DNA from: Saccharothrix sp. HUAS TT1
GTDB lineage: Bacteria > Actinomycetota > Actinomycetes > Mycobacteriales > Pseudonocardiaceae
DNA: 64,000 nucleotides
Direction of reading: 5' to 3'
Assembly: GCF_040744945.1 (NCBI RefSeq)
Contig: NZ_CP160454.1
Coordinates: 1-64,000 of the forward strand
Part shown: positions 1 to 64,000 of the stretch, piece by piece
Layout: each line of letters begins with the position of its first letter
How positions within the stretch are numbered: position 1 is the first letter of the stretch
Position numbers and translations under genes: made by a program
The notes under the pieces: model-generated
Seen by the model: the letters and a program-made list of their open reading frames with translations, nothing else
What the model was told of the DNA's origin: nothing
Database searches by the model: none

Positions 1-40
1 AGTGGTGTTCCGGTCGGCCCCCCTTCCGCTTCCCAAACTC

Positions 41-60
41 CATCATATGTACGTATGATC
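41..60. promoter_or_regulatory. near-palindromic operator upstream of the first operon
   Basis: CATCATATGTACGTATGATC is an almost perfect inverted repeat in an AT-rich island of otherwise GC-rich DNA. It lies about 30 bases before the first start codon. A perfect version of the same palindrome (CATCATATGTACATATGATG) occurs at 20076-20095 ahead of another gene set. The TATGAT at 53-58 could serve as a -10 element. I infer a shared repressor site overlapping a promoter; the regulator is not known. Confidence 0.6.
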
Positions 61-88
61 TCCATATGACCGCACACAGGAGGTGCGT

Positions 89-841
89 GTGACCACCACC
101 GAGACCCCGCCCACCGGCGACCCGTCCCTCAGCGACGACCAGCTCCTCACCGCCCTGTCCGACCGCCTCGCCGCCCACGGCTCCCTCATCGCCGCGTTCG
201 ACGAGACGCTGCGCCCATTCCTGGCCGCGCTGCGCGCCGACAACGAGCGCCTGTACCGCGAGGCCCGCGGCTGGCACGACACCTGGCAGGCCCTGCTGAA
301 CTCCCGCCGGCCCGCGTCCGTCCCGGACGTGCTGACCGACTCGCTGGCCCAGTGGCTCGAATCGCGGGGCGTGGCGATCGTGCTCGACGACGGGGACGGC
401 GAGGAGCAGCCCGTGGCCCGCGTCGACATGGACCCGGCCACGCTGCGGGTCCTGGCCGCCGCGCTGCTCACCGACGCCCCCGCCCTGCACCGCACCCCGG
501 CCGACGACGAGATCGCGGGCCTGCTCGCGCTCGTCGAGGACTACAGCGCCGCCTACGGCGAGCAGCGGTCCGCCCGCAACCACACCCGGCCCGTGCCCAC
601 GGCCGACGACCTGGCCGCCGCGCGGGAACGCGACCCCGAGGCCGACGCCGACCCCGACGCGCAGCCCGAGTGGCCGCCCGTGCCGGCGGGCGTGCGGGAC
701 TTCCGCAACGGCGATCCCGCCACCGGCATCAACGAGCGCGTCCGCCTCGACGTCGACGGCGTGCCGCACGTCGTCACCACCCGGTCGCTGCGCCGCCCCG
801 CCGAGCCCGCCACCGGACAGGCCGGGGACGGCGTGTCGTGA
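89..841 (+). CDS. hypothetical acidic protein
   Basis: 250-residue protein that I do not recognise. The GTG at 89 is preferred over the GTG at 83 because AGGAGG lies at 78-83, six bases before 89. The first 100 residues look helical (Leu/Ala/Arg heptad-like, with a conserved-looking W-x-D-T-W segment). The C-terminal part is rich in Asp, Pro and Ala and ends in a short beta-like segment. There is no signal peptide or membrane segment. It is the first gene behind the palindromic operator at 41-60, and its stop overlaps the next start (GTGA), so the two are probably co-translated. No function can be assigned. Confidence 0.6.
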   Translation: MTTTETPPTGDPSLSDDQLLTALSDRLAAHGSLIAAFDETLRPFLAALRADNERLYREARGWHDTWQALLNSRRPASVPDVLTDSLAQWLESRGVAIVLDDGDGEEQPVARVDMDPATLRVLAAALLTDAPALHRTPADDEIAGLLALVEDYSAAYGEQRSARNHTRPVPTADDLAAARERDPEADADPDAQPEWPPVPAGVRDFRNGDPATGINERVRLDVDGVPHVVTTRSLRRPAEPATGQAGDGVS

Positions 842-1062
842 GCACCCTGACCAGCACCACCGTCGGGTGCGACCGCCTCGGCTGCGAGGAGTGGGAACCG
901 CGCGCCGACACCACCGCGGGCCTGGCCGCCGCCCGCCGCAACGCCGCCCAGTTCGGGTGGACCGTGCGCCGCGTCGACGGGCACGACCGCGACCTGTGCC
1001 CGGACTGCACCCCGCTGCCCGACCCCGAGTTCACCCCCACGACCGAAGGGAACCCTCGTTGA
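838..1062 (+). CDS. small four-cysteine (zinc-ribbon-like) protein
   Basis: 74-residue protein starting at a GTG that overlaps the previous stop. Cysteines at 11, 16, 54 and 57 (C-x4-C and C-x2-C pairs) could hold one zinc ion. Small proteins of this kind are common on actinobacterial plasmids and phages, but their role is usually unknown. The CTG at codon 4 begins the motif CTGACCAGC, one of the dispersed TGACCAGC copies. The stop codon overlaps the TTG start of the next gene. Confidence 0.6.
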   Translation: MSTLTSTTVGCDRLGCEEWEPRADTTAGLAAARRNAAQFGWTVRRVDGHDRDLCPDCTPLPDPEFTPTTEGNPR

Positions 1063-1358
1063 CCAGCGACCCGACTGCCGAGCCGACGCCGCCGCGGCGC
1101 GAGCCGAACTGGGGGCCGATCGAGCGCCTGGCCCCGACCGACCTGCTGCCCGACCTGATGTGGATGGGCACCCTCGTCCACGGCGACCGGCGCATCGAGC
1201 AGTACAAGCACCGCGACAGCCGCCGCTACGTCAACGTCGACCAGGACGGCGGCACGTGGAGCGTCACCGTGCCCGCCGATGCCCCGGCCGACGCGCCGCC
1301 GCTGGTCGAGCCGGTCGACGCGGACCGGGCGCTCGCCCGCCTCACCGACACCGCCTGA
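1059..1358 (+). CDS. hypothetical protein with a TTG start
   Basis: 99-residue protein read from TTG-ACC-AGC, so its first codons are a copy of the TGACCAGC motif. The TTG overlaps the previous TGA by three bases. No better ATG or GTG start exists: the first in-frame alternative lies past residue 30. The sequence has a WGPIERL..TDLLPDL core and a segment VNVDQDGGTWSVTV that looks like a small beta-sheet. Family unknown. Overlap with both neighbours' expression implies an operon. Confidence 0.55.
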   Translation: MTSDPTAEPTPPRREPNWGPIERLAPTDLLPDLMWMGTLVHGDRRIEQYKHRDSRRYVNVDQDGGTWSVTVPADAPADAPPLVEPVDADRALARLTDTA

Positions 1359-1393
1359 CCCGGCCCGCACCACACGAAAGGGGGAGAACACCC

Positions 1394-1966
1394 GTGTCGC
1401 ACACCAGAGCAGCCACCCGATCCGGTACGGATCGAGCCGTGACGGCCGTGGTGGCGTGGGTAGCCGGGCTCGCCGGGCACGCCGCCGGCGACTACCTCGT
1501 CCAGTCCGGGCCCGACGCGATCCGCAAGCAGGACCACCACCTGCCCGTCGACCCGGACGACCCGCGCCACCAGGCCGACGACCGCGACCCGGAGACCCGC
1601 CGCCGCCACGGCCTCGTCGCCCTGGCCCGCCACGCCGTCACCTACGGCCTCACCGAGGCCGCGTTCCGCTCCGTCACCTACCGGCTGGTGGGGATCAGGG
1701 TGCCCTGGCGGGCGCAACTGGCCGCGCTGCTGCTGGAAACCGGACTGCACGCCGTGATCGACGACGGCCGCCTCGTCCGGTGGATCGCGTCCCTGTCCGA
1801 CAGCGAAGGCTTCCTCGACCTCGACAAGTACGGGGTGCGCGCCGGCCGGATCTTCTTCGACCAGGCCACCCACACCGCCGCGCAGATCCCGGTCGGCGCG
1901 CTGCTCACCGCCCACCTGACCCACCAGGCCAGCACGGGCCGCGACCCGGCGGACGGCCTGCGATGA
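1394..1966 (+). CDS. DUF3307-like membrane protein
   Basis: 190 residues from GTG at 1394, about five bases after GGGGGAGAA. The pattern GHAAGDYLVQ near residue 26, a downstream H-x-VTYGLT and ETGLHAVIDDG near residue 125 resemble DUF3307, a small integral-membrane family common in phages and plasmids (motifs H-x2-GD-x2-Q and L-x-H-x-x-ID). Hydrophobic stretches around residues 15-30, 65-80, 100-125 and 155-170 support membrane location. The function of the family is not established. ATGA overlap with the next gene. Confidence 0.5.
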   Translation: MSHTRAATRSGTDRAVTAVVAWVAGLAGHAAGDYLVQSGPDAIRKQDHHLPVDPDDPRHQADDRDPETRRRHGLVALARHAVTYGLTEAAFRSVTYRLVGIRVPWRAQLAALLLETGLHAVIDDGRLVRWIASLSDSEGFLDLDKYGVRAGRIFFDQATHTAAQIPVGALLTAHLTHQASTGRDPADGLR

Positions 1967-2667
1967 CCCCCACCCCGGGCGACGCCGGCCGGCTCGCCGC
2001 GCACGCGCCACGCCTGGCCGTCGGTCACGAGGCGATCCGCCTGTTCCGCAGGCACCTCGCCGCGGGCCTGCCGCCCGGTGACGCCGAACGCGCCGCCGTC
2101 GCCGAACTCGCCGAGCGGCTGCGCCGGGACCAGCCCGCCGAAGCCACCGCGCTCACGGTCGAACTGGTCGTCGTGGCCCTCGACACGGGCGACCCGAAAC
2201 TGCTGCTGCTGCCGTCCGGCTCGTGCGGCGGGCCGGTCACGCCGCAACGCGCGCCGATCCTGCCGGTGCGCAGCGTGCGGTACGGCGAGCAGCCCGAGCA
2301 GGTCGCCCTCGACCTGCTCGGCGACGTGCTACCCGGGCAGCCGGGCGTCGCGCGGCCGGTGCACCTGGAGCCGACCGGCGTGTACGAGCACGACGACCCG
2401 GCCGGGCTGCTGTCGTTCGGCTACCTCGTCGTCGTGCCCGACCTGCCGGTGTGCCGCGAGGTCGACGACTGGCGACGCCTGCTGGTCGTGATGCCCACGC
2501 AGGCGTGTTTCACCGGCGGGCAGCACCGCGTGCTGCTCGACGCGCGCACACTGTTCGACAGGTGGGTCGGCGATACCCGGCCGGCCCGCTATGACGGCTA
2601 CAGCGACCCGCTGGTGTCCACCAGGGCGCCGGCCTACCGCGAGGTCCACGACCCGCGCACCCTCTGA
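1963..2667 (+). CDS. hypothetical protein
   Basis: 234 residues, ATG overlapping the preceding stop. The N-terminal 70 residues are helical (Arg/Ala/Leu-rich). The remainder alternates beta-type segments such as LSFGYLVVVPDLPVC and LLVVMPTQACF with Asp/Arg loops and has only scattered cysteines. There is no membrane segment. I do not recognise a family. It ends the translationally coupled run; the next gene starts 62 bases later with its own leader. Confidence 0.5.
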   Translation: MTPTPGDAGRLAAHAPRLAVGHEAIRLFRRHLAAGLPPGDAERAAVAELAERLRRDQPAEATALTVELVVVALDTGDPKLLLLPSGSCGGPVTPQRAPILPVRSVRYGEQPEQVALDLLGDVLPGQPGVARPVHLEPTGVYEHDDPAGLLSFGYLVVVPDLPVCREVDDWRRLLVVMPTQACFTGGQHRVLLDARTLFDRWVGDTRPARYDGYSDPLVSTRAPAYREVHDPRTL

Positions 2668-2729
2668 CCGACCGGCCGCCGCACCGGCGGCCGGTGATCC
2701 CCGACCCGAGACGCGAAGGACGAACGACG

Positions 2730-3116
2730 ATGGCACTTCCCGTACTGACCGACGAGCAGCGCGCCGAGAACCTGAAGAAGGCGCAGGCCGCCCGTGCCGC
2801 CCGCAGCGCCCTGCTCGACGACCTCAAGAACCGCCGGACCACGCTGCGGCAGGTGTTCGAGCTGGCCGACCGGGAGCCCGACGGCGTCGCCGCGAAGACC
2901 CGGGTGGCGGCCCTCGTGCGGGCGCTGCCCGGCGTCGGCGACGTCGGCGTGCAGAAGGCGATGGAGTCCGCCGAGATCGCCGCCAAGCGCAAGGTGCGCG
3001 GTGTCGGCGCGAACCAGCGACGGATGCTGCTCGCCGCGCTCGACACGCTGCTGCCCACCGTCGACACCGGTGTCCCCGCCCCTGGTGGGCAGCCGTCCGG
3101 CGTGACCATCCAGTAG
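2730..3116 (+). CDS. mihF: mIHF-type integration host factor homologue
   Basis: 128 residues beginning MALPVLTDEQRAENLKKAQ, matching the start of actinobacterial mIHF (MALPxLTxEQR..A..KA..AR). The helix-two-turn-helix core is present: LPGVGDVGVQKAMESAEI near residues 70-88, then KRKVRGVGANQRRMLLAAL (chromosomal versions read RRVRGLGxNQ). mIHF is a monomeric nucleoid protein needed for L5 integration. Here it extends about 25 residues beyond the usual 105. Start chosen at the ATG after GAAGGACGAACG. As an element-borne copy it could bend DNA in replication, packaging or recombination. A strong terminator follows. Confidence 0.85.
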   Translation: MALPVLTDEQRAENLKKAQAARAARSALLDDLKNRRTTLRQVFELADREPDGVAAKTRVAALVRALPGVGDVGVQKAMESAEIAAKRKVRGVGANQRRMLLAALDTLLPTVDTGVPAPGGQPSGVTIQ

Positions 3117-3158
3117 TCGCGGCCCATGCCGGCCGTGCTGTAGCGCAGCCGGTGCCGC

Positions 3159-3200
3159 ACGACGACGCCCCGCCTCCTGTGGAGAGCGGGGCGTCGTCGT
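3159..3200. terminator. bidirectional hairpin terminator between convergent operons
   Basis: ACGACGACGCCCCGC and GCGGGGCGTCGTCGT form a perfect 15-bp stem around a 12-base loop. It lies between the plus-strand mihF gene and the convergent minus-strand operon, where a two-way terminator is expected. Confidence 0.75.
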
Positions 3201-3224
3201 TGCGGCGCGAACCGGAGCCGGCCT

Positions 3225-3479
3225 TTATCGTCCCTGCCGCCTGTGCCACACCGCCGCTCCCGCCAGCAGTACGAGAACGAGCGCACCGACCAGCGCCGCC
3301 TGGGCGACGTCGAGCATCAGGTCGGAGTCGTCGCCGAACCGGGTGATCAGCCAGGCCGCCGCGCCCAGCCCGGCCAGCGTGCCCAACGCCGCCGCGATGC
3401 CGGCGAGCGTGCGTTCGGCGCGGCTCAGGCGCGGGTCGGACGCCAGGTCGCGTGCCCCTTCGCGGATCTTCCTGAACAC
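3225..3479 (-). CDS. small two-helix membrane protein
   Basis: 84 residues, GTG start behind GGGAGGA. A basic amphipathic N-terminus is followed by two hydrophobic segments (about residues 26-45 and 58-76) and a basic tail, WHRRQGR. It is the last gene of the minus-strand transfer block, which also contains a TraB-like translocase. Small membrane proteins of this type (Spd family) accompany TraB on Streptomyces plasmids and help intramycelial spread. That role is inferred from context, not sequence identity. Confidence 0.55.
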   Translation of the reverse strand: MFRKIREGARDLASDPRLSRAERTLAGIAAALGTLAGLGAAAWLITRFGDDSDLMLDVAQAALVGALVLVLLAGAAVWHRRQGR

Positions 3480-3492
3480 GGTCCTCCCTCGG

Positions 3493-4206
3493 TCAGGCGA
3501 ACGGGTGGCGCCTGGTCAGCGGCCTGGTGCCGCCATTGCGCAGCCACTGGCCGATCTCGGTGAACGCGTGGTTGAACCACCACAGCGCGGCCAGCGCGCC
3601 CACCGTCACGGTGACCAGCGACGGCCACCAGCCCCACAGCGGGCTGTCGGTCAGCCACATCAGCAGCAGCGTCGCGGCCAGCCACACGCCGCCGCCGATG
3701 AGCAGCCCGATCCCGAGGGCCTTCGCCAAGACGGCCGGGGCGGAGGTCAGACGGGTGGCGCGGCCGGGCGCGGGCCGGTCGACCAGATCCGCCCACGGCG
3801 CCTGCCCGGCCGGGAACTCCGGCATCACCGGGTCGGGCCGCCGGCGCTCGGGTTCCGGGTCGACGCCACCGGCACGTGGGTGGTCGCGGCGGGTCGGCTG
3901 ATCGCCGGCGAACGGGTCGCCGAGGAGCCGGTCGCCAGGGAACCCGCCGGGCGGTGTGGCCGTCGCGGGCTGCGGGGCGCGGGCGGCGGCCGGGTCGCCC
4001 AGCGCGGTGCCCAGCCAGGCGTCCAGGTGCGACTGCTGCGCGTCGAACCACGCCATGCGCTCGGCCACCACCCGCTCGTCGCCGGTGGCGCGGCGCACCA
4101 TCCGCTCGAACTCGGCGCGGGTCTTGGTGCGCAGCTCGCGGTGGCCGGCGTGCTCCTGGTCGAGCATGGCCTGGAGCCACGGCGGAAGTCCCTGGCTGCT
4201 GGTCAT
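3493..4206 (-). CDS. hypothetical protein with C-terminal membrane anchor
   Basis: 237 residues. The ATG start is itself a TGACCAGC copy on the minus strand (ATG-ACC-AGC-AGC), with GCAGGGG upstream. Residues 1-75 are charged and helical, 80-145 are Pro/Asp/Arg-rich linker, and two membrane helices lie at about 160-185 and 195-215 before a basic tail. It sits only 13 bases from the next small membrane gene in the TraB block, suggesting a membrane-bound accessory of DNA transfer. Family unknown. Confidence 0.55.
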   Translation of the reverse strand: MTSSQGLPPWLQAMLDQEHAGHRELRTKTRAEFERMVRRATGDERVVAERMAWFDAQQSHLDAWLGTALGDPAAARAPQPATATPPGGFPGDRLLGDPFAGDQPTRRDHPRAGGVDPEPERRRPDPVMPEFPAGQAPWADLVDRPAPGRATRLTSAPAVLAKALGIGLLIGGGVWLAATLLLMWLTDSPLWGWWPSLVTVTVGALAALWWFNHAFTEIGQWLRNGGTRPLTRRHPFA

Positions 4207-4362
4207 GACTGCTACCCCTGCTCTCGTGTCGATGCCGACCAGTGTGGCGCACCGCGGGCTGGTCGTGCACGCCCGTGTGCGGGCCGGTGGGCGTCCTGGA
4301 ACGTGTGCGGCGCCCCACCCCGCCAGGCGGGTGTGGGGCGCCGGTCGCGCCTGCCGGACGGG

Positions 4363-4539
4363 TCAGCCGAACAGGGTGCGGGCGAACACGATCAACTGCC
4401 CGGCGGCGTCGCCCAGGGCCTGCACGGCGCCCTGGACCTTCGCGGCGGCGGTGTTCGGGTCGTCGAGCACCCAGAACGCCGCCACCACGATGGCGACGGC
4501 CGCAGCAGCGCCCTTGGGGGTCTTCAACTTGGCCAGCAC
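4363..4539 (-). CDS. 58-residue membrane peptide next to the TraB-like gene
   Basis: Short protein from a GTG start behind GAGGAG. One hydrophobic helix (residues 11-26, AAAAVAIVVAAFWVL) follows a basic N-terminus, and a second amphipathic helix ends the protein. Size, single membrane segment and position directly downstream of the translocase gene recall Spd/KilB-type small proteins of Streptomyces plasmids. The good ribosome-binding site makes a real gene likely despite its length. Confidence 0.55.
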   Translation of the reverse strand: MLAKLKTPKGAAAAVAIVVAAFWVLDDPNTAAAKVQGAVQALGDAAGQLIVFARTLFG

Positions 4540-4622
4540 GGTTTTCTCCTCGGTGGTGCGGTGACGCGGTGGTGGGTTGGGGAGTGGCGGTCGGCACGGA
4601 CCGGCCGCCGGGTGGTGCGGGG

Positions 4623-7121
4623 TCAGAAGACGTCGGGGCCGTTCATGACGGCGTCGGCGTCGGCCTGGACCTCTTCGGGGTCCGGCTGCTCGGGGGTGGG
4701 GGCGTGGTGCTTGGCGTACCACTTCGCGCCGCGCTTCTGGCCGACCAGGACGACCAGGTCGCGGTGGGCGAGGTCGCGCAGCCGCTCCAGCACGGTGCCG
4801 CGCTTCGGGTCGCCGGGCATCTCGTCGACGAGCTTGCCCATCGAGCAGCCCTTGCGGCCCTGCCTGCCCAGCACCGCCAGCGCGGCCACGGCGATCGGAT
4901 CGTCGTCGGCGAACCGCTTCGGCGCGGGCGCCAGGTCCGCGACCTGCCGCATCGTCACGTCCTGCGGGACTTCCGCGACCAGCTTCTCCAGGTCGGCCAT
5001 GTCCTTGTCGAACGCGGCGAACTGCTCGTCCATGACCGCGGTCCACTTCGCGCCGCGCTGCTCGCGGACGTCCGGGTCGTCGCCGAGGGGAATGCCGTAG
5101 CCGGCGAACACCTCCGCCGCGTCGAGTTCCTTGCCGATCATGTCGTCGTCCTTCGCGCTGGTGCGGGTGGTGTCATCCGGGGTCGCGTCGGCGGTGGTGA
5201 TGCCGGCGCTGCTGGTGGTGCCGTCGAGGTCGGTCAACCCGGTGCACGAGAGTTGACCGCTCATCAGCGCCGCCAGCCATTCGGTGTTCGTCCTGATCCC
5301 GGCGAGGATCGCGTCCTCCTCCTGCTCGTTGCGAGGCGGCAGGACGATGACGGGGGCCGCGACGTTCGCCGGGGTCATCAAGGGGTTGTCGGGGATCACG
5401 GTGGAACGCTTGGCGTAGGCCTCGCCCGCGGCTTTCGCCGACACGGCGTCCAGCTGCGGCCGGAACGGGGCGTAGAGGCGGGCCACCGGCAGGATGTCGC
5501 CGATGTCGCCGTCCACCTCGTTGTCGCGCTCGCGGATGATGAACCGGCGGCGGTGCTGGAGTTCGCCGGTGAGGATGTTCTCCTCGACGGCCTCGCCCGG
5601 CAGGAACCGGGTGGCGTTGAGGTGCTGCACCAAGTCGTGCGACTCCAGCGCGTAGGACATCTCGTTGCGGTTGCGGACCTTCATGCAGGTGCGGTGCGCG
5701 AAGTTCGCGAGCAGGTTGGAGAAGCCGTAGCCGTAGGTGTCCTGGGTGCCGCGCTGTCCCCAGCAGGACAGGGAGATCAGCTGCGACCGGGCCTGCTGGC
5801 CGAGCCGCGTCAGGTAGATGTTGATCTGCTCCTGGCCGAGCAGCCTGTACAGCTCGGGCAGCTCGTCGATGACGATGCGGATCATCGGCGCGAGGTTCGG
5901 GGTGACCAGCGAGCCGGAGTTGAACGCCTCGCCGCGGGCGCCGGCGACGGCGACGGCGGCCTTGAGCATCGCCAGCGCCTCTTCCGGCGTGGTGGCGAGC
6001 CAGTCGATGCACGAGCCCCAGTCCTTGACGTGCTTGCCCTTCTTGAGGGACACGTCGATGGCCCACACGATCACGTCGCGCTTGGGCATCAGCGAGCAGA
6101 TTTCGCTGTTGATGTCCGTGGTCTTGCCCGAGCCGGTGAAGCCCACGCCGAAGTGGTGCAGCGCCCCGTAGTCCTTGCGGTACAGCTCGGCGGTCGCGGG
6201 CCGCTGGTCCTCGGTGACGCCGGTGTGCACGGGGTTGCGGATGGTGTCGAACCCCGGCATGTAGGGCGCCAGGTGCTCGGGGATGGGGCGGGACTCGCCG
6301 GCGACGGCGCTGTTGACCAGCTCGGTGATCTCGGCCAGGTGCTGCACGATCGGGTGCAGCAGCGGCTTGGACATGTCCCACTGCTTGCGCCAGATCACGC
6401 GCACGGTCACGTGGTTGACGTCGTCCTCGTCGTCGAGGATCGTCACCGCGCCCTGGCGGGTGCGGCCCGGCAGCGCGCCGGCGATCTTCGGGCCGAGGTC
6501 GCGGAACGTGTCCAGGGTGAGCTTGGAGCCGGACAGGTCGACGTGGTGGTCCATGCCGATCGGGGACATCTCGGCGTTGTGCACGACCTCGCGGTGGAAC
6601 ATGCGGGCGCCGTCCGCGCCCGACTTGGCCAGCACGCCCTGCTGCGGGTCGTTCCACTCGTCGAACGCGGGCCGCTCCTGCAACTCGGGCTTGCGGACCT
6701 TGCGGACCTCGGCGGTGCCCATGTGGGAGAACAGGGCGGCGACGACGCCGGCCAGGCCCAGTGCGGGGTCGATGCCGAGCAGCATGGCGGCCAGGCCCCA
6801 CGCGCCCGCGCCGGCGGCGTGCCAGGCCACCGCCTTCTTCTCGTTCTCCGACAGGTCGCTCATCCACGTGGTCGCCCCGACCACCACGCCCGTGCCGCCG
6901 GCGATGAGCGCCCCGTAGGACGGGTCGACCTCCTGGGCGGCCAGGACCGCGGCCAGGGTGGCGGCGTTGATCGACAGCGGGCGCCCGTGGTGGCGATTGC
7001 GGTGCGCGAACGCCACCAGCTTCCTGCGCGTGGTCCGGTTGGCGGCGGCCGGGGCCGCGCCGGCACCGGAACCGCCGGTGCCGGCGGCCTTCTTGCCGGT
7101 CTTCGCCTTCGCCTTCGCCAT
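4623..7121 (-). CDS. traB: TraB/FtsK-type DNA translocase
   Basis: 832 residues from the ATG giving MAKAKAK, behind GGAAGAGGA. A longer reading from 7268 would add Pro/Arg-rich residues typical of noncoding DNA. Hydrophobic segments lie near residues 60-85 and 95-135. The motor domain has Walker A GFTGSGKTT (about 326-334) and Walker B IRIVIDELPEL (about 412-421). A winged-helix-like domain at about 745-805 corresponds to the FtsK-gamma/TraB C-terminus that reads an 8-bp recognition sequence. Streptomyces TraB forms a hexameric pore moving double-stranded plasmid DNA between cells without relaxase or nicking. Its neighbours are Spd-like membrane proteins and a KorSA-type repressor, the standard plasmid set. 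Confidence 0.8.
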   Translation of the reverse strand: MAKAKAKTGKKAAGTGGSGAGAAPAAANRTTRRKLVAFAHRNRHHGRPLSINAATLAAVLAAQEVDPSYGALIAGGTGVVVGATTWMSDLSENEKKAVAWHAAGAGAWGLAAMLLGIDPALGLAGVVAALFSHMGTAEVRKVRKPELQERPAFDEWNDPQQGVLAKSGADGARMFHREVVHNAEMSPIGMDHHVDLSGSKLTLDTFRDLGPKIAGALPGRTRQGAVTILDDEDDVNHVTVRVIWRKQWDMSKPLLHPIVQHLAEITELVNSAVAGESRPIPEHLAPYMPGFDTIRNPVHTGVTEDQRPATAELYRKDYGALHHFGVGFTGSGKTTDINSEICSLMPKRDVIVWAIDVSLKKGKHVKDWGSCIDWLATTPEEALAMLKAAVAVAGARGEAFNSGSLVTPNLAPMIRIVIDELPELYRLLGQEQINIYLTRLGQQARSQLISLSCWGQRGTQDTYGYGFSNLLANFAHRTCMKVRNRNEMSYALESHDLVQHLNATRFLPGEAVEENILTGELQHRRRFIIRERDNEVDGDIGDILPVARLYAPFRPQLDAVSAKAAGEAYAKRSTVIPDNPLMTPANVAAPVIVLPPRNEQEEDAILAGIRTNTEWLAALMSGQLSCTGLTDLDGTTSSAGITTADATPDDTTRTSAKDDDMIGKELDAAEVFAGYGIPLGDDPDVREQRGAKWTAVMDEQFAAFDKDMADLEKLVAEVPQDVTMRQVADLAPAPKRFADDDPIAVAALAVLGRQGRKGCSMGKLVDEMPGDPKRGTVLERLRDLAHRDLVVLVGQKRGAKWYAKHHAPTPEQPDPEEVQADADAVMNGPDVF

Positions 7122-7293
7122 GACGGTCGCGTCCTCTTCCTGATCGGCCCGTGCGGGTCGGTTCTCGAGTTGGTTGGTCGGAGACGGCCCCACCCGGCCC
7201 GCCCGCGGCGCTGCGGGGGTCCGGACGGTCGGGTCCTGGTCCCGTGCGGGTCCGGGTGGGACCGCCACCGGTCAAACAGCCGATGAACAGCGG

Positions 7294-8790
7294 TTATCGG
7301 CTGCCGGGGAAGAACGAGCCCTCGTTGGCCATCGTCCGGCCGCGCAGCGGCGCCGGGTCGATGCGGTCCTGGTACATGGCGTAGAAGTCCCGGGCCGAGC
7401 CGGCGATGAGCTGCCCGGTCGTGGCCAGGGCCGGCGCCGCCAGGTAGAGGTGCTGGAGGGCGAGTGGGTCCATCCGGTAGCGGATGTCCATGCGCAGGGC
7501 CAGGCCCAGCGTGAGCTCGGAGCCCAGCCGCAACGCGTTGGCCGTGCCCACGAGCGTGTAGAGCCAGTCGTGGTAGGTGTCCGGCTCGACGGCGTTGAGG
7601 TTCCTGAAAGCGGCGTTGAACTGCTGAACGGCGAGAGCGCCCGACATGGTTGGTCCTTCCGTGCTGTGGTTGTGCGTGGCCCCGCCGGTTCCGGCGAAGC
7701 CGCTGTTCCCGGCGGTGGCGCCGGTGGTCCTGGTGGTCGCGGGCCGTGTGGCCGCCGGCCCGGCGGTGGCGGTCGCCGCAGGAGGGCTCCCCGCAGCAGG
7801 GCTGCCGGCGCCGGCCGGCCGGCGGGCCGGGTGGTCGGGCGGCAGCGGGTCGGTTCGGCCGACCGTGCGCGGCGGCACCGGCGGTACCGGCGGCGGGGGC
7901 GTGGTGGTGGCGCGGGCACGGGCGATGGCCGCGTTCTCCGCGTCGATGGCCGCAGCCCACTGCTCCGCGGTCGCCTCCGCCTTCTCCGCCCGACCCAGGT
8001 CGGTGCGGGTGACGCTGCCGCGCTGCGACGCCTCCACCGTGCCCTTCGGCGCGACGTAGGCGGCGACCCGCATGATCACGCGGGCCTTGCGCCGCTTGCC
8101 CTTCGCGTAGGCGGTGGTCGCGGCGCCGGTCGCCTTCGCCGCCGCCCGCTGCCGGGCGACGCGGGTGGCGTTGCGGGCCCGCGCCCGCGCCTGTGCCGCG
8201 CGGTCGGCCGCCGCCTGCCGTGCCTGCTTGGTCGCGGCCTTGCTCCGCGCGCGGGCCTTCGCCGCCCCGGCCGCGGTGCGCTTCTTCGCCTTCGCGGCGG
8301 TCGCGCGGGACTTCGCCGTGGCCTTCGTCGCCGCCGTGCGTGCCTTCGCGGTGCCGCGGCCGACGGCCGCCGCCGCCGCGGGGCCGTAGGCGGTGGCGTA
8401 GGCGTCGATCTTGCGGCCGGCGTGCCCGGCGACCTTGCGCACCACCGGCGCGGCCTTGCGGTAGGCGCGGCCGGTGTGCTTGGCGACCTGGCGGCCCGCG
8501 ATGTAGGTGCCGGCCACGGTGACGACGGCGGTGCCGGCGACGGCCCTGGTCACCACGGCCGCGGCCCGGCCGGCGACCTTCACCTTGCGGGTGACCTTGC
8601 CGCCGGTGACCGGGGTGCGCTTCTTGTACACCACGGACTTCGCCTGCTTCGCGCGGTGCTTGACGTCCTTGCCGAACTCGACGACGGCCTGCTCGGCGCG
8701 GGCCAGCGGTGTGTCCAGCTTGTACACGCCGGGCCGGCGGGTGCCGAGGTACCCGGCCGGGGGCGCGGTGGTTCCGGCGGCCACGGTCAC
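7294..8790 (-). CDS. Ala/Lys/Arg-rich histone-H1-like membrane-associated protein, possible two-product gene
   Basis: 498 residues read without a stop from a GTG that overlaps the upstream gene (GTGA). Residues 70-95 are hydrophobic (AAAVVTRAVAGTAVVTVAG). Residues 140-250 are an A/K/R-repeat region like histone H1 tails, and residues 290-380 are a Pro/Ala linker. The last 117 residues form a compact domain starting MSGALAVQQFNAAF. That methionine (7645-7647) has its own ribosome-binding site, GGAAGGA, so a separate 117-residue product is likely too. Placement upstream of traB suggests a DNA-binding spread or transfer factor. Function inferred only. Confidence 0.55.
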   Translation of the reverse strand: MTVAAGTTAPPAGYLGTRRPGVYKLDTPLARAEQAVVEFGKDVKHRAKQAKSVVYKKRTPVTGGKVTRKVKVAGRAAAVVTRAVAGTAVVTVAGTYIAGRQVAKHTGRAYRKAAPVVRKVAGHAGRKIDAYATAYGPAAAAAVGRGTAKARTAATKATAKSRATAAKAKKRTAAGAAKARARSKAATKQARQAAADRAAQARARARNATRVARQRAAAKATGAATTAYAKGKRRKARVIMRVAAYVAPKGTVEASQRGSVTRTDLGRAEKAEATAEQWAAAIDAENAAIARARATTTPPPPVPPVPPRTVGRTDPLPPDHPARRPAGAGSPAAGSPPAATATAGPAATRPATTRTTGATAGNSGFAGTGGATHNHSTEGPTMSGALAVQQFNAAFRNLNAVEPDTYHDWLYTLVGTANALRLGSELTLGLALRMDIRYRMDPLALQHLYLAAPALATTGQLIAGSARDFYAMYQDRIDPAPLRGRTMANEGSFFPGSR

Positions 8791-9545
8791 GCACCCCCGC
8801 CGAGCAGGAGCACGACCCGGCCGACGCCGGTGGTGACGACCGTGACCAGCACCGCGACCAGGACCAGGCCGAGCACGGCGCGGCCGATGCGGGCCGGGTC
8901 GTTGACCGTGACCGCGGTCTGCGCGGCCAGCCACGAGACGAGGTCGAGGCCGACGGTGACGGGCACGACCACGGCGTGCACGACGCTGTGGCCGACCTTG
9001 CCGAATACGCTGCTCGCGTTCGTGGCCCGCTGCTTGGCCAGGTCGAGCTTGTCGGCCAGCGGCGGGGGCGCGTCGTCGGGGTGGCGGGGGTCGATCAGGC
9101 GCGCCGAGATCCGTGCCGCGCTCCAGGACACGCCCTGCAACCCGGTGCCCACCAGCAGCCCGACCACGCCGTAGACGCGGTAGCCGCCGCGCTTGAGCGG
9201 GTGGTTGAGCGCCTGGCAGCGGGCCGGGTGCTGGCCGCGGACCTCGCGCAGCACGGCGGGGTTGAGTGCGGCGTAGTCGCGGGGGATCCAGCGGTTGGCG
9301 TCCGACAGCCGCGCCTTCCGGCCCTGGGCCTTCGCTGCCGTGGTGGCCGGGTTGTCGGTGGCCGACGCGGCGACCGCCTCGGCCGCGGCCGGGGTGATCG
9401 GCGCGGTGCGCGCGGTCTTCTCCGCCGCCTTCGCCGCCGCCGTGGCCGGGTCGTCGACGTCGACCGGCGGGGCTCCCGCGAACCCGGTCGCCGCGAATGC
9501 GGCGAACTGGTCGGTGGTGATCTCTGTGCTGGTGTCGGTGGACAT
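8787..9545 (-). CDS. membrane protein of the transfer block
   Basis: 252 residues, ATG behind GAGGAG. The N-terminal 75 residues are an Ala-rich low-complexity region. Hydrophobic helices follow near residues 120-140, 180-205 and 220-245, and the protein ends in VGRVVLLLGGGA. The topology resembles Spd membrane proteins encoded beside TraB. Its stop overlaps the start of the H1-like gene, so the pair is translationally coupled. No named family is recognised. Confidence 0.5.
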   Translation of the reverse strand: MSTDTSTEITTDQFAAFAATGFAGAPPVDVDDPATAAAKAAEKTARTAPITPAAAEAVAASATDNPATTAAKAQGRKARLSDANRWIPRDYAALNPAVLREVRGQHPARCQALNHPLKRGGYRVYGVVGLLVGTGLQGVSWSAARISARLIDPRHPDDAPPPLADKLDLAKQRATNASSVFGKVGHSVVHAVVVPVTVGLDLVSWLAAQTAVTVNDPARIGRAVLGLVLVAVLVTVVTTGVGRVVLLLGGGA

Positions 9546-9774
9546 GGGATGGGGTCTCCTCGGGCCGAAAGCGGGAGGTGTCGCCGTGGGTTGGGGGGTG
9601 TTTCGTCGGCTCCGGTGCCGCCACCGCCCCGACCCGTCGGGGGGTGGTCGGGCCGGTGACGGCCCGCAATCGACGAAACGCGCTGGTCATGCGTGGTGGG
9701 TGGTGGCCGGCCGGAAGGGGGAGGTCCGGCCGGCCACCGGTCGTGCGCCGCCCGGGTCAGGCGGCCGGGTTCCG

Positions 9775-11241
9775 CTACTTCTCGATTCCTTCGAGGATGC
9801 TCATGCCGGCGATCACGGCCTGGCCCTCGCGGACCGGGGCGGTGGGCTGGAACTCCTTGAGCGTCTTGACCGTGCCCGACAGCGACGGCAGGCCGTTGGG
9901 CTGGAGCTCGCCGCGCAGGGTGCCCGCCGCGCGGCGGAGGCCGATCTCACGCACCTGCCGGAACAGCTTCGCCACCTCGGGGGACAGCGGGCCGACCGGC
10001 GCGGACATCTGCGCGTCGAGGACCAGGTCCAGCATGGCGTCGTCGTACTTGCGCACCAGGTGGCCGCCCAGGCGCAGCGCGCACGCCAGCGCGCACGGCA
10101 CCCACAGCCACAGCGGCACCGCCTTCCACTCGTTCAACATCATGTGGGGCACGGTGTTGAGGGCGACGGCGACACCGAGGAACAGCACCTCGTAGCGCCA
10201 CTCGGTGTCGCCGAAGCGCCGGTGCAGCCACGCGCTCATGCCGGTCGCGGCGGGCGCGGCCTGCTCGCGGGCCCGCAGACCCTCGGTGACCACGATCGAC
10301 AGGCGCGCGAGGAGGATCAGCGCCAGCGGGATCGTCGCCAGCGGCTCCAGGATGCCCAGTGCGAACCGGCCGAAGCTCCAGGCCGGGACGTTGAGCAGGC
10401 GGCCGACGGTGTCGGAGACGTTGTAGGCGCCGCCGGCGACCGCGATCACCGACACCGCCACGAACCCGCGCACCGTCAGCGCCCGGCGGCGTGCTTGAAC
10501 TGCGAGTTTCTTCGTCGCGTCGGTGTGCTCGCGCAGCCGCTCGTTCGCCTCGGCCGCAGCCTTGGCGTCCTTGCCGCGCTGCTCGGCCTGCTGCTTCGCC
10601 GCCGCGTGCTCGTCGTCCTGCTCGATGACCGCGATCTCGGCCTCGTGCCGGATGCGCCGCAGCGTCGCCTCATGCTCGATGCGCGCCTGCTCGGCCTTGG
10701 CCTCGACCTCGGCGCGGCGGACGGCCAGGTCGACCTCGGCCAGCTCCCGCTCGACATCGATGCGGGCCGCCTCGATCCTTTCGTCGACCTGGCGGCTGAA
10801 CAGGCGCAGCGCCTCCTCGCGGCGCCGCTTGTCCTCGTGCTCCTCCCAGGTCATCGCGCCGCTGAGGGCGGCGGCGCCCTGCTTCGCGGCCACCTCGTTG
10901 GCGTGGACGATCGCCGCGTCCAGCTCCCGCGGGTCCGGGATGCCGCGCAGCAGCGCGCTCGCCGGCTGCTGCGGCTGCCCGTACCCCTGCTGCCCGTAGC
11001 CGCCGGTCTGCTGCGGCTGCCCGTAGACGGGGGACGGGCCGTAGGCGGGCCGGTCGGGCGCGGTCGGCCCGCCGGTGAACTGCGCGGACGCCTGCCCGAG
11101 GCCGGCACCGCCCTGGTAGGGCAGGTACCCGGCCGGGGTGGTGCCGTCGGTGCCGTGGCCGTTCGCCGCGCCGCCGTTCACCGGGTGGCCGTTCACGGCG
11201 CGCCCGTTGGCGTGGTGGCCGTTGATCTCTGTCGTGGTCAT
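9775..11241 (-). CDS. coiled-coil membrane protein, DUF2637/SpdB-like
   Basis: 488 residues. Residues 1-110 are low-complexity (NGH repeats, then PQQTGGYGQQGYGQPQQP). Residues 130-250 form a long charged coiled coil rich in Glu, Ala and Arg. Three or four membrane helices follow at about 265-285, 295-320, 350-372 and 378-395, with a globular C-terminus. The helix pair around ILEPLATIPLALILLARL resembles DUF2637 (SpdB-like) membrane proteins of actinobacterial conjugative elements. The likely role is a membrane partner of TraB in spread. The ATG is preceded by CAGGAGC. Confidence 0.5.
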   Translation of the reverse strand: MTTTEINGHHANGRAVNGHPVNGGAANGHGTDGTTPAGYLPYQGGAGLGQASAQFTGGPTAPDRPAYGPSPVYGQPQQTGGYGQQGYGQPQQPASALLRGIPDPRELDAAIVHANEVAAKQGAAALSGAMTWEEHEDKRRREEALRLFSRQVDERIEAARIDVERELAEVDLAVRRAEVEAKAEQARIEHEATLRRIRHEAEIAVIEQDDEHAAAKQQAEQRGKDAKAAAEANERLREHTDATKKLAVQARRRALTVRGFVAVSVIAVAGGAYNVSDTVGRLLNVPAWSFGRFALGILEPLATIPLALILLARLSIVVTEGLRAREQAAPAATGMSAWLHRRFGDTEWRYEVLFLGVAVALNTVPHMMLNEWKAVPLWLWVPCALACALRLGGHLVRKYDDAMLDLVLDAQMSAPVGPLSPEVAKLFRQVREIGLRRAAGTLRGELQPNGLPSLSGTVKTLKEFQPTAPVREGQAVIAGMSILEGIEK

Positions 11242-11284
11242 CGGGGGATGTGCTCCTGTCGGGGTCCGACCTGGTCGGGGCAGG

Positions 11285-11638
11285 TTACGAGCCGGTGGCG
11301 AGGTGGCCGAGGGCGTCCCACGCGGCCAGCTCGGCGGCCGAGGGCTCGACGCCGCCGGCCCCGGTGCGCGCGGCGGTCAACTCGTCGATCACGGTCAGGG
11401 TGTCGCGGGCGTACGAGGCCAGCAGGGTGCGCACCTCGCGGTCGAGTTCCAGCAGTTCACGGTCGGTGGGCTCGGTGGGCCGCCAGTCCTTCTTGCGGCC
11501 CTCGGCCATCGCCAGCAACTGCCGCACGCTCGGGTCCTGGCTCGTCGGGCGCGACGGGCGCGGCCAGACGGCCTCGTGCTCGGCCGGCCTGCGAGCGGCC
11601 GAGCGGACGGACACCGGTCGGGTGGTCGTGTCGTTCAT
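11285..11638 (-). CDS. hypothetical first gene of the transfer operon
   Basis: 117 residues from an ATG behind a near-perfect AAGGAGAT. Predicted mostly helical with a charged middle (TDRELLELDREVRTLLASY), no membrane segment and no known motif. It is transcribed divergently from the GntR regulator across a 150-base control region full of palindromes, so it is probably the first gene repressed by that regulator. Confidence 0.6.
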   Translation of the reverse strand: MNDTTTRPVSVRSAARRPAEHEAVWPRPSRPTSQDPSVRQLLAMAEGRKKDWRPTEPTDRELLELDREVRTLLASYARDTLTVIDELTAARTGAGGVEPSAAELAAWDALGHLATGS

Positions 11639-11788
11639 CCGGGATCTCCTTGATCGTCGGGGTCGTACTCTACGCGGCGTAGACCCCGCAGGGCTTTCAT
11701 TGCAATGAACACATTCCACGTGACGTATGTCAAGGCGAAACGGTAGATTCCTTGCAAGGAAGCACACGATCGAGAGAGCGAGTCCCCC
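11639..11788. promoter_or_regulatory. divergent control region with three palindromes
   Basis: Between the transfer operon and the GntR gene lie CTACGCGGCGTAG (11671-11683), CATTGCAATG (about 11698-11707) and TTCCTTGCAAGGAA (about 11749-11762). TTGACATACGTC on the minus strand and TGACGT-17-TAGATT on the plus strand are plausible -35/-10 elements pointing in opposite directions. The last two palindromes share TTGCAA, which recurs ahead of two other genes. This fits autoregulation and repression by the adjacent regulator. Confidence 0.6.
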
Positions 11789-12670
11789 GTGGCCGACCCC
11801 GCCTACCAGCGCATCGCCAACCGACTCCGCACGGACATCAGCCGCGGTAGGTGGAAGCCGGGCGCGAAGCTGCCGCCCCACCCCGAGCTCGCCGCCCTCT
11901 ACGGCGTCTCCGTCACCACCGCGCGCAACGCGGTGCTGGAGCTGGTGAAGGAGAACCTGCTGTTCACGGCCCACCGGCAGGGCACGATCGTCCGCAACCG
12001 GGAGGTCCTGGACCACGTCGTCACCACGTCGCTGCTGCCCGACCGGCCCGCCTCGTCGAGCACCGACGTGTTCGTGGAGGTCGTGCGCCGCGCAGGCCGG
12101 GCGGCCGACAAGCAGTTCTCCATGTGGGCCGAGCCCGCCACGCCGCGCGTCGCCGGCTGGCTCGGCCTGACCGCCCCGGACGACTGGGTGGTGGTGCGCC
12201 GCGTGGAACAGATCGTCGACGGCGAGACCTGGGGCGTGGAGACCTCCTACTACCCCCGTGAACTGGCGCGACTCTGCGGTCTCGACGTGCCGCACGACAT
12301 CCCCGAGGGCACCACCCGGCGCATGGCCGACCGGAACCACGGCGAGACCTCCTGGGTCGACCTCAACACCACCCGCCCCGCCGGCCGGGAGGAGGCCGAG
12401 CTGCTGCGCATCGCCGTCGGCACCTACATCGAGGACCGCGTGCGCATCGGCGCCAACCACGAGCAGATCACCCGCGCCACCCACGTGGTGCGCACCGCCG
12501 ACCGCAACCGGGTCATCTACGAACTCGGCGACCGCACCGGCATCGAGCGCATCAACAAGGCTTTGACCAGCGCGAAGGTCATCGGCCGCACCGAGGGCCA
12601 GGCGCACGCCGACGCGCCCGCGGTCGACGTCGACCCGGGCGACACACCGGGCGCGGGCGAGGACGCGTGA
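11789..12670 (+). CDS. GntR-family regulator, KorSA/HutC type
   Basis: 293 residues, GTG start. The N-terminal winged helix-turn-helix (residues 4-70) carries the GntR signature: RIANRLRTDISRGRWKPGAKLP, then ELAALYGVSVTTARNAV. Residues 90-250 form the UTRA-like effector domain typical of the HutC subfamily, and the C-terminal 40 residues are Asp/Ala-rich. On Streptomyces plasmids the homologue KorSA represses its own gene and traB-type transfer genes, whose unregulated expression is toxic. The same divergent arrangement is seen here. The gene contains one TGACCAGCGCGAA copy near its 3' end. Its stop overlaps the acetyltransferase start. Confidence 0.85.
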   Translation: MADPAYQRIANRLRTDISRGRWKPGAKLPPHPELAALYGVSVTTARNAVLELVKENLLFTAHRQGTIVRNREVLDHVVTTSLLPDRPASSSTDVFVEVVRRAGRAADKQFSMWAEPATPRVAGWLGLTAPDDWVVVRRVEQIVDGETWGVETSYYPRELARLCGLDVPHDIPEGTTRRMADRNHGETSWVDLNTTRPAGREEAELLRIAVGTYIEDRVRIGANHEQITRATHVVRTADRNRVIYELGDRTGIERINKALTSAKVIGRTEGQAHADAPAVDVDPGDTPGAGEDA

Positions 12671-13248
12671 GCATCCGCATCCGCCGCGCCACGGCCGACG
12701 ACGTCCCCGCGATCGTCGACTGGCGCCGCCAGGCCGCCGCCTGGCTCGCCGCGCAGGGCTCCGACCAGTGGTCCGACGCCGGTCTGTCCCGCACGGCGTT
12801 CACCGACCGCGTGCACGCCTCCATCACCCGCGGCGAAACCTGGATCGCCGAACTCGACGGCCGCCCCGTCGGCACCATCGCCGTCGACGACCACGCCGAC
12901 CCCGGCCTGTGGACCCCCGATGAACTGCGCGAATCCGTCATCGTCCACCGGATGATCACCGCGCCCGGGGTGCGCGGCGCCCGCACCGGCGTCGGCGAGG
13001 CCCTGCTCGACCAAGCCGACGCCGTCGCCCGCGACCGCGTCCGGACCTGGGTTCGGCTCGACGCCTGGACCACCAACACCCGCCTGCACGACTACTACCG
13101 GGGCCGCGGCTTCCGCCTCGTGCGCGTCGCCGACCCCACCCGCCCGTCCTCCGCCCTGTTCGAACGCCCCGTCCCGGTCGCCCCGCGCCGACCGGTGACG
13201 GTCCACGTCGAGGACCCGACCGCACCGGCCGTGAAGGACACGCGATGA
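12667..13248 (+). CDS. GNAT-family N-acetyltransferase
   Basis: 193 residues from GTG overlapping the regulator's stop. The N-terminus IRIRRATADDVPAIVDWRRQ is the classical first strand/helix of the GNAT fold. The VGTIAVDDHAD strand, the APGVRGARTGVGEALLDQA acetyl-CoA loop (residues 98-116) and the final NTRLHDYYRGRGF helix (about 138-150) match motifs A and B. Substrate unknown. Coupling to a KorSA-type regulator is common on Streptomyces elements (for example the Pra/KorSA neighbourhood), but this protein's role is not inferable. Confidence 0.75.
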   Translation: MSIRIRRATADDVPAIVDWRRQAAAWLAAQGSDQWSDAGLSRTAFTDRVHASITRGETWIAELDGRPVGTIAVDDHADPGLWTPDELRESVIVHRMITAPGVRGARTGVGEALLDQADAVARDRVRTWVRLDAWTTNTRLHDYYRGRGFRLVRVADPTRPSSALFERPVPVAPRRPVTVHVEDPTAPAVKDTR

Positions 13249-13331
13249 GCCGGGCCGGCGATTTGCAAAACGAGGGTCTAGGCTCGCTCTCGGTCCCCAC
13301 CACCCGCAACACCGCCATCACGGAGTGTCAC

Positions 13332-13580
13332 ATGACGCAGCCCTCGGTCACCATCGGCGAGTTCAACGCGAACATCAGCCGCAAGCTGGGGTCGGTCTAC
13401 CACTCCGGCGAGGCGTTGCCGATCACCAACAGCCGCCACCCCGGCGACTACGTCGTGGTCGCGCCGACCTGGCTGTGGAACGCGATGGTCGACGCCCTCG
13501 GCGGCCCGGACGGGCTGCGTGAACTGCGCGAACAGCACCAGCTCGCGCTCGACGTGCACGGACAGGAGCGCGCGGCATGA
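13332..13580 (+). CDS. Phd/YefM-like antitoxin-fold protein
   Basis: 82 residues. VTIGEFNANISRKLGSVYHSGEALPITNSRHPGDYVVVAP follows the Phd/YefM N-terminal DNA-binding pattern (strand, helix with N-x-S, then G-E-x-x-x-I-T-x-x-G-x-x-x-A-V/V-V). The short C-terminal helix would be the toxin-binding tail. No Doc, RelE or YoeB-type toxin gene is adjacent, so it may act as an orphan repressor or stability factor. ATTTGCAAAA lies about 70 bases upstream. The start ATG has a weak GGAG upstream. Confidence 0.6.
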   Translation: MTQPSVTIGEFNANISRKLGSVYHSGEALPITNSRHPGDYVVVAPTWLWNAMVDALGGPDGLRELREQHQLALDVHGQERAA

Positions 13581-13932
13581 TCACCTAGACGAAGCACCCC
13601 GTCGTGGTGGGGGCGTACGGCGCTTGGCGAATCGTGGCCGGCCGTGGGCGCACCCGCGCCGTAAGGCCACCCTCCCCATACCCAGGGAGACGACGCCACC
13701 ACGACAAAACAGCACTTGAACAGCAGAAACGCCCCGGACGTCAGGTTTGGCCGCCTTCGTCGCCCGGAGCGTTTCCCCCACTGAAACACGTGACCGGCCT
13801 GCTAAGGACCGGACACCACGCTGTGATGCGCGCGCTTCCGTGATCCTAGCGGAAGTCGGGCGCTGTCACACCTGGCGTGGTGTGTGACACCGAACCCGGC
13901 GGTCACGTGTCCCCAACCCAGGGATACAGGCC
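13581..13932. other. noncoding region with several inverted repeats
   Basis: No convincing gene in 350 bases. It holds CTTCCG/CGGAAG and TGTCACAC/GTGTGACA hairpins around 13830-13890. CACGTGACCG near 13788 is matched by its inverse CGGTCACGTG about 110 bases later. CCCCAACCC precedes the next start. Likely a terminator plus the control region of the replication-type genes that follow. Confidence 0.5.
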
Positions 13933-14427
13933 ATGACCAGCGAAAACACGCCACCCGACGACCCCGTACGCGGTACCGACGACCTTCGACGCCTTGCCGT
14001 CGAGACCGGTGACCGATTCACGACCCTGCTGCTCGACCCCACGATCGACCCCACGATCGACCACACCACGTTCCGGTGCCGTTACCTCGCCGAGAGCAGC
14101 GGCACGGTCAAGATCGGCGTGTCGGCCGATCCGACCCGCCGGCTGGCCGCGCTGCGGGGCGCGAGCACCGCGGACCTCGCCCTGCTCTGGCACACCGAGG
14201 ACGGCCGGGACCTCGAACGCGACCTGCACGAGCGCTTCGCCGACCGGCGGGTGCGCGGGGAGTGGTTCGACTTCGCCGGCCGGGACGCCGTGGCCGAGTT
14301 CGCGGCGGCCGTGCGCCACCAGCGGTCCGTCCACAGCCCCGACAGCGCCATGACCAGCACGGACGCCCCGGAGGACGCCCGTACGTCCCGGACGTCGCCG
14401 CTGCGGGCCGAAGGCGGGGTGCGCTGA
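13933..14427 (+). CDS. GIY-YIG (MUG113/T5orf172) family protein
   Basis: 164 residues, starting at a TGACCAGC copy (ATG-ACC-AGC-GAA). Residues 45-75 contain Y-L-x8-VKIGVSADPTRRLAAL, and residues 90-115 contain DLERDLHERFADRRVRGEWF. Together these are the diagnostic halves of the MUG113/T5orf172 subgroup of GIY-YIG nuclease-like proteins frequent on actinobacterial plasmids and phages. Catalytic Arg and Glu (R60 region, E93) appear retained, so DNA cleavage is possible, but biochemical roles in this subgroup are uncertain. The stop overlaps the next gene's ATG (TGATG). Confidence 0.75.
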   Translation: MTSENTPPDDPVRGTDDLRRLAVETGDRFTTLLLDPTIDPTIDHTTFRCRYLAESSGTVKIGVSADPTRRLAALRGASTADLALLWHTEDGRDLERDLHERFADRRVRGEWFDFAGRDAVAEFAAAVRHQRSVHSPDSAMTSTDAPEDARTSRTSPLRAEGGVR

Positions 14428-15812
14428 TGCAGCGGCTGCGCAGCCTCCACCCTGAGAAGTACACCCCGGTCAGCAACACCGCGATGGACCGGCTGCCCGA
14501 CCTGCTGTCGCTCGGCCTGCTCGCCCACGTCCTGCGCCACAAGGACGACTGGGACTTCAAACTGGCCAAGCTGGTCGAAGAGAAACCGGGTTTGACCAGG
14601 CGCGACGCGTCCAAGGCGCGGGCCACGTTGATCGAATACGGGTACTACGTGGTGGTCAAGTACCGGCACGACCACAAGGGCCAGTTCGCCACCGACGTGT
14701 ACCGGGCGGCCGAGCCGCACACCGACGAGGACATGGAGCTGCTGGCCGGCCGGTACAAGCCCGGCTCGTACACCCAGATCCCGGTGCTCGACCGCAACGG
14801 CGAGGCCGTGCGCGACGCCCGCGGCGTCCTGGTGCAGCTGCCCGCGACGATCACGTGGGCCGTGATCGAGTCCTGGCGCGGGGAGGAGCAGGTCCTCGAC
14901 GACGGCGCCCTCACCCCGTACGTGCCGCGCAAGAAGGACCCTTCGACGGACAAGCGCCGGCGCAGGACGGCCACCGCCGACGAGGCGGCCGAGGACCCCG
15001 CCGACGGCGCCGGAGACGCGCCCGAACTGCCTTTCGAGCCTGTGGACAACCCGCCCGCGAAGCCTGTGGACAACTCCCCCGAAGAGGGGCCGGGGCACCC
15101 CCGCGCCCGAGATACCGAATCCGGTACCTCGGTGCGACCTGCGGAAACAGGCGTTGTGGCTGGTGGCTCCGAGGTACCGCTTTCCGACACGTCGGGCACC
15201 CGACACGTCGGGAGGCGGGAGGTCTTTAAGAAGACCAGTGAGAACACGATCAAAAAGACCAAGACCAACCCAGGGGGGCCCGCCCCCCTGGACCCCCCGA
15301 CCCGAGCGACCCCGGCTGACGCCGGGGCCACTCGGACCGAACAACCAACGCAAGATCCGTACCTGGTCGACCACGCACCCAAGTTGGGAAGTAACCACCC
15401 ACACGCGGGCGCGCAGAGCGAGGCATCCGCGGGCACGAGCCACGGCCCGGACGGCGGCAGCGGTTCGGCGGGCGGGTGGCGGGCGGCTCCGGCCGGGGTC
15501 GACGTCGACCGGTGGGTGGCGGCGGTGCACGAAGCCGACCACTGCCGGGACCTGGCCGGGCCCGATGCGGCCGACGCCCTGGTTGCCGAACCGGAGTTGG
15601 CGCGGGAAGAGGTCGAGCGGCTGATCCGCGCCCACCACCCGGAGCTGCGCCAGGCGACGGTGATCGCTCGGGCGATCAAGCTCCAGGCCGCGTTGCGGAA
15701 GCTCACGATGCTGCGCGAGGGGCGCGGGGTGCCACGGCGCGGACCCGGTTCGCGGGCCGCCAGGCCGGCGCGGCGGCCGGTGGTGCCCGAGCCGGTGAAG
15801 GCGGCGGGGTGA
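14427..15812 (+). CDS. replication-type helix-turn-helix protein
   Basis: 461 residues. Residues 1-105 resemble the helix-turn-helix replication or helicase-loader-like proteins of actinobacterial elements. They show LHPEKYTPVSNTAMDR, DLLSLGLLAHVLRHKDDW, then a winged helix ending ARATLIEYGYYVVVKYR. A long Pro/Thr/Asp-rich disordered linker (about 165-350) joins a C-terminal helical domain (about 355-440, DVDRWVAAVHEADHCRDLAG). The protein contains low-GC patches (TTTAAGAAGACCAGTGAGAACACG near 15225, given only in part). A repeat-rich noncoding region follows directly, consistent with an initiator gene beside its origin. Initiator function is inferred. Confidence 0.55.
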   Translation: MQRLRSLHPEKYTPVSNTAMDRLPDLLSLGLLAHVLRHKDDWDFKLAKLVEEKPGLTRRDASKARATLIEYGYYVVVKYRHDHKGQFATDVYRAAEPHTDEDMELLAGRYKPGSYTQIPVLDRNGEAVRDARGVLVQLPATITWAVIESWRGEEQVLDDGALTPYVPRKKDPSTDKRRRRTATADEAAEDPADGAGDAPELPFEPVDNPPAKPVDNSPEEGPGHPRARDTESGTSVRPAETGVVAGGSEVPLSDTSGTRHVGRREVFKKTSENTIKKTKTNPGGPAPLDPPTRATPADAGATRTEQPTQDPYLVDHAPKLGSNHPHAGAQSEASAGTSHGPDGGSGSAGGWRAAPAGVDVDRWVAAVHEADHCRDLAGPDAADALVAEPELAREEVERLIRAHHPELRQATVIARAIKLQAALRKLTMLREGRGVPRRGPGSRAARPARRPVVPEPVKAAG

Positions 15813-16501
15813 TCCGCCGGCCGGCTGGAAACGGCCCGAAACGGGGCCTGTACGGCACGCAGAGCCGCAAACCGGCGGCTCGGCACCCGTCACACACCCC
15901 CGGACCGTCTCAGGGCGTCTCAGGGCCTCCGGATGGATCATTCGACGCACCGGCGGCGGGCGCACGGAAAGGGTCCGTCCGGGCGCTGAGCGGGCCGCTG
16001 CGCGGCGCGCGGCGAAGGGCCGGCGGTTCCCCGCCGGCGGGCGCGGCGCGCGGCTCCAGGGCGACCTCGGCCGGCCACTCCGATGATCGACGACGAGCGG
16101 CCGGAGTGGATCACCCGGTGATCCACTTCCGTGCTTCGGAGCGGGTCGTCGGCACCGCCCCGGCGGTGCTCCCGACGGTCGTCGTGGCGGGTCGGTCGGA
16201 CCCCGTCCGGTCACGGTGCGTGGCGACGAGGGGTTTTGCGCGTTTTGCACACACGGGAATGTGCATATCGAGGGCGACTATCGCGCAGGCCCGCGCGGGC
16301 GGGCGCAGACGCGCGCGTGCGCGCGAAGAGAGGCGCGGGCCGACCGGTTTGCCTACCGCCTCGGGGTGGCCGGTTATGCGCATCGGGGTCTCCGCGGTGA
16401 CCGATGCGCAAAACGGCGGGGTGCCGGATGCGCATATCGGGCACGGTGGGTGACGGGCGGCGACCCGAACGGGTGGCCGTGCAAACCGGTTGTAAACCAA
16501 C
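15813..16501. other. repeat-rich noncoding stretch, candidate replication origin
   Basis: About 700 bases with no convincing gene. TGCGCATCGG (16377-16386) and its inverse CCGATGCGCA (16401-16410) form a hairpin. GATGCGCATATCGG follows at about 16428, and GTGCATATCGAG lies at about 16262. GTTTTGCGC (16233-16241) is inverted at 16406-16414. CGTCTCAGGG is directly repeated near 15907. Iteron-like repeats, hairpins and relatively AT-rich spots just after a replication-type gene suggest an origin. This is inference from layout only. Confidence 0.45.
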
Positions 16502-16530
16502 TTGACATAAGCTTTGCAAGTTACTTTAAT
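16502..16530 (+). promoter_or_regulatory. consensus sigma-70-type promoter for a leaderless transcript
   Basis: TTGACA (16502-16507), a 17-base spacer and TTTAAT (16525-16530) form a near-ideal promoter. The next gene's GTG starts 8 bases after the -10, where transcription would begin, and there is no room for a ribosome-binding site. The spacer includes CTTTGCAAGT, another TTGCAA palindrome core like those by the GntR gene, so it may be regulated by that repressor. Confidence 0.75.
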
Positions 16531-16537
16531 GTGGGGT

Positions 16538-16885
16538 GTGACGACACGGAAAACCCCCTTCGCCGAGGAGACCTCCCAGCGCGTGCTGGCCCTCGTCGCC
16601 GAAGCCCACCCCGACCTCATGGACCGGGTCCGGGCACTGCGCGCCGTCCGCGCCGCGATCAGCGCGGAGATCAAGAATCAGGACCCGAAGGCGGTCGCCG
16701 AAGGCCTCGCCGCGGGCATGAACGACACCAACCTGGGGACCGCGATCGGCGCCAGCCACTCCCACGCGAGCGGCCTCCGCAAGGCCCTCACCGCCACCCC
16801 CGACAACCCCTCCGGCACCACCGCCGACAGCGTCCCGACGGCCTCCTCGACAGCCGCCCCGGACACCCCGACCACCACCTCCTGA
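16538..16885 (+). CDS. hypothetical protein translated from a leaderless mRNA
   Basis: 115 residues from GTG at 16538, placed at the expected transcription start of the strong promoter at 16502-16530. Residues 1-70 are helical with the pattern RVLALVAEAHPDLMDRVRALRAVRAAISAEI. The last 40 residues are Thr/Ser/Pro/Ala-rich and disordered. No family recognised. It heads the plus-strand run of small accessory genes. Confidence 0.55.
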   Translation: MTTRKTPFAEETSQRVLALVAEAHPDLMDRVRALRAVRAAISAEIKNQDPKAVAEGLAAGMNDTNLGTAIGASHSHASGLRKALTATPDNPSGTTADSVPTASSTAAPDTPTTTS

Positions 16886-16931
16886 CCCCGTCCGCCCGAC
16901 CCTCCCGACCCTCATGAAGGAGCCCGCCGCC

Positions 16932-17192
16932 ATGCGCCAGGACGCCGCCGTCACCGCCCTCACCGCCGCCGTCACCAAGCACTTCCCCCAGGACGTCGCC
17001 GACGCGATCACCGCCGACGAGGACTTCTTCGCCGCCGTCGCCAGGTACGCCGTCCGCGACCTCGACGCCGACACCCCCGAGGACTTCGACCGCCTGGTCG
17101 CCGCCGTCGCCAAGGACACCGAGGACCACACCCTGGACTGGCTGGCCGACACCGCCGAGTCGCCCACCGGCTGGCTCAAGAGCCGGCTCTGA
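16932..17192 (+). CDS. small acidic helical protein
   Basis: 86 residues. The ATG at 16932 is preferred to the ATG at 16914 because AAGGAG (16917-16921) sits between them. Strongly acidic, rich in Ala, Asp and Val, with the phrase DAITADEDFFAAVARYAVRDL and a C-terminal WLADTAESPTGWLKSRL. It has no membrane segment or cysteine. Short acidic proteins of this kind are frequent among phage and plasmid accessory genes, including anti-defence proteins, but nothing specific can be claimed. Confidence 0.5.
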   Translation: MRQDAAVTALTAAVTKHFPQDVADAITADEDFFAAVARYAVRDLDADTPEDFDRLVAAVAKDTEDHTLDWLADTAESPTGWLKSRL

Positions 17193-17226
17193 CCCGCCCG
17201 CCGACCCCATGACCAGGAGCAACGCC

Positions 17227-17562
17227 GTGTCGCTCACCCACGACCCCCAGGCCATCCGCGCCTCGCTGCTGGCGGCCTTCGACGACCTGTTCGGCAGCCC
17301 CATCACCCGGGCCCTCGCCGACTCCCACTGGTTCGACTCCACCGTGCAGACCTGCGCCGAGCACGGCGTGCACCTCGCCGAGACGACGGCGCTCGTCATG
17401 GCGCTGCGCACCGGCTCCACCGGGGCCGAGCTCCAGCGGCTCGACACCTGCGACCCGGACAAGGTCGGCCTGTGGTTCAGCATCGCGATGGACAGGCACA
17501 ACCCCCACCGCCGCCCCGGCCGGCACGACCGCCTCGGCACCGACAACCCCTTCGACCTCTGA
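17227..17562 (+). CDS. hypothetical protein
   Basis: 111 residues from GTG at 17227, six bases after AGGAGC. The upstream in-frame ATG at 17209 reads ATG-ACC-AGG-AGC, a degenerate TGACCAGC copy containing the ribosome-binding site, so it is probably a leader rather than the start. The sequence has a helical N-terminus, one pair of Cys (TVQTCAEHGV and LDTCDPD) and a polar C-terminus. Family unknown. Confidence 0.5.
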   Translation: MSLTHDPQAIRASLLAAFDDLFGSPITRALADSHWFDSTVQTCAEHGVHLAETTALVMALRTGSTGAELQRLDTCDPDKVGLWFSIAMDRHNPHRRPGRHDRLGTDNPFDL

Positions 17563-17625
17563 CCCGACCCCCGAGCCCCGACCCGACGGCCTACCCAGAC
17601 CGCCCGTGAACTGGAGAAACACGAC

Positions 17626-18858
17626 ATGAACGCCCTTCCCCCCGGCGACGGCGCACAGCCCGGCGACGCCCCCGAGCCCGAGCGGTTCGGCTGGCAGCCC
17701 GCCGCCGACCCCGACGAGGCCCTGGCGATGCTCGCCGACGCCTACCAGGGCGCCCGGGACCGCGCCGCCGGCCGGCACCTGCCCACCGGCGCCGAGCTGA
17801 TCGCGCTCCTCGACGAGGAGCAGCCCGACGCCACGCCGCTGGGCTCCGGCCTGCTGTGGACGGTCGCCGGCGACGACACCGTGCCCGACCGCCGTGCCTC
17901 CGACCACGTCGCGCCCACTCTCGCCCAGCTCCTCGGCCGCGCCGCCGACCTCGTCGACACCCGCGCCGCGGGCCCCGACGTGCCCGCCCACCCGCCGGTG
18001 CTGGTGCAGTTCAGCAGCCGCCTGCTCACCGGCGAGACCACCGAGGTCAAGCAGCTCGCCCACCACCTGCTCGACCGCGGCCCCCGGCACGGGGTCACCC
18101 TCGACGTCACCCGGCCCGCCGACGAACTCCTCCTCGTCGACGGTGTCGCCGCCCTCCGGGACGACCTCGGCGACACCGCTCCCGACGGCTACGACTCCGG
18201 CATGTCCGCGCTGGTCACGCGCTTGATCCAGGAGAGCGTGGAGCAGGGTGAGGAGCTGTGGATCGTCGCCGGCGACTTCGGCGGCGCGGCCACGCACGCC
18301 GCCGGCCTCCAGGCCGCCGACTTCGGCGAACTGCTCCGCGAGGCGCAGCGCCTGGTCGACGCGCGCCGCGCCCACGACTGGACCGACACCGACCCGGACA
18401 TGAAGAAAGTCCACGTCGCGTTCAGCCTCGCCGTGCTCGGCAACTCCACCCCCGCCGACCGCGACGCGCTCGTCACGCTGTCCACCCAGGCCGTGTTCGC
18501 GCAGGTCATCCTGCGCCCCGTCGTCTCCGTGCGGCCCACCGGCACCGCCGAGGAAGGCGAACTCACCGACACCTGGTCGGTCACCAGTCGCGGCGTCGAA
18601 CTGGCACGCGTCGAGGCGACGACGATCGAGGAGGCCGGTCGGAAGGCACGGACGTACCCACAGGTACACGCGGCCGACCAGGCCGAAGGTGGCATCTCGC
18701 TCCGTAGGCTCCGCACAAACGAGCTGGGGAAGGGGACCGGCGTGCACGGCGACGTCGACCCGACCACGGCGTTCCGGCCGATCGACCTCACCCGGCCCGT
18801 CCTGGACCAGCTCCGGTCGCCCGGCCGGGACGACGAGCGCCCCGGCGAGACGGCGTGA
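17626..18858 (+). CDS. hypothetical 410-residue protein
   Basis: Starts at ATG after ACTGGAG. Alternating helical and beta segments, for example PPVLVQFSSRLLTGE near residue 122, LDVTRPADELLLVDGVAALRD near 160 and EELWIVAGDFGG near 210, indicate a folded alpha/beta protein. KKVHVAFSLAVLG and AQVILRPVVSVRPTG are further strands. No catalytic motif is recognised. It is the largest gene in the 16.5-24 kb accessory block. Its stop overlaps the next membrane-protein start. Confidence 0.5.
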   Translation: MNALPPGDGAQPGDAPEPERFGWQPAADPDEALAMLADAYQGARDRAAGRHLPTGAELIALLDEEQPDATPLGSGLLWTVAGDDTVPDRRASDHVAPTLAQLLGRAADLVDTRAAGPDVPAHPPVLVQFSSRLLTGETTEVKQLAHHLLDRGPRHGVTLDVTRPADELLLVDGVAALRDDLGDTAPDGYDSGMSALVTRLIQESVEQGEELWIVAGDFGGAATHAAGLQAADFGELLREAQRLVDARRAHDWTDTDPDMKKVHVAFSLAVLGNSTPADRDALVTLSTQAVFAQVILRPVVSVRPTGTAEEGELTDTWSVTSRGVELARVEATTIEEAGRKARTYPQVHAADQAEGGISLRRLRTNELGKGTGVHGDVDPTTAFRPIDLTRPVLDQLRSPGRDDERPGETA

Positions 18859-19289
18859 CCGGGCCGATGACCAGCGACGACACCACCCGGAGGCGCCGTG
18901 TGCGGTGGCGCGCCCTGGACCCGTTCTCGCGGCGGCAGCTGCTGCTGGGCGTCGCCCTGTTCGCGGTCCTGGTGACCGGCATCCTCACCGGCCGGGTCGT
19001 GATGGCCTGGCTGGCGCTGGTGGCCGCGATGCTGGTGCTGCACGACGAGACCGCGCACGCGGTGCGGCGCACCGTGCTGCGGCTGCCGCCGCGCCGCCGG
19101 TTCGAGCGGCTGCGGTACACCGCGCTGCTCGTCGGGTTCGCGGTGGCGCTGGGCGGCGTGGTGGCCGACGAGACGATGGTCGCCTGGGTCGGGGTGGTCG
19201 GCGGCCTGCTGCTGCACACCCCGGTCCCCTGGGCCGCCGCCCGCGGCCTCGCCCGGCTCGTCCGCTGCGCCCTGCGGCACCGCTCATGA
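18855..19289 (+). CDS. small polytopic membrane protein
   Basis: 144 residues from GTG overlapping the previous stop. An alternative ATG at 18867 begins with the TGACCAGC motif (ATG-ACC-AGC-GAC). Four hydrophobic segments at about residues 28-45, 48-65, 90-105 and 110-125 alternate with Arg-rich loops, which fits an inner-membrane protein with cytoplasmic basic ends. Family unknown. Its stop overlaps the mini-ORF at 19286. Confidence 0.5.
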   Translation: MTGPMTSDDTTRRRRVRWRALDPFSRRQLLLGVALFAVLVTGILTGRVVMAWLALVAAMLVLHDETAHAVRRTVLRLPPRRRFERLRYTALLVGFAVALGGVVADETMVAWVGVVGGLLLHTPVPWAAARGLARLVRCALRHRS

Positions 19290-19327
19290 CCAGCACGAAC
19301 CACACTTCAGGGAAGGTGAACCGATGA
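19286..19327 (+). CDS. leader mini-ORF coupled at both ends
   Basis: 13-codon reading frame MTSTNHTSGKVNR. Its ATG overlaps the upstream gene's stop (ATGA), and its stop overlaps the downstream gene's ATG (ATGA again). The first codons are the TGACCAGC motif, and GGGAAGG inside it serves as ribosome-binding site for the next gene. The same design recurs at 19802, 20476, 27499 and 43545. This suggests a translational relay or a regulated leader peptide. Confidence 0.5.
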   Translation: MTSTNHTSGKVNR

Positions 19328-19542
19328 GGCGACTCAAGCGCCTGGTCCGCCGCGTGGCGCGGCGGACGACCCGGCGGGCGGTGCACACCGCCGTCGCGGT
19401 GGGCGGTGTCGGCTCGGCCGGGACGACCGCGACCACGCTGCTCGCCGACGGGCCGACGTGGCTCTACCCGCCGTCGCTGGGCGGCAGCGGCCTGGCCGGC
19501 ATCTACCTGCTCGTGCTGTTGACGCGGCGGGGACGGCTGTGA
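19324..19542 (+). CDS. small basic membrane protein
   Basis: 72 residues. The first 20 are strongly basic (KRLVRRVARRTTRR), followed by a weakly hydrophobic region and one clear helix near residues 52-66 (GSGLAGIYLLVLL). Translation is probably coupled through the preceding mini-ORF, whose stop overlaps this ATG. The stop overlaps the next GTG. Family unknown. Confidence 0.45.
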   Translation: MRRLKRLVRRVARRTTRRAVHTAVAVGGVGSAGTTATTLLADGPTWLYPPSLGGSGLAGIYLLVLLTRRGRL

Positions 19543-19805
19543 CCGGCCGGAACGTGCCGCGCGACGAGGCGGCGGAGGGTGCGCGCGGGGTGGGGCGTCG
19601 ACCGGCCCGGCCGCGCCGGCGCACCCCGCTGGGCCCGTACCGGGTGTTCTGGCTCACCGCGGTCGGGGCGTTCGTGGCGGCCGGGCTGAACGCGGCGTCG
19701 CTGCTCGACCCCGACGCGCCCGCCTGGTTCGGCCAGGCGGCGCTGGCGATCATGGCCACGATCGGTGTCGGGCACCTGCTGCGCGCGGGCCTCGGGCGGG
19801 CGTGA
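19539..19805 (+). CDS. small two-helix membrane protein
   Basis: 88 residues from GTG overlapping the upstream stop. A basic N-terminus (about 28 residues) precedes hydrophobic segments at about 33-50 and 63-80. It belongs with the two preceding genes to a coupled cassette of small membrane proteins, which may form a membrane complex. There is no homology I can name. The stop overlaps the mini-ORF at 19802. Confidence 0.45.
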   Translation: MTGRNVPRDEAAEGARGVGRRPARPRRRTPLGPYRVFWLTAVGAFVAAGLNAASLLDPDAPAWFGQAALAIMATIGVGHLLRAGLGRA

Positions 19806-19852
19806 CCAGCGCGGACGTGGTCGCCTGGGCATGGAGCGGCCCGGAACGCTGA
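19802..19852 (+). CDS. mini-ORF running into a terminator hairpin
   Basis: 16-codon frame MTSADVVAWAWSGPER whose GTG overlaps the previous stop and carries the TGACCAGC motif. Its last five codons form the left arm of the hairpin at 19837-19877. A ribosome reaching the stop would therefore sit on the stem. This geometry resembles leader-peptide attenuation, in which translation of the peptide controls terminator folding. Whether it is translated is untested. Confidence 0.4.
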   Translation: MTSADVVAWAWSGPER

Positions 19853-19877
19853 CCTCGACAGTGAGCGTTCCGGGCCG
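19837..19877 (+). terminator. 14-bp hairpin terminator or attenuator
   Basis: CGGCCCGGAACGCT pairs perfectly with AGCGTTCCGGGCCG around a 13-base loop. It follows the membrane-protein cassette. After it come CCCAACCCTCATG and a strong GGAAAGGAGG for the next reading frame, so it could attenuate rather than fully stop transcription. Confidence 0.65.
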
Positions 19878-19911
19878 GGTTCTCCCAACCCTCATGGAAA
19901 GGAGGACCCCA

Positions 19912-20172
19912 GTGTGTCACGTCCCGGTGCGCGCCGGCCCCGGAAACCGGGGAACCGTCGGGTGCGGCGTGCGCGTCGCGCCCGGCCGGCCCCGCGGGCA
20001 GGCCCTCGGAAGCGAGGAGTCGGCCCGCGTCGCCTCCGTCGGGTCCACTGCGCGCACCACCCCAATGCACACCTGCATCATATGTACATATGATGTAGGT
20101 CGCGCTAGGCTGGTGGAACACCAGCACCACCACGATGACCAGCACGAACCGACCCGAGGAGCAACCTCGTGA
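19912..20172 (+). CDS. uncertain reading frame after the terminator
   Basis: A strong GGAAAGGAGG ends six bases before GTG 19912, so translation very probably begins here. In the 19912 frame the third-position GC is high and the frame ends by GTGA overlap with the next gene (86 residues). It would, however, read through the palindromic operator at 20076. The alternative GTG 19914 gives a 59-residue Arg-rich peptide ending at the operator. I cannot decide between them. No function is proposed. Confidence 0.35.
   Translation: MCHVPVRAGPGNRGTVGCGVRVAPGRPRGQALGSEESARVASVGSTARTTPMHTCIICTYDVGRARLVEHQHHHDDQHEPTRGATS
20076..20112 (+). promoter_or_regulatory. perfect 20-bp palindromic operator with promoter
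   Basis: CATCATATGTACATATGATG (20076-20095) is a perfect palindrome and nearly identical to the one at 41-60. TGTACA inside it and TAGGCT at about 20106 are separated by 17 bases, so the operator would cover the -35 box. The downstream leader contains TGACCAGCACGAACC before the next start. A common repressor for both operons is inferred. Confidence 0.65.
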
Positions 20173-20450
20173 CCACCGACACCAGCACCGGGACCACCGC
20201 CGACTCCGGCACCACCGACTCCGGCACCACCGACTCCGGCACCACCGACTCCGGCACCGCGCCGGTGCGGATCTTCCTGGACACCGACGCGATCACCGCC
20301 ACCGCCCAGGCCCTCGCCCGCGACGCCGGCTGCCACTGGGGCGACCAGAGCACCCGCCTGAAGTTCACCGGCACCGCCCACCTGGCGCTGACCACCTACC
20401 TGCGCAACACCACCCCGCCCGGCGTGTTCACCACCGCCCCCGACGCCTGA
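20169..20450 (+). CDS. small protein with SGTTD tandem repeats
   Basis: 93 residues from GTG. The first 30 residues are Thr/Asp/Ser-rich with four copies of DSGTT, encoded by tandem 15-bp repeats (GACTCCGGCACCACC) that could vary by slippage. The remainder (VRIFLDTDAITATAQALARDAGCHW, shown here in shortened form as VRIFLDTDAITATAQALA) looks like a compact alpha/beta domain. It is first in its transcript behind the palindromic operator. Family unknown. Confidence 0.5.
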   Translation: MTTDTSTGTTADSGTTDSGTTDSGTTDSGTAPVRIFLDTDAITATAQALARDAGCHWGDQSTRLKFTGTAHLALTTYLRNTTPPGVFTTAPDA

Positions 20451-20475
20451 CCGCCCTCACCCCTGGAACATCGCC

Positions 20476-20511
20476 GTGACCAGCGCGAACCACCGAGGAG
20501 GATCATCGTGA
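20476..20511 (+). CDS. leader mini-ORF containing the next ribosome-binding site
   Basis: 11-codon frame MTSANHRGGSS starting at GTG-ACC-AGC. Its Arg-Gly-Gly codons (CGAGGAGGA) are the Shine-Dalgarno of the downstream gene, and its stop overlaps that gene's GTG. Ribosomes on the mini-ORF would therefore cover or deliver to the next start. Compare the mini-ORFs at 19286 and 43545. Confidence 0.5.
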   Translation: MTSANHRGGSS

Positions 20512-21203
20512 CCACCGCCGGCCAGGACGACGTCGACGGCGGCGGGCGCCGCGCCGCGGTGCCCGCGCAGCCGCCGCTGGACGTCGTCGGACACTTCCGC
20601 GAGACCGACCACCTGGTCAAGGCCGGGTGGACGTGGGAAGAGGCGAGCGCGTACGCCAACGCCACCTCCAACCGGTTGAGCGCCCGGATCGCCGAGCGCT
20701 TCGGCCACACCGTCGACCCGCTCAAGCCGCTGCCCATGCTGCTGATCACCCTCTACCGCAACGGCGAAGGCACGATCCACGCCACCACGCTCAACCACCC
20801 GACCAGCGTGCGGTGCGGTCGGACGACCAACGCCGAGCGCTCCGGCGAGTACATCAACTCCGTGCTCGCCCTGGTCGAGCGGAACGACGCCGCGTCGGCC
20901 GTGACCGCGCTGCGCCACGCCGCCGTCGACCCGTGCCGGCTGTGCGGGCTGTGCTTCCGCGACCAACGCCACCTGCTGCCCACCGAACACGGGCCGGGCT
21001 GCGCGCCACTGACCGAACCGACCGTCACCCTCACCCTGTCCACCACGGCCGTCGCCGTCATCGCCGCCCACCTCTCCCCCGGGGAAGCGGGCGTCGACCC
21101 GCACCACCTCGACCTCGACGACGCCGTGCTCCAGGAGCTCCGCACGGCGTTCCCGCCGTCCGCGTTCCACGAGTGGTCCACCCGCCTCGACCCCACCACC
21201 TGA
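20508..21203 (+). CDS. hypothetical protein with a zinc-binding-like cysteine cluster
   Basis: 231 residues. Residues 145-170 hold C-R-L-C-G-L-C then, 15 residues on, P-G-C, a possible zinc site. Upstream, PLPMLLITLYRNGEGTIHA and downstream VTLTLSTTAVAVIAAHL give alternating strands and helices. The N-terminus is disordered. Start fixed by the GAGGAGGA at 20496-20503 and overlap with the mini-ORF. Many actinophage and plasmid accessory proteins have such clusters; function unknown. Confidence 0.5.
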   Translation: MTTAGQDDVDGGGRRAAVPAQPPLDVVGHFRETDHLVKAGWTWEEASAYANATSNRLSARIAERFGHTVDPLKPLPMLLITLYRNGEGTIHATTLNHPTSVRCGRTTNAERSGEYINSVLALVERNDAASAVTALRHAAVDPCRLCGLCFRDQRHLLPTEHGPGCAPLTEPTVTLTLSTTAVAVIAAHLSPGEAGVDPHHLDLDDAVLQELRTAFPPSAFHEWSTRLDPTT

Positions 21204-21271
21204 CCACCTGACCACCCGACCACGCCCGCCGGCACCCCTTCCCAACCCTCATGTACGAAGGGACACCGCCC

Positions 21272-21805
21272 GTGACCAGCAACGACGACACCCAACCGAT
21301 CCCCACCCGACCGACCGGGACAAGGCCGACCTCGACCGGCCGCGACCCCCGCGTCCTGCGCCTGCGCGACGCCCTGATGCCCGCCCTGGCGGGTGTGCTG
21401 TTCACCGCCGGCGCGCTGCTGAGCCTGCACCGCGGCGTCGACCCGGGCGCCGTGCTCGTGCAGGCGTCCCTCGCCGGCTACGCCCTGCGCGCCGCCCTGC
21501 TCACCGTCACCACCTGCCGCCGCGTCGCCCGCTGGGCACGCGCCCGCGACCGGTGGGCCGCCGACCCCGACGCCGGACACCTGCCGGACTACCCGCGCAC
21601 CGCCCGGCCCAGCCGGCGGCGCACCCAGCTCGTGTTCAGCGCCCTCGTCGTCGCCCCCGCCGCCGCCCTGCTCTGCCTCATCGGCGGCCAGGCCCTCCAG
21701 CTGCTGGTCACCAGCCTGCTCGCGGGCGGCACCCTGCGGGAGGTCGGCGCGCTGCTCGACGCCCGCTTCCACCCCGGCCGGGCCCTTCCCCACCCCCGGC
21801 CCTGA
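21272..21805 (+). CDS. small polytopic membrane protein
   Basis: 177 residues from GTG-ACC-AGC (a TGACCAGC copy), ten bases after GAAGGGA. The earlier ATG at 21251 would place the ribosome-binding site inside the gene. A disordered Thr/Pro-rich N-terminus of 35 residues precedes hydrophobic helices near 40-60, 68-85, 118-138 and 140-155. Family unknown. A terminator follows. Confidence 0.5.
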   Translation: MTSNDDTQPIPTRPTGTRPTSTGRDPRVLRLRDALMPALAGVLFTAGALLSLHRGVDPGAVLVQASLAGYALRAALLTVTTCRRVARWARARDRWAADPDAGHLPDYPRTARPSRRRTQLVFSALVVAPAAALLCLIGGQALQLLVTSLLAGGTLREVGALLDARFHPGRALPHPRP

Positions 21806-21813
21806 CACTGCCT

Positions 21814-21858
21814 CCCGCCCCCGGCCCCACCGCACGCAGTGGACCTCCCGGGGGCGGG
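21814..21858 (+). terminator. hairpin terminator
   Basis: CCCGCCCCCGG (from 21814) pairs with CCGGGGGCGGG (to 21858), an 11-bp stem. A smaller CACTGC/GCAGTG pair lies across its left side. It separates the membrane-protein gene from the nuclease gene, which has its own ACCCGAAGGA leader. Confidence 0.65.
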
Positions 21859-21900
21859 CGAAGGTCCACCAGCACCACCCCAACCCGAAGGACATGCCCG

Positions 21901-22662
21901 ATGAACAGCAGGAACACCCACAAGCGGAAGGCGCTCGTCCTCGCCGCGCTGGTCGCGGTCACCACTGCGGGCTGCGGACTGCTCGGCGACGCCGACGGCG
22001 ACCCCGCCACCCCGGCCGGCGCGGAGCACGCCCAGGTCGACGAGCCCGCGCCCCGGCTGCCCGGCGACCCGATCGAGGACTACCTCGTGCCCCCGCCCTA
22101 CGCCCCCGGCTACGGCACCGACGTCCGGACCGCACGCGACCAGCTCGCCGCGCTGGTCATCGCCGACGACCGGCCGATGACGGGCTACCGGCGCGAGAAG
22201 TTCGGCGACGGCTGGAACAGCGGGCCCGACGGCTGCGACACCCGGGAGACCGTGCTGGTCAACCAGGGCCGCGATGTCGTCCGCGACCCGGCCACCTGCA
22301 AGGTCACCGCCGGCACCTGGCACTCGCGCTACGACGACGTCACCGTGACCGACCCGCGCGAACTCGACATCGACCACGTGGTGCCGCTGGCCGAGGCGTG
22401 GCGCACCGGCGCCGCCGACTGGACCCCCGAGCTGCGCGAGCACTTCGCCAACGACCACACGATCGAGCTGGTGCCGGCCACCAGGAAGACCAACCGCGCC
22501 AAGGGCGACCAGGCCCCGCCCGAGTGGCTGCCGCCCGCGGCGGGCAACCACTGCCGCTACGCGATCAACTGGATCGGCGTCAAGAGCGGCTACGGGTTGA
22601 CCGCCAGTAGTGGAGAAGTCACCGCCCTGGCCGCCATGCTGGACACCTGCCGCACGGCCTGA
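21901..22662 (+). CDS. HNH-family (DUF1524-like) nuclease lipoprotein
   Basis: 253 residues. The signal peptide is KRKALVLAALVAVTTAG followed by Cys25 in a lipobox (TAGC), so the protein should be exported and lipid-anchored. The catalytic core ELDIDHVVPLAEAWRTGA (about residues 153-170), the later N-D-H-x-IELVPAT and the TNRAKGDQAPPEWLPP segment match secreted HNH/GmrSD-C-like DUF1524 nucleases of actinobacteria, with the DH-V-P-L metal/catalytic motif intact. It may degrade incoming or environmental DNA, or act in exclusion. The start ATG has GAAGGA upstream. Confidence 0.8.
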   Translation: MNSRNTHKRKALVLAALVAVTTAGCGLLGDADGDPATPAGAEHAQVDEPAPRLPGDPIEDYLVPPPYAPGYGTDVRTARDQLAALVIADDRPMTGYRREKFGDGWNSGPDGCDTRETVLVNQGRDVVRDPATCKVTAGTWHSRYDDVTVTDPRELDIDHVVPLAEAWRTGAADWTPELREHFANDHTIELVPATRKTNRAKGDQAPPEWLPPAAGNHCRYAINWIGVKSGYGLTASSGEVTALAAMLDTCRTA

Positions 22663-22703
22663 CCGGGCGGCGACCAGCACGAACCCGACCCGAAACGAGT
22701 AAC

Positions 22704-22743
22704 GCCCGCCGGGGTGGCCTACCCAAGCACAGCCCCGGCGGGC
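22704..22743 (+). terminator. hairpin terminator
   Basis: GCCCGCCGGGG pairs with CCCCGGCGGGC around an 18-base loop, directly after the nuclease gene. A CGACCAGCACGAACCCGACC element, a near copy of the dispersed motif, lies just upstream at about 22668. Confidence 0.7.
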
Positions 22744-22772
22744 TACTCCCCAACCCGAGGAGTACGCCCATC

Positions 22773-23549
22773 ATGGCAACCTCCGGCCCGCGCGCCAAGC
22801 CGAAGATCACGAAAAGGCGCGGCGAAGTCCGCGTTTCGGCCCTCGGCGCACGCCGACGCCTCCAGTCGCTCTACGCGATCGGACACGTCGAAGCGAGCAT
22901 CGCACCCCACATGACCAGCGCCGTCGACGGCAAGGTGCCGGTCAAGTCCGACACCCCGACCATCCCGCTGTCCGTGCACGAGGACATCTGCCGGGTGTTC
23001 GACCTTCTTCGGAACACCTCCGGCCCGCGCGCCGCCCAGGCGCCCGGCCTCGCCGAGCGGCACGGCTGGTACACCCCGCAGCAGTGGGAGCTGGCCTACA
23101 TCGACAACCCGGCCTCCACCCCCGACGCGATCGTCGGCGAGATCGACCTGAGCCGCGGCCTGTGCCGCACGCACCGCGACCCCGACCTGTGGGCGGGCCT
23201 GGACACCAGCCGCACCGCGGCGGCCAAACGCATCTGCCGCGGCTGCCCCGTGCAGCGCGACTGCCTGACGTTGGCGCTGGTCAAACCCGAGAAGTGGAAC
23301 ACGTGGGGCGGCGTGGGCGAAGGCACGCGCGACCCGATCCAGAGGCGACTGGTCAAGGCCACCGCAGGCCGGGCGCTGCTCGGTTCGCCCGAGCTGGAGG
23401 AGGTGCTGGACCGCTACTGCGGCCCGGCGCGCACCGCCGGCGACCCCGCCGACGACGTCGACACGCCGGTTCCTGCGCCCCGCAGTGCCGCGCCCAAGGC
23501 GGCCAGGACCCGCGCCCGCGTCGGAGGGAGCGGGGCGTCAGCCGCATGA
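22773..23549 (+). CDS. WhiB-like Fe-S regulator with an N-terminal extension
   Basis: 258 residues. The WhiB domain lies at residues 127-190. Cysteines at 131, 155, 158 and 164 (C-x23-C-x2-C-x5-C) would ligate a 4Fe-4S cluster, and the WGGVGEG turn replaces the usual G-[VI]-W-G-G. The 125-residue N-terminal extension is unlike chromosomal Wbl proteins. Its first part (RRGEVRVSALGARRRLQSLYAIGHVEA, seen in part) may be a DNA-binding helix-turn-helix. Phage Wbl proteins such as WhiBTM4 repress host whiB2 and affect septation. A similar role here is inference. ATGA overlap with the next gene. Confidence 0.75.
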   Translation: MATSGPRAKPKITKRRGEVRVSALGARRRLQSLYAIGHVEASIAPHMTSAVDGKVPVKSDTPTIPLSVHEDICRVFDLLRNTSGPRAAQAPGLAERHGWYTPQQWELAYIDNPASTPDAIVGEIDLSRGLCRTHRDPDLWAGLDTSRTAAAKRICRGCPVQRDCLTLALVKPEKWNTWGGVGEGTRDPIQRRLVKATAGRALLGSPELEEVLDRYCGPARTAGDPADDVDTPVPAPRSAAPKAARTRARVGGSGASAA

Positions 23550-23869
23550 CCAGCGGGTACGACCCCGCCGGCTACTACGCGATGCTCGCCTGCACCCCGC
23601 CCGAGCAGCAGCCACGGCCCGTGCTGGAGCTGCTGGCCTACGAGCTGCACCTGGTGGCGATGGGGTTGGAGGACCGGGCCCGACAGCACGAACGCGCCGA
23701 CCCCGACGGCGGCAGCACCGTCATCGTCGAGCTGCGGCACCTCGCCGGCCTCATCGAGCACCGCGCCGACGGCTACCGGGCCCGACCCGACCCGCCCGGC
23801 GGCGACGACCGGCCCACCATCCCGCACCAGCCCACCGACCCCGCGACCCGCTACACGGAGAAGCCGTGA
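23546..23869 (+). CDS. hypothetical helical protein
   Basis: 107 residues. The ATG overlaps the WhiB-like gene's stop and carries the TGACCAGC motif (ATG-ACC-AGC-GGG). The middle (PVLELLAYELHLVAMGLEDR, then VIVELRHLAGLIEHRADGY) is two amphipathic helices, and both ends are Pro/Asp-rich. No family recognised. GTGA overlap with the next gene makes a three-gene coupled unit. Confidence 0.5.
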   Translation: MTSGYDPAGYYAMLACTPPEQQPRPVLELLAYELHLVAMGLEDRARQHERADPDGGSTVIVELRHLAGLIEHRADGYRARPDPPGGDDRPTIPHQPTDPATRYTEKP

Positions 23870-24210
23870 ACACCACCACCACCAACACCTCGCCCGCCGC
23901 GCCGTCCGCGCTGGTCACGCACCCCGACCAGGTGTCCACGCCGATGCACGACAAGCTCCTGGCCGTCGCCGACGACTCCCACGTGATCGGGGAGTTCCTG
24001 GACTGGCTGCCCACCCGCGACCTGCACCTGGGCACCCCCAGCGAGGACGGCGAGCGGCTGCACTTCGCGCACCCCGACATCGAGAAGCTGCTCGCCGCGT
24101 TCTTCGGCATCGACCTCGGCGTCCTGGAGGCGGAGAAGCAGGCGCTGCTGGCCGCCCAGCGGGCCCTGAACGACTCGGCGACCGGCGACACCACCCGATC
24201 CGGTCAGTGA
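23866..24210 (+). CDS. hypothetical acidic protein
   Basis: 114 residues from GTG. The core HDKLLAVADDSHVIGEFLDWL and HPDIEKLLAAFFGIDLGVLE is helical and acidic, consistent with a small regulator-type protein, but I recognise no family. It ends the plus-strand transcript at a strong terminator. Confidence 0.5.
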   Translation: MNTTTTNTSPAAPSALVTHPDQVSTPMHDKLLAVADDSHVIGEFLDWLPTRDLHLGTPSEDGERLHFAHPDIEKLLAAFFGIDLGVLEAEKQALLAAQRALNDSATGDTTRSGQ

Positions 24211-24261
24211 CCTGCGCCACCCTCCCCGGTTACGGTGTGCGATCAGCACGACCCACCACCT

Positions 24262-24300
24262 CGACGGCCCCGCCCGGCGCACCCCGGGCGGGGCCGTCGG
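24262..24300. terminator. strong hairpin terminator
   Basis: CGACGGCCCCGCCCGG pairs with CCGGGCGGGGCCGTCG around a short loop, a 16-bp GC stem. It lies between the end of the plus-strand accessory block and a convergent minus-strand gene, so it probably works in both directions. Confidence 0.75.
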
Positions 24301-24350
24301 CATCCGTGCAGTTCACGAGCGGTGCGAGGCGACCGGATCGGGGGATCTGG

Positions 24351-25505
24351 TCAGCGCGGCACCAGCACCACGGCGTCGCGGCCCGGCAGCGACAGCGTGC
24401 CCGTGACCGCCTGGCCGTCGGGACGGCGCATCCCGCGCGGAGGGGTGACGCGCACCGTGGACCTGCCCGGGTTCACCGCCACCCACGCCCGGTCGAACCG
24501 CCGCGTCCACACCCCGTTCTCGCCGCGCGCCGCCGGCTCCCGCGCCGCACCCGCCTCCAGCTCCAGCCACGACGACCAGCCCGGCCGCCGGTAGTCCCCG
24601 CTCGACGGCGGTGACCAGCACGTACGCGGCCCGGCCAGCAGGGCGGCCGTGGCGAAGCCCAGCCGCTCCACCGTCGCCGCGTCCCGCCCGCCGATCTTGG
24701 TCAGCAGCAGCAGCCAGCGGTCCCCGGCCGCCGCGGTGCGCTGCAACTCCGCGAACTCCGTCCCGGCGAACGTGAGCACCCCGTTGTCCTCGCGCAGCGC
24801 GAAGTTCTCCTCCATGCCGCCGCCGTGCCGCGAGTGCGTAGTCCAGCGGTCCGCGGTCGTGTGCGACTCGGAGATGTTGGGCACGAGCACCTTGTTCGCC
24901 TGCCGCAGTGCCGTCCCGGCCCGGCCGAGCAGCCCCGCCAGGCCCTCGCGCAGCAACCGGTCGGTGCCCGCCCGGTTCCCGGTGCCCTTCACGACCTTGT
25001 CGGAGTACCAGCGCAGGGTGTGCATGTCGTTGTCGGCCAGCACCCCGTCCCATCCGTCGCGCACCACCTCGTCGACGACGCGCTTCGCCCACGCCTGCTG
25101 GTAGTCGGTGTTCCACACCGCCATCTGCCAGTGCTTCGGGTAGCCGTTCCACTCGATCCGGCGGCCGTCGCCGTCGACGGCGAACCACTCCTTGCGCGCC
25201 TGGTGGAAGCCCACGCCGGTGGGCAGCAGCGACGCGTCCCGCTCGCCCTTCGGGCCCTCGACCGCGCCCGGGTAGTTCCGGGTCGAGGACAGGCACTTGT
25301 AGACCAGCACCGTCACCTTCGGGTTCAGCGCGCGCAGCCGGCGCAGCTCGGTGAGGTCCCAGGCGTTGAGCACCACCACGGCGTAGCGCCGCGCCGCCAG
25401 CCTCAGGTCCTCGTCGGTCGGTCGGGCGCCGATGCCATACCACCAGCTCCGCACCGCCGGCGTCCCCGGCCGAGCCGCAGGTACCACGTCCGTGTCGATC
25501 TCCAT
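24351..25505 (-). CDS. putative glycoside hydrolase (TIM-barrel, GHL-like)
   Basis: 384 residues from the ATG giving MEIDTDVVP. The order RYAVVVLNAWDLTELRRLRAL, KVTVLVYKCLSS, RRIEWNGYPKHWQMAVWN, VVRDGWDGVLADNDM and WLLLLTKIGGRDAATVE (parts shown) matches the hypothetical glycosyl-hydrolase-like barrels (GHL15-type) in which a D-G-x-x-x-D-N strand end is catalytic. The C-terminal 90 residues form a beta domain. No signal peptide is seen. The only minus-strand gene between 12 and 59 kb, so it is probably a separately regulated cargo gene. A longer reading to 25685 lacks coding character. Confidence 0.55.
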   Translation of the reverse strand: MEIDTDVVPAARPGTPAVRSWWYGIGARPTDEDLRLAARRYAVVVLNAWDLTELRRLRALNPKVTVLVYKCLSSTRNYPGAVEGPKGERDASLLPTGVGFHQARKEWFAVDGDGRRIEWNGYPKHWQMAVWNTDYQQAWAKRVVDEVVRDGWDGVLADNDMHTLRWYSDKVVKGTGNRAGTDRLLREGLAGLLGRAGTALRQANKVLVPNISESHTTADRWTTHSRHGGGMEENFALREDNGVLTFAGTEFAELQRTAAAGDRWLLLLTKIGGRDAATVERLGFATAALLAGPRTCWSPPSSGDYRRPGWSSWLELEAGAAREPAARGENGVWTRRFDRAWVAVNPGRSTVRVTPPRGMRRPDGQAVTGTLSLPGRDAVVLVPR

Positions 25506-25709
25506 ACCGCCGATCGTGGCATTCGCTGCGTTCCGCCGCCTGTTCTGGAAGCGCTCTCTGCGAGCCGCCACGCCTGACTCGGCCACTTGCCGTAGTCGGC
25601 CCGCTGCGCCAGCCGGGATACGTCCACCACCCGTGAGCACCCCACACGTACCAGCGGATGATCGACACCTATCACCGCAGGTCACAAACTTGTAGAGACA
25701 TCACCCGAT

Positions 25710-26129
25710 ATGAGGCTACCTCACGGTAACAGGGTTGTGACCCTGCGTACGGTTAAGCGCCGCCGTAACGTCCGCCCGGTGCTCACCTGGCTCCAACTCC
25801 TGATCGCCACCGGCGCGGCGGCCCGCCTCACGCGGATCGTCGTCGCCGACTCGATCACCGAACGCCCGCGCACCGCGCTGCTCTACAACCGCGAGCAGCG
25901 ACGCGCCCTGCGCGAAGGCCGACCGGTCCCCGCCGCCACCCGGCCGAGGATCGCCGCCCTGCGCGCCCGCCTGCACCAGCTCGCCACCTGCCCCTGGTGC
26001 ACCGGGTTCTGGGTGTCGATCGCCGTGGTGGCGCTGGCCTGGCACTACCGGGACCACGCGCTCACCTGGCTCATCGGCTCCGCACTGGCCCTCGCCTACG
26101 CCGTGGGATGGCTCGCCGGCAGGGAGTAG
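25710..26129 (+). CDS. DUF1360-like membrane protein
   Basis: 139 residues. A first membrane helix with AARLTRIVVAD (about residues 38-48) is followed by a cytoplasmic loop. LATCPWCTGFWVSIAVVALAW (about 91-111, partly quoted) is the signature C-x-x-C-x-G-F-W-x-x of DUF1360, a small membrane family common in phages and sporulating bacteria. The start could be the later GTG at 25738. GTCACAA and TTGTGAC flank the upstream region as an inverted repeat, suggesting an operator. Function of the family unknown. Confidence 0.6.
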   Translation: MRLPHGNRVVTLRTVKRRRNVRPVLTWLQLLIATGAAARLTRIVVADSITERPRTALLYNREQRRALREGRPVPAATRPRIAALRARLHQLATCPWCTGFWVSIAVVALAWHYRDHALTWLIGSALALAYAVGWLAGRE

Positions 26130-26191
26130 GCCCGTTCCGCCGGGCGCGGCCGAGCGGCCGGCGATGCCAGACGACGAAGACGAGGTACACG

Positions 26192-26584
26192 TTGACCAGT
26201 GTCGATACACGACCGTCCACGCCCGCGCGGACCGACTCGTGCCTTTTCGACTACGCAGAGTTGATCATCAAGTTGGCCCTCGACCGAGCCGGGCGGGTCC
26301 TGACCCGGTCCCAGCCGCGCAGCATCCGCTCCTACAACGGAGCCGCCCGCTCCGTGCACACCTGGCAGCGCCACACCGTCATCGACCCCACCGCCGCCGA
26401 ACTCGACGTCGACAAAATCCTCGACCAGACCTACGCCCTGGTCGGAGCCCCCGTCGAGGACTACCAGCGCTGCGTGCGCCTGGTCGTCGAAACCGTCGTC
26501 AAGACCCTGCTCGCCACCCGCGAGCCCTACAAGCCGTCCATGCTCGCCGGGCTGCTCGACATCAACGAGTGCCTGACCGGTTGA
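26192..26584 (+). CDS. hypothetical protein with TTG start, just upstream of the virion genes
   Basis: 130 residues from TTG-ACC-AGT, a one-base variant of the TGACCAGC motif, with GACGAGG upstream. No other plausible start matches the coding region. The protein is helical (CLFDYAELIIKLALDRAGRVL, then EDYQRCVRLVVETVVKTLL) with no known motif. It sits where a portal or terminase would be expected in a siphovirus head module but resembles neither. Confidence 0.5.
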   Translation: MTSVDTRPSTPARTDSCLFDYAELIIKLALDRAGRVLTRSQPRSIRSYNGAARSVHTWQRHTVIDPTAAELDVDKILDQTYALVGAPVEDYQRCVRLVVETVVKTLLATREPYKPSMLAGLLDINECLTG

Positions 26585-26612
26585 ACCCCGCCCTGCGGGC
26601 CTGAACCGGGCG

Positions 26613-26632
26613 AAGCCGCCCGCAGGCGGCTT
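26613..26632 (+). terminator. small hairpin before the virion module
   Basis: AAGCCGCC-CGCA-GGCGGCTT forms an 8-bp stem with a 4-base loop between the small gene ending at 26584 and the first recognisable virion gene. Confidence 0.55.
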
Positions 26633-26702
26633 ACCATCCACCGCGAGACGCATCACGAACTGCCGACTGGCGCATCGTGGCCGGGCAACCCACCGCCGAG
26701 GG

Positions 26703-29402
26703 ATGCCGCCCGTGCCCGGACCCGCCCAGCGCCTGCGTGCCGTCGCCGACGACGCCCAGCACCGCATGGCACCGGCCGTGACCAGCGCATTCCGCGACTA
26801 CCTCGCCGCCGCCCGCACTGCGGTCCTCCAGCCCGACCAGCTGAGCGCGGCCCCCCGCGACGTCCCCGCCCCCCGTCCACAGGCGCGCCCACCCGCGGGC
26901 CTGTGGACCGACCTCGTCCGACAACGGCTGCTGCCCGTCGCCCAGGTCGTGTTCCGCCGCGCCTGGCGCTCCCAGCTCACCGCCGCCACCGCCCGCGTCC
27001 TCGACAGCTCCGCGCACGTCGCCCTGTTCCTCGCCGACACCGCCGCGCGCCTCACCGGAGCGACCTGGTCCGACGACGTGCACCAAGCCGTCCGCGAGCA
27101 GGTCGACCGCGCCCACCGCGAGCACCTTCCCCTGGGTGAACTGCGCGAACTCGTCAGCGCCGCCCTCTCCCTGCCCGCCTGGTCACCGCGCGCCGAGACC
27201 ATCGCCCGCACCGAGGCCCTGGCCGCCGTCAACGCCGGAGCCCACGCCTCCGGCCTCGCCCGCATCGACGTCCTCGGCGAACCCCTGCGCAAACGGTGGC
27301 TCGCCACCCGCGACACCCGCACCCGCCCCGCCCACCGCGACGTCGACGGCACCACCGTCGACGCCGACGCCCCGTTCACCGTCGGCGGCGAACAGCTGCT
27401 GTACCCGCACGACCCGCGCGGCAGCGCCGCCGCCACGGTCAACTGCCGGTGCCTCGTGCTGTGGCTCGACCCCCTCGAAGAAGACCGCTACACCGCACTT
27501 GACCAGCACAGGGAGGACACCATGAGCGACCCGGAACCCGCCGGCGACCCCGTGGCGACCGGGTCGCCGGTCACCGCGGCGGCCGTCGACACCACCACCT
27601 CGTCCACCACCCCGTCCGCGGCCGGCACCGCCGAGCCCGCCGGAGCGGAACGGACCGCCGCGCACTCCGGCGACCACGTCCCCGGCGAGGAGCCGCCCAC
27701 GACCGACGGCACCCCGGCCGGGACGGGGACGGGGCAGGACGGGACGGTCGAGGGCCGTCCGTTGACCGCCGCCCAGTCCCGGATGCCCGACGACCTGCAC
27801 GACTACTGGGTGCGCGGCGAAGGCGCCGCCGAGATCCGGTGGGGCACCAAGGGCTCGTTCGACCGGTGCCGCCGCCGGCTGCGCGAGCACGTCGACAACG
27901 ACACCCTCGACGGGCTGTGCGCGAACCTCCACCACGACGCCACCGGCAAGTGGCCCTCCGAAGGCAAGGGCCGCGCCGCCTCCGCCACCGACGACGAGGT
28001 GGTCTACAGCGGCGACCAGTTGGCCGCACTCGCCGCCGCCATGACCACCAGCCCCACCGCCCAGGCCGCATCCGCCCAGTTCACGGCCGCCCTCGCCGCC
28101 CGCCCCGCGCACTCCGGACGGCACGCCGACGCCGAGGACGACGACGGCGAGTTCGTCAACCGCACCGGCCCCACCGACCGGGCCGTCCGCGACGCCGAGG
28201 ACGACGCCGAGGACGAAGCCGACGACGAAGACCGCGACGAGGACCAGGAGGAGGACGAGGACGACCGGGACGACGAGCAGGTCATCACCGACACCGAAGT
28301 CCAGGACCAGCCCGAAGTGCAGGTACGGCGCGGTGTCCGGCCTGAACCCCGCACCCGCCGGCGACGCGTCACCGCCGCCGCGACCTCCCAACCCGCCGCG
28401 TCCCCTCCCGCCGAACCCGCCCCGACGGCGACGCTCACCGCCGCGCCCCGCACCATCACGCCGCCCCGCCCCGGCGCCCGCTCCATCACCACCCCCGCAC
28501 CCGCACCGGCCATGACCAGCGCCGACACCTCGCCTGGCGGGCAGGGCGACGACGAGCCGTGGGCCGTGCGCGTCGCCCGCCAGGTGCCGATGGAACCCGA
28601 CCCGGACGCGTTCCGGCAGGAACCCGGCCCGCGCGGCACCAAGATGCACGTCGTCAACGAGCAGGGCTGGGTCGCCGGGTTCATCGCCGACTGGGACGCC
28701 CGTCACCGCGTCTACAACGTGCCCCCGCCCCACGACCCCTACGGCGGCGGCTACCCCAAGTTCCACCGGCACAGCGTCCGCACCGCCGACGGCGGCCGGG
28801 TCCTCACCGGCCCGATCGCCGCCAACGGTCACGGCGACACCGCACAGACCGACGTGTGGGCGGTCATGCAGCACTACGACGACCCGCGCCACGTCGTCGC
28901 CAACGTCGTCGTCCGCGAAACCCCCGACGGCATCTGGGGCTGCGGCGCGCTGCGCGCCGGCGTCACCCCGTTCCAGATCGCCCTGCTCGACACCTACAGC
29001 CAGTCCGGGCACTGGATGCCCGGCCCGTCCGGCTACGCCGAAGAACTCGTCGCCTCCTGCTGCGTCACCGTCGAGGCGTTCGAGCTGCCCCCCGCGCACC
29101 GGCTCGGCGTGCAGCCCGAGTCGATGGCCGCCGCCGCCGCGACCGCCGCACCCCGCCTGGAGGACCTGCGCCAGGAGGCCCTGGTCGACGACGACGGCCG
29201 CTGCCTGGTCCTGGTCGCCGCCGGCGTCCTGGTCCCCGATGCCCCGCCCGCCGGGCCGTCCGACCAGCCGGTCGACGGCGCACGGGTGTTCCGGCAGTTC
29301 AAGCACGCCCAGCGCGCCGACGAGCAGATCACCGCGGCCCGCCGCCGCATCATCACGCCGCGGGTCATGGCCGCCGCCGCCCGCATCGGAAAGGAACTCT
29401 GA
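26703..29402 (+). CDS. phage head morphogenesis (Mu F-like) protein fused to a capsid-maturation-protease-like region
   Basis: 899 residues in one frame. Residues 150-260 match the Mu gpF/minor-head family: ARTEALAAVNAGAHASGLA, a W-L-A-T-R-D-T-R-x-R-P-x-H segment, then GGEQLLYPHDP and VNCRCLVLW. Residues 280-600 are acidic, low-complexity, scaffold-like. Residues 620-830 include ETPDGIWGCGALRAGVTP, which resembles the end of actinophage capsid maturation proteases (GxWxxGxLRPGVTP). These are normally separate genes. An internal ATG at 27522, with GGGAGG and a coupled mini-ORF, could release the second part alone (626 residues). Confidence 0.7.
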   Translation: MPPVPGPAQRLRAVADDAQHRMAPAVTSAFRDYLAAARTAVLQPDQLSAAPRDVPAPRPQARPPAGLWTDLVRQRLLPVAQVVFRRAWRSQLTAATARVLDSSAHVALFLADTAARLTGATWSDDVHQAVREQVDRAHREHLPLGELRELVSAALSLPAWSPRAETIARTEALAAVNAGAHASGLARIDVLGEPLRKRWLATRDTRTRPAHRDVDGTTVDADAPFTVGGEQLLYPHDPRGSAAATVNCRCLVLWLDPLEEDRYTALDQHREDTMSDPEPAGDPVATGSPVTAAAVDTTTSSTTPSAAGTAEPAGAERTAAHSGDHVPGEEPPTTDGTPAGTGTGQDGTVEGRPLTAAQSRMPDDLHDYWVRGEGAAEIRWGTKGSFDRCRRRLREHVDNDTLDGLCANLHHDATGKWPSEGKGRAASATDDEVVYSGDQLAALAAAMTTSPTAQAASAQFTAALAARPAHSGRHADAEDDDGEFVNRTGPTDRAVRDAEDDAEDEADDEDRDEDQEEDEDDRDDEQVITDTEVQDQPEVQVRRGVRPEPRTRRRRVTAAATSQPAASPPAEPAPTATLTAAPRTITPPRPGARSITTPAPAPAMTSADTSPGGQGDDEPWAVRVARQVPMEPDPDAFRQEPGPRGTKMHVVNEQGWVAGFIADWDARHRVYNVPPPHDPYGGGYPKFHRHSVRTADGGRVLTGPIAANGHGDTAQTDVWAVMQHYDDPRHVVANVVVRETPDGIWGCGALRAGVTPFQIALLDTYSQSGHWMPGPSGYAEELVASCCVTVEAFELPPAHRLGVQPESMAAAAATAAPRLEDLRQEALVDDDGRCLVLVAAGVLVPDAPPAGPSDQPVDGARVFRQFKHAQRADEQITAARRRIITPRVMAAAARIGKEL
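27499..27525 (+). CDS. internal out-of-frame mini-ORF marking a possible restart
   Basis: Eight codons (MTSTGRTP) from TTG-ACC-AGC inside the head-protein gene in another frame. It contains GGGAGG and stops by overlap with ATG 27522, which is in frame with the large gene. This is the same architecture as intergenic mini-ORFs in the window, but placed inside a continuous reading frame. It suggests the gene was once two coupled genes, or still yields two products. Confidence 0.4.
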   Translation: MTSTGRTP

Positions 29403-29404
29403 CC

Positions 29405-29887
29405 ATGTGCGGATGCAGGAGCACCGGGGGCGCCCGGTCCATGACCGGCACGGCCACCCCGCCGTCCGGAACCCGGTTCGAGGTCACCTACCCCAACGGC
29501 GCGCACGCCGAATTCGACTACGAGTGGCAGGCCGCGCAAGCGCAGGCGATCTCCGGCGGCACCGTCCGCCCCCTGTTCCCGCCGCACGTCGTCCTCGGCC
29601 CCGCCGCCGACCAGCCCAACCCCGTGCAGCTCGACACCGGCCAGCCGCAGCCCGTGCCGGCGGCCGTCCACCCCGCCGGCGGGCAGCACGCGACCGGCCC
29701 GTACGGCGACGGCGGCGCGCCCCCGTGGCCCGGCCGCACCCTCGGCCCGTACCCGCCGCCCCCGCCCGCCACCCCGAACACCCCCGGCGGAGCCGACCCG
29801 AGCTTCCCGGCCGCCGCGACCGCGCCGCCCCCGACGGCCGGACCGGCGTTCCCGCCCGCACCGCCACCCGAAACGGCGCGGGCCTGA
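29405..29887 (+). CDS. small Pro-rich virion-region protein
   Basis: 160 residues from ATG three bases after the previous stop. Residues 1-60 contain a Cys pair (MCGCRS) and a compact domain with TRFEVTYPNGAHAEFDYEWQ, found in short actinophage proteins next to head genes. Residues 65-160 are Pro/Gly/Ala-rich and disordered. It precedes a strong terminator and the major capsid gene. Specific role unknown. Confidence 0.5.
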   Translation: MCGCRSTGGARSMTGTATPPSGTRFEVTYPNGAHAEFDYEWQAAQAQAISGGTVRPLFPPHVVLGPAADQPNPVQLDTGQPQPVPAAVHPAGGQHATGPYGDGGAPPWPGRTLGPYPPPPPATPNTPGGADPSFPAAATAPPPTAGPAFPPAPPPETARA

Positions 29888-29889
29888 CC

Positions 29890-29960
29890 GGGGGCGCGAG
29901 GCGACACGACGACACGACCGGGTGAAACGCCTGGTCCAGGCGCTGTCGCCTCGCGCCCCC
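29890..29960 (+). terminator. long nested hairpin before the major capsid gene
   Basis: GGGGGCGCGAGGCGACA pairs with TGTCGCCTCGCGCCCCC (about 17 bp). An inner CGCCTGG/CCAGGCG hairpin lies in the loop. A TTAGCAT box follows at about 29974, so the capsid gene probably has its own promoter after this terminator. Confidence 0.7.
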
Positions 29961-30095
29961 TGATCAGCGGCAGTTAGCATCCCTCACGGGCCGACCCGCA
30001 CGCGCAAGCACCGCGGACCCGGCCCCGATCGCATCGTCTGGTGACTCGTGACCGGATGCACACCACCCCCAAGGTCGTGTGCTCCGGAGGGTCAC

Positions 30096-33000
30096 GTGGA
30101 CCACCTGTCAGACCTGCTCGCCGCCGCCAACAGCGGCGACGCCACCGGGCGGGCGCGCATCAAGCAGCTGACCCAACGCGTCCGCGACCTGCCCGCCGGC
30201 GTCGACCTGGGCAGCCTCGAACGCGCCGCCGGACTCCAGTTCGACGCGCTGCTCCAGCAGTACGACACCGACGAGCGGTTCCCGCTCGACGAGACGTACA
30301 AGTTCGACCTGCTCGCCGACACCATCGAGGCGCTGCGCGCCGTCGGCCAGGAACGCGTGCAGGCCAAGGCCGCCGCCGACACCCGCATCGGGAAGATCAT
30401 CGACCGGGTCCGGCCGCCGCAGGCCGACGCCGAACCCGCCTACGCCGACGATCCCGGCATGGCCGCCGCCGCCACCGGCGCCGACCCCGGCCGCGACGCG
30501 CCCGCCGGCACCGGTGACCAGCCCGGACCCGCCACCGGCGCACCCGGCGCGGGCGCGTCCGGCACCGCCTCGGCCGCCGCCGACCCGGCGGTCTCCGCGA
30601 ACCCGGAGGGCAGCGAGCCCGCCGCCACCCCGACGACCACACCCCCGGCCGCCGGCGCAACCGACCGGCCCGCCGACCCGGCGGCGCCCGCGACCTCGGC
30701 GACCCCGCCCGCGGCCGACCCCGCGGCGGGCACCCCGCCCACCACCCCGCCCGGCAGCCCCGCCCCCGCCGCACCGGCCGTGACCAGCGGCGACACACCC
30801 GCTGCCGTCGCACCCGGTGCGGGCGCGTCCGGTGTCGTCGACCCGGCCGCGCCCACCCCGCCGATGCCGCCCAGCGCACCCGAACTCCAGCTCGGGATGC
30901 CCGACCCGACCATCGACGCCCCGCCCGCGAGCACACCGCCACCGGAAGCCGCACCGCGCCTGCACCCGTACGCCACGAACCCCCAGGACGTGACCGTGAC
31001 CCAGACCCCCGCCCCGACGGCCGGGGGAGACCCCGGCACGCCCGTCACCGCCGCCGCCGTGCCGCCCGGGGCACCCGGCACCGGCCTCGCCCGCCGCCCC
31101 AACACCGTCGCCGCGATCCACCGCGCCAACGGCTACCGCAAAGCCGGTGACCAGCAGCGACAGCAGACGCTGGCCGCCGCGGCCGCCGCCGGCGAACCGC
31201 TGCGCCGCTACTCGATCGTCGCCTCCGCCGAGGTCCCCGAGTACCCGTACGGGCAGCAGTTGTCGGTGGAGCAGTTGGGCGACGCCGCCGCGATCCGTTT
31301 CGCCGCCCTCCCGGTCGGGCAGCCCGCCAACGGGCAGATCAAGGCCAACGTCGCCCGCATCCAGCGGCAGTTCGCCGCCGCCGTGCAGCTCACCGGCAAC
31401 AGCAGCGACATCGCGGTCATCGACGAGGTCGCCGACGAACGCCGCCTGCCCGGAAACTCGCTGCTCGCCGCCACCATGCAGCAGCTCCCCGCGACCCTGA
31501 CGGCCGCCACGCAGGCACCCAGCATCATCCAGGACATCTGGTGCACGCCCAGCGAAACCGACTACACGCTGTGCCCGCCGCTGGCGACCCGCGAAGGCAT
31601 GATCGACCTGCCGACCACCGGCCTGCCCGCGCGCGGCGGCATCCGCTACCCGGTGTGGACCCAGTTCCCCGAGCAGGCCGCCGACGCCAGCCGCGACGGC
31701 TGGCGCGGCCAGGTCGTCGTCTACCCCGAGACCGACCCGCTGCCCGGCAACGGCCTCGACGACCCGCGCTACTTCCGCGGCCCCGGCCCGAACAACGTCC
31801 CGCCGCCCGGCGCCGGCTACCCCAAGCGCTGCATCGAAGGCCCCTGCGTCGACTGGGTCGAACAGCGCGCCTCGCTCGCCTACATGTGCGTGACCAGCGA
31901 CATCATCCGCGACCGCACCTTCCCCGAAGGCATCGCCCGGTTCCTGGCCGACGCGCTGCTGCACCACGAGCACTTCCTCAACGAGACCTACATCGGCTAC
32001 ATCTCGGCGCACTCCGACCCGGTGCCCGCGTTCGACGTGCAGGCCGGGCCCGGCGCGATCGGCTCGGTGTCGCTGGCCGTCACCGACCGCATCGGGCTGC
32101 TCGTCGCCTGGTTCCGCGAGCGCTACAAGATGGCGCTCGACGCGACCCTCGAAATCGTGATGCCCGAGTGGTTCCGCGAATACCTCAAGCGGGACCTGGA
32201 GAAGAAGAACAACAGGCCCTACGGGGCGGTCAGCAACGCCGAGATCGCCGCCCTGTTCGCCCAGTACGCCTCGCGCGTGCAGTGGGTGCGCGACTGGCAG
32301 CCGCTCCCGGACGGCACCCCGCTCAACGGGCGCGTCATGCCGCCCGACGGCTGGCCCAACAACGTCGAGATCATCGCCTACCCGGCCGGATCGTGGGTGC
32401 TGTCGCAGGGCAACATCATCCAGCTCGGCGTCATGTACGACTACCAGCTGCTGCTGGAGAACCGGTACTCCGCGCTCTTCACGGAGGACGCGTGGATGTT
32501 GACGAACAGGTGCAACCGCACGTTCCGGGTCACCCTGACCAACCTGTGCGCGAACGGCGCGCTCGGTCCGTTCCGCGACGCCTGCCCGCCCGTCAGCGCG
32601 CTCGCGCTCACCCCGGCCGGGCCCACCACCCTCGCGCCCGGCGCCACCGAACAGGCCACCGCCACCGCCACCCTCCCGTCGGGCGGCACCGAAGACGTCA
32701 CCGTCCGCGCCACCTGGGGCACCTCCGCCCCGCAGGTCGCCACCGTCTACCAGGGCCTGATCACCGCCGTGGCCGTCGGCACCGCGACGATCTCCGTGTC
32801 CTACGGCGGGCACCGGATCACCAAGCAGGTCACCGTCGCCACCACGCCGCCCGCGACCGCGCAGGACGACGAGCAGTCCACCAAGGACTCCGGCGGCACC
32901 ACGAGCCGCACGAGCACCGGCCGCAGGGGCGATGACCAGCGCGAACCCGACGGCGCATCGGGTGCGGCGGCCGGTGGCGCGACCGCCGCGGGCGGCCCCG

Positions 33001-33146
33001 CCGACCGCGCCGGCGCCACCACCGGCAGCTCGACCGGCACCGGCGACGACCAGGCCGCGGCCACCACCGGCGACGGCGGCACCGGTGGCACCGGTGGCGA
33101 CGACTCACCACAAGCCGGCCGCAAGACCGGCACCACGAAGAAGTAA
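30096..33146 (+). CDS. major capsid protein with N-terminal scaffold-like domain and C-terminal Big2 domain
   Basis: 1016 residues from GTG behind GGAGG. Residues 1-110 are helical and scaffold-like, and about 112-330 a Pro/Ala-rich linker. Residues 335-825 are the capsid domain, with segments RYSIVASAEVPEYPYGQQ, SNAEIAALFAQYASRVQWV and VLSQGNIIQLGVMYDYQLL as in large HK97-type actinophage capsid proteins. Residues 830-918 form a bacterial Ig-like Big2 domain, followed by a disordered tail. The linker invites proteolytic removal of the N-terminal delta domain, consistent with the upstream protease-like region. A surface Ig domain could act as capsid decoration. Confidence 0.75.
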   Translation: MDHLSDLLAAANSGDATGRARIKQLTQRVRDLPAGVDLGSLERAAGLQFDALLQQYDTDERFPLDETYKFDLLADTIEALRAVGQERVQAKAAADTRIGKIIDRVRPPQADAEPAYADDPGMAAAATGADPGRDAPAGTGDQPGPATGAPGAGASGTASAAADPAVSANPEGSEPAATPTTTPPAAGATDRPADPAAPATSATPPAADPAAGTPPTTPPGSPAPAAPAVTSGDTPAAVAPGAGASGVVDPAAPTPPMPPSAPELQLGMPDPTIDAPPASTPPPEAAPRLHPYATNPQDVTVTQTPAPTAGGDPGTPVTAAAVPPGAPGTGLARRPNTVAAIHRANGYRKAGDQQRQQTLAAAAAAGEPLRRYSIVASAEVPEYPYGQQLSVEQLGDAAAIRFAALPVGQPANGQIKANVARIQRQFAAAVQLTGNSSDIAVIDEVADERRLPGNSLLAATMQQLPATLTAATQAPSIIQDIWCTPSETDYTLCPPLATREGMIDLPTTGLPARGGIRYPVWTQFPEQAADASRDGWRGQVVVYPETDPLPGNGLDDPRYFRGPGPNNVPPPGAGYPKRCIEGPCVDWVEQRASLAYMCVTSDIIRDRTFPEGIARFLADALLHHEHFLNETYIGYISAHSDPVPAFDVQAGPGAIGSVSLAVTDRIGLLVAWFRERYKMALDATLEIVMPEWFREYLKRDLEKKNNRPYGAVSNAEIAALFAQYASRVQWVRDWQPLPDGTPLNGRVMPPDGWPNNVEIIAYPAGSWVLSQGNIIQLGVMYDYQLLLENRYSALFTEDAWMLTNRCNRTFRVTLTNLCANGALGPFRDACPPVSALALTPAGPTTLAPGATEQATATATLPSGGTEDVTVRATWGTSAPQVATVYQGLITAVAVGTATISVSYGGHRITKQVTVATTPPATAQDDEQSTKDSGGTTSRTSTGRRGDDQREPDGASGAAAGGATAAGGPADRAGATTGSSTGTGDDQAAATTGDGGTGGTGGDDSPQAGRKTGTTKK

Positions 33147-33230
33147 CCGCAGGAAGGACCGCGTGCCGGCGGACCCACCAGGCCCGCCGGCACGCGCCCA
33201 CCACCGGCCCGTCGACCCGAAAGGAGCGCC

Positions 33231-34163
33231 ATGACCCTCCCCGCCGTGCCGCGCCTGCGGATCGACGCCCCCTCCGCGCCCATCCCACAACGGTTCGGGC
33301 TGTTCAGCGCCTCGACCGTCATCGACAACGCCGACCCGCACTCCCTGACCGGCGTCGAGTACGAGGTGGTGTGCTCGACCCAGGTCGACCCGTACCCGGC
33401 CGCCTGCCTGCCGCTGCCGCCGGACGTGTCGCGCGTCAAGCAGGCCGTGCCCACCACCGGCGTCGGCTTCGGCACCCCGTTCGGCGTGTACGCCGCCGAC
33501 GACTGCGCGCTGGGCCGCGACCCCGACACCGCACGCCGCCAACTGCGGCAACGGTTCCTCGCCGGCGAACAGACCCAGGTCGAACGGATCGTGCGCACCG
33601 GCCTGCTCGGCAACTACCCCAACCTCGAACTCGAGGCCGTGCCGATCGGCCCCGGAACCGCGCTGCCCGTGCCGACCGCGATCGGGCTGCTGGAGCAGTG
33701 GCTGTCGGTGAACTACGGCGGCGTCGGCGTCATCCACGCCCCGCGCACCGTCGCCCCCTACCTCGGCACCATGCCGGAGCTGACCATCCAGGACGGGCAG
33801 GCCGTCACGATCTTCGGGTCGGTGTGGGCGTTCGGCACCGGCTACACCGGCGACCCGCCCGACCACCCGGCGGCCGACGACGAGAACACCGTGTGGCTCT
33901 ACGCCACCCCGCCCGTCACCGTCCGCCGCTCGCGGCTGATCGAACCCGCCGGATGGGACAGCGGCGCGTTCGACATCGCCCAGAACATCGGGTTCCTGCT
34001 CGACGAACGGCTCTACGTCGTCGACTGGCCGTGCGGCACCGCCGCCGTCAAGACCACCCTGCCGCGCGTCTACGCCACACCCACGCCGGTGCCGCCCGCC
34101 CCACCCCAACCCGAACCCCCGGCGGGCGGCACCGGCGACCCCGCACGATCGGCGACCGCCTGA
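33231..34163 (+). CDS. conserved virion protein downstream of the capsid gene
   Basis: 310 residues, ATG behind AAAGGAGCGCC. It shows the phrases LTGVEYEVVCSTQVDPYPA, QVERIVRTGLLGNYPNLEL, IGLLEQWLSVNYGGVGVIHAP and VTIFGSVWAFGTGYTG. These recur in actinophage proteins encoded just after the major capsid gene; I recall the pattern but not an experimentally assigned role. A Pro-rich tail of 25 residues ends it. Probably a minor head or capsid-associated protein. The stop TGA is part of a TGACCAGC copy. Confidence 0.6.
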   Translation: MTLPAVPRLRIDAPSAPIPQRFGLFSASTVIDNADPHSLTGVEYEVVCSTQVDPYPAACLPLPPDVSRVKQAVPTTGVGFGTPFGVYAADDCALGRDPDTARRQLRQRFLAGEQTQVERIVRTGLLGNYPNLELEAVPIGPGTALPVPTAIGLLEQWLSVNYGGVGVIHAPRTVAPYLGTMPELTIQDGQAVTIFGSVWAFGTGYTGDPPDHPAADDENTVWLYATPPVTVRRSRLIEPAGWDSGAFDIAQNIGFLLDERLYVVDWPCGTAAVKTTLPRVYATPTPVPPAPPQPEPPAGGTGDPARSATA

Positions 34164-34262
34164 CCAGCACCACCGCCCCCGACCCGGGGGTGCCGCTCCA
34201 CCGACGTGCCGGGCTTGGCGCATCAGGGCCACCGGAAACCACCGCCACCGCCGGAGGTTTCC

Positions 34263-36236
34263 GTGACCGCAGTCCTACCGCCGCCCGCACTCGCCGCCCC
34301 GCGCGGCCCCGCGGCCAGCTCCCGCGCGGTGTGCCCGTCGTTCATCGGCGCCCGCGTCCTGCGCGCCACCGTCCTGGACGCCTGCGGCCGGGCCCCGCGC
34401 GGACCGCGTTCGCAGGCCGTGTCCAACGGGTTCATCCAGATCGAGACCGCCCCCGAGGTCCAGGAGGGGGAGGACTACTCGACCACCCGCGCGGACGGTG
34501 GCCTGTGCAACAACGAGTCGGGCCCGGATTCGTTGAAGTGGCTGAACGTGAGTATCCAGTTCTGCCAGGTGGACTTCGACCTGTTCGTGCTGCTCAACCC
34601 CACCTGGAAGCGGGTCACCAACGCGGCCGGCACCCAGTCGACCGGGTTCCGCATCGGCCAGTCGTTCTCCGACCGGCTCGGTTTCGCCCTGGAGGTATGG
34701 CCGCGCGTCGCGGGCGGCGACGTCGGCTGCGACGACCTCGACGACCCCGGCCCGCTCGACCCCGACGACGTGATCGACCCCAACGGCTACTTCCTGCTGC
34801 CGTGGGTGATCGCCCGCGCCCCCGACACCTGGACCCTCCAGAACGGGACGGTGACGTTCACGCTGCGAGGACGCACCCGCGCCGGGTCGCGCTGGCTGCG
34901 CGGCCCCTACGACGTGACCAGGGACATCAACGGCTCCCCGGCGCCGCTGCTCGTGCCGATCGAGGACGGCCGCGGCTCCTCCGGGCAGCGCCCCTACGAC
35001 CCCGACCACTTCCACGCCGAGGTCGTTTCCGTCGCCCCGCCCGAGCCGACCTGCGGGGCGATCCCGCTGCCGCCGCTCGTGCTGCTCGACCAGCCCGACC
35101 CGGCCGACGCGCTCACCTGGCGCGCCACGATCAACAACGGCGGCGACCCGCTGCCCGACGGCACCCAGGCCCCGGTCACCGTCACCTGGTACGACGGCGA
35201 CACGATCACCGAGGACCGGATCACCACCGCGCAGGGCTCGGTGACGCACACGTTCACCGTGCCGGGCCGCAAGAAGGTCACCGTGCAGTCCGACAGCGAC
35301 GACCCGGCGCTGCCGCTGCGCCGCATCGTCCGGTTCGTCGACGCGATCACCGTCACCGCCGTCGACATCACCCCCGTGGACCCGGAGCTCCTGGAAGGCA
35401 CCGCGCAGCAGCTCGTCGCCACCGCCACCCACTCCGATGGCACCAGCCTGCCCGTCACCGCCGTGGCCGCCTGGTCGAGTTCCGCGCCGACGATCGCCGC
35501 CGTCACCCCGGCCGGGGTGGTCAGCGCCCTCGCGCCCGGCACCGCCGCGATCACCGCCACCTACCGCGGCCAGTCCGGCACGACGCAGGTCACCGTCACC
35601 GAACTCCCCGTCACCACCGTGACCGTCACCCCCGCGACCGCGTCGGTGGAGGAAGGCGACACCACCCAGCTCGCCGCCACCGCCACCCGCACCGACGGCT
35701 CCACCATCGTCGTCACCGACCGCGCCGCCTGGACCAGCTCCGCCACCGGCACCGCCACCGTCGACGCGTCCGGGCTGGTCACCGGCGTGGCACCCGGCAC
35801 CGCCACGATCACCGCCGCCTACGGCGGCCAGTCCGACACCTCCACGATCACCGTCACCGAGCTGCCGGTCACCGCGGTCACCGTCACCCCCGCGACCGCG
35901 TCGGTGGAGGAAGGCGACACCACCCAGCTCGCCGCCACCGCCACCCGCAGCGACAACTCCACCATCGTGGTGACCGACCGCGCCGCCTGGACCAGCTCCG
36001 CCACCGGCACCGCCACCGTCGACGCGTCCGGGCTGGTCACCGGTGTGGCGGCGGGCACCGCGACGATCACCGCGGCCTACGGCGGGCAGTCCGACACCAG
36101 CGCGATCACCGTCACCGTCCCGCCCGGCACCCTCGACCGGGCCGACGAGCGGCCCGACGACGAACCGGACGACGAGTCCGGCGACGACACCGGCAGCGCC
36201 AGGTCCTCGCGCCGGTCGACCACGCGCGGCCGGTGA
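34263..36236 (+). CDS. major tail protein with three Big2 Ig-like domains
   Basis: 657 residues from GTG behind GGAGG. Residues 25-230 match siphovirus major tail proteins of actinophages: RVLRATVLDACGRAPRGP, NGFIQIETAPEVQEGEDY, LKWLNVSIQFCQVDFDLF and GYFLLPWVIA. Residues 270-360 are PKD-like (WYDGD...VTHTFTVPG). Three Big2 domains follow (about 365-447, 448-533, 534-620), the last two nearly identical. A charged tail (DDEPDDESGDD) ends the protein. Ig additions on tail-tube subunits are known to decorate the shaft and aid weak carbohydrate binding. Confidence 0.75.
   Translation: MTAVLPPPALAAPRGPAASSRAVCPSFIGARVLRATVLDACGRAPRGPRSQAVSNGFIQIETAPEVQEGEDYSTTRADGGLCNNESGPDSLKWLNVSIQFCQVDFDLFVLLNPTWKRVTNAAGTQSTGFRIGQSFSDRLGFALEVWPRVAGGDVGCDDLDDPGPLDPDDVIDPNGYFLLPWVIARAPDTWTLQNGTVTFTLRGRTRAGSRWLRGPYDVTRDINGSPAPLLVPIEDGRGSSGQRPYDPDHFHAEVVSVAPPEPTCGAIPLPPLVLLDQPDPADALTWRATINNGGDPLPDGTQAPVTVTWYDGDTITEDRITTAQGSVTHTFTVPGRKKVTVQSDSDDPALPLRRIVRFVDAITVTAVDITPVDPELLEGTAQQLVATATHSDGTSLPVTAVAAWSSSAPTIAAVTPAGVVSALAPGTAAITATYRGQSGTTQVTVTELPVTTVTVTPATASVEEGDTTQLAATATRTDGSTIVVTDRAAWTSSATGTATVDASGLVTGVAPGTATITAAYGGQSDTSTITVTELPVTAVTVTPATASVEEGDTTQLAATATRSDNSTIVVTDRAAWTSSATGTATVDASGLVTGVAAGTATITAAYGGQSDTSAITVTVPPGTLDRADERPDDEPDDESGDDTGSARSSRRSTTRGR
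35622..36123 (+). repeat. two near-identical 258-bp direct repeats (Big2 domains)
   Basis: Units at 35622-35879 and 35880-36123 encode almost the same 86-residue Big2 domain; most differences are synonymous or conservative (TDGS versus SDNS). The high DNA identity points to a recent duplication, and homologous recombination could change the copy number. Confidence 0.8.
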
Positions 36237-36245
36237 CCAGCGGCG

Positions 36246-37190
36246 ATGCCGACACTCCGGGAGCTGCTGGACACCACGTGGCCCCTCCCCGCCGGGGAGG
36301 GGCCGTGCCGCACGTGGCCGCTCGATCCCGGCTGCGGCTGCCTGCCGGTCGCCGAACCCGCCGCCCCGCCCACGGGGGTGCCGCCCGTCGACCTCCTCGA
36401 ACCCGAACACCGCTTCGCCGCCGAAGCCGCCACGTGGGTGCTGTGGTCGCTCACCGCGGGCCGCTACGGACTGTGCGAACAGACCGTCCGCCCCTGCCCG
36501 CCACCCACCCCGATCCCCACCCACCACGCCGGCCCGCTCGGGCCGCGGCCCGTGCTGTACGGCGGCCGGTGGCTCAACCTCGGCTGCGGCTGCCCCGCCC
36601 CCGGGCCGTGCGGCTGCTCGGGCGTCGACGAACTGCCGCTGCCCGGACCCGTCCACTGGGAACCACCCGCCCCCGGCGCGTCGCCGCTGGTCACCGTGCA
36701 CATCGACGGGCAGGTGCTGCCGCCGGAGGCGTGGCGGTTCTCCCCACCCGACCGGTTGGTGCGCGTCGACGGGCAACGCTGGCCCACCGGCCAGGACCTC
36801 GCGCTGCCGCTGGACCGGCCCGGCACGTTCGGCGTCACCTACTGGACCGGCGAACCCGTCCCGCCCCTCGCACGCCGCGCCATGAGCGTCCTGACGTGCG
36901 AGTTCTACAAAGCCTGCCGGGGCGACTCGAACTGCGCCCTGCCCGAACGCCTCGTGCGCGCCGTCTCCCGCGAAGGCGTCGACTACGTGCTCATCGACCC
37001 GCTGGACATGCTCAACCACGGGCGCACCGGCATCTACGAGGTCGACCTGTTCCTGTCGATCGCCAACCCCGGCGGGCAGCGCTCCCCGTCGCTGGTGTGG
37101 TCGCCCGACCTGCCCACCCACCGCCTCGACCCCCACGGCCCGCCCCCGCCCGGCCACGCCCGCCCCGCGACCCGCCACCACCCGTGGTGA
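36246..37190 (+). CDS. head-to-tail adaptor-type protein
   Basis: 314 residues. Residues 1-110 are Cys/Pro-rich with GCGC clusters. The order VTVHIDGQVLPPEAWRF, LVRVDGQRWP, TFGVTYWTGEPVPPLA and LTCEFYKACRGDSNCALPE (parts) followed by DVLIDPLDMLNHGRTGIYEVD-like text is the pattern of actinophage head-to-tail adaptor proteins. It normally lies between capsid and major tail genes, but here it follows the tail gene. It would seal the portal vertex. Start is the first ATG after the previous stop. Confidence 0.6.
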   Translation: MPTLRELLDTTWPLPAGEGPCRTWPLDPGCGCLPVAEPAAPPTGVPPVDLLEPEHRFAAEAATWVLWSLTAGRYGLCEQTVRPCPPPTPIPTHHAGPLGPRPVLYGGRWLNLGCGCPAPGPCGCSGVDELPLPGPVHWEPPAPGASPLVTVHIDGQVLPPEAWRFSPPDRLVRVDGQRWPTGQDLALPLDRPGTFGVTYWTGEPVPPLARRAMSVLTCEFYKACRGDSNCALPERLVRAVSREGVDYVLIDPLDMLNHGRTGIYEVDLFLSIANPGGQRSPSLVWSPDLPTHRLDPHGPPPPGHARPATRHHPW

Positions 37191-37195
37191 GCCCG

Positions 37196-37789
37196 ATGAC
37201 CAGCGCCGACACGCTGCCCGACACCGTCGAGGACAAGCTGCTCTGGCCGCTGCTGCGGGTGCTGCGCACCTGCGCCGCCACCCAACTCGGCCTCGTCCGC
37301 CGTTCGGTGTGCGCGTTCCCCATCGTGGTGGGCGCCACCGCCCCGCCCGCGGATCGCTGCGACTGCACCTGCCGCCCGCCCGGATCCACCGCACAAGGCC
37401 AAGGGCAGGCGTGGATCAGGTTCGTCACCGGCCGCACCGTGCCCCGCACCGCCGCCAACGGCCGCCAACTCCCCGCCGACGTGTGCGGCGGCCTGTCGTG
37501 GGCGCTCACCGTCGAACTGGGCGTCTACCGCTGCTGGCCCACCCTCGACCAACACCGCAACCCGCCGTCGGACGCCGCCTACGACAAGGCGTCGCACGGC
37601 ATGACCCGCGACCAGGCCGCGCTGCGCCGCGCCGTCGCCTGCTGCGCGCCGCTCGCGCGCAAGAGCGTGCCGTGGAACATCGACCAAGCCGGGCCCATGA
37701 GCCCGTCCGGCGGCTGCGTCGGCGTCTACCAGACCGCCACCTTCACCCGCGACGACTGCACCTGCCCGCAAGGCGGTGAACAGCGGTGA
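37196..37789 (+). CDS. Cys-rich phage head-tail or tail-terminator-type protein
   Basis: 197 residues starting ATG-ACC-AGC-GCC (TGACCAGC copy). Features are helical residues 12-30, a cysteine cluster (DRCDCTCRPP), GQAWIRFVTGRTVP, CGGLSWALTVELGVYRCWP and ALRRAVACC. The order resembles a conserved actinophage protein next to head-tail adaptors, probably a stopper or terminator. GTGA overlap with the next gene. Confidence 0.55.
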   Translation: MTSADTLPDTVEDKLLWPLLRVLRTCAATQLGLVRRSVCAFPIVVGATAPPADRCDCTCRPPGSTAQGQGQAWIRFVTGRTVPRTAANGRQLPADVCGGLSWALTVELGVYRCWPTLDQHRNPPSDAAYDKASHGMTRDQAALRRAVACCAPLARKSVPWNIDQAGPMSPSGGCVGVYQTATFTRDDCTCPQGGEQR

Positions 37790-40140
37790 CGCCGCCGATC
37801 CCGGCACCGCCGCGCACCAGCCGCGTCCGCTCCCGCGCCCTGCACGCCGACGCCACCCCCGCGCCCGGCCGGCGCGTCACCGCCCGCATCCTCGCCGCCC
37901 CGCCGTGGACCGGCGACCGCACCAGCCGCGTGCTGGGCACCGCGACCACCTGGTCCGACCAGGCCGGGCTGTGGGCGCTGGACCTCATCCCGCACACCGC
38001 GTTCCGCGATTCCGACCACGTCCTGGTCGAGGTCGTCGAATCCGCGGCCGACGGCGACGACCCGGTCGTCCAGTTCGCCCGCGTCCCACCGTCGGACATC
38101 CCGTTGTGGCTGGGGGACCTGCTGGTCGACCCGCCGGTGCCGCCGGTGCCGCCGTGGCGACCGGTCAAGGCGCTGACCGACCTGCTCGACGTCGACCGGC
38201 TCTCGCTGGAGACCGCCAAGCCGGGCGACCACCTGCTGTTGCTGCCCTCGGGGAAGTGGGGCGCCAGCCACGGCCCGCTCGGGCTCACCGTCGTCTGGAC
38301 CGCCGACCCCGACGACGCGCACGGCGTGCGGCTCGTCGTGTCCGGCTTCGGCGGACGCGGCGCGGTGATCGACTTCGGAGACGGCACCCCGACCCGGCCC
38401 GTGACCAGCGCAGACCCGGTCCCGCACCGGTACGGCGAGATCGGCGAGTACGAGGTGCGGGTCACCGACGTGCTCTACCCGGCGTTCACCGGCACCGCCC
38501 GCACGGTGATCAAGGGCCGCGACCCGCGGGCCCACCTGTTCGTCGACAGCGACGACGACTGGGCCGTGCTGCTGTGGATCGACGAACCCGACGACGCCAC
38601 CCGCTTCACCGTCGACTGGGGCGACGGCACCCGAGAGGTGCTGCCCGGCCAGCGCCGCGTCCCGCCCCGCCCGCGCGTGCGCCACCAGTACGGGCAGGCC
38701 GCCGTGTGGACGATCACCGTCACCGATCTGTCCTCCCAGCGCACCGCCCGCCTGACCGGCACCACCGGCGACGTCGGCATGGCGTTCGTGTTCGACGACA
38801 GCGCCTACACCCCGCGCGCCATCTGCCTGTGGTTGCGCACCGGCGCGACGTGGGAGCTCTACACCGACGACGGCTCCCCGTCCCGGTTCGGGACCGTGCC
38901 CGCCTCCGGCCGCATCAGCGAGATCAAGAACGAACCGATGGACGTCGGCAGCCACCGGATCGGCGTGCGCGAGTACGTCGACGACCTGGTGCGCCGCGAC
39001 AGCCACCGCGTGGTCACCATCCCGAACCAGTGGGACTGGCGGCTCGACGTGTGGTTCGGGTGGCGGCGCGAACACCACGCACCCCACCCCGACCCGGCCG
39101 CCCCGGCGCCGCAGATCGTGCGCGTCGCCGCGAAGAACGCCCGAGTCGACTGCCTGATCACCTGGGGCGACGAGAGCCCACCGCAGACCATCGCGCCCGG
39201 CGTGGTCGCCGTGCACGACTACGCCCTGCCCATGCCCCGCGAAGGCCGCCTGCTGCGCCTGGAGGAACGCCAGGAGTTGCTGCCGCCCGGCGTGCAGCAG
39301 CGGGTGTTCAGCCGCCTGCTCGGCGAACCCCGCCACATCGGCACCCCCATGCTCAACGCCCGGTCGGCCGGCGCGGTCGACCTGCACATCGGCGGCATGG
39401 ACACCGACACCAACGGCGACTGGTACCAGGTCAACTGGGGTGAATCCGGCGCGGCCGTCGAGGACGGCGCCGCGCTGGGCCGCTGGTGGCCCGCCCTCCA
39501 CACCTACCGCTCGCCCGGCACCTACCGGCTCACGATCGACGCGCCCGGAATGCCCGAACCCGTCGTCCGCACCGTCACCGTCGTCGACTACCCGTCGCCG
39601 CTGGTCACCGTCACCGAAGACCCCGACGCCGCAGACCCCGCGCACCTGACCGCGCTGGTCACCGTCGACAACACCGCCTCCGGCGGGCCCGCCCGGGTCG
39701 ACTTCGGCGACGGAAGCCCGCCGGTCGTCGTCGACGAGCTCGGCGCGGTGTCGCACCGCTACCCCGACCCGGCGCCGGCCGCGTCCGCCACCTACTGGGT
39801 CATCGCCGCCGCGCAGGCCGACCCGACCGCCAAGGGCCGCCGCGGCGTCGCCGTCCCGTTCCCCGAAGTCCCGCCGGACACCTTGGACTTCACCGTCGAC
39901 CGCTGGGGCGACAACGCCTACGGCGTCGAGCTGGTCGTCACGCGAGGCGACCAGAGCAAGGAAATCCTGTGCGACTGGGACGACGGCACCGGCCAGAAGG
40001 TCACCGTCAACCTTCCGGCGCACCACGCCTACGTCTACGCCGCCGCCTACACGATCACCGTCGGCTACGGCGACGGCTCCGAGTCCAAGAGCCGCGTGGT
40101 GCCGATCCCGTGGGCCGCGCCCGTCGGGAGCCAGCCATGA
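37786..40140 (+). CDS. multi-PKD-domain virion protein
   Basis: 784 residues. At least six PKD-type strand turns are visible: VIDFGDGTP (about residue 195), FTVDWGDGTRE (277), LITWGDESP (459), QVNWGESGA (549), RVDFGDGSPP (639) and LCDWDDGTGQ (730). Most are followed by H-x-Y. The N-terminal 180 residues are unrelated and may anchor to the particle. PKD modules occur in surface and adhesion proteins and in carbohydrate-active enzymes. Runs of them in a virion suggest long fibres or spacers. ATGA overlap with the next gene. Confidence 0.65.
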   Translation: MTPPIPAPPRTSRVRSRALHADATPAPGRRVTARILAAPPWTGDRTSRVLGTATTWSDQAGLWALDLIPHTAFRDSDHVLVEVVESAADGDDPVVQFARVPPSDIPLWLGDLLVDPPVPPVPPWRPVKALTDLLDVDRLSLETAKPGDHLLLLPSGKWGASHGPLGLTVVWTADPDDAHGVRLVVSGFGGRGAVIDFGDGTPTRPVTSADPVPHRYGEIGEYEVRVTDVLYPAFTGTARTVIKGRDPRAHLFVDSDDDWAVLLWIDEPDDATRFTVDWGDGTREVLPGQRRVPPRPRVRHQYGQAAVWTITVTDLSSQRTARLTGTTGDVGMAFVFDDSAYTPRAICLWLRTGATWELYTDDGSPSRFGTVPASGRISEIKNEPMDVGSHRIGVREYVDDLVRRDSHRVVTIPNQWDWRLDVWFGWRREHHAPHPDPAAPAPQIVRVAAKNARVDCLITWGDESPPQTIAPGVVAVHDYALPMPREGRLLRLEERQELLPPGVQQRVFSRLLGEPRHIGTPMLNARSAGAVDLHIGGMDTDTNGDWYQVNWGESGAAVEDGAALGRWWPALHTYRSPGTYRLTIDAPGMPEPVVRTVTVVDYPSPLVTVTEDPDAADPAHLTALVTVDNTASGGPARVDFGDGSPPVVVDELGAVSHRYPDPAPAASATYWVIAAAQADPTAKGRRGVAVPFPEVPPDTLDFTVDRWGDNAYGVELVVTRGDQSKEILCDWDDGTGQKVTVNLPAHHAYVYAAAYTITVGYGDGSESKSRVVPIPWAAPVGSQP

Positions 40141-40910
40141 CCGAACCCGTCGTCACCTGGTCGGCGAACAACCTCTTCGCCCGCCGCATCCGCGTGTCCG
40201 TCGCGAACTGGATGTTCGGCTGGACCGCCTACCTCGGCGACTACCAGATCGCCGAGAACACCGGCGACCGGCCGATCGAGCACACCTACAACCGGCCCGG
40301 CTGCTACTGGCTCTACGTCACCCGACAGGGCCAGTCCACCGCGATCGGGCAGCACCAGGTCGTCATCCGCGCCGGCCGCGACCCCGACGTCACCTTCAGC
40401 CGCGACCCGCACAACCCCGCCGCGATCCGCGTGCACTGGCCCGCGCTCGACGACACCCGCGTGGTGTCGGACTACGTCGTGGACTGGACCCCGCACGACC
40501 CCGACGACCCGCCGGTCACCTACACCGACTGCCTGCCCGGCACGTTCGTCGAACGCGTCTTCCCCGACACCGCCGACCGGCCCATCACGATCACCGACCT
40601 GGCGACCAAACGCATCCGCCAGTTCACCCCGCACCTGCCCGCCCCGGCCGAGGACCCCGCGTTCAGCCTCTCCGCCACCGGCCGCGTCGTCACCCTCACC
40701 GTCCACCCCGCCGACCGGGCCGGACGGCGCCGCTCCGACGACTCCCTGCTCGTCGACTGGGGCGACGGCAGCCTCGCCCAACCGCTCGACGGCGACATCG
40801 TCACCCACACCTACCCGGCCGGCCCGCAACGCACCCACCTCGTGCAGCTGTGGCACGCCGACGCGTCCGCATCCACCACCAAGGCCATCACCGTGGGAGG
40901 ACCGCAGTGA
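40137..40910 (+). CDS. PKD-like virion protein
   Basis: 257 residues of Ig/PKD-like beta sandwiches: an opening domain WSANNLFARRIRVSVANWMFGWTAY (first part quoted), a middle one around HWPALDDTRVVSDYVVDW, and a clear PKD strand LLVDWGDGSL near residue 205 with HTYPAG. Overlaps both neighbours by stop-start, so stoichiometric production of the PKD set is likely. There is no enzymatic motif. Probably a fibre or adhesion component. Confidence 0.55.
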   Translation: MTEPVVTWSANNLFARRIRVSVANWMFGWTAYLGDYQIAENTGDRPIEHTYNRPGCYWLYVTRQGQSTAIGQHQVVIRAGRDPDVTFSRDPHNPAAIRVHWPALDDTRVVSDYVVDWTPHDPDDPPVTYTDCLPGTFVERVFPDTADRPITITDLATKRIRQFTPHLPAPAEDPAFSLSATGRVVTLTVHPADRAGRRRSDDSLLVDWGDGSLAQPLDGDIVTHTYPAGPQRTHLVQLWHADASASTTKAITVGGPQ

Positions 40911-41791
40911 ACAGCACCGACAACCCCACCCGGGACGCCGACGAGCACACCCACGACGCCGCCGGCGCGCGCGCCGACGCCGTGCTGCTGTGGGTGCCGG
41001 CCGCGCTGCGGGAACGCGGCGTCGTCCTGGCCCTCACCGGCCTCACCGGCTCCGTCGACCTCGACTTCGGCGACGGCACCGACCCCGTCCGCACCGCCGC
41101 CGGCGCACCCCCGATCCCGCACACCTACACCACCGCGGGCCGCGCCTACCTCGCCACCGCGTGGCAGGACGGCGACCTGGTCGCCGAAGCCCAGATCGTC
41201 GTCCGCGCCGGCCTCGCCCCCGCGGTCACCTTCGCCACCGCCGCCGACAACCCCAACATCGTCGAGGCCACCGTCACCGCCGACCCCGCCGACCTGGTCT
41301 CGCGCTACGAGTTCACCTGGGGCGTCGACGGACCGGTGGAAACCCTGTACGCGCCGAAGGGAACCGTGCTGCGCCACGGCTTCCACGCCGGCACCCACAC
41401 CATCACCGTGCGCGACCTGCACACCGGCCGCGTCTCCTCCACCGACGTGGAGGTCACCGACCTCCAGTACGACCCGGACTTCGACCTCTCCCAGGGCGCC
41501 GACGTCCGCACCGCCCAGCTCACCGTCACCGCCTCCGCCGAGGCCAAGGAACTGCTCATCGACTGGGGCGACGGCGAACAGAGCACCATCCCCGCCCCGG
41601 CCGACGGCGACACCAACGTCGGCCAGAAGCGGTCGCACACCTACACCCGCGACGACACCTACATCGTCCAGCTCGTCTACAGCGACGGCTCCACCGACGG
41701 CAGCTCCAAGACCGTCACCATCCCCTTCCCCGCACCGCCCGCCACCGGCGACGACACCGCCGACCGGGCGGGCAAGGCGGGCCGGCGGTGA
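40907..41791 (+). CDS. PKD-domain virion protein
   Basis: 294 residues from GTG. PKD turns VDLDFGDGTD (about 54) and LLIDWGDGEQ (about 219), each followed by an H-T-Y motif (IPHTYTTAG, RSHTYTRDD), plus a middle Ig-like domain. The last 20 residues are disordered. Third of four consecutive PKD genes, coupled by GTGA junctions to both sides. Likely a structural spacer of the tail-fibre assembly. Confidence 0.6.
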   Translation: MNSTDNPTRDADEHTHDAAGARADAVLLWVPAALRERGVVLALTGLTGSVDLDFGDGTDPVRTAAGAPPIPHTYTTAGRAYLATAWQDGDLVAEAQIVVRAGLAPAVTFATAADNPNIVEATVTADPADLVSRYEFTWGVDGPVETLYAPKGTVLRHGFHAGTHTITVRDLHTGRVSSTDVEVTDLQYDPDFDLSQGADVRTAQLTVTASAEAKELLIDWGDGEQSTIPAPADGDTNVGQKRSHTYTRDDTYIVQLVYSDGSTDGSSKTVTIPFPAPPATGDDTADRAGKAGRR

Positions 41792-43548
41792 CCAAACCGA
41801 CCAGCCGCCTGGACTGGTTCCCCGACCCGACCGACCCGCTCGCGGTGCGCGCGGCGTGGTTCGGCGCGGGCTGGCACTACACCCTCGAATGGGGCGACGG
41901 CACGCGCGACCGCCTGCTGTTCTGGCAACCGCCCCGGCGGCACGTCTACCCCGCGCCGGGCCGCTACACCGCCGTCGCCACCGCCGAGTTGGCCCACTCC
42001 AAACCGGTGTCCATGCAGGTGGTGCTGCGCCCCACGCTCACACCGCAGGCCGGATTCGAGCTGATCCCGGACACCACCCGGGTCCGCGCGACGCTGGAGC
42101 ACCACGACGAGCAGGTGCTCTACCGCGTCGACTGGGGCGACGGCCGGGTCAGCCAGCACGACGTCCACGACCTCGCGCCCGAGCACGAGTACCTGCCCGG
42201 CATCGGCACACCGACCATCACCGTCGTCGACGTCCCCGCGCGCCGCACCGGCCGGTTCACCGGCCCCGAGATCCCCGACCCGCCGCTGCCGGAGTCCGGG
42301 CCGCGCACCGAATGGCGGCTCACCACCCCGCTGGGCAGCGGCCGGCTCGACCTGCACGGCTTCCCCGCGCACACCACCGTGGAACTCGGCCGCGCCGGAT
42401 GGGGAAGCGGCAGCACCCCTCCCGGCACCGTCGTCACCGACGCCCACGGCCGCGCCGCCCGCGACTACACCCTGTGGCCGACCAACGCGCCGTGGCTGGA
42501 CGACTGGCAGTCGATCCACGTGCGCTGGACCGACCCGGACAACGGCCGGTTCCGGCAGCGGTGGCAGCCCGTGCAGGTGTGCGAATGGCTGGGCGGCCCC
42601 AAGCACGACGACACCGTGTGCCAGGAACCCAACCCGTCGCAGCGGAACTCGCCCCGCAACCCCTGCAACGAACTGCCGCTCACCGTCGACTGGGAGATCG
42701 GCTCCCCCCAGATCGTCACGCTCACCTGCGCGCCCGCCGTCGACGGCACCTGGACCGTCGAGTGGGGCGACGACGTCACCGACCAGGTCCCCGTGCAGCG
42801 GGGCGGGTTCTTCACCGCCACCCACGACTACGGCCGGCTGCGCGAGGTGTGGCCCAAGGTCACCGACCCGCGCGGGCGCGTCGGCCGCCGCCGGCTGCGG
42901 CAGATCCGACCCAAGCCCCGCACCTGGACCGACGGCTCCCTGGCGATCTTCCAGGAGTGGGAGCAGCACGTCGCCGACTGCGCCTACCTCGGCTACTGCG
43001 ACCCGTACTCGGTGATGCGCGTGGACTGCGGCGACGGCCGCCCCCTCGCCCAGGTGCACCGCCCGTCGCTGGTCTGCCCCGACCGCTCCGGCAACGGCTT
43101 CTCCTACGCCGCCCCCGGCAGCTACCTGGTCACGATCCACGGGCCGATGAGCGAACCGGTCACCTACACCCACGTGCAGAAGACCAAGAGCGGCCTCGGC
43201 GAGGCCGAGTTCCCCATCCGCGAACCGGCCAACCCGCTCACCCAGACCTTCCACGTCGGCGACGTGTCCAAGCCCGACCGGTACACCGCCTGGTTCGAGA
43301 TCACCAACAGCGCCACCGAGCCGGTGCCGTGGCGACTCGACTTCACCCTCGCCGCCCCCGCCCGCCTGGCCGACGTCCGGTCCTGGGTCGGCACCGCGAG
43401 CGTCACCGACCTCGGCGGCGGCAAGTGGCGCATCACCTGCGACACCCCGGCCCGGCCCCGAGACCCGTTCCGCGTGGAGATCACCGTCGAACCCTGCGGC
43501 AGCCCTCGCGTGTGGCCCGCCGACATCCACCTCTCCCCGCCGGGATGA
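41788..43548 (+). CDS. PKD protein with C-terminal CBM2-like domain
   Basis: 586 residues. PKD turns occur at YTLEWGDGTR (about 33), YRVDWGDGRV (113), WTVEWGDDVT (323) and RVDCGDGRP (411). Residues 480-586 look like a family-2 carbohydrate-binding module: a beta sandwich with ITNSATEPVPWRLDFTL, then W and T-rich strands and an end in PFRVEITVEPCG. CBM2 modules bind cellulose or chitin. With the downstream LPMO and chitinase this supports polysaccharide attachment by the particle. CBM assignment is by eye. Confidence 0.55.
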   Translation: MTKPTSRLDWFPDPTDPLAVRAAWFGAGWHYTLEWGDGTRDRLLFWQPPRRHVYPAPGRYTAVATAELAHSKPVSMQVVLRPTLTPQAGFELIPDTTRVRATLEHHDEQVLYRVDWGDGRVSQHDVHDLAPEHEYLPGIGTPTITVVDVPARRTGRFTGPEIPDPPLPESGPRTEWRLTTPLGSGRLDLHGFPAHTTVELGRAGWGSGSTPPGTVVTDAHGRAARDYTLWPTNAPWLDDWQSIHVRWTDPDNGRFRQRWQPVQVCEWLGGPKHDDTVCQEPNPSQRNSPRNPCNELPLTVDWEIGSPQIVTLTCAPAVDGTWTVEWGDDVTDQVPVQRGGFFTATHDYGRLREVWPKVTDPRGRVGRRRLRQIRPKPRTWTDGSLAIFQEWEQHVADCAYLGYCDPYSVMRVDCGDGRPLAQVHRPSLVCPDRSGNGFSYAAPGSYLVTIHGPMSEPVTYTHVQKTKSGLGEAEFPIREPANPLTQTFHVGDVSKPDRYTAWFEITNSATEPVPWRLDFTLAAPARLADVRSWVGTASVTDLGGGKWRITCDTPARPRDPFRVEITVEPCGSPRVWPADIHLSPPG

Positions 43549-43598
43549 CCAGCCCCACCACACGAGAACCACCGCTACGGAAGGACGAAGCGCCGTGA
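43545..43598 (+). CDS. leader mini-ORF coupled at both ends
   Basis: 17-codon frame MTSPTTREPPLRKDEAP. Its ATG overlaps the upstream PKD gene's stop, its first codons are the TGACCAGC motif, CGGAAGGA inside it is the downstream ribosome-binding site, and its stop overlaps the next GTG. Same design as the mini-ORF at 19286, in an unrelated gene context. Confidence 0.5.
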   Translation: MTSPTTREPPLRKDEAP

Positions 43599-44251
43599 AC
43601 TACGACGACACCGACGCCTACAACACCACCCCCGAACCCGTCGACGACGGCACGCAGGCCATCGCCGACGAGCCGCCGGGCGCCGGTGACGACTGGCAGA
43701 CCAAGTACAAGGAGCTGGAAACCAAGTTCAACAACCTCAGCACCGGCCTCACGAACCGGCTCAACACCCTCAACACCACCGTCGCGAACAACAAGACCGA
43801 ACTGACCACGAAGATCGGCACGGTCGAGGGCACCGCGAACTCGGCCAAAACCCAGGCCGACAACAACAAATCCAGCATCGACGCCTTCCAGGGCAGCCTC
43901 GACACCCTCACCCACCAGGTCGGCGACGCCGTCGCGGCCACCACCCTGGTCGTGCAGCGCTTGGACAACGTCGAGTCGTGGCAGAGCGCCATCAACACCG
44001 GCCTGGTCAAGGGCGTGCAGCAGGCCAAGGACTTCGCCCGCGAAGTCGGCACCTCCGCCCGCACCTACACCGACCAGACCGCCGCCGCGCTGCGCAACCA
44101 GGCCAAGCAGGACAAGGACGAACTCGGCACCGCGATCGGCAACCTCACCGAGTCCCACGAGGAGCTGGAGACCGCCTACCGCGGCCACGCCCACACCGTC
44201 GCGGTCACGGGCGAGTTCACCACCGGCCGCCCCGACGAGGAGCGCCGGTGA
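43595..44251 (+). CDS. coiled-coil fibre-like protein
   Basis: 218 residues. From residue 33 to 195 it is almost pure heptad coiled coil: ELETKFNNLSTGLTNRLNTL, TTVANNKTELTTKIGTVEGT, then TLVVQRLDNVESWQSAINTG. The sequence is unusually rich in Asn, Thr, Lys and Asp compared with neighbours. Such proteins trimerise in tail fibres or form phage whisker-like rods. The acidic N-terminus and the C-terminal HAHTVAVTGEFTTG end are similar to fibre tips. Assignment as fibre is by composition and position. Confidence 0.6.
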   Translation: MNYDDTDAYNTTPEPVDDGTQAIADEPPGAGDDWQTKYKELETKFNNLSTGLTNRLNTLNTTVANNKTELTTKIGTVEGTANSAKTQADNNKSSIDAFQGSLDTLTHQVGDAVAATTLVVQRLDNVESWQSAINTGLVKGVQQAKDFAREVGTSARTYTDQTAAALRNQAKQDKDELGTAIGNLTESHEELETAYRGHAHTVAVTGEFTTGRPDEERR

Positions 44252-45006
44252 CCACCCAAACCCCTCCCGGCGTGGAGGCCGCCGTCCAGCGCTACGCCCC
44301 CCAGCCCGGCGGCTACCCGCTCGCCGTGCGCCTGGCCGCGCACAGCCCGGTCCTGGACTGGTACGCCGAGCTCATCGCGCCCGCCGGGGCGACCGTCACC
44401 GCCGGACCGCGTACCACCATCGAGCCTCGGCCGCTGTCCACCCGCCTGCGGCCGTCCACCCCGACGATCACCCCCGCCGGCGGCGTCGGCTACGCCGTCG
44501 TGTTCGCCGCGATCGGCGGCACCCAACTCGCCCCCACCCACCTGCGGGTGTGGGCGAAGACCGACCAGGGCAGCGGATACGCGCCGATCACCGGCGTATT
44601 CACCACCGGCCGCCGGGGCGCGCTCGTGCCCGCCCGCGAAGCCACCTGGCCCGGGTCGACGCGCATCGTCACCGACCCGCACGCCTGGGACTGCGACGAC
44701 TTCGGCTTCGGGTTCGGCGGAGGAGGAGGCGGTGGAGGCGGAGGCCAGGTGGAGCTGCTGGTCGAGGTCGACGACCGCGGCCAACTGCGCCGCCTGGTGC
44801 ACAAGACGGACGCGGGCGGCGGCGGAGGAGCGGGAGGCGGCGGAGGCATGGGCGCCGCCGCCGAGCAGTACGCCGCCGCCGGCGAGCAGGAACAGCAGCA
44901 CGGCCAGGACCACAACAGCCACGGCGGCGGCAACCCGCTGACCGCCCTCACCGACAGCGTCACCCGACTCACGCAGCGCGTGGAGAACCTGGAGAACCGC
45001 CGATGA
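44248..45006 (+). CDS. Gly-rich virion protein
   Basis: 252 residues. Residues 15-160 form a beta-rich domain (YPLAVRLAAHSPVLDWYAEL, GYAVVFAAIGGTQLAPTHLRV). Two glycine runs (one of ten residues near 165 and a second near 190) flank a short strand QVELLVEVDDRGQLRRLVHKT. The C-terminus ends in a coiled coil (LTDSVTRLTQRVENLENRR). The flexible hinges and terminal coil suggest a fibre linker. Overlaps both neighbours. Confidence 0.5.
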   Translation: MTTQTPPGVEAAVQRYAPQPGGYPLAVRLAAHSPVLDWYAELIAPAGATVTAGPRTTIEPRPLSTRLRPSTPTITPAGGVGYAVVFAAIGGTQLAPTHLRVWAKTDQGSGYAPITGVFTTGRRGALVPAREATWPGSTRIVTDPHAWDCDDFGFGFGGGGGGGGGGQVELLVEVDDRGQLRRLVHKTDAGGGGGAGGGGGMGAAAEQYAAAGEQEQQHGQDHNSHGGGNPLTALTDSVTRLTQRVENLENRR

Positions 45007-45512
45007 ACACCCCACCCGTGAACTGGGACGCCGCCGCCACCGCAGACACCCCCGACCCGACCCCGCAGCACGCCGCGCACGCCCCCGTCCCGAGGACGAA
45101 TCTGCCCGAGCTGCCCGAGATCATCGGCCGGCTGCCGATCAAGCCCGGCACCGGCGTCGCGGTCCTCCAGCTCCCTCAGCCGGTCAAGGGCGTTAGCTGC
45201 GCCGCGGTGTTCGCCAACAGCAGCATCCTGTCCGACTGCGACCGGCCCGCGCCGAGCCTGTGCAACCGGCCCGCGGTCAAGTACGCCCGCCCGCTCAACG
45301 ACCGCGAGATCGAGGTCGTGTTCTGGGACGGCGACGAGAAGATCACCGGCCCCGGCTGGAAGGACAACCCCTACCCGGGCGGGCAGCTCGAAACCCGGGT
45401 CGTGCCGATCGGCGTGCCGTTCGTCGAGGTCAAGCTCGTCGTCGGCCGCACCATCCAGTGCGGCTGCGACCCGGAGCGGTGGGCCGGCGACGACTACCCC
45501 GTCGGAGGCTGA
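45003..45512 (+). CDS. hypothetical virion-region protein
   Basis: 169 residues, ATG overlapping the previous stop. After a 45-residue disordered start comes a beta-type domain with several cysteines (VSCAAVFANSSIL, SDCDRP, SLCNRP, IQCGCDP) and FWDGDEKITGPGW. The pattern is not one I recognise. It lies between fibre-like genes and the FN3 protein, so it is probably a minor structural component. Confidence 0.45.
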   Translation: MNTPPVNWDAAATADTPDPTPQHAAHAPVPRTNLPELPEIIGRLPIKPGTGVAVLQLPQPVKGVSCAAVFANSSILSDCDRPAPSLCNRPAVKYARPLNDREIEVVFWDGDEKITGPGWKDNPYPGGQLETRVVPIGVPFVEVKLVVGRTIQCGCDPERWAGDDYPVGG

Positions 45513-45515
45513 GCC

Positions 45516-47234
45516 GTGGTCAACACCAGCATCCCGCGCCCCCGCGACGTGCAGTGCCACCACCACGCGGCATGGGCCTACCTCACCGTCCCGCCCAAAC
45601 GCGGCCACGGCCAGCAGGTGCAGTACAAGCCGCCCGGCGGCCCCGACTGGGAGATCCCCGGACAGCAGGGCCAGCAGTGGCTCGTGCCGATGCACCAGAC
45701 CGGCGAGACCCAGTGGCGCGCCCGCTACACCCGCGGCTCCGACAGCGGCTCCTGGACCACCGGCCGGGTGTGGATGCCCGACGGGTTCACCGAGGACGGC
45801 ACCGCCCCGCCCACCCGGCCCCGCCCGCCGCACACCCTGCTCAACCAGTGGGACGGCACCTACGAGGTCGGCCTGAGCTGGACGCAGGACGACGAGGCCC
45901 GCTCCTGGCGGGTCGTCGCCACCACCCCCGACGGGCACATCGACGTGGACACCGTCGTCGACGAGCCGAGCTTCGCCGTCGGCGACGTGCCGTTCGAGCA
46001 GGCGCTGACCGTCGAGATCCGCGCGGTGATCGGCGCCGCCGAATCCGACCCGCTCACCGCCGTGCTTCCCGCCGCCACCGGCCGGCCGGCCACCCCGACC
46101 GACCTGCGGGTCACGCCGGGGGAGACGACGTTTGACCTGGACTGGGTTCAGCCCGACGACGACACCCAGCACTGGCAGGTGATGTGGATCGAGTCCGACC
46201 TTGCCCGCCGCGACCCGCGCGCCGACCCCAGCGGCACCGAGCAGGTGTTCGGGCAGCCCACCCACACCATCACCGGTCTGAAACCGGGCACCAGCTACAA
46301 CCTCATGGTCGTCGCCCGCTGGCGATGGTCGTCCTACTCGGAGAAAGGCGCCCAGGACACCGTCTCCACCCACGGCGGCGGGCCGCGCGTGCCGCGCCCC
46401 CGGGTCGGGGAGGTCACCGCCACCAGCGTCGAGCTGTGGTGGAACGAGGACACCGGCGCGACCGGCTGGGCGGTGCGCCGCAAGCCCGGCCACTCCCGGC
46501 ACAAGCCCACCGGCGAACCCCGCTGGCTCGCCGACGACCTCGCCCCCGGCACCACCTACGAGTTCGGCGTCATCGCCGTCAACGACGACACCGGCCAGGA
46601 GTCCGACGAAGCGGTCCTGCCGGTCACCACCCTCGACGACCGGCCGCAGCCCGCGCCCGAGCCGCCGACCGGGCTGTTCTTCCACTGCATCGCCGACACC
46701 ACCGCCAAGGCCGAGTGGGACCAGCACCCCGACGTCGACGCGTGGGAGGTGTGGGTCGACGACGACCGCGAGGAAGGCGCGATCTCCACCGTCACTCCGC
46801 TGGTGAACCTGCGGCGGCTTCTGCCCGACACCACCTACACCGTCCACGTGGTCGCCGTCGTCGGCGAACCCGGCACCCCCGACTACCGGGAGTCCGAACC
46901 CGCCTCCGGCTCGTTCACCACGCTGGACACGGTGCTGCCGCCGGACGAGGACCCCGCCGGCGACCTCCCCGCACCGGACCACCTCACCGTCGCGGCCGTC
47001 TCCGACACCGAACTGGTCGCCACCTGGACGGAGGTCCGGCCACAGCCAGCCGCCGACACCCAGTTCTACGTCGTCTCCGTCGACGGCGTGCGCTGGGAAC
47101 GGGTCAACGCGCCCGTCGCCCGGTTCACCGACCTGGTGCCCGGCACCCACACCGTCCACGTCTACGGCGTGATCGACAGCAAGGTGACCGGCATCGCCCG
47201 CAAGGCCAGCAGCCCCAAGGAGGCGAGGGCATGA
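45516..47234 (+). CDS. multi-FN3 virion protein
   Basis: 572 residues made of about five fibronectin type III repeats. Examples are FDLDWVQPDDDTQHWQVMW ending in HTITGLKPGTSYNLMVVA, and VELWWNEDTGATGWAVRR ending in WLADDLAPGTTYEFGVIAVN. Two more near residues 385-470 and 485-560 end in LRRLLPDTTYTVHVVAVVG and FTDLVPGTHTVHVYGV. FN3 arrays are typical spacers of bacterial chitinases and of phage tail proteins. Directly upstream of and coupled to the LPMO gene. Confidence 0.7.
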   Translation: MVNTSIPRPRDVQCHHHAAWAYLTVPPKRGHGQQVQYKPPGGPDWEIPGQQGQQWLVPMHQTGETQWRARYTRGSDSGSWTTGRVWMPDGFTEDGTAPPTRPRPPHTLLNQWDGTYEVGLSWTQDDEARSWRVVATTPDGHIDVDTVVDEPSFAVGDVPFEQALTVEIRAVIGAAESDPLTAVLPAATGRPATPTDLRVTPGETTFDLDWVQPDDDTQHWQVMWIESDLARRDPRADPSGTEQVFGQPTHTITGLKPGTSYNLMVVARWRWSSYSEKGAQDTVSTHGGGPRVPRPRVGEVTATSVELWWNEDTGATGWAVRRKPGHSRHKPTGEPRWLADDLAPGTTYEFGVIAVNDDTGQESDEAVLPVTTLDDRPQPAPEPPTGLFFHCIADTTAKAEWDQHPDVDAWEVWVDDDREEGAISTVTPLVNLRRLLPDTTYTVHVVAVVGEPGTPDYRESEPASGSFTTLDTVLPPDEDPAGDLPAPDHLTVAAVSDTELVATWTEVRPQPAADTQFYVVSVDGVRWERVNAPVARFTDLVPGTHTVHVYGVIDSKVTGIARKASSPKEARA

Positions 47235-47893
47235 TCGCCGTCGAAGCGACCCGCAAACCCGTGCTGGAGCACGCCATCCCGCCCGGCTCGGTCAAGCACG
47301 GCTACACCACCAAGCCGGTCAGCCGCGCCTACTGGTGCGCGCTGAACAAGCCGACCGCCGGGTGCGGCGCGATCGGCAACGAACCGCAGTCCGTCGAGGG
47401 ACCGAAGGGCTTCCCCGCCGCCGGCCCGCCCGACGGGCAGCTCGCCTCCGGCGGCCTGTCCCGGTTCGGCGTGCTGGACGGCCCGACCGCGCCGGGCGGC
47501 AAGCCGTGGCCCGCGACCGCCGTCACCCCGGGGGCGCCGCTGCGCGTGCGGTGGTGGCTGACCGCGCCGCACCGCACCGCCCGCTGGCACTACTGGATCA
47601 CCCGGCAGGGCTGGAACCCCGGCGACGGCCTCACCCGCGACGCCCTGGAACTCGTCGCCAACGTCGAGTGGACCTGCCCCGACAACGCCAACTGGAAGTG
47701 CTACGTCCCGGTCAAGGACACCCACCACTTCCTGTACCTGCCGCGCGACCGCACCGGCCGGCACGTCCTGCTCGCGATCTGGGACGTCGCCGACACCGGC
47801 AACGCCTTCTACCAGGCCGCCGACCTCGACTTCGCCGCCGACTCGCAGCGGGCGGGCGACTTCGAAGGCGACGACGACGAGGTGACCGTCTGA
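47231..47893 (+). CDS. AA10 lytic polysaccharide monooxygenase (chitin-active type) in the virion operon
   Basis: 220 residues aligning along most of its length with CBP21-like AA10 LPMOs. Features are H23-G-Y with SRAYWCALNK, CGAIGNEPQSVEGPKGFP, PPDGQLASGG, WWLTAPHRTARWHYWITRQ with the second copper ligand H114, HHFLYLPRDRTGRHVLLAIW, and VADTGNAFYQAADL with the axial-site Phe193. These copper enzymes cleave crystalline chitin oxidatively using the amino-terminal histidine. Here H23 is preceded by 22 residues without a signal peptide, so the histidine brace needs cleavage after Lys22. It overlaps the FN3 gene and the GH18 gene, implying joint production. Confidence 0.85.
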   Translation: MIAVEATRKPVLEHAIPPGSVKHGYTTKPVSRAYWCALNKPTAGCGAIGNEPQSVEGPKGFPAAGPPDGQLASGGLSRFGVLDGPTAPGGKPWPATAVTPGAPLRVRWWLTAPHRTARWHYWITRQGWNPGDGLTRDALELVANVEWTCPDNANWKCYVPVKDTHHFLYLPRDRTGRHVLLAIWDVADTGNAFYQAADLDFAADSQRAGDFEGDDDEVTV

Positions 47894-50199
47894 TGATCGA
47901 ACTCACCGTCGAATGGGACGGCACCCCCACCCCGTGGTGGGGCACCGCGAAGTTCACCCTCACCAACAACACCTCCGCCACGCTCGACGACCCGCTGATC
48001 GAGTTCACCGTCCAGACGCGGCAGCAGCTCGCCAAGGACCGCGGCCTGGACTACCAGCGGCCCGACGGTTCCAACCACGTCAAGGCCCGCCTGGAGCAGT
48101 GGCTTCCCCACAAAGTCGAGGCCGGGCACAGCGTCGAGTTCACCGTGGGCATCGGGCCCGCCGACCAGCAACCCGGCATCGGATCGCTGCCCGGCGACCT
48201 GAAGGTCAACGGGCAAGGCGTCGACTCGCGCGGCGGACCCGACGCCCCGACCGGGCTGCGGGTGGTCCGCACCGGCCGCGACAGCATCGTCATCGCCTGG
48301 GACGCAGTCACCACCTACCCGCCCGGCGTGCGCGACTACTGGGTCTCCTACAGCCGCGAAGGCGGCGAACCGCAGGGCGGTTGGACCGGCGGACGCACCG
48401 ACCTCACCGCGTCCGGCCTGTTCTCCGACACCGACTACCGGTTCACCGTGTGGGCGATGGGCAGCGACGACCGCACCGGCAGGATCGCCGCGATCACCGC
48501 CCGCACCCTCGGCAACGAGCGGCCCCCGCCGCCGCCCGCCGGGTTCCCGCGCAACGCCCCGTTCGTCGACGCCGCCGCCTGGCCCACCCCACGCCTCGGC
48601 AAGATCGTCACCGGCGCCGACGTCAACGGCCTGTTCCTCGGCTTCCTCGCACCCCGCCAGGTCGATGGCCGCACCCGCGCCACCTGGGCCGGCCTCGGCT
48701 CCACCTGGGACAAGTACGAGCCCATCCCCGACAGCGAGTGCCGGCCCGGCCCCAACGACGGCCGCACCCACTCGTCGGTGGCCGCCGAGTCCGGCTACCT
48801 GAAGTGGCTGATCCAGCCCCTCCAGCAGCGTGGGACGAAGTTCGTCATCTCCGTCGGCGGGGCCTCGGCGCACCCGATCGAGGAGGCCGACGACCTCACC
48901 GCCGCCGACGCCGCGCAGGAGTACCTGGCGGTGCTCGACAACTACGGCACCAACCTGATCGACTTCGACGTGGAGGGCTCGGCGCTGGGCACCGACGCCT
49001 ACCGCCGCAAGCACGCCGACGTGCTCGCCGAGATCCGCAGGCTGCGGCCCGAGGTGCGCATCAGCCACACCCTGCCCGTCGACCGCGACGGCTGGAACCC
49101 CTCCACCATCGCCCTGATGACCGTCCTCGCCGGCTCCGACTACAAGCCCGACCTGCTGATGGGCATGTTGATGGAAATGCGCGGCAGCGAGGACTACTGG
49201 CAGATCACGCGCATGTCCGCCGAGGCGATGGTCGAACAGACCGCCGCCACCTTCGGCTGGACGACCGCGCAGGCGTGGTCCCGGTTCGGGGCCTGCCCGA
49301 TGTACGGGCAGAACTGGAACAAGCGCGTGTTCACCGTCGAGCACATGCGCTCCCTGGTCGCCTTCGCCCAGGAGAAGAACATCGCAGTCGTCTCCGGCTG
49401 GGACGCCACCCGCGACTACAACCAGGTCAACCCCGACCGTGCCTGCGAAGACACCCCGGACTGCCCGCCCCAGCCGGGCGAGGGCTCGCTGAACACCTGC
49501 ACCCGCACCCCGCAGGACCACCTCCAGTTCAGCAGGCTCGCCGCGAGCTACAACGGCCCCCGCGCCCCGCGGACCGGTGCGGCGGACGACGAGCAGGCTG
49601 CGCCGATCGGGCCCGACGCGGAAAGCGGACCGGCCGCGGAGAGCGGGGCGCACCCGGCCGACCCGGGCGGGCCGCCCGCGCCCCACGGGCTGCTCGTGGT
49701 GCCGCTCGGCCTCGGCCCGGTGCCCCACCGCGACGGCTACCTGGCCCGCGTCTCCTGGAACCCGGTCGCCTACTCCGGCGGGATGCGCGACTACTGGGTG
49801 GCCTACCGCGACGGCAAGTCGCCGCTGCGCGTCGGCGCCTGGAGCGGCGGCCGGACCGAGCTCGTCGTCAAGCGTCTCCTGCCCGGCCCGTACCGGTTCT
49901 ACGTGCAGGCGGTCGGCAACGACGGCAAGTGGGGCGCGGAAGCCAGCTACGACCTCACGATCGTCGGCAAGTTCCCCGACGAGGACGCCGACGCCGGCAC
50001 GCCCCTGCCCGTCGCTCCGGTGCACGACGACGGCCGCGACCCGGCCGGCCTCGGCCCGCACGACCCGCAGGCGGGCGATCTGCCCTCCGAGACCGCCTCG
50101 GCCGGGGCCGGGGACGCGGCCTTGCCACTGCCCACGCCGGGCTGCGACGACGTGACGGTCACCGTCAACGTCACCGTCGACGGGAAGTCGTGCCGATGA
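47893..50199 (+). CDS. GH18 chitinase with CBM2-like and FN3 modules
   Basis: 768 residues. Residues 1-110 are a CBM2-like sandwich (AKFTLTNNTSATLDDPLIEF), and 115-205 an FN3 domain. Residues 220-540 are the GH18 barrel, with the FVISVGGASAHP strand, then LIDFDVEGSAL giving D357, D359 and the acid E361. The first Asp of the canonical DxxDxDxE is Asn. MGMLMEM and IAVVSGWDATRDYN follow. Residues 580-670 form a second FN3. The C-terminus ends in VTVTVNVTVDGKSC, a beta tag shared by neighbours. No signal peptide: export would be by lysis or on the virion. Confidence 0.8.
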   Translation: MIELTVEWDGTPTPWWGTAKFTLTNNTSATLDDPLIEFTVQTRQQLAKDRGLDYQRPDGSNHVKARLEQWLPHKVEAGHSVEFTVGIGPADQQPGIGSLPGDLKVNGQGVDSRGGPDAPTGLRVVRTGRDSIVIAWDAVTTYPPGVRDYWVSYSREGGEPQGGWTGGRTDLTASGLFSDTDYRFTVWAMGSDDRTGRIAAITARTLGNERPPPPPAGFPRNAPFVDAAAWPTPRLGKIVTGADVNGLFLGFLAPRQVDGRTRATWAGLGSTWDKYEPIPDSECRPGPNDGRTHSSVAAESGYLKWLIQPLQQRGTKFVISVGGASAHPIEEADDLTAADAAQEYLAVLDNYGTNLIDFDVEGSALGTDAYRRKHADVLAEIRRLRPEVRISHTLPVDRDGWNPSTIALMTVLAGSDYKPDLLMGMLMEMRGSEDYWQITRMSAEAMVEQTAATFGWTTAQAWSRFGACPMYGQNWNKRVFTVEHMRSLVAFAQEKNIAVVSGWDATRDYNQVNPDRACEDTPDCPPQPGEGSLNTCTRTPQDHLQFSRLAASYNGPRAPRTGAADDEQAAPIGPDAESGPAAESGAHPADPGGPPAPHGLLVVPLGLGPVPHRDGYLARVSWNPVAYSGGMRDYWVAYRDGKSPLRVGAWSGGRTELVVKRLLPGPYRFYVQAVGNDGKWGAEASYDLTIVGKFPDEDADAGTPLPVAPVHDDGRDPAGLGPHDPQAGDLPSETASAGAGDAALPLPTPGCDDVTVTVNVTVDGKSCR

Positions 50200-50732
50200 A
50201 CGCCATCGTCACGGTCAACGTCAACGTCGACCACCGCGGCCCGCAACCCCACGACCCGGACCGGAAGAAAGGCGCCCGTTTCTGGCCTCCCGGCGACCCG
50301 TTCCGCTGCAAAGGCACCTACACCCGCTACAACCAGAAGACGAACACCTCCCGGGCGTATTTCAGCCCATGCATCTACTCGTTCACAGACAAGGGCCTCT
50401 ACTGGGGTCGGGCCAAGCTGAAGATCAGCGCCGCCTACCACCACTCGTGGAGCGGCTGGAAAACAGATCCGCAGGTCGGGTTCACCAACGCCATCCTGTA
50501 CGCGGTGCGGCAGAACGGCGACACGCTGGAGACCCTGGCCAAGAGCCCGGTCGCCGCGTCCGACGGCGAGGGCGACACGATCATCCTCGACATCCCGCCG
50601 TTCTCCGTCGCCGAGAAACCGGACAAGGTGCTGGTGTGGTGCGGAAAACACAGCGGCCACTTCGACCGCGAAGGACCGTCCAATTACGCGCCGGTGTACT
50701 TCGGCGAGTACTACGACTACCCATTCCACTGA
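50196..50732 (+). CDS. hypothetical protein with N-terminal beta tag and lower GC
   Basis: 178 residues. It begins MNAIVTVNVNVDHRG, nearly the same alternating-Val strand that ends the chitinase. The rest is aromatic-rich (HHSWSGWKTDPQVGFTNAIL, YFGEYYDYPFH) and beta-type, like a lectin or decoration domain. Codon use is less GC-biased than in neighbours (several AAA, TAT, ACA codons), suggesting recent acquisition. Overlaps the chitinase stop. Function unknown. Confidence 0.5.
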   Translation: MNAIVTVNVNVDHRGPQPHDPDRKKGARFWPPGDPFRCKGTYTRYNQKTNTSRAYFSPCIYSFTDKGLYWGRAKLKISAAYHHSWSGWKTDPQVGFTNAILYAVRQNGDTLETLAKSPVAASDGEGDTIILDIPPFSVAEKPDKVLVWCGKHSGHFDREGPSNYAPVYFGEYYDYPFH

Positions 50733-50747
50733 AAGCGGGGAAACGAC

Positions 50748-51566
50748 GTGAAATCCGTCCGGCCCTCGCACCTGGCGTGGGTGCGCTGGTACACCGAGAA
50801 CCGGCCCGAGTGGGGCTGGCGGTCGTTGACCTTCCCCATCACCGTGCACGACGGCCCGTGGGCGCGCTGCTACTACCACGCGTTCTCGTTCTGGTTCGCC
50901 GGACCGGCCGCCGGCGACCGCGAACGGCAGGGCTACACCGGGCTGCTGGCGTGGGACGGCGTCCAGTACGCCAAGTTCTCCGCCTTCGGCGACGGCGTCG
51001 AGCCGATCGACACCGCACACTGCTGGAACAGCGCGGACGGCGGCTCGGGGTGCAGCTGCGAGGTCGAGCTGCCGCACGTGCCCGGCCGCGAGTACCTGTA
51101 CACCGTCGAGAACGACTCGCTCGCCGGCCTGCACGGCGGCGACGAGCGGATCTGGCACGGCTGGTGCACCGACCCGGTCACCGGCCGCGAGGACCGCATC
51201 GGCACCTGGCGGGTACCGGAGGGCTTCGGCGGCCTGGACAGCGAGTGGACCGCCTTCCACGAGGCGTACACCCACCTGCCCGACTGCTCGGCGCTGCCCT
51301 ACACCCGCGTCACCTTCGGTGAGCCCTACAGCGTCCCCGACCACGCCCAGGGCCGGCTGGGGGACGCCTACGAGTCGCCGATGTCGCGCTGCCAGGGCGC
51401 GTGCGGCTTCGACTGGTGGCGCGAACCCGCCGAACACGGCGGCGTCACCGTCGAGACCGGCTTCCGCGACCGCCACCGGCCCCTGCCGCGCGCAGGCGGC
51501 GTGGACGTGCAGGTCGACGTGCGGGTCACCGACCCGCCCCGAACCCCGCCCGGCCGCACCGGCTGA
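50748..51566 (+). CDS. DUF3472-like protein, copy 1
   Basis: 272 residues from GTG. SLTFPITVHDGPWARCYYHAFSFWFAG, seen in part, then GYTGLLAWDGVQYAKFSAFGDG resembles DUF3472, a beta-sandwich family found with secreted carbohydrate-active proteins (G-Y-x-G-x-Q and F-S-x-W/F-D/G-x-G motifs). Several cysteines may form disulfides. The C-terminus carries VDVQVDVRVTDPP, another alternating-Val tag. Paralogue of the next gene, sharing ITVHD/E, the GYTGL turn, H-R/W-x-GW-x-T-D and LPYxRVTxGxPYS. Likely a surface-binding virion component. Confidence 0.55.
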   Translation: MKSVRPSHLAWVRWYTENRPEWGWRSLTFPITVHDGPWARCYYHAFSFWFAGPAAGDRERQGYTGLLAWDGVQYAKFSAFGDGVEPIDTAHCWNSADGGSGCSCEVELPHVPGREYLYTVENDSLAGLHGGDERIWHGWCTDPVTGREDRIGTWRVPEGFGGLDSEWTAFHEAYTHLPDCSALPYTRVTFGEPYSVPDHAQGRLGDAYESPMSRCQGACGFDWWREPAEHGGVTVETGFRDRHRPLPRAGGVDVQVDVRVTDPPRTPPGRTG

Positions 51567-51646
51567 CCCCCGGCCGGGCGGCGCGGACACCCCGCGCCGC
51601 CCGGCACACCACCCCGACCGACCGACCGACACGTGGAGGACCCCCG

Positions 51647-52546
51647 ATGGTCACCCCGAGCCACGTCGCCCGCCTGCGCTGGAATTTCGCCAACGTCGGC
51701 AACGCCCCCGGCGGCGGCTTCCGCGACCTCACCTTCCCGATCACCGTGCACGAGATGGACCCGCTCGACCGCGGCTGGTACTTCGCCATGCAGTGGCGCT
51801 GGTCCAACGCCAGCGCCTATCCGATGGCCTACACCGGGCTCCAGCCGCGCGCCGACGGCACCTGCTTCACCCCGTTCAGCCTGTTCGGCAAGGGCGGCGA
51901 AGTCGTCGACACCGAACGCTGCAAGGGCGGCGCGGACTTCGGCGACGGCATCACCTGCAACAACGTCCCCGGCATCCGGGACTTCCGGCTCGGCCGCCGC
52001 TACCTGCTCACCGTCGACCAGGACGCCGACGACGAACGGCTGCACCGCGGCTGGGTCACCGACGAGACCACCGGCCTGTCCGCCGCCACCGGCGCGTGGC
52101 GCATCCCCGCCGGCCACGGCGGCGTGACCGGCTACCACGTCGGGTTCCTGGAGTACTACCGCGCGCTGGCCTCGTGCGAGCAGCTGCCCTACGCCCGCGT
52201 CACCTACGGTCGCCCCTACTCCACCAGCGGCGCCAAGACCGGCCAGCTCGAAGACCCCGCCGAGCGCGCCGACAAACCCTGCGCCGGGAAGTCCGGGTTC
52301 CGGTGGGTCCGCAACCCCGACGGCAGCGTCACCGTCGAGGTCGGCCACCGCCGCCGCACCCGGCCGACCCCGCCGCCCGCCCCGCGCCCGCGCGTCGAGG
52401 TGGCCGTGAACGTCACCGTCGGCGGCCTCCCACGGCCCCCGCTGCGCGCGCAACCCGCCGGGCACGACCCGGGCGGCGGCTCGCCCGATCCGGCCGCCGA
52501 GCTCGTCGACCCGCCCCCGACCTCACGGAGGACGACCACCCCATGA
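51647..52546 (+). CDS. DUF3472-like protein, copy 2
   Basis: 299 residues, ATG behind GTGGAGGA. Domain as in the preceding paralogue: LTFPITVHEMD, YFAMQWRWSNASAYPMAYTG, FTPFSLFGKGGEVVD, LLTVDQDADDERLHRGWVTD and LPYARVTYGRPYS. The C-terminal third is Pro/Arg-rich with the tag VEVAVNVTVGGLP. Divergence from copy 1 is large, so the duplication is old. Overlap with the holin-like gene places it in the late transcript. Confidence 0.55.
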   Translation: MVTPSHVARLRWNFANVGNAPGGGFRDLTFPITVHEMDPLDRGWYFAMQWRWSNASAYPMAYTGLQPRADGTCFTPFSLFGKGGEVVDTERCKGGADFGDGITCNNVPGIRDFRLGRRYLLTVDQDADDERLHRGWVTDETTGLSAATGAWRIPAGHGGVTGYHVGFLEYYRALASCEQLPYARVTYGRPYSTSGAKTGQLEDPAERADKPCAGKSGFRWVRNPDGSVTVEVGHRRRTRPTPPPAPRPRVEVAVNVTVGGLPRPPLRAQPAGHDPGGGSPDPAAELVDPPPTSRRTTTP

Positions 52547-52902
52547 ACCCCCTCGACCCGCCACGCCGCGACGACCAGCCCGGCGGCGGCCACCGCGGCG
52601 ACCAGCAGGACGTGCCGCCGCTCGCCCGCAACCTCCTGCCGATCGCCTCCGCCGTGGGCCTGGTCCTCACCGCCCTGCTGCCCGTGCTCGACCTGCTCGG
52701 CGTGCAGCTGCCCGACGTGCTGCCCGACCGCGTCGCCACCCTCATCGGCGCGCTGTTCCTGCTCGGCACGCTCGTCTACTCGCGGCTGCGCACCACCCCG
52801 CTCGTCGACCCCCGCGACCAGGACGGCCGGCCCCTGGCCATCACCCAGCCGACCATCCGCCCGGCAGAGCCGGACCAGCGGTGGCGCAACCCGGACGACT
52901 GA
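52543..52902 (+). CDS. holin-like membrane protein
   Basis: 119 residues, ATG overlapping the previous stop. A polar N-terminus (residues 1-27) is followed by two hydrophobic helices at about 30-52 and 62-80, with a hydrophilic tail. This topology and its position upstream of the endolysin gene fit a class II holin, which would permeabilise the membrane for lysozyme release. Sequence alone is not decisive. Confidence 0.55.
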   Translation: MNPLDPPRRDDQPGGGHRGDQQDVPPLARNLLPIASAVGLVLTALLPVLDLLGVQLPDVLPDRVATLIGALFLLGTLVYSRLRTTPLVDPRDQDGRPLAITQPTIRPAEPDQRWRNPDD

Positions 52903-52973
52903 CTCCGGCCGGTGTCGTGACGCCCACCGGTCCCCGCCGGCGACCACCACCGCGAAGCGAACGGAGCACCACC

Positions 52974-53684
52974 GTGACCAGCTCGACCGAACCCGTCTCC
53001 GTGCCCGCACCCGAGGGCACCAGCAACGTCTACAACCGCATCCCCGGCCTGTTCTTCCGCACCACCGGCATCGGCGACACCGACGAGGGCAGCGGCGACA
53101 ACCCGTGGGAGACCGGCTCCTACGACTACGCCCTCATCAACGCCGGAATCGCCAACTTCAACATCCTCGAATACACCTCCGTGCTGCCCGCCGAAGCACG
53201 CGCGATCCCGCTCGCCGAAGCCAAGAAGCACTTCCACCACGGGTCCGTGCTGGAGTGCATCATGGCCCACGTCAACGGCAAGAAGAACGACATCCTCACC
53301 GCCGGCGTCGGCTCCGTCCACGTGTGGGACAAGCAGGAACACCGCTACATCGGCGGCTACGCCTGCGAATACACCAGGAAAACCACCGGAAGCACCGCCG
53401 CCAAGGAGAAAGAGAAAGCCGAGGCCGGTCTCACCAACGACCTCAAGAACCTGCTCAAGCGCCGCTACCCGAACAACGACACCGCCAAGCGCTACATCTA
53501 CGACTTCCCCGAGCACCTGGTGACCAGCGTCGAGGTGAAGAAGACGTACGGCACCGCGCTCGCGTCGCTGTGCTGGATCACCTTCGGCTACGCCGACGTG
53601 CCTACTCAGCTGTTCGACGCCGTCGAGCCGTGGCCCCGCGACCGCGACCAGGCGGGCGGCGACGACCCCGGCTCGGACGCCTGA
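52974..53684 (+). CDS. pyruvoyl-dependent arginine decarboxylase
   Basis: 236 residues from GTG-ACC-AGC (TGACCAGC copy). FFRTTGIGDTDEGS, SYDYALINAGIANFNILEY, TSVLPAEARAIPL, GSVLECIMAHVNGKKND and ILTAGVG follow the PvlArgDC family in order. The self-cleavage site is T68-S69 (usually S-S); the retained Ser69 could form the pyruvoyl group. E132 in ACEYTRK matches the catalytic Glu (GLIMEYEG). A Lys-rich helix follows, then TYGTALASLCWITF. The enzyme would turn arginine into agmatine. In a virion operon it may support polyamine supply for DNA packaging or acid tolerance. Role inferred. Confidence 0.8.
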   Translation: MTSSTEPVSVPAPEGTSNVYNRIPGLFFRTTGIGDTDEGSGDNPWETGSYDYALINAGIANFNILEYTSVLPAEARAIPLAEAKKHFHHGSVLECIMAHVNGKKNDILTAGVGSVHVWDKQEHRYIGGYACEYTRKTTGSTAAKEKEKAEAGLTNDLKNLLKRRYPNNDTAKRYIYDFPEHLVTSVEVKKTYGTALASLCWITFGYADVPTQLFDAVEPWPRDRDQAGGDDPGSDA

Positions 53685-53744
53685 CCCGCCGTCATGCCGC
53701 GCGACCCGGAGCCGGTCGCGCCCGCACCGCCCGAGGAGGAACCC

Positions 53745-54317
53745 GTGGGTGTCGACGTCACCGTCACCGTCAACACCATCGGCGGGCCGCCACGCCGCCG
53801 CAACGATCGCGTCGTGCGCAAGCCCGGCGAATGGCAGGAGGACTACTCGACGTTCGGCGAATCGCTGATGAAATGGCGACCGTGGGGCACTTACGTCTAC
53901 AACGATAACGACGGCGAGTGGTACGCCGGGTTCAACCCGGAAATGTACTTCTACTACACCACCGGCGACGGCCAGTGGCACAAGGACCACGGCACGCTCA
54001 CCAACATACAACTCGTAGTAGACGAGGACACCCCGCACCGGCAGACCGAACGGCGGGAAGGAATCGAGATCCGTGACGGCGCGGCGAAAATCTGGGACCT
54101 GACTTTCCCGGTGCCCTTCCGCACGGACCACACCTACAACACGTACATCACCAAGAGATACGGCTACTGGGCCGACGAAGGATGGCCCGGCGAATCCGAA
54201 ATCTGGTCCCGCAGGCTCTACGACGACCGCTGGAACCTCGTCCCCGAGCCCCCACGCACAAGGCTGACGTTGCCCGACGACCCCGAGTTCGCCCTTCCCC
54301 CCGTACCGAGGCGCTGA
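53745..54317 (+). CDS. hypothetical protein with N-terminal beta tag and lower GC
   Basis: 190 residues. GTG at 53745 is preferred because GAGGAGGA ends five bases before it; the ATG at 53694 lacks a site. It begins MGVDVTVTVNTIGGPP, again the alternating-Val strand. The body is rich in Tyr, Trp and Asp (TYVYNDNDGEWYAGFNPEMY) and uses AT-richer codons, like the protein at 50196. Probably a decoration or receptor-binding domain. Function unknown. Confidence 0.5.
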   Translation: MGVDVTVTVNTIGGPPRRRNDRVVRKPGEWQEDYSTFGESLMKWRPWGTYVYNDNDGEWYAGFNPEMYFYYTTGDGQWHKDHGTLTNIQLVVDEDTPHRQTERREGIEIRDGAAKIWDLTFPVPFRTDHTYNTYITKRYGYWADEGWPGESEIWSRRLYDDRWNLVPEPPRTRLTLPDDPEFALPPVPRR

Positions 54318-54390
54318 ACACCCGTCGGATCCACGCGGCCCCCGGTCCCCGCCGGCCCCGTGAACCCCGACACCCCCGAAGGGCACGCCG

Positions 54391-55566
54391 ATGGTCGACC
54401 TGTACTACGGCATCGACATCTCCAGCCACAACGACATCGACGACTGGGCCGCCGTGCGCGGCAACAACATCACCTACGCCTCCGTGAAGACCACACAGGG
54501 CGACTACTACATCAACCCCAAGCACCAGGGCCAGATCGACGGGGCGCGCAACGCCGGCGTCCTGCCCGGCGCCTACCACTTCGCCGACCCCAACACGCCC
54601 GTGGCGCGCAACATCGACCACTTCGTCAACATCTCCCGCAGTCGCGGCGTGTTCGACACCGGCTCGTTCATGCCCATGCTCGACGTCGAGGACAGCGCGC
54701 CCGACGGCATCCACTGGAACGCCTGGACCGCGAACACGTTCATCCCGCAGTTCATCCGCGGGCTGCGCGACCGCACCGGGCAGGGCCTGGTCTCCGTCTA
54801 CGCCAGCCTCAACGACTGGCGCGTCCTGCTGCGGCCCGACGAGTGGGCCGACGACCAGGTGCGGCTGTGGGTCGCGGTGTTCAACGGCGACCCCGGCAAC
54901 CTCCAGGGCCACCAGGACGGCCGGGTCGCGCTGCACCAGCACACCGCCCACGGCAACGTGCCCGGCGCCCGCGGCTACATCGACCGCAACGTCACCGTGA
55001 ACGACTACAGCCTCGAACAGCTCACGATCGGCAGCGTCACCGCCCCGCCGCAGCCCGGCCCCGCCCCGCAGCCCGTCCCGACTCCCGGCGGCTGGGTGCC
55101 CTACTCGGTGAAGGCCGGCGAGAACCTGTCGGTGCTCGCCGCCCGGTTCGGCACCAGCGTCGACGAGCTGGTGCGGGTCAACGCGATCCGCGACCGCAAC
55201 CTGATCTACCCCACGCAGGTGCTCATGGTCCCCGGCGGCACCGGCGGCGGCGACGGGTCGTTCCCGCACCGCATCAACCCCGGCGAGACCCTGTCCGAGC
55301 TGGCCGCCCGCTTCGGCACCAGCGTGGACGCCATCGTGGCGCTCAACGGCATCCCCGACCGCGACTACGTCCGCACCGGCGACTGGATCAGCATCCCCGG
55401 CTCCGGCGGCGGGGGTGCGCCCGCCGGGCGGGAGTACCAGGTCAAGCCCGGCCAGTACCTCGGCGGCATCGCCCAGGAACTCGGCGTCACCGTCGACCAC
55501 CTGGTGCGGCTCAACAACATCCAGAACCCCGACCTCATCCACCCCGGCGACCAGCTGCGCTACTGA
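54391..55566 (+). CDS. GH25-LysM endolysin
   Basis: 391 residues. Residues 1-205 are a GH25 muramidase: YYGIDISSHNDIDDW with D9, FMPMLDVEDSAPDG with catalytic D98/E100, SVYASLNDW and ALHQHTAHG. A Pro/Gln linker then leads to three LysM repeats (about 235-280, 290-335, 345-391), each with Y/R-x-V-x-x-G-E/Q-x-L and F-G-T-S-V-D. It would cleave the peptidoglycan glycan backbone for host lysis or be carried as a tail lysin. ATG chosen as the first residue of the domain; the upstream region lacks a good Shine-Dalgarno. Confidence 0.85.
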   Translation: MVDLYYGIDISSHNDIDDWAAVRGNNITYASVKTTQGDYYINPKHQGQIDGARNAGVLPGAYHFADPNTPVARNIDHFVNISRSRGVFDTGSFMPMLDVEDSAPDGIHWNAWTANTFIPQFIRGLRDRTGQGLVSVYASLNDWRVLLRPDEWADDQVRLWVAVFNGDPGNLQGHQDGRVALHQHTAHGNVPGARGYIDRNVTVNDYSLEQLTIGSVTAPPQPGPAPQPVPTPGGWVPYSVKAGENLSVLAARFGTSVDELVRVNAIRDRNLIYPTQVLMVPGGTGGGDGSFPHRINPGETLSELAARFGTSVDAIVALNGIPDRDYVRTGDWISIPGSGGGGAPAGREYQVKPGQYLGGIAQELGVTVDHLVRLNNIQNPDLIHPGDQLRY

Positions 55567-55593
55567 CCCACACACCGCGAAGGAGACCCCCAC

Positions 55594-55851
55594 GTGGTCG
55601 ACAACCAGCACCGCAAGATCACGGGCTTCCGCGACCTCACCGAAGCCGAGATCGCCCTGATGAACCGCATCAAGGCCCTCGGCGAACAGGCCGCCGCCCT
55701 CTACCACGAGGTGTACGGACTGCCCGATACCGACAAGCGGTGCGCCAACATCGCCCGCACCGAACTCCAGGACGGGTTCATGTGGCTGGTGCGGGGCGTC
55801 GCCCGCCCCGACGACCCGTTCGACCGGCCGCCCGTCACCGCCGACGTCTGA
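55594..55851 (+). CDS. Acb2/Tad1-hairpin-type anti-CBASS protein
   Basis: 85 residues from GTG behind GAAGGAGA. NQHRKITGFRDLTEAEIALM, NRIKALGEQAAALY, RCANIARTELQDGFMWLVR and ARPDDPF match the small Acb2 family (ITGYRDL..EEI.LMN.IK, then ..LQ.GFM.L.RAVA.P). Acb2 forms a hexameric sponge that sequesters cyclic di- and trinucleotide signals of CBASS. In many phages it lies among late genes, as here behind the endolysin. Binding specificity of this version is unknown. Confidence 0.8.
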   Translation: MVDNQHRKITGFRDLTEAEIALMNRIKALGEQAAALYHEVYGLPDTDKRCANIARTELQDGFMWLVRGVARPDDPFDRPPVTADV

Positions 55852-55863
55852 CCGGCCACCCCA

Positions 55864-55892
55864 CGCCCCACCCGGCCCGGCCGGGTGGGGCG
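55864..55892 (+). terminator. 13-bp hairpin terminator ending the virion module
   Basis: CGCCCCACCCGGC pairs with GCCGGGTGGGGCG around three bases. A 14-bp palindrome CGTTCTCGAGAACG (55891-55904) overlaps the right arm and may be an operator or a second stem. This closes the long plus-strand late transcript. Confidence 0.75.
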
Positions 55893-56175
55893 TTCTCGAG
55901 AACGAGCCGCGTGTCCGGTCCGGTGGAACAGGACACTTCCACCCCGGAACCACGACAAACCCGCCGCGCCGCAGGCCTGCGCCACGCCCCGTCCGCTAAG
56001 GTCGCCGGCGGGTATCGCGCGGGCCCGTCTCCGAGTCGACACGACCCCCACGTGGTCGGGACGGCGCAGAGGACAAGCTGGCCCCCAGGGGTTTCAAGCG
56101 CAGCAGCAGCCACCGCACCGGCCGTCCTCACCGACCCGAGCGGGGCGACGTGGGCACCCCGCCGAAGGGCCACCG

Positions 56176-56847
56176 ATGGGCGACCACCGCACCCGTGACC
56201 AGCGCCAAGCCGTCCGCGCGCACATGCGGGAACACGGCATCACCAAGTACACCGAGGGCCTGCGCGCCTTCCTCGCCGCCCAGGACCGGGACACCGACCC
56301 GCGGGCCGCCGCGCCGCAGGTCGACGCGGACGCCGCGCCGCTGCCCGACCCGCCCATCGACCACGAGTGGGGCGGCCACGACTTCGGCCTCACCCGCGAA
56401 GACGTCTACCAGTGCTGGATGTGCGAGCGCCACGAGGTGACGGTGCGCCGCGACGACGGCACGATCGAACCGTGCCCCGGCATGGCCGCCTGGGGCGACG
56501 ACCCCGCCCGCGTCCACCTGCTGCTCACCATCAACCCCGACGCCCCCGACTTCCTCACCTCCGCCGTGGCGTGGAGCGTCGGCAAAACCCGCCTCGGCCG
56601 CACCCCCCAGTACTCCTATCGCGACGACGGGCGGCTGCTGCTGGTCGAGTCCGCGCCCACCGTGGCCGACGAGCTGAAGTTCCGCATCGAGCGGCTGGAC
56701 CTCCGGTGCAGGCCGGTGTCGATCCACCGGGTGAACGACACGCCCGCCGTCGCCTCCATCGCCCGCATCACCGACGAGCAGGCCCGCCGGTACATCGCCG
56801 AGAACTACGCCGCCTACCTCGCCAAGTACGGCGAACCGGACAGGTAG
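56176..56847 (+). CDS. hypothetical protein with a C-x2-C motif
   Basis: 223 residues. The N-terminus is helical and basic (RTRDQRQAVRAHMREHGITK). A central VYQCWMCERHEVTVRRDDGT with CPGMAAWGDD suggests a zinc-knuckle-like site. The C-terminal half is alpha/beta (LLLVESAPTVADELKFRIER) and ends in a helical RRYIAENYAAYLAKYGE. No family recognised. One TGACCAGC copy lies in its first codons in another frame. Confidence 0.5.
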   Translation: MGDHRTRDQRQAVRAHMREHGITKYTEGLRAFLAAQDRDTDPRAAAPQVDADAAPLPDPPIDHEWGGHDFGLTREDVYQCWMCERHEVTVRRDDGTIEPCPGMAAWGDDPARVHLLLTINPDAPDFLTSAVAWSVGKTRLGRTPQYSYRDDGRLLLVESAPTVADELKFRIERLDLRCRPVSIHRVNDTPAVASIARITDEQARRYIAENYAAYLAKYGEPDR

Positions 56848-56935
56848 AACCAGGGGACGCGCCACCGGCCCGGCGGTCACCCGTCGGCGTGAACCATGAT
56901 CGCGCGCGGCGCCGCCCCTGGTAGCTTCCGTGGTG

Positions 56936-57044
56936 ACCGGGCTGGCTACGGGCCGCCGGTCACCACGGAAGGACCGGGCTGGCTTGTGGGCCGCCGGTCA
57001 CCGCAGGGGACACCGGGCTGGCATGGGGGCCGCCGGTGTTCCCG
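56936..57044. repeat. three tandem 37-39-bp imperfect repeats with hairpin potential
   Basis: Units start at 56936, 56973 and 57012 with ACCGGGCTGGC, then three to five variable bases, then GGGCCGCCGGTCACC (the last unit ends CCGCCGGTGTTCC). Each unit can fold through ACCGG/CCGGT. The array lies in a 248-base noncoding gap just after a possible TAGCTT box, upstream of a small gene. It could be a protein-binding array, a leader or a transfer/partition site. Confidence 0.6.
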
Positions 57045-57095
57045 CACCACCAGGGAAACCACCGACCTCCCACCCGCCCATCGGCGTAACACCGT

Positions 57096-57392
57096 GTGGA
57101 GCTGCGCGCGACCGCGCTGATCGAACTGCTGCGCGCGGCGGTGCTGGCCGGTGTGGTGCGCCTGGCCCGCGACCACGCCCGCGAGCACGCGCTCGCCGTC
57201 GTCGACGAGCTGGCGCGTGAACTGGAGACGGACCTCGCCGCCGCCGCGGACCTGCTGCGCACGGCCATCCGCGACGGGCTGGTGGAGCAGCACGACGACG
57301 TGCCGCCCTCCGAGTCGAAGGACGGGCCGCTGGGCCACCTGTGGCGTGGTGTGCGGCCCACCGACGCCGGCCTCTCCCTCCTGCGCCTCTGA
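57096..57392 (+). CDS. small helical protein
   Basis: 98 residues from GTG at 57096 after the tandem repeats, without an obvious Shine-Dalgarno. Nearly all helix: ELRATALIELLRAAVLAGVV, HALAVVDELARELETDLAAA, then DLLRTAIRDGLVEQHDDV. The end, LWRGVRPTDAGLSLLRL, resembles the wing of helix-turn-helix proteins. It could be a small regulator. Family not recognised. Confidence 0.45.
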   Translation: MELRATALIELLRAAVLAGVVRLARDHAREHALAVVDELARELETDLAAAADLLRTAIRDGLVEQHDDVPPSESKDGPLGHLWRGVRPTDAGLSLLRL

Positions 57393-57612
57393 CGGCTGCC
57401 CGACCTGGGTGCGGTACGGTCCGTTCCGGCTGCCGCACGTCGCTGCCGGAATCCGAGCCGTCGCCCCCCACGCGGGCCGACGGCGACGAGGACAAGGGTC
57501 GATGACCACCACGGGTGGTGCTGGGGACTCACGTGCAGACGGACACCACCTCGTGCACCGGTCGATCACCGCCGGTTGGGTGGCGTGGGCTCCCGACCGC
57601 GAAGAGACGATC

Positions 57613-58542
57613 ATGACCGACAACGCCCGCAGCAAGCGCCGCAACCGCGACCGTGCCCGCCGTGACGACCAGCCCTACACCCGCGCCCGAGGCCGGCGCA
57701 GCGACCCGTGGCGCGCCGACGGATCGAACGGCATGGGCATCAACCTGTCGCGCGCCGACCTGGAGCGCCTGATCTCCGAGGTCGAACCCGACTTCCGCGA
57801 GATCGACCCGTACCGGCGGCAGGCCGCCTACAGCGCCGCGTCGCGGCTCTACGACGAGCTGGTCCACCAGACCGACGACCCGACGTGGAAGCAGGCGGCG
57901 CGCATGGCCGCGCAGCGTTACGCCATCGAGGCCGCCCGCATCCGCTGGCAGCACCGCATCCCCAGCCCGCGCCCGCTGGTCGAGGCCACCCTGCTGGGCC
58001 TGGGCTCGTGCGGGCACTGCGGCCGTCCCTGGAGCTCCGCCCCAGCCGAACGGTGCGAGCACTGCCCGCAGCTCGTGCAGGGGCCCACGCCGGACTCCGC
58101 CGAGGGCGCCGACCACTACGGGCCCGGCAGCCCCGCCGACATGGAGGAGATCCTGACCGTCCTCTTCCAAAACCGCGTCGACCGCGAAACCGAGGACGCG
58201 TTCCGGGCCGGCCACCACGGCGGACAGCTCGACCCCGCCCTGGAGCACCTGGCCCAGGAGATCGCCACCCACCACGTCGCCGACACCCGGCAGCCGTTCG
58301 ACACGTCGGTGGAGAACACCGTGCGCCGACACGGCGTCGACGCGTCCGGCTGGACCGTCGAGGACCTGGCCGCCGCGATCATCCACGGCCGCGAACTCGT
58401 CAGCGAGCACGGCATCATGACCTGGACCATGCCCGACGGCAGGCCGAGCCGGGCCGTAGCCGGCGGCAGCGAGGAGACCCGCGCCCACGACACCCGCACC
58501 GCTGCCCGCCTGCTCGGCACCCCCGAACCCGACGAAGACTGA
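57613..58542 (+). CDS. hypothetical protein with a zinc-ribbon insert
   Basis: 309 residues from ATG 57613 behind GAAGAG. An upstream ATG at 57502 has a good AAGGG, but the added 37 codons have poor third-position GC, so I prefer the later start. Residues 130-155 contain C-G-H-C-G-R-P-W and C-E-H-C, a zinc ribbon. The surrounding domains are helical and rich in Asp/Arg/His. No family recognised. It may be a regulatory or DNA-binding protein. Confidence 0.5.
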   Translation: MTDNARSKRRNRDRARRDDQPYTRARGRRSDPWRADGSNGMGINLSRADLERLISEVEPDFREIDPYRRQAAYSAASRLYDELVHQTDDPTWKQAARMAAQRYAIEAARIRWQHRIPSPRPLVEATLLGLGSCGHCGRPWSSAPAERCEHCPQLVQGPTPDSAEGADHYGPGSPADMEEILTVLFQNRVDRETEDAFRAGHHGGQLDPALEHLAQEIATHHVADTRQPFDTSVENTVRRHGVDASGWTVEDLAAAIIHGRELVSEHGIMTWTMPDGRPSRAVAGGSEETRAHDTRTAARLLGTPEPDED

Positions 58543-58843
58543 CCGCGCACCGCGCGCCCGCCCGACCCCACCGCCGGGCGGGCGCACCCGAGCAGGACCG
58601 CGCCGCCCTGTCGACCTCCAGGCCCCACGGTGAACCAATCTTTGACAGCTGACCCGCCGAAAGGATCAACGACACCACGGGTCCGGCGCACCAAATACGG
58701 GGTGTACCCGCAGGTATACGCCATATCTACTTGATCGACTCCGGTGCTCGGCCTGATGATCAAAGCTCGGGTAGGCAAGAACCAAACGCTAGGAGCCCGG
58801 ATCCGGGCTCGCTCTCCGGCGCGGGATTTGCCACCCTATCGGT
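58543..58843. other. noncoding region with palindromes and possible promoter
   Basis: 300 bases without a gene. It contains TTGACAGCTG near 58631, an inverted GTGTACC-CGCA-GGTATAC near 58699, a relatively AT-rich stretch, and a perfect 18-bp palindrome GAGCCCGGATCCGGGCTC (58793-58810). It precedes the recombinase-like gene and may hold its promoter, operator or an attachment-type site. Confidence 0.45.
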
Positions 58844-59317
58844 GTGTCCGAGACCGACGCCCTTCCCGACCTGGCCGTGAACGCCGACGTCGAGCTGCGC
58901 CCCGCGGTCCTGCGCACCTACTCCGACAACACCCTCGGCTGCTACAGCCGACGCCTCGCCCACTACCAGCGCTGGTGCGCCGCGCAGAGCCTGCAATCCA
59001 GCGTCGCGCACATCGACGACGCCAAGCTCCTGGCCTACGTGCAGGCCCAGATCGACCGGTGGAAGGACCCCGAAGAGACCAACGGCCGTAACGGGCGCGG
59101 CAGCGGCCCCTACGTGCTGCTGCGCCCCGACTCCATCAAGCAGGCCATCAGCTCGCTGGTCTACCACGCCGAGAAGGCCGGCTTGCGCCCACCGGACTCG
59201 CGCCCCGCCCGCGAACTGCTCAACGCCTTCGCGGCGAAGTGGAACAGATCCGGGCAAGGGACGCTGTACCGCATCCCCGGCCGCCGCAACCCGCGTACCG
59301 CCCGCCGCACCACCTGA
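58844..59317 (+). CDS. tyrosine-recombinase N-terminal (SAM-like core-binding) domain only
   Basis: 157 residues from GTG. RTYSDNTLGCYSRRLAHYQRWC, quoted in part, then DDAKLLAYVQAQIDRW, RPDSIKQAISSLVYHAEKAGL and ELLNAFAAKWNR reproduce the helical core-binding domain that precedes the catalytic half of phage integrases. The R...HxxR...Y catalytic domain is absent: a stop follows a basic tail. Either a decayed integrase or a stand-alone DNA-binding derivative that could interfere with recombination. No ribosome-binding site is evident, so it may be leaderless. Confidence 0.6.
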   Translation: MSETDALPDLAVNADVELRPAVLRTYSDNTLGCYSRRLAHYQRWCAAQSLQSSVAHIDDAKLLAYVQAQIDRWKDPEETNGRNGRGSGPYVLLRPDSIKQAISSLVYHAEKAGLRPPDSRPARELLNAFAAKWNRSGQGTLYRIPGRRNPRTARRTT

Positions 59318-59374
59318 CCCGGCCCGCCGGGTCGCCGACGCGCGCCGTGCCCGCGCGCGGGCGACGATGGAGCC

Positions 59375-59800
59375 ATGCCCGCGCACACCACGTTCCGGGA
59401 CGCGGAGATCCGCAACCTGCTCACCGGCCCCACCGGGCCCGTCGTGCGCACCGTCGAGACCGTCGCCCGCCGCACCGGCAACCTCGCCCGCGTGTTCGTC
59501 CCCGTCGACAAGGGCACCCTGCGCGGCAGCATCCGCGAGATCATCGTCATCCGCGGCCAGCTCGTCGTCGGCCGCGTCTTCACGCCACTGGAGTACGGCC
59601 GCTACCAGCACGACGGCACCGGCGTCTACGCCGGGCGCGGACCGATCGAGGCGCCGCCGGGCAAGGTCCTGGTGTTCGTGCCGAAGGGCGGCGGCCCCAC
59701 GATCTACACCAAGCGCGTCAAGGGCACCCCGCCCACCAAGTTCCTGCTGCGCGCCCTGCGCATCGCCTCGCCGTGGCCGGTGCGCGACCACAGCGGCTGA
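59375..59800 (+). CDS. HK97 gp10-like tail-completion protein
   Basis: 141 residues. RTGNLARVFVPVDKGTLRGSI, partly quoted, LVVGRVFTPLEYGRYQHDGTG, PGKVLVFVPKGG and a TIYTKRVKGTPPTKFLLRAL end match the gp10-like family that closes the tail tube at the head-tail joint (T-G-x-L-R-x-S, Y-A-x-Y-x-H-x-G-T). It is normally encoded beside the head-tail adaptor genes; here it lies 22 kb away among accessory genes. ATG selected as the only start before the domain. Confidence 0.7.
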   Translation: MPAHTTFRDAEIRNLLTGPTGPVVRTVETVARRTGNLARVFVPVDKGTLRGSIREIIVIRGQLVVGRVFTPLEYGRYQHDGTGVYAGRGPIEAPPGKVLVFVPKGGGPTIYTKRVKGTPPTKFLLRALRIASPWPVRDHSG

Positions 59801-59815
59801 CCCGCGCCACGGTGG

Positions 59816-60481
59816 TCACCGGTCGGTCTGCGCTCCCGGCACGGCGACCCACCCGCCCGGCAACTGCGCGAGGACGTCCGCGACCGTGGCCCACCCGCGC
59901 TGCCCGCCCACGACGACGGGCGACGCACGCCCGGCGCGGACCGTGGCATGGCGCACGACGGCGGCCACCCGCCCGTCCGGGTCCTCGAACTCCAGGGTGG
60001 TGTCGTCCCCCACCACGCCGTCGACCCCCCAGCGGACGAAGGCCGCGACGTCGTCGAACACCCTGATGGTGGTGACGTCCCGGTCGTGCCGGATGCCCAG
60101 CGGTGTCAGCAGCCGGTGCAGGTGTCGGGCGCTCCAGGCGTCGAGCAGGTCGCCTTGGCCCTCGGGCACCGGGCGGCGCATGACGGGCGTCGTCCAGCGC
60201 GTGCCGGCCGGAGTCCACCCGAGCCCGTCGGACAACCGGGACACCGTCCACCCGAAGAGGACCAGGAACTCCTCCACCACCCTGGGACACAACTGCCCGC
60301 CCATGAACGTCGGACGCGTGTCGAGCCTGCCGAGCTCCACCTCGCCGTCGGGACCGCGCACCACGACCAGGCCGCTCGCGTGGTCGTAGAACGCGGTCGC
60401 CGCCTCGACCGACGCCGCGTCGACCCGCGCCCGCGTCGCGGCCGTCGGACCGGAGCCCCGCAGCGGCCTCGGGTGTCGCAT
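59816..60481 (-). CDS. hypothetical protein on the minus strand
   Basis: 221 residues, convergent with the gp10-like gene and with no space for a terminator between them. It has alpha/beta character: LVVVRGPDGEVELGRL, VVEEFLVLFGWTVSRL, TIRVFDDVAAFVRWG. No membrane segment, motif or named family. The isolated antisense position suggests an independently expressed moron gene. Confidence 0.45.
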   Translation of the reverse strand: MRHPRPLRGSGPTAATRARVDAASVEAATAFYDHASGLVVVRGPDGEVELGRLDTRPTFMGGQLCPRVVEEFLVLFGWTVSRLSDGLGWTPAGTRWTTPVMRRPVPEGQGDLLDAWSARHLHRLLTPLGIRHDRDVTTIRVFDDVAAFVRWGVDGVVGDDTTLEFEDPDGRVAAVVRHATVRAGRASPVVVGGQRGWATVADVLAQLPGGWVAVPGAQTDR

Positions 60482-60861
60482 CGGTTCCTCCCAGGGGTAT
60501 GACGTGGGCTCCGCCGGCGACTCGATCCGGTCACAGGCGCGTGGGCGACGCTATACCCCAGGCCCGTCCCCAATCGCCTGCACGTGCGCGTCCTCCTGCG
60601 CGTCCTGCGCTGGGCTCCCCGTGGCCGATCCCGCAGCGGTGGGACCGGCGGGGGTGCGGTGCGGCACCGGCCGGGCCGCGCGCCACCGGCAGGTGTCCCC
60701 GACGCCGGGTTTCATGACGGCGGGGAAACTTTCGCCGTCCCCGCAGGCCGCCGCCGGTTTCCTCAGTTTCCTCGGCGGCGAAACCCAGGAAACCCCTGGT
60801 CAGAGCCCTGACGGGTGCGCTTTGGTGATCGGGAACCACCCCCGATCCGGAAGGCCCGACC
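60482..60861. other. noncoding 380-base gap
   Basis: Reading frames here show no coding character. Near 60755-60790, GGTTTCCT is inverted as AGGAAACC across about 23 bases, with a directly repeated TTTCCTC. This could be a terminator or attenuator before the cupin-like gene. The left part probably carries the promoter for the minus-strand gene ending at 59816. Confidence 0.45.
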
Positions 60862-61446
60862 ATGACCGGCACCACCGTGACGATCGCCCCCGGCCTGCGC
60901 CTGCCCCGGCGGATGTTCGACCTCGCCGCGCAGGGCGTCGTCGACCACGCCCCCGAACTCGGCCCGCTGCGCGAGGAGGACTTCTTCTCGTCGCGGTGGA
61001 CGCTGATCCCCGACGAGTCGACCGGCGAGGCGTACAAGGCCGAGCTGGTGCTGCTGCGCACCCCGACCCGCACGATCAAGCTGAACCGGTGGTTCGCGCC
61101 CGACCTGCGCGACCCGGCCGGGCCCCGCCCGCATAACCACCCTTGGGACTTCCACTCCACGATCCTCGACGGCCTGCTGGTGGAGGATCGGTGGGCCGTC
61201 CGCGACGGCCAGGTGCTGCCCGACGCCGGTGTCGAACACGCCGCCGGGCAGGTCAACCGGATCGGCCGCGAGGAGTTCCACGAGGTCCGCGAGGTCGACC
61301 CCGACCGCACCCTGACCCTGATGATCTGCGGGCCCGGCATGGCCGGCTGGGGCTACCTCGACCCCGCCAGCGGCGCCGTCGCCAAGGCCGTGCTGCCCGC
61401 CGGGTTCGACACCCGGCTGCGCGAGCTCAATCCGCACCAGCGCTGA
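60862..61446 (+). CDS. cupin-like metalloprotein
   Basis: 194 residues. RPHNHPWDFHSTILDGLLVED (partly quoted, about residues 92-112) is the metal-binding H-N-H-P-W-D strand of a cupin-type hypothetical family seen in actinobacteria and phages. A later H-E-V-R-E-V-D-P-D-R-T-L-T-L matches the second cupin motif. KLNRWFAPDLRD precedes it. An iron- or zinc-dependent barrel is likely; substrate unknown. The start ATG follows a weak GGAAGG. Confidence 0.6.
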   Translation: MTGTTVTIAPGLRLPRRMFDLAAQGVVDHAPELGPLREEDFFSSRWTLIPDESTGEAYKAELVLLRTPTRTIKLNRWFAPDLRDPAGPRPHNHPWDFHSTILDGLLVEDRWAVRDGQVLPDAGVEHAAGQVNRIGREEFHEVREVDPDRTLTLMICGPGMAGWGYLDPASGAVAKAVLPAGFDTRLRELNPHQR

Positions 61447-61588
61447 CGCGCGTCGAGGCGACCACCAGCATCCGAGCACGCCCGCCGTACTCCGATCGGG
61501 TGGTAAAAGCCCAGTTAGAAAACAAACGAGCGCTGCGCACGATAGTTTTACGGGGCACCACCCCCAACCCGTTGAGCAGAGGACCCTC

Positions 61589-61768
61589 ATGGCGGACTAC
61601 AGCAACATCGGCAACCCCGACGCCAGCCCCACCATCGGCACGGTCGCCGAGCAGGACGACATCGCCCCGCAGGGCACGGTCATCACCGCCGCCCACGTCA
61701 AGGCCTACCGCCGGCGCGTGAACGCCGCGGCGAAGGCCGCCGGCACCCCGCCGCCCACCTGGGACTGA
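61589..61768 (+). CDS. 59-residue hypothetical protein
   Basis: Short frame MADYSNIGNPDASPTIGTVA to TPPPTWD, with AGAGGA five bases upstream. An unusually AT-rich promoter-like stretch (61500-61555) contains TTAGAAAAC and GATAGTTTT. High GC at third positions and a perfect terminator just after its stop support a real gene. The C-terminal part (VITAAHVKAYRRRVNAAAKA) is a basic helix. Function unknown. Confidence 0.6.
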   Translation: MADYSNIGNPDASPTIGTVAEQDDIAPQGTVITAAHVKAYRRRVNAAAKAAGTPPPTWD

Positions 61769-61800
61769 CCCGCCCGCGCCGGTGACCGGCGCACGCGACG

Positions 61801-61846
61801 ACGGCTGTGGCCCGACCCGACTACCCGGGGTCGGGCCACAGCCGTC
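61801..61846 (+). terminator. 18-bp perfect hairpin terminator
   Basis: ACGGCTGTGGCCCGACCC pairs with GGGTCGGGCCACAGCCGT around a 9-base loop, 32 bases after the preceding stop. It is one of the longest stems in the window and isolates the small gene as its own transcription unit. Confidence 0.8.
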
Positions 61847-61980
61847 TCCACCGGCTCCGGCGCCCACCAGGAGGCAGGTAACAGCGGCTCGCCGCGTACC
61901 GTCGCACCCGTGCGCGACACCGGAGCCACAGCCCGGACCTCCACCCCACCTCGGCCACGACGTCCACAGGGAGACACGAC

Positions 61981-62262
61981 ATGAGCACCCCTGCCGACCA
62001 CGCGGAGGAGCCCGTCGAGGTCGCACAGGACGACGCCGAACGCAAGCTCGCCGAACACGGCCTGATCAGCGCCGCCGGCATAGCCGTCCACTTCGGCCTC
62101 TCCGGCGACTCCAGCGCCCGCAGGCTCATGGCCGAACACGGCGTGACCCAGGTGCACGGCTACCCGAAGGACGAGGCGCTGGGCGTCCCGCGCCCCGGCC
62201 GCCAACCCGGCCCCGGCCGCGGACACCGCGCACCGCGGCAGAAGCCCCCGGCCGACAGCTGA
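61981..62262 (+). CDS. small helix-turn-helix-like protein
   Basis: 93 residues, ATG with GGGAGA upstream. Residues 20-60 (AERKLAEHGLISAAGIAVHF then GLSGDSSARRLMAEHGV) look like a winged-helix or MerR-type helix-turn-helix. The C-terminal 30 residues are a basic Pro/Gly/Arg tail (GRQPGPGRGHRAPRQKPP) suited to DNA binding. Possibly a regulator. It lies convergent with the minus-strand parAB block. Confidence 0.5.
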   Translation: MSTPADHAEEPVEVAQDDAERKLAEHGLISAAGIAVHFGLSGDSSARRLMAEHGVTQVHGYPKDEALGVPRPGRQPGPGRGHRAPRQKPPADS

Positions 62263-62275
62263 CCGGCGACCGACC

Positions 62276-62500
62276 TCAGAACGGCACATCGACGTCGACC
62301 AGCTCCACCCAGCCCGCCGGGACGTCCGCCTGCGCCGCCTCGGTCCGCACGTCGTGCACGCGCACCACGCCCGGCGCCGGACACACCGGATTCACCTGCA
62401 CCGGCTCACCGGCCGGGACCGTCCAGGCGTCGCACCGGCCGCCGTCCGGCCACACCGCGACCAGCATCACCGGGCACGCCAGCACCGCCACGGGGAACAT
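62276..62500 (-). CDS. short hypothetical exported or membrane protein
   Basis: 74 residues from ATG 62500 (MFPVAVLACPVMLVAVW), giving a hydrophobic N-terminus. An alternative ATG at 62467 starts at MLVAVW. Downstream the sequence has paired cysteines (RCDAW, VCPAPG) and beta character. GATACT lies a few bases before the ATG, so it may be leaderless. Weak evidence; could be chance. Confidence 0.35.
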   Translation of the reverse strand: MFPVAVLACPVMLVAVWPDGGRCDAWTVPAGEPVQVNPVCPAPGVVRVHDVRTEAAQADVPAGWVELVDVDVPF

Positions 62501-62628
62501 GCGCGCGAGTATCGCACCGTCGCACCGTCCACCGACATGCCGTTTCCGCCAGAGCCGCTTCCCCCGAGCGTGACAGGGCCTCCGCCATCGGCACGTGGGC
62601 CGTCGGGAGGCAACAGCCACCCCTCGGC

Positions 62629-62647
62629 GTGATAACCGGGTTATCAC
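62629..62647. promoter_or_regulatory. palindromic candidate parS site 1
   Basis: GTGATAACCGGGTTATCAC is a perfect 19-bp palindrome 60 bases beyond the end of parB. Its 15-bp core GATAACCGGGTTATC occurs again inside parB. AT-rich half-sites are conspicuous in this GC-rich DNA. I infer a ParB-binding centromere-like site. Confidence 0.6.
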
Positions 62648-62650
62648 CAC

Positions 62651-62685
62651 GAAGCCCCGGCCGCGATCATCGCGGCCGGGGCTTC
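62651..62685 (-). terminator. 16-bp hairpin terminator of the parAB operon
   Basis: GAAGCCCCGGCCGCGA pairs perfectly with TCGCGGCCGGGGCTTC around three bases, just past the parB stop on the minus strand. Confidence 0.8.
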
Positions 62686-62708
62686 CCGTTCGGTGGCGGC
62701 GCCGCCCG

Positions 62709-63803
62709 TCAGGACAGCTGTTGCATGGCCTGGACAAGCTCCGTGAACTCGACGTCGTCGAGGTGTGAGCGCAACGCCTCGGCCAACGCGACGGTGTCGC
62801 GCTCCTCGATCCGGATGACGATCGCCGGCTTGGGCGCACGAGCACGCTCCGGCTTCGCGGGCTCCTGCTCGCGAGGCGGCTCGTCCTCCCCGACGCCGCT
62901 CACCTCGTCGGTACGCTCCGCGTCACCCAGGTCGGTTGCGGCCCCGGACCCGGCAGGTGGCGCGAGCGGGTCGGCCGTCGCGCCGGCACCGGCGGGCACA
63001 TCGGGCCGGAGGGGTGCAGTCGCGGCGACCGGCGTCGCGCCGATAACCGGGTTATCAGCCTTCCACGCCCCTCCCGACCAGAAGTCGGAACGCTTCTCCT
63101 CCGGCAGCGCGGCGGCGCGCAGCCACACCTCCTCCTGCTCCTCACGAGGCAGGCGGGCGAGAAACCGGCCCTGCTTGGCCGAGAGGCGTTCGCCCTTGAT
63201 CTCGGCCTGGAGCTCCGGGATGAGCTGGAGCAACTTGAGCAGGTGATTGACCCACGGCTGGGACTTGCCGACCGCCTCGGCCACCTTCCGCTCGTTGCCC
63301 AGCTCCTTGACCTTCTCGGCCAGCCAGTAGGCCAGGCGCAGAGAATCGAGGTCCTTGCGGTGGACGTTCTCGTGGATGGGGATGTCTTCCAGCATCTCCG
63401 AGGTGATGCGGTCCCGGACGATGCACTCCATCTCCGGCGTCCCGTTGAGCTTGTTGGCGGCGCGGCGCCGGTTGCCCGCCATCACCACCCACAGCTTGCT
63501 GATCCTCTCGTCCGGCCACCGCTCCAGGAACACCTCGCGCGGAACGACCACGGCCGGCTGCTGCTGCGTGATGAGCGCGATGGACTTGGCCAGCTCGACC
63601 GTCCTGGGGTCGTCCTCGATGTCCTCGTCACGGGCGTTGCGCGGGTTGTAGGCGATGTCGCCGAGCGGGATCATCATCAACCGCGCACCGGGCACCGTGC
63701 TCGACACGGCCGCGTCCGGCGTCAGCCTTGCCGGGTCCACGCCGGCGTCGTTCGCCCGCCGCAGGTCCTTCTTCTCCTTGGCCTTGTCGAGTAGCCCAGC
63801 CAT
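62709..63803 (-). CDS. parB: ParB-family partition protein
   Basis: 364 residues. The ParB/Noc CTP-binding fold has the motif GNRRRAA at residues 110-116 and ENVHRKDLDS at 145-154. A helix-turn-helix (KVAEAVGKSQPWVNHLLKLL) lies at about 173-192, then a Pro/Ala linker (about 245-325) and a C-terminal dimerisation helix (TVALAEALRSHLDDVEF). It is stop-start coupled to the upstream ParA gene. It would load on palindromic sites (candidates at 62629 and 63042) and segregate the element as a low-copy plasmid. ATG overlaps the ParA stop as TGATG. Confidence 0.88.
   Translation of the reverse strand: MAGLLDKAKEKKDLRRANDAGVDPARLTPDAAVSSTVPGARLMMIPLGDIAYNPRNARDEDIEDDPRTVELAKSIALITQQQPAVVVPREVFLERWPDERISKLWVVMAGNRRRAANKLNGTPEMECIVRDRITSEMLEDIPIHENVHRKDLDSLRLAYWLAEKVKELGNERKVAEAVGKSQPWVNHLLKLLQLIPELQAEIKGERLSAKQGRFLARLPREEQEEVWLRAAALPEEKRSDFWSGGAWKADNPVIGATPVAATAPLRPDVPAGAGATADPLAPPAGSGAATDLGDAERTDEVSGVGEDEPPREQEPAKPERARAPKPAIVIRIEERDTVALAEALRSHLDDVEFTELVQAMQQLS
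63042..63056. promoter_or_regulatory. palindromic candidate parS site 2, inside parB
   Basis: GATAACCGGGTTATC repeats exactly the core of the palindrome at 62629-62647, here within the coding region for the linker of ParB (D-N-P-V-I). Two exact copies of a 15-bp palindrome within about 400 bases of parB are unlikely by chance. Confidence 0.6.
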
Positions 63804-64000
63804 CAGGCCGCCTTCCCCACGAAGTTCAGCACGCCGGTGTAGGCGTTGACGAGTTCCTGAGCGTCCTTCCCCTGGGCCGCGGTGATCGGCACCCGGGCCA
63901 GGCGAGCCTCCTCGCGGATCACCCGCTTCGGCACGACGACGGGCAGGACCCGATCCTTGAAGTCCTCGCGGAACTTGTCCTCGATGAGCTGGGCGACCCT
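63803..64000 (-). CDS. parA: ParA-family partition ATPase, C-terminal part
   Basis: The frame reads from the window edge to the TGA overlapping the parB start. The visible 65 residues include LIEDKFREDFKDRVLPVVVP, KRVIREEARLARVPITAAQG and ELVNAYTGVL, matching the end of ParA/Soj ATPases (x-R-x-x-x-E-A-x-x-x-G-x-P-I). The Walker motifs lie outside the window. The coupled parA-parB order is typical of type Ia/Ib partition loci. Confidence 0.75.
   Translation of the reverse strand, partial: RVAQLIEDKFREDFKDRVLPVVVPKRVIREEARLARVPITAAQGKDAQELVNAYTGVLNFVGKAA

What the first reader, a model, noticed from the sequence alone, without database searches (positions are those of the whole stretch)
47231..47893. 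An AA10 LPMO encoded inside a virion operon without a signal peptide
The protein keeps CBP21-like motifs end to end, including both copper histidines (H23, H114) and the axial Phe193, but starts 22 residues before the essential N-terminal histidine. AA10 enzymes normally expose it by signal-peptidase cleavage. Here the residue before H23 is Lys22 (SVK-HGY), so a trypsin-like protease acting after lysis could create the active N-terminus. Such an enzyme would be made inactive in the cell and matured outside. An LPMO as part of a phage structural module is to my knowledge not an established phage component.
Basis: partly seen in the sequence, partly recalled or inferred. Interest (0 to 1): 0.9.

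Follow-up and report, generated by a model that had tools for sequence, protein, structure and literature searches.

The report
Phage LPMO lacking a signal peptide
A large phage-like element in a soil actinobacterium carries a copper enzyme of a kind that cuts tough polysaccharides, built in a form that should stay switched off until a short front piece is clipped off, and dozens of relatives share the same likely clipping point.

Summary
Window 47231-47893 encodes a 220-aa AA10/LPMO_10 protein (E 2e-39) with His23, His114 and Phe193, no visible signal peptide, and Lys22 before His23. It has a good ribosome site and overlaps the stop of an fn3 gene. The element is a 200-kb contig with terminase, portal, capsid, connector, tape-measure and endolysin genes.

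New here: 45 of 206 listed relatives form a signal-peptide-less AA10 group. In 39 of 45 the residue before the copper histidine is Lys/Arg (4 Tyr, 2 Gly); in 160 ordinary AA10s from the same lists it is Gly/Ser/Ala. His23, His114 and Phe193 are invariant in the 45. This favours activation by a basic-specific protease; no cleavage is shown.

Corrections: the gene lies in an accessory block between head-tail connectors and endolysin, missing from a related prophage. An fn3 gene precedes it in 3 of 3 loci read. Asn replaces the usual substrate-facing aromatic, so chitin activity is doubtful.

Best reading: a phage-made inactive LPMO, released at lysis, free or on the particle, and matured outside to act on envelope or matrix glycans. 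Virion presence, cleavage and activity are untested; no structure prediction could be run.

The parts
47231..47893 (+). AA10/LPMO_10 protein without visible signal peptide, 220 aa
47217..47223 (+). Shine-Dalgarno-like AAGGAGG, 7 nt before ATG 47231
   Evidence: read directly
47231..47296 (+). 22-residue N-terminal extension ending in Lys22 (codon 47294-47296), proposed pro-peptide
   Evidence: function inferred
47297..47299 (+). His23 codon, equivalent of mature residue 1 of AA10s
47378..47380 (+). Asn50 codon; Trp/Tyr at this place in 150 of 160 ordinary AA10s held
47570..47572 (+). His114 codon, second copper ligand
   Evidence: role recalled
47807..47809 (+). Phe193 codon, axial position
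   Evidence: role recalled
45516..47234 (+). fn3-domain protein, 572 aa, upstream partner of the LPMO gene
47893..50199 (+). fn3 protein, 768 aa; match to central tail fibre J (phrog_31, E 2.4e-11) lies over the fn3 stretch
43595..44251 (+). 218-aa protein with weak matches only (DUF1664, tail families)
37786..43548 (+). four overlapping PKD-like genes at the start of the accessory block; only the first passes Pfam's PKD cut-off
36246..37190 (+). head-tail adaptor (phrog_783)
37184..37789 (+). phrog_810 protein, last shared gene before the accessory block
34329..36236 (+). major tail protein (phrog_792) with Big_2 domains
33231..34163 (+). phrog_779 protein
30096..33146 (+). major head protein (phrog_777)
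26712..29402 (+). head morphogenesis (MuF-like) / portal-family protein
52974..53684 (+). pyruvoyl-dependent arginine decarboxylase-like protein, same direction, inside the accessory block
54391..55566 (+). GH25 + LysM endolysin; right border of the accessory block
62709..63803 (-). ParB-like partition protein

Best explanation
It is a phage-encoded AA10 LPMO made in the cytoplasm as an inactive precursor. Shown: the gene lies in a phage-like element, follows an fn3 gene whose stop codon overlaps its start, keeps the copper-site residues, and has a short polar N-terminal extension ending in a basic residue. Inferred: the histidine, buried in the chain, cannot form the copper brace in the cell; at lysis the protein leaves, free or attached to the particle through its fn3 partner; a trypsin-like protease outside cuts after Lys22 and frees His23; copper binds; and the enzyme oxidatively cuts a beta-1,4-linked glycan of the actinobacterial envelope or surrounding matrix, helping release, spread or adsorption.
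For: Family and residues. Basic residue before His in 39 of 45 group members against 0 of 160 other listed AA10s; other N-terminal positions of the group are 7.4% basic, at least 5 Lys/Arg exchanges and 3 gains or losses of the charge on the group's tree, so charge rather than identity is kept, and position -1 is the least variable of the 12 before His. Phage context: capsid, connector, tail and endolysin genes in the window; terminase, portal and tape measure elsewhere on the 200,347-bp contig. fn3 gene directly upstream in 3 of 3 loci read, with start/stop overlap in all 3; 5 of the 9 fn3 proteins found (the window's own included) have the same longest-contig length as an LPMO of the group: 200350, 122033, 50413, 40685, 4778. 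In L011 the next gene encodes an Amidase_2 protein. Host trypsins. An AA10 (LpmP) reported to bind peptidoglycan and help its degradation in Streptomyces coelicolor: PMC9040799, abstract and Discussion read.
Against: No protease, cleavage, copper, activity or particle data. Six of 45 group members have Tyr or Gly before His, all in one 12-member subgroup, so a trypsin site is not universal; one of them is P0125, one of the three loci with readable context. Asn50 replaces the aromatic residue kept in 150 of 160 ordinary AA10s, and only 18 of 45 in the group keep it, so substrate is uncertain. The block is dispensable: a relative with 55% identical capsid protein lacks it in the 36 kb read. 4 of the 9 fn3 proteins share no contig length with a listed LPMO. 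No trypsin-family match lies on the element. A host search for a tip-glycan oxidase domain (PF09118) was inconclusive, no control rang.
Confidence: 0.5

Rival explanations
1. A glycan-binding adhesin, never cleaved and not catalytic: the AA10 fold is used as a binding module on the particle, and the basic residue before His helps contact the glycan.
For: No cleavage is shown; fn3 and PKD-like neighbours suggest adhesion.
Against: Both copper histidines and the axial Phe are invariant in 45 of 45, unexpected for a pure binder, while the substrate-facing aromatic is often lost.
Confidence: 0.2
2. Cleavage happens inside the cell by a phage maturation protease during particle assembly, so the enzyme leaves already active and virion-bound.
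For: The head protein 26712-29402 has secondary matches to head-maturation-protease families; some prohead proteases cut after Lys (recalled).
Against: I identified no clear protease gene among the proteins scanned; I did not scan every gene of the contig. Positions next to the cut vary except for the charge.
Confidence: 0.12
3. A lysogeny trait rather than a lytic one: the protein reaches the outside without a signal peptide by a non-classical route and helps the host use chitin.
For: The host chromosome has 8 other AA10 matches, so it looks like a polysaccharide degrader.
Against: Of 7 chromosomal AA10s fetched, 6 show a signal peptide and the seventh could not be judged, so one without would be odd; the gene sits among late genes near an endolysin.
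Confidence: 0.08
4. Mis-called start, or a captured host gene decaying after loss of its signal peptide.
For: It lacks a signal peptide.
Against: Good ribosome site, start/stop overlap in 3 of 3 loci read, no leader upstream in frame; 45 diverse group members with invariant copper residues.
Confidence: 0.02

Closest known systems
Secreted AA10 LPMOs of the CBP21 / 5ftz type
   Same: Sequence family, copper histidines, axial Phe and Ala, EPQSVEGPKGFP segment; E 1e-41 to 5ftz and 1.6e-38 to CBP21 2bem.
   Different: No signal peptide, 22-residue polar extension ending in Lys, Asn at the substrate-facing aromatic position, phage gene neighbourhood.
LpmP of Streptomyces coelicolor (PMC9040799; abstract and Discussion read)
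   Same: AA10 in a filamentous actinobacterium; reported to bind peptidoglycan and facilitate its degradation.
   Different: A developmental gene of the bacterium itself; no phage link in what I read. Sequences not compared here.
Fusolin / GP37 of insect viruses (listing abstracts, and passages of PMC8615602)
   Same: Virus-encoded AA10 proteins acting on a glycan barrier.
   Different: Viruses of insects, spindle-forming; not compared by sequence here.
Virion-associated phage depolymerases (PMC10653864 listing abstract)
   Same: Proposed role: opening a surface polysaccharide for the phage.
   Different: Known ones are hydrolases or lyases in tail spikes (recalled); this would be oxidative and need proteolytic activation.

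Membership tests
AA10 / Pfam LPMO_10 | Sequence match to the family over its full length | tested here: met
   E 2e-39, profile 1-183 of 183, 136.6 bits against cut-off 23
AA10 / Pfam LPMO_10 | Two copper histidines plus axial Phe and Ala | tested here: met
   H23, H114, F193 invariant in 45 of 45; A112 in at least 90%
AA10 / Pfam LPMO_10 | Catalytic histidine at the N-terminus after signal-peptidase cleavage | tested here: not met
   No signal peptide in protein or upstream frame; so filed as a sequence member, not as a canonical secreted LPMO
AA10 / Pfam LPMO_10 | Aromatic residue before EPQS (usual in this subgroup, not universal) | tested here: not met
   Asn50; Trp/Tyr in 150 of 160 comparison proteins, 8 of the 160 unresolved
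AA10 / Pfam LPMO_10 | Copper-dependent oxidative cleavage | not testable with these tools
   Needs assays
Phage virion component | Gene in a phage-like genome among late genes | tested here: met
Phage virion component | Conserved in the core structural module | tested here: not met
   No match in the related prophage stretch L198-L199 nor in 21 plasmid and viral stretches L125-L145 that share the adaptor (stretches, not whole records)
Phage virion component | Protein present in particles | not testable with these tools
   Needs mass spectrometry
Trypsin-activated zymogen | Basic residue at the predicted cut throughout the group | tested here: inconclusive
   39 of 45; 33 of 33 outside one 12-member subgroup

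The most novel reading that the evidence does not exclude
Actinobacterial phages carry an oxidative depolymerase zymogen on their particles: an LPMO held inactive by a pro-peptide, docked through an fn3 partner, and switched on by the target bacterium's own secreted trypsin-like proteases, so that it opens envelope glycans only where live hosts are secreting.
Probability: 0.25. Interest if true: 0.93.

Novelty: new variant of a known kind. Interest (0 to 1): 0.74.

Why it matters
LPMOs are known as secreted enzymes whose active site is completed by signal peptidase. A phage-linked set that drops the signal peptide and mostly keeps a basic residue before the copper histidine suggests another way to make that active site, and an oxidative tool for phages against glycan barriers. 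It also gives a direct test: cut after the basic residue and ask whether activity appears. If the substrate is peptidoglycan or a tip glycan, it would link to the reported wall role of an AA10 in Streptomyces (PMC9040799).

Tried and rejected
Host gene or mis-called start: rejected. Recent capture from the host's own chromosome: unlikely; the best chromosomal AA10 fetched scores E 1.4e-30 against the group profile, while two secreted Embleya AA10s read in the same call score E 4e-62 and 5.4e-62.

Isolated phages: 8 of 50,697 records matched P0001, 6 labelled Listeria and 2 Enterococcus, all without annotation; the two read (L204, L205) are unverified clone contigs with a signal peptide and Ala before His. 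P0076 as query gave the same 8 records. Viral contigs: 4 loci; only L011 belongs to the group, L012-L014 have signal peptides. The fn3 alignment found the same contig as L011 and one weak match. Scans that found no relative.

Streptomycetes: P0015 matched 245 of 392 Streptomyces genomes at E 1e-50; 29 of the 30 loci fetched were readable and had Gly/Ser/Ala before His and a hydrophobic leader; the rest were not read. Profile A5 matched 13 of 391 genomes of the order at E 1e-66; their N-termini were not read in that call. Family of the host: 69 of 390 genomes matched A2 at E 1e-50; the scores 340.6 and 276.8, then 224.7 bits, single out 2 of 390 as group members; not every lower match was read.

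PF09118 in the host: uninformative. The binomial value ignores kinship and is not used. The 45 were set apart by a score gap (251 against 231 bits), not by signal peptide. Searches matched 870 and 2385 proteins, but only the best 120 of each are listed; 206 different ones were held, and one (P0190, no N-terminus) was dropped. P0013 has a hydropathy peak of 1.49, above the 1.3 mark used for the others, and was judged by eye to have no leader. The pattern that locates the copper histidine first caught an earlier His in P0001 and P0002 and was corrected; the window's own locus still shows that artefact, 5 of 144 loci were unreadable, and some places were fetched twice. The 90-protein tree used 45 of the 160 ordinary proteins, drawn at random; one of them, P0170 on a long branch, fell among the group and starred branches force 2 changes, so a single origin is not shown.

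Full report
The gene. Window 47231-47893 translates to 220 aa. Residues 23-199 match Pfam LPMO_10 over the full profile, E 2e-39. Of the 25 distinct PDB sequences matched, the best are AA10 chains whose residue 1 aligns with His23 (5ftz, 2yow, CBP21 2bem). His114, Phe193 and Ala112 sit at the positions of the second copper ligand and the axial residues (roles recalled). AAGGAGG lies 7 nt before the ATG, which overlaps the upstream stop as ATGA. No signal peptide is visible, and none appears if the frame is read further upstream. PHROGs has no match at E 0.01.

The element. The window is bases 1-64000 of contig C2, 200,347 bp, in an 8.7-Mb, two-contig genome. The window holds head morphogenesis/portal, major head, head-tail adaptor, major tail and endolysin genes and a ParB-like gene. 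Elsewhere on C2 are a tape-measure protein at 109631-112525, a minor tail protein, a portal at 152746-154515 and a terminase large-subunit match at 151059-151886. An FtsK-like gene hints at a plasmid side. I call it a phage-plasmid-like element; that it works as a phage is not shown.

Position within the phage. By a simple gene caller the LPMO gene is in a run from 36246 to 50732 in which 10 of 12 junctions overlap by 1-7 bases. A related prophage, L198, shares the capsid protein (55%), phrog_779 (51%), adaptor (44%), phrog_810 (43%) and the GH25 endolysin (48%), but tblastn finds no counterpart of the PKD-like, fn3 or LPMO genes in the 36 kb read, and only three short genes separate phrog_810 from the endolysin there. 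So the LPMO belongs to an accessory block of about 16 kb. The viral contig of L011 (91 kb; capsid protein 65% identical over residues 316-849) has the block: PKD-like genes, fn3, LPMO, then an Amidase_2 protein. Viral contig L125 has the head genes but no match to PKD 2-4, fn3 or LPMO in the stretch read.

A partner gene. The gene directly upstream encodes fn3 domains and shares its C-terminal part with the upstream genes of L011 and L151; the stop/start overlap is ATGA, GTGA and GTGA in the three.

The family pattern. Two protein searches matched 870 and 2385 proteins and listed the best 120 each, 206 different ones in all. A score gap separates 45, this one included. Their N-termini before His are 10-29 residues long and show no leader, P0013 being judged by eye. 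The residue before that His is Arg in 29, Lys in 10, Tyr in 4 and Gly in 2; in the 160 others it is Gly 89, Ser 51, Ala 20. Among 139 readable AA10 loci out of 144 from genomes and records, some fetched twice, 136 had Gly/Ser/Ala (the Gly count includes the prophage L096); the others were the window itself (pattern artefact) and one Asn and one Arg in signal-peptide-bearing viral-contig loci. On the group's own tree at least 5 Lys/Arg exchanges and 3 gains or losses of the charge are needed, and position -1 varies least of the 12 before His. The six non-basic cases all fall in one 12-member subgroup. In a 90-protein tree 44 of 45 sampled ordinary proteins form one supported side of a branch, and one long-branched protein falls with the group. 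Conserved: H23, H114, F193 in 45 of 45. Changed: the aromatic residue before EPQS, kept in 150 of 160 ordinary proteins (8 unresolved), is kept in 18 of 45 here (1 unresolved) and is Asn50 in this protein.

How it most likely works. The histidine brace uses the amine of an N-terminal histidine (PMC10952591, abstract start in a listing). The encoded product cannot provide it, so either it is cut or it is not an LPMO in function. A retained copper site with a mostly retained basic residue before it favours cutting by a trypsin-like protease. The host chromosome has 18 trypsin-family matches and C2 none; 5 of 8 fetched carry Asp in the D-x-C-x-GDSGGP context (rule recalled). With late genes and an endolysin around it, release at lysis is the natural moment. 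The target is open: chitin in the soil matrix, a cellulose-like tip glycan, or peptidoglycan. LpmP of S. coelicolor, an AA10, is reported to bind peptidoglycan and facilitate its degradation (PMC9040799, abstract and Discussion).

Literature. Full-text searches pairing LPMO with phage, prophage, tail, viral auxiliary genes, phage-encoded, virion or actinophage listed no paper on a phage-encoded LPMO, judged by titles and abstract starts; for only 20 of 36 papers were listed. One prophage paper mentions an LPMO gene beside a chitinase gene in a bacterial genome (PMC11788074, one passage). No paper held the three terms LPMO, propeptide and histidine brace. The library holds open-licence papers only.

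Verdict. The activation model is the best reading but rests on comparison alone, and the 'structural module' wording should be softened to an accessory late-gene block with an fn3 partner.

Noticed in passing
52974-53684 (+): A pyruvoyl-dependent arginine decarboxylase-like protein (PvlArgDC, E 3.3e-27) lies between the LPMO and the endolysin; role unexplained.
   Followed up: partly
L151:1049-2476 (-): In the 5.7-kb contig of a related genome the LPMO gene is directly followed by a flavin amine-oxidase-like gene (PF01593, E 4.1e-36), a possible peroxide source for an LPMO.
   Followed up: partly
L013:10001-10504: A viral-contig AA10 with a signal peptide has Arg before the copper histidine, a few residues behind the likely signal-peptidase site, so it too might need a second cut.
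   Followed up: no
30096-33146 (+): The major head protein is 1016 aa; the relatives listed match only from about residue 294-383 on, so the long N-terminal part is unexplained.
   Followed up: no
50748-51566 and 51647-52546 (+): Two neighbouring genes both match phrog_31252 (unknown function), suggesting a duplication in the accessory block.
   Followed up: no
G000:C2:103000-116500 and 150400-154600 (outside the window): Structural genes of the element are scattered in several places on the 200-kb contig, on both strands.
   Followed up: partly
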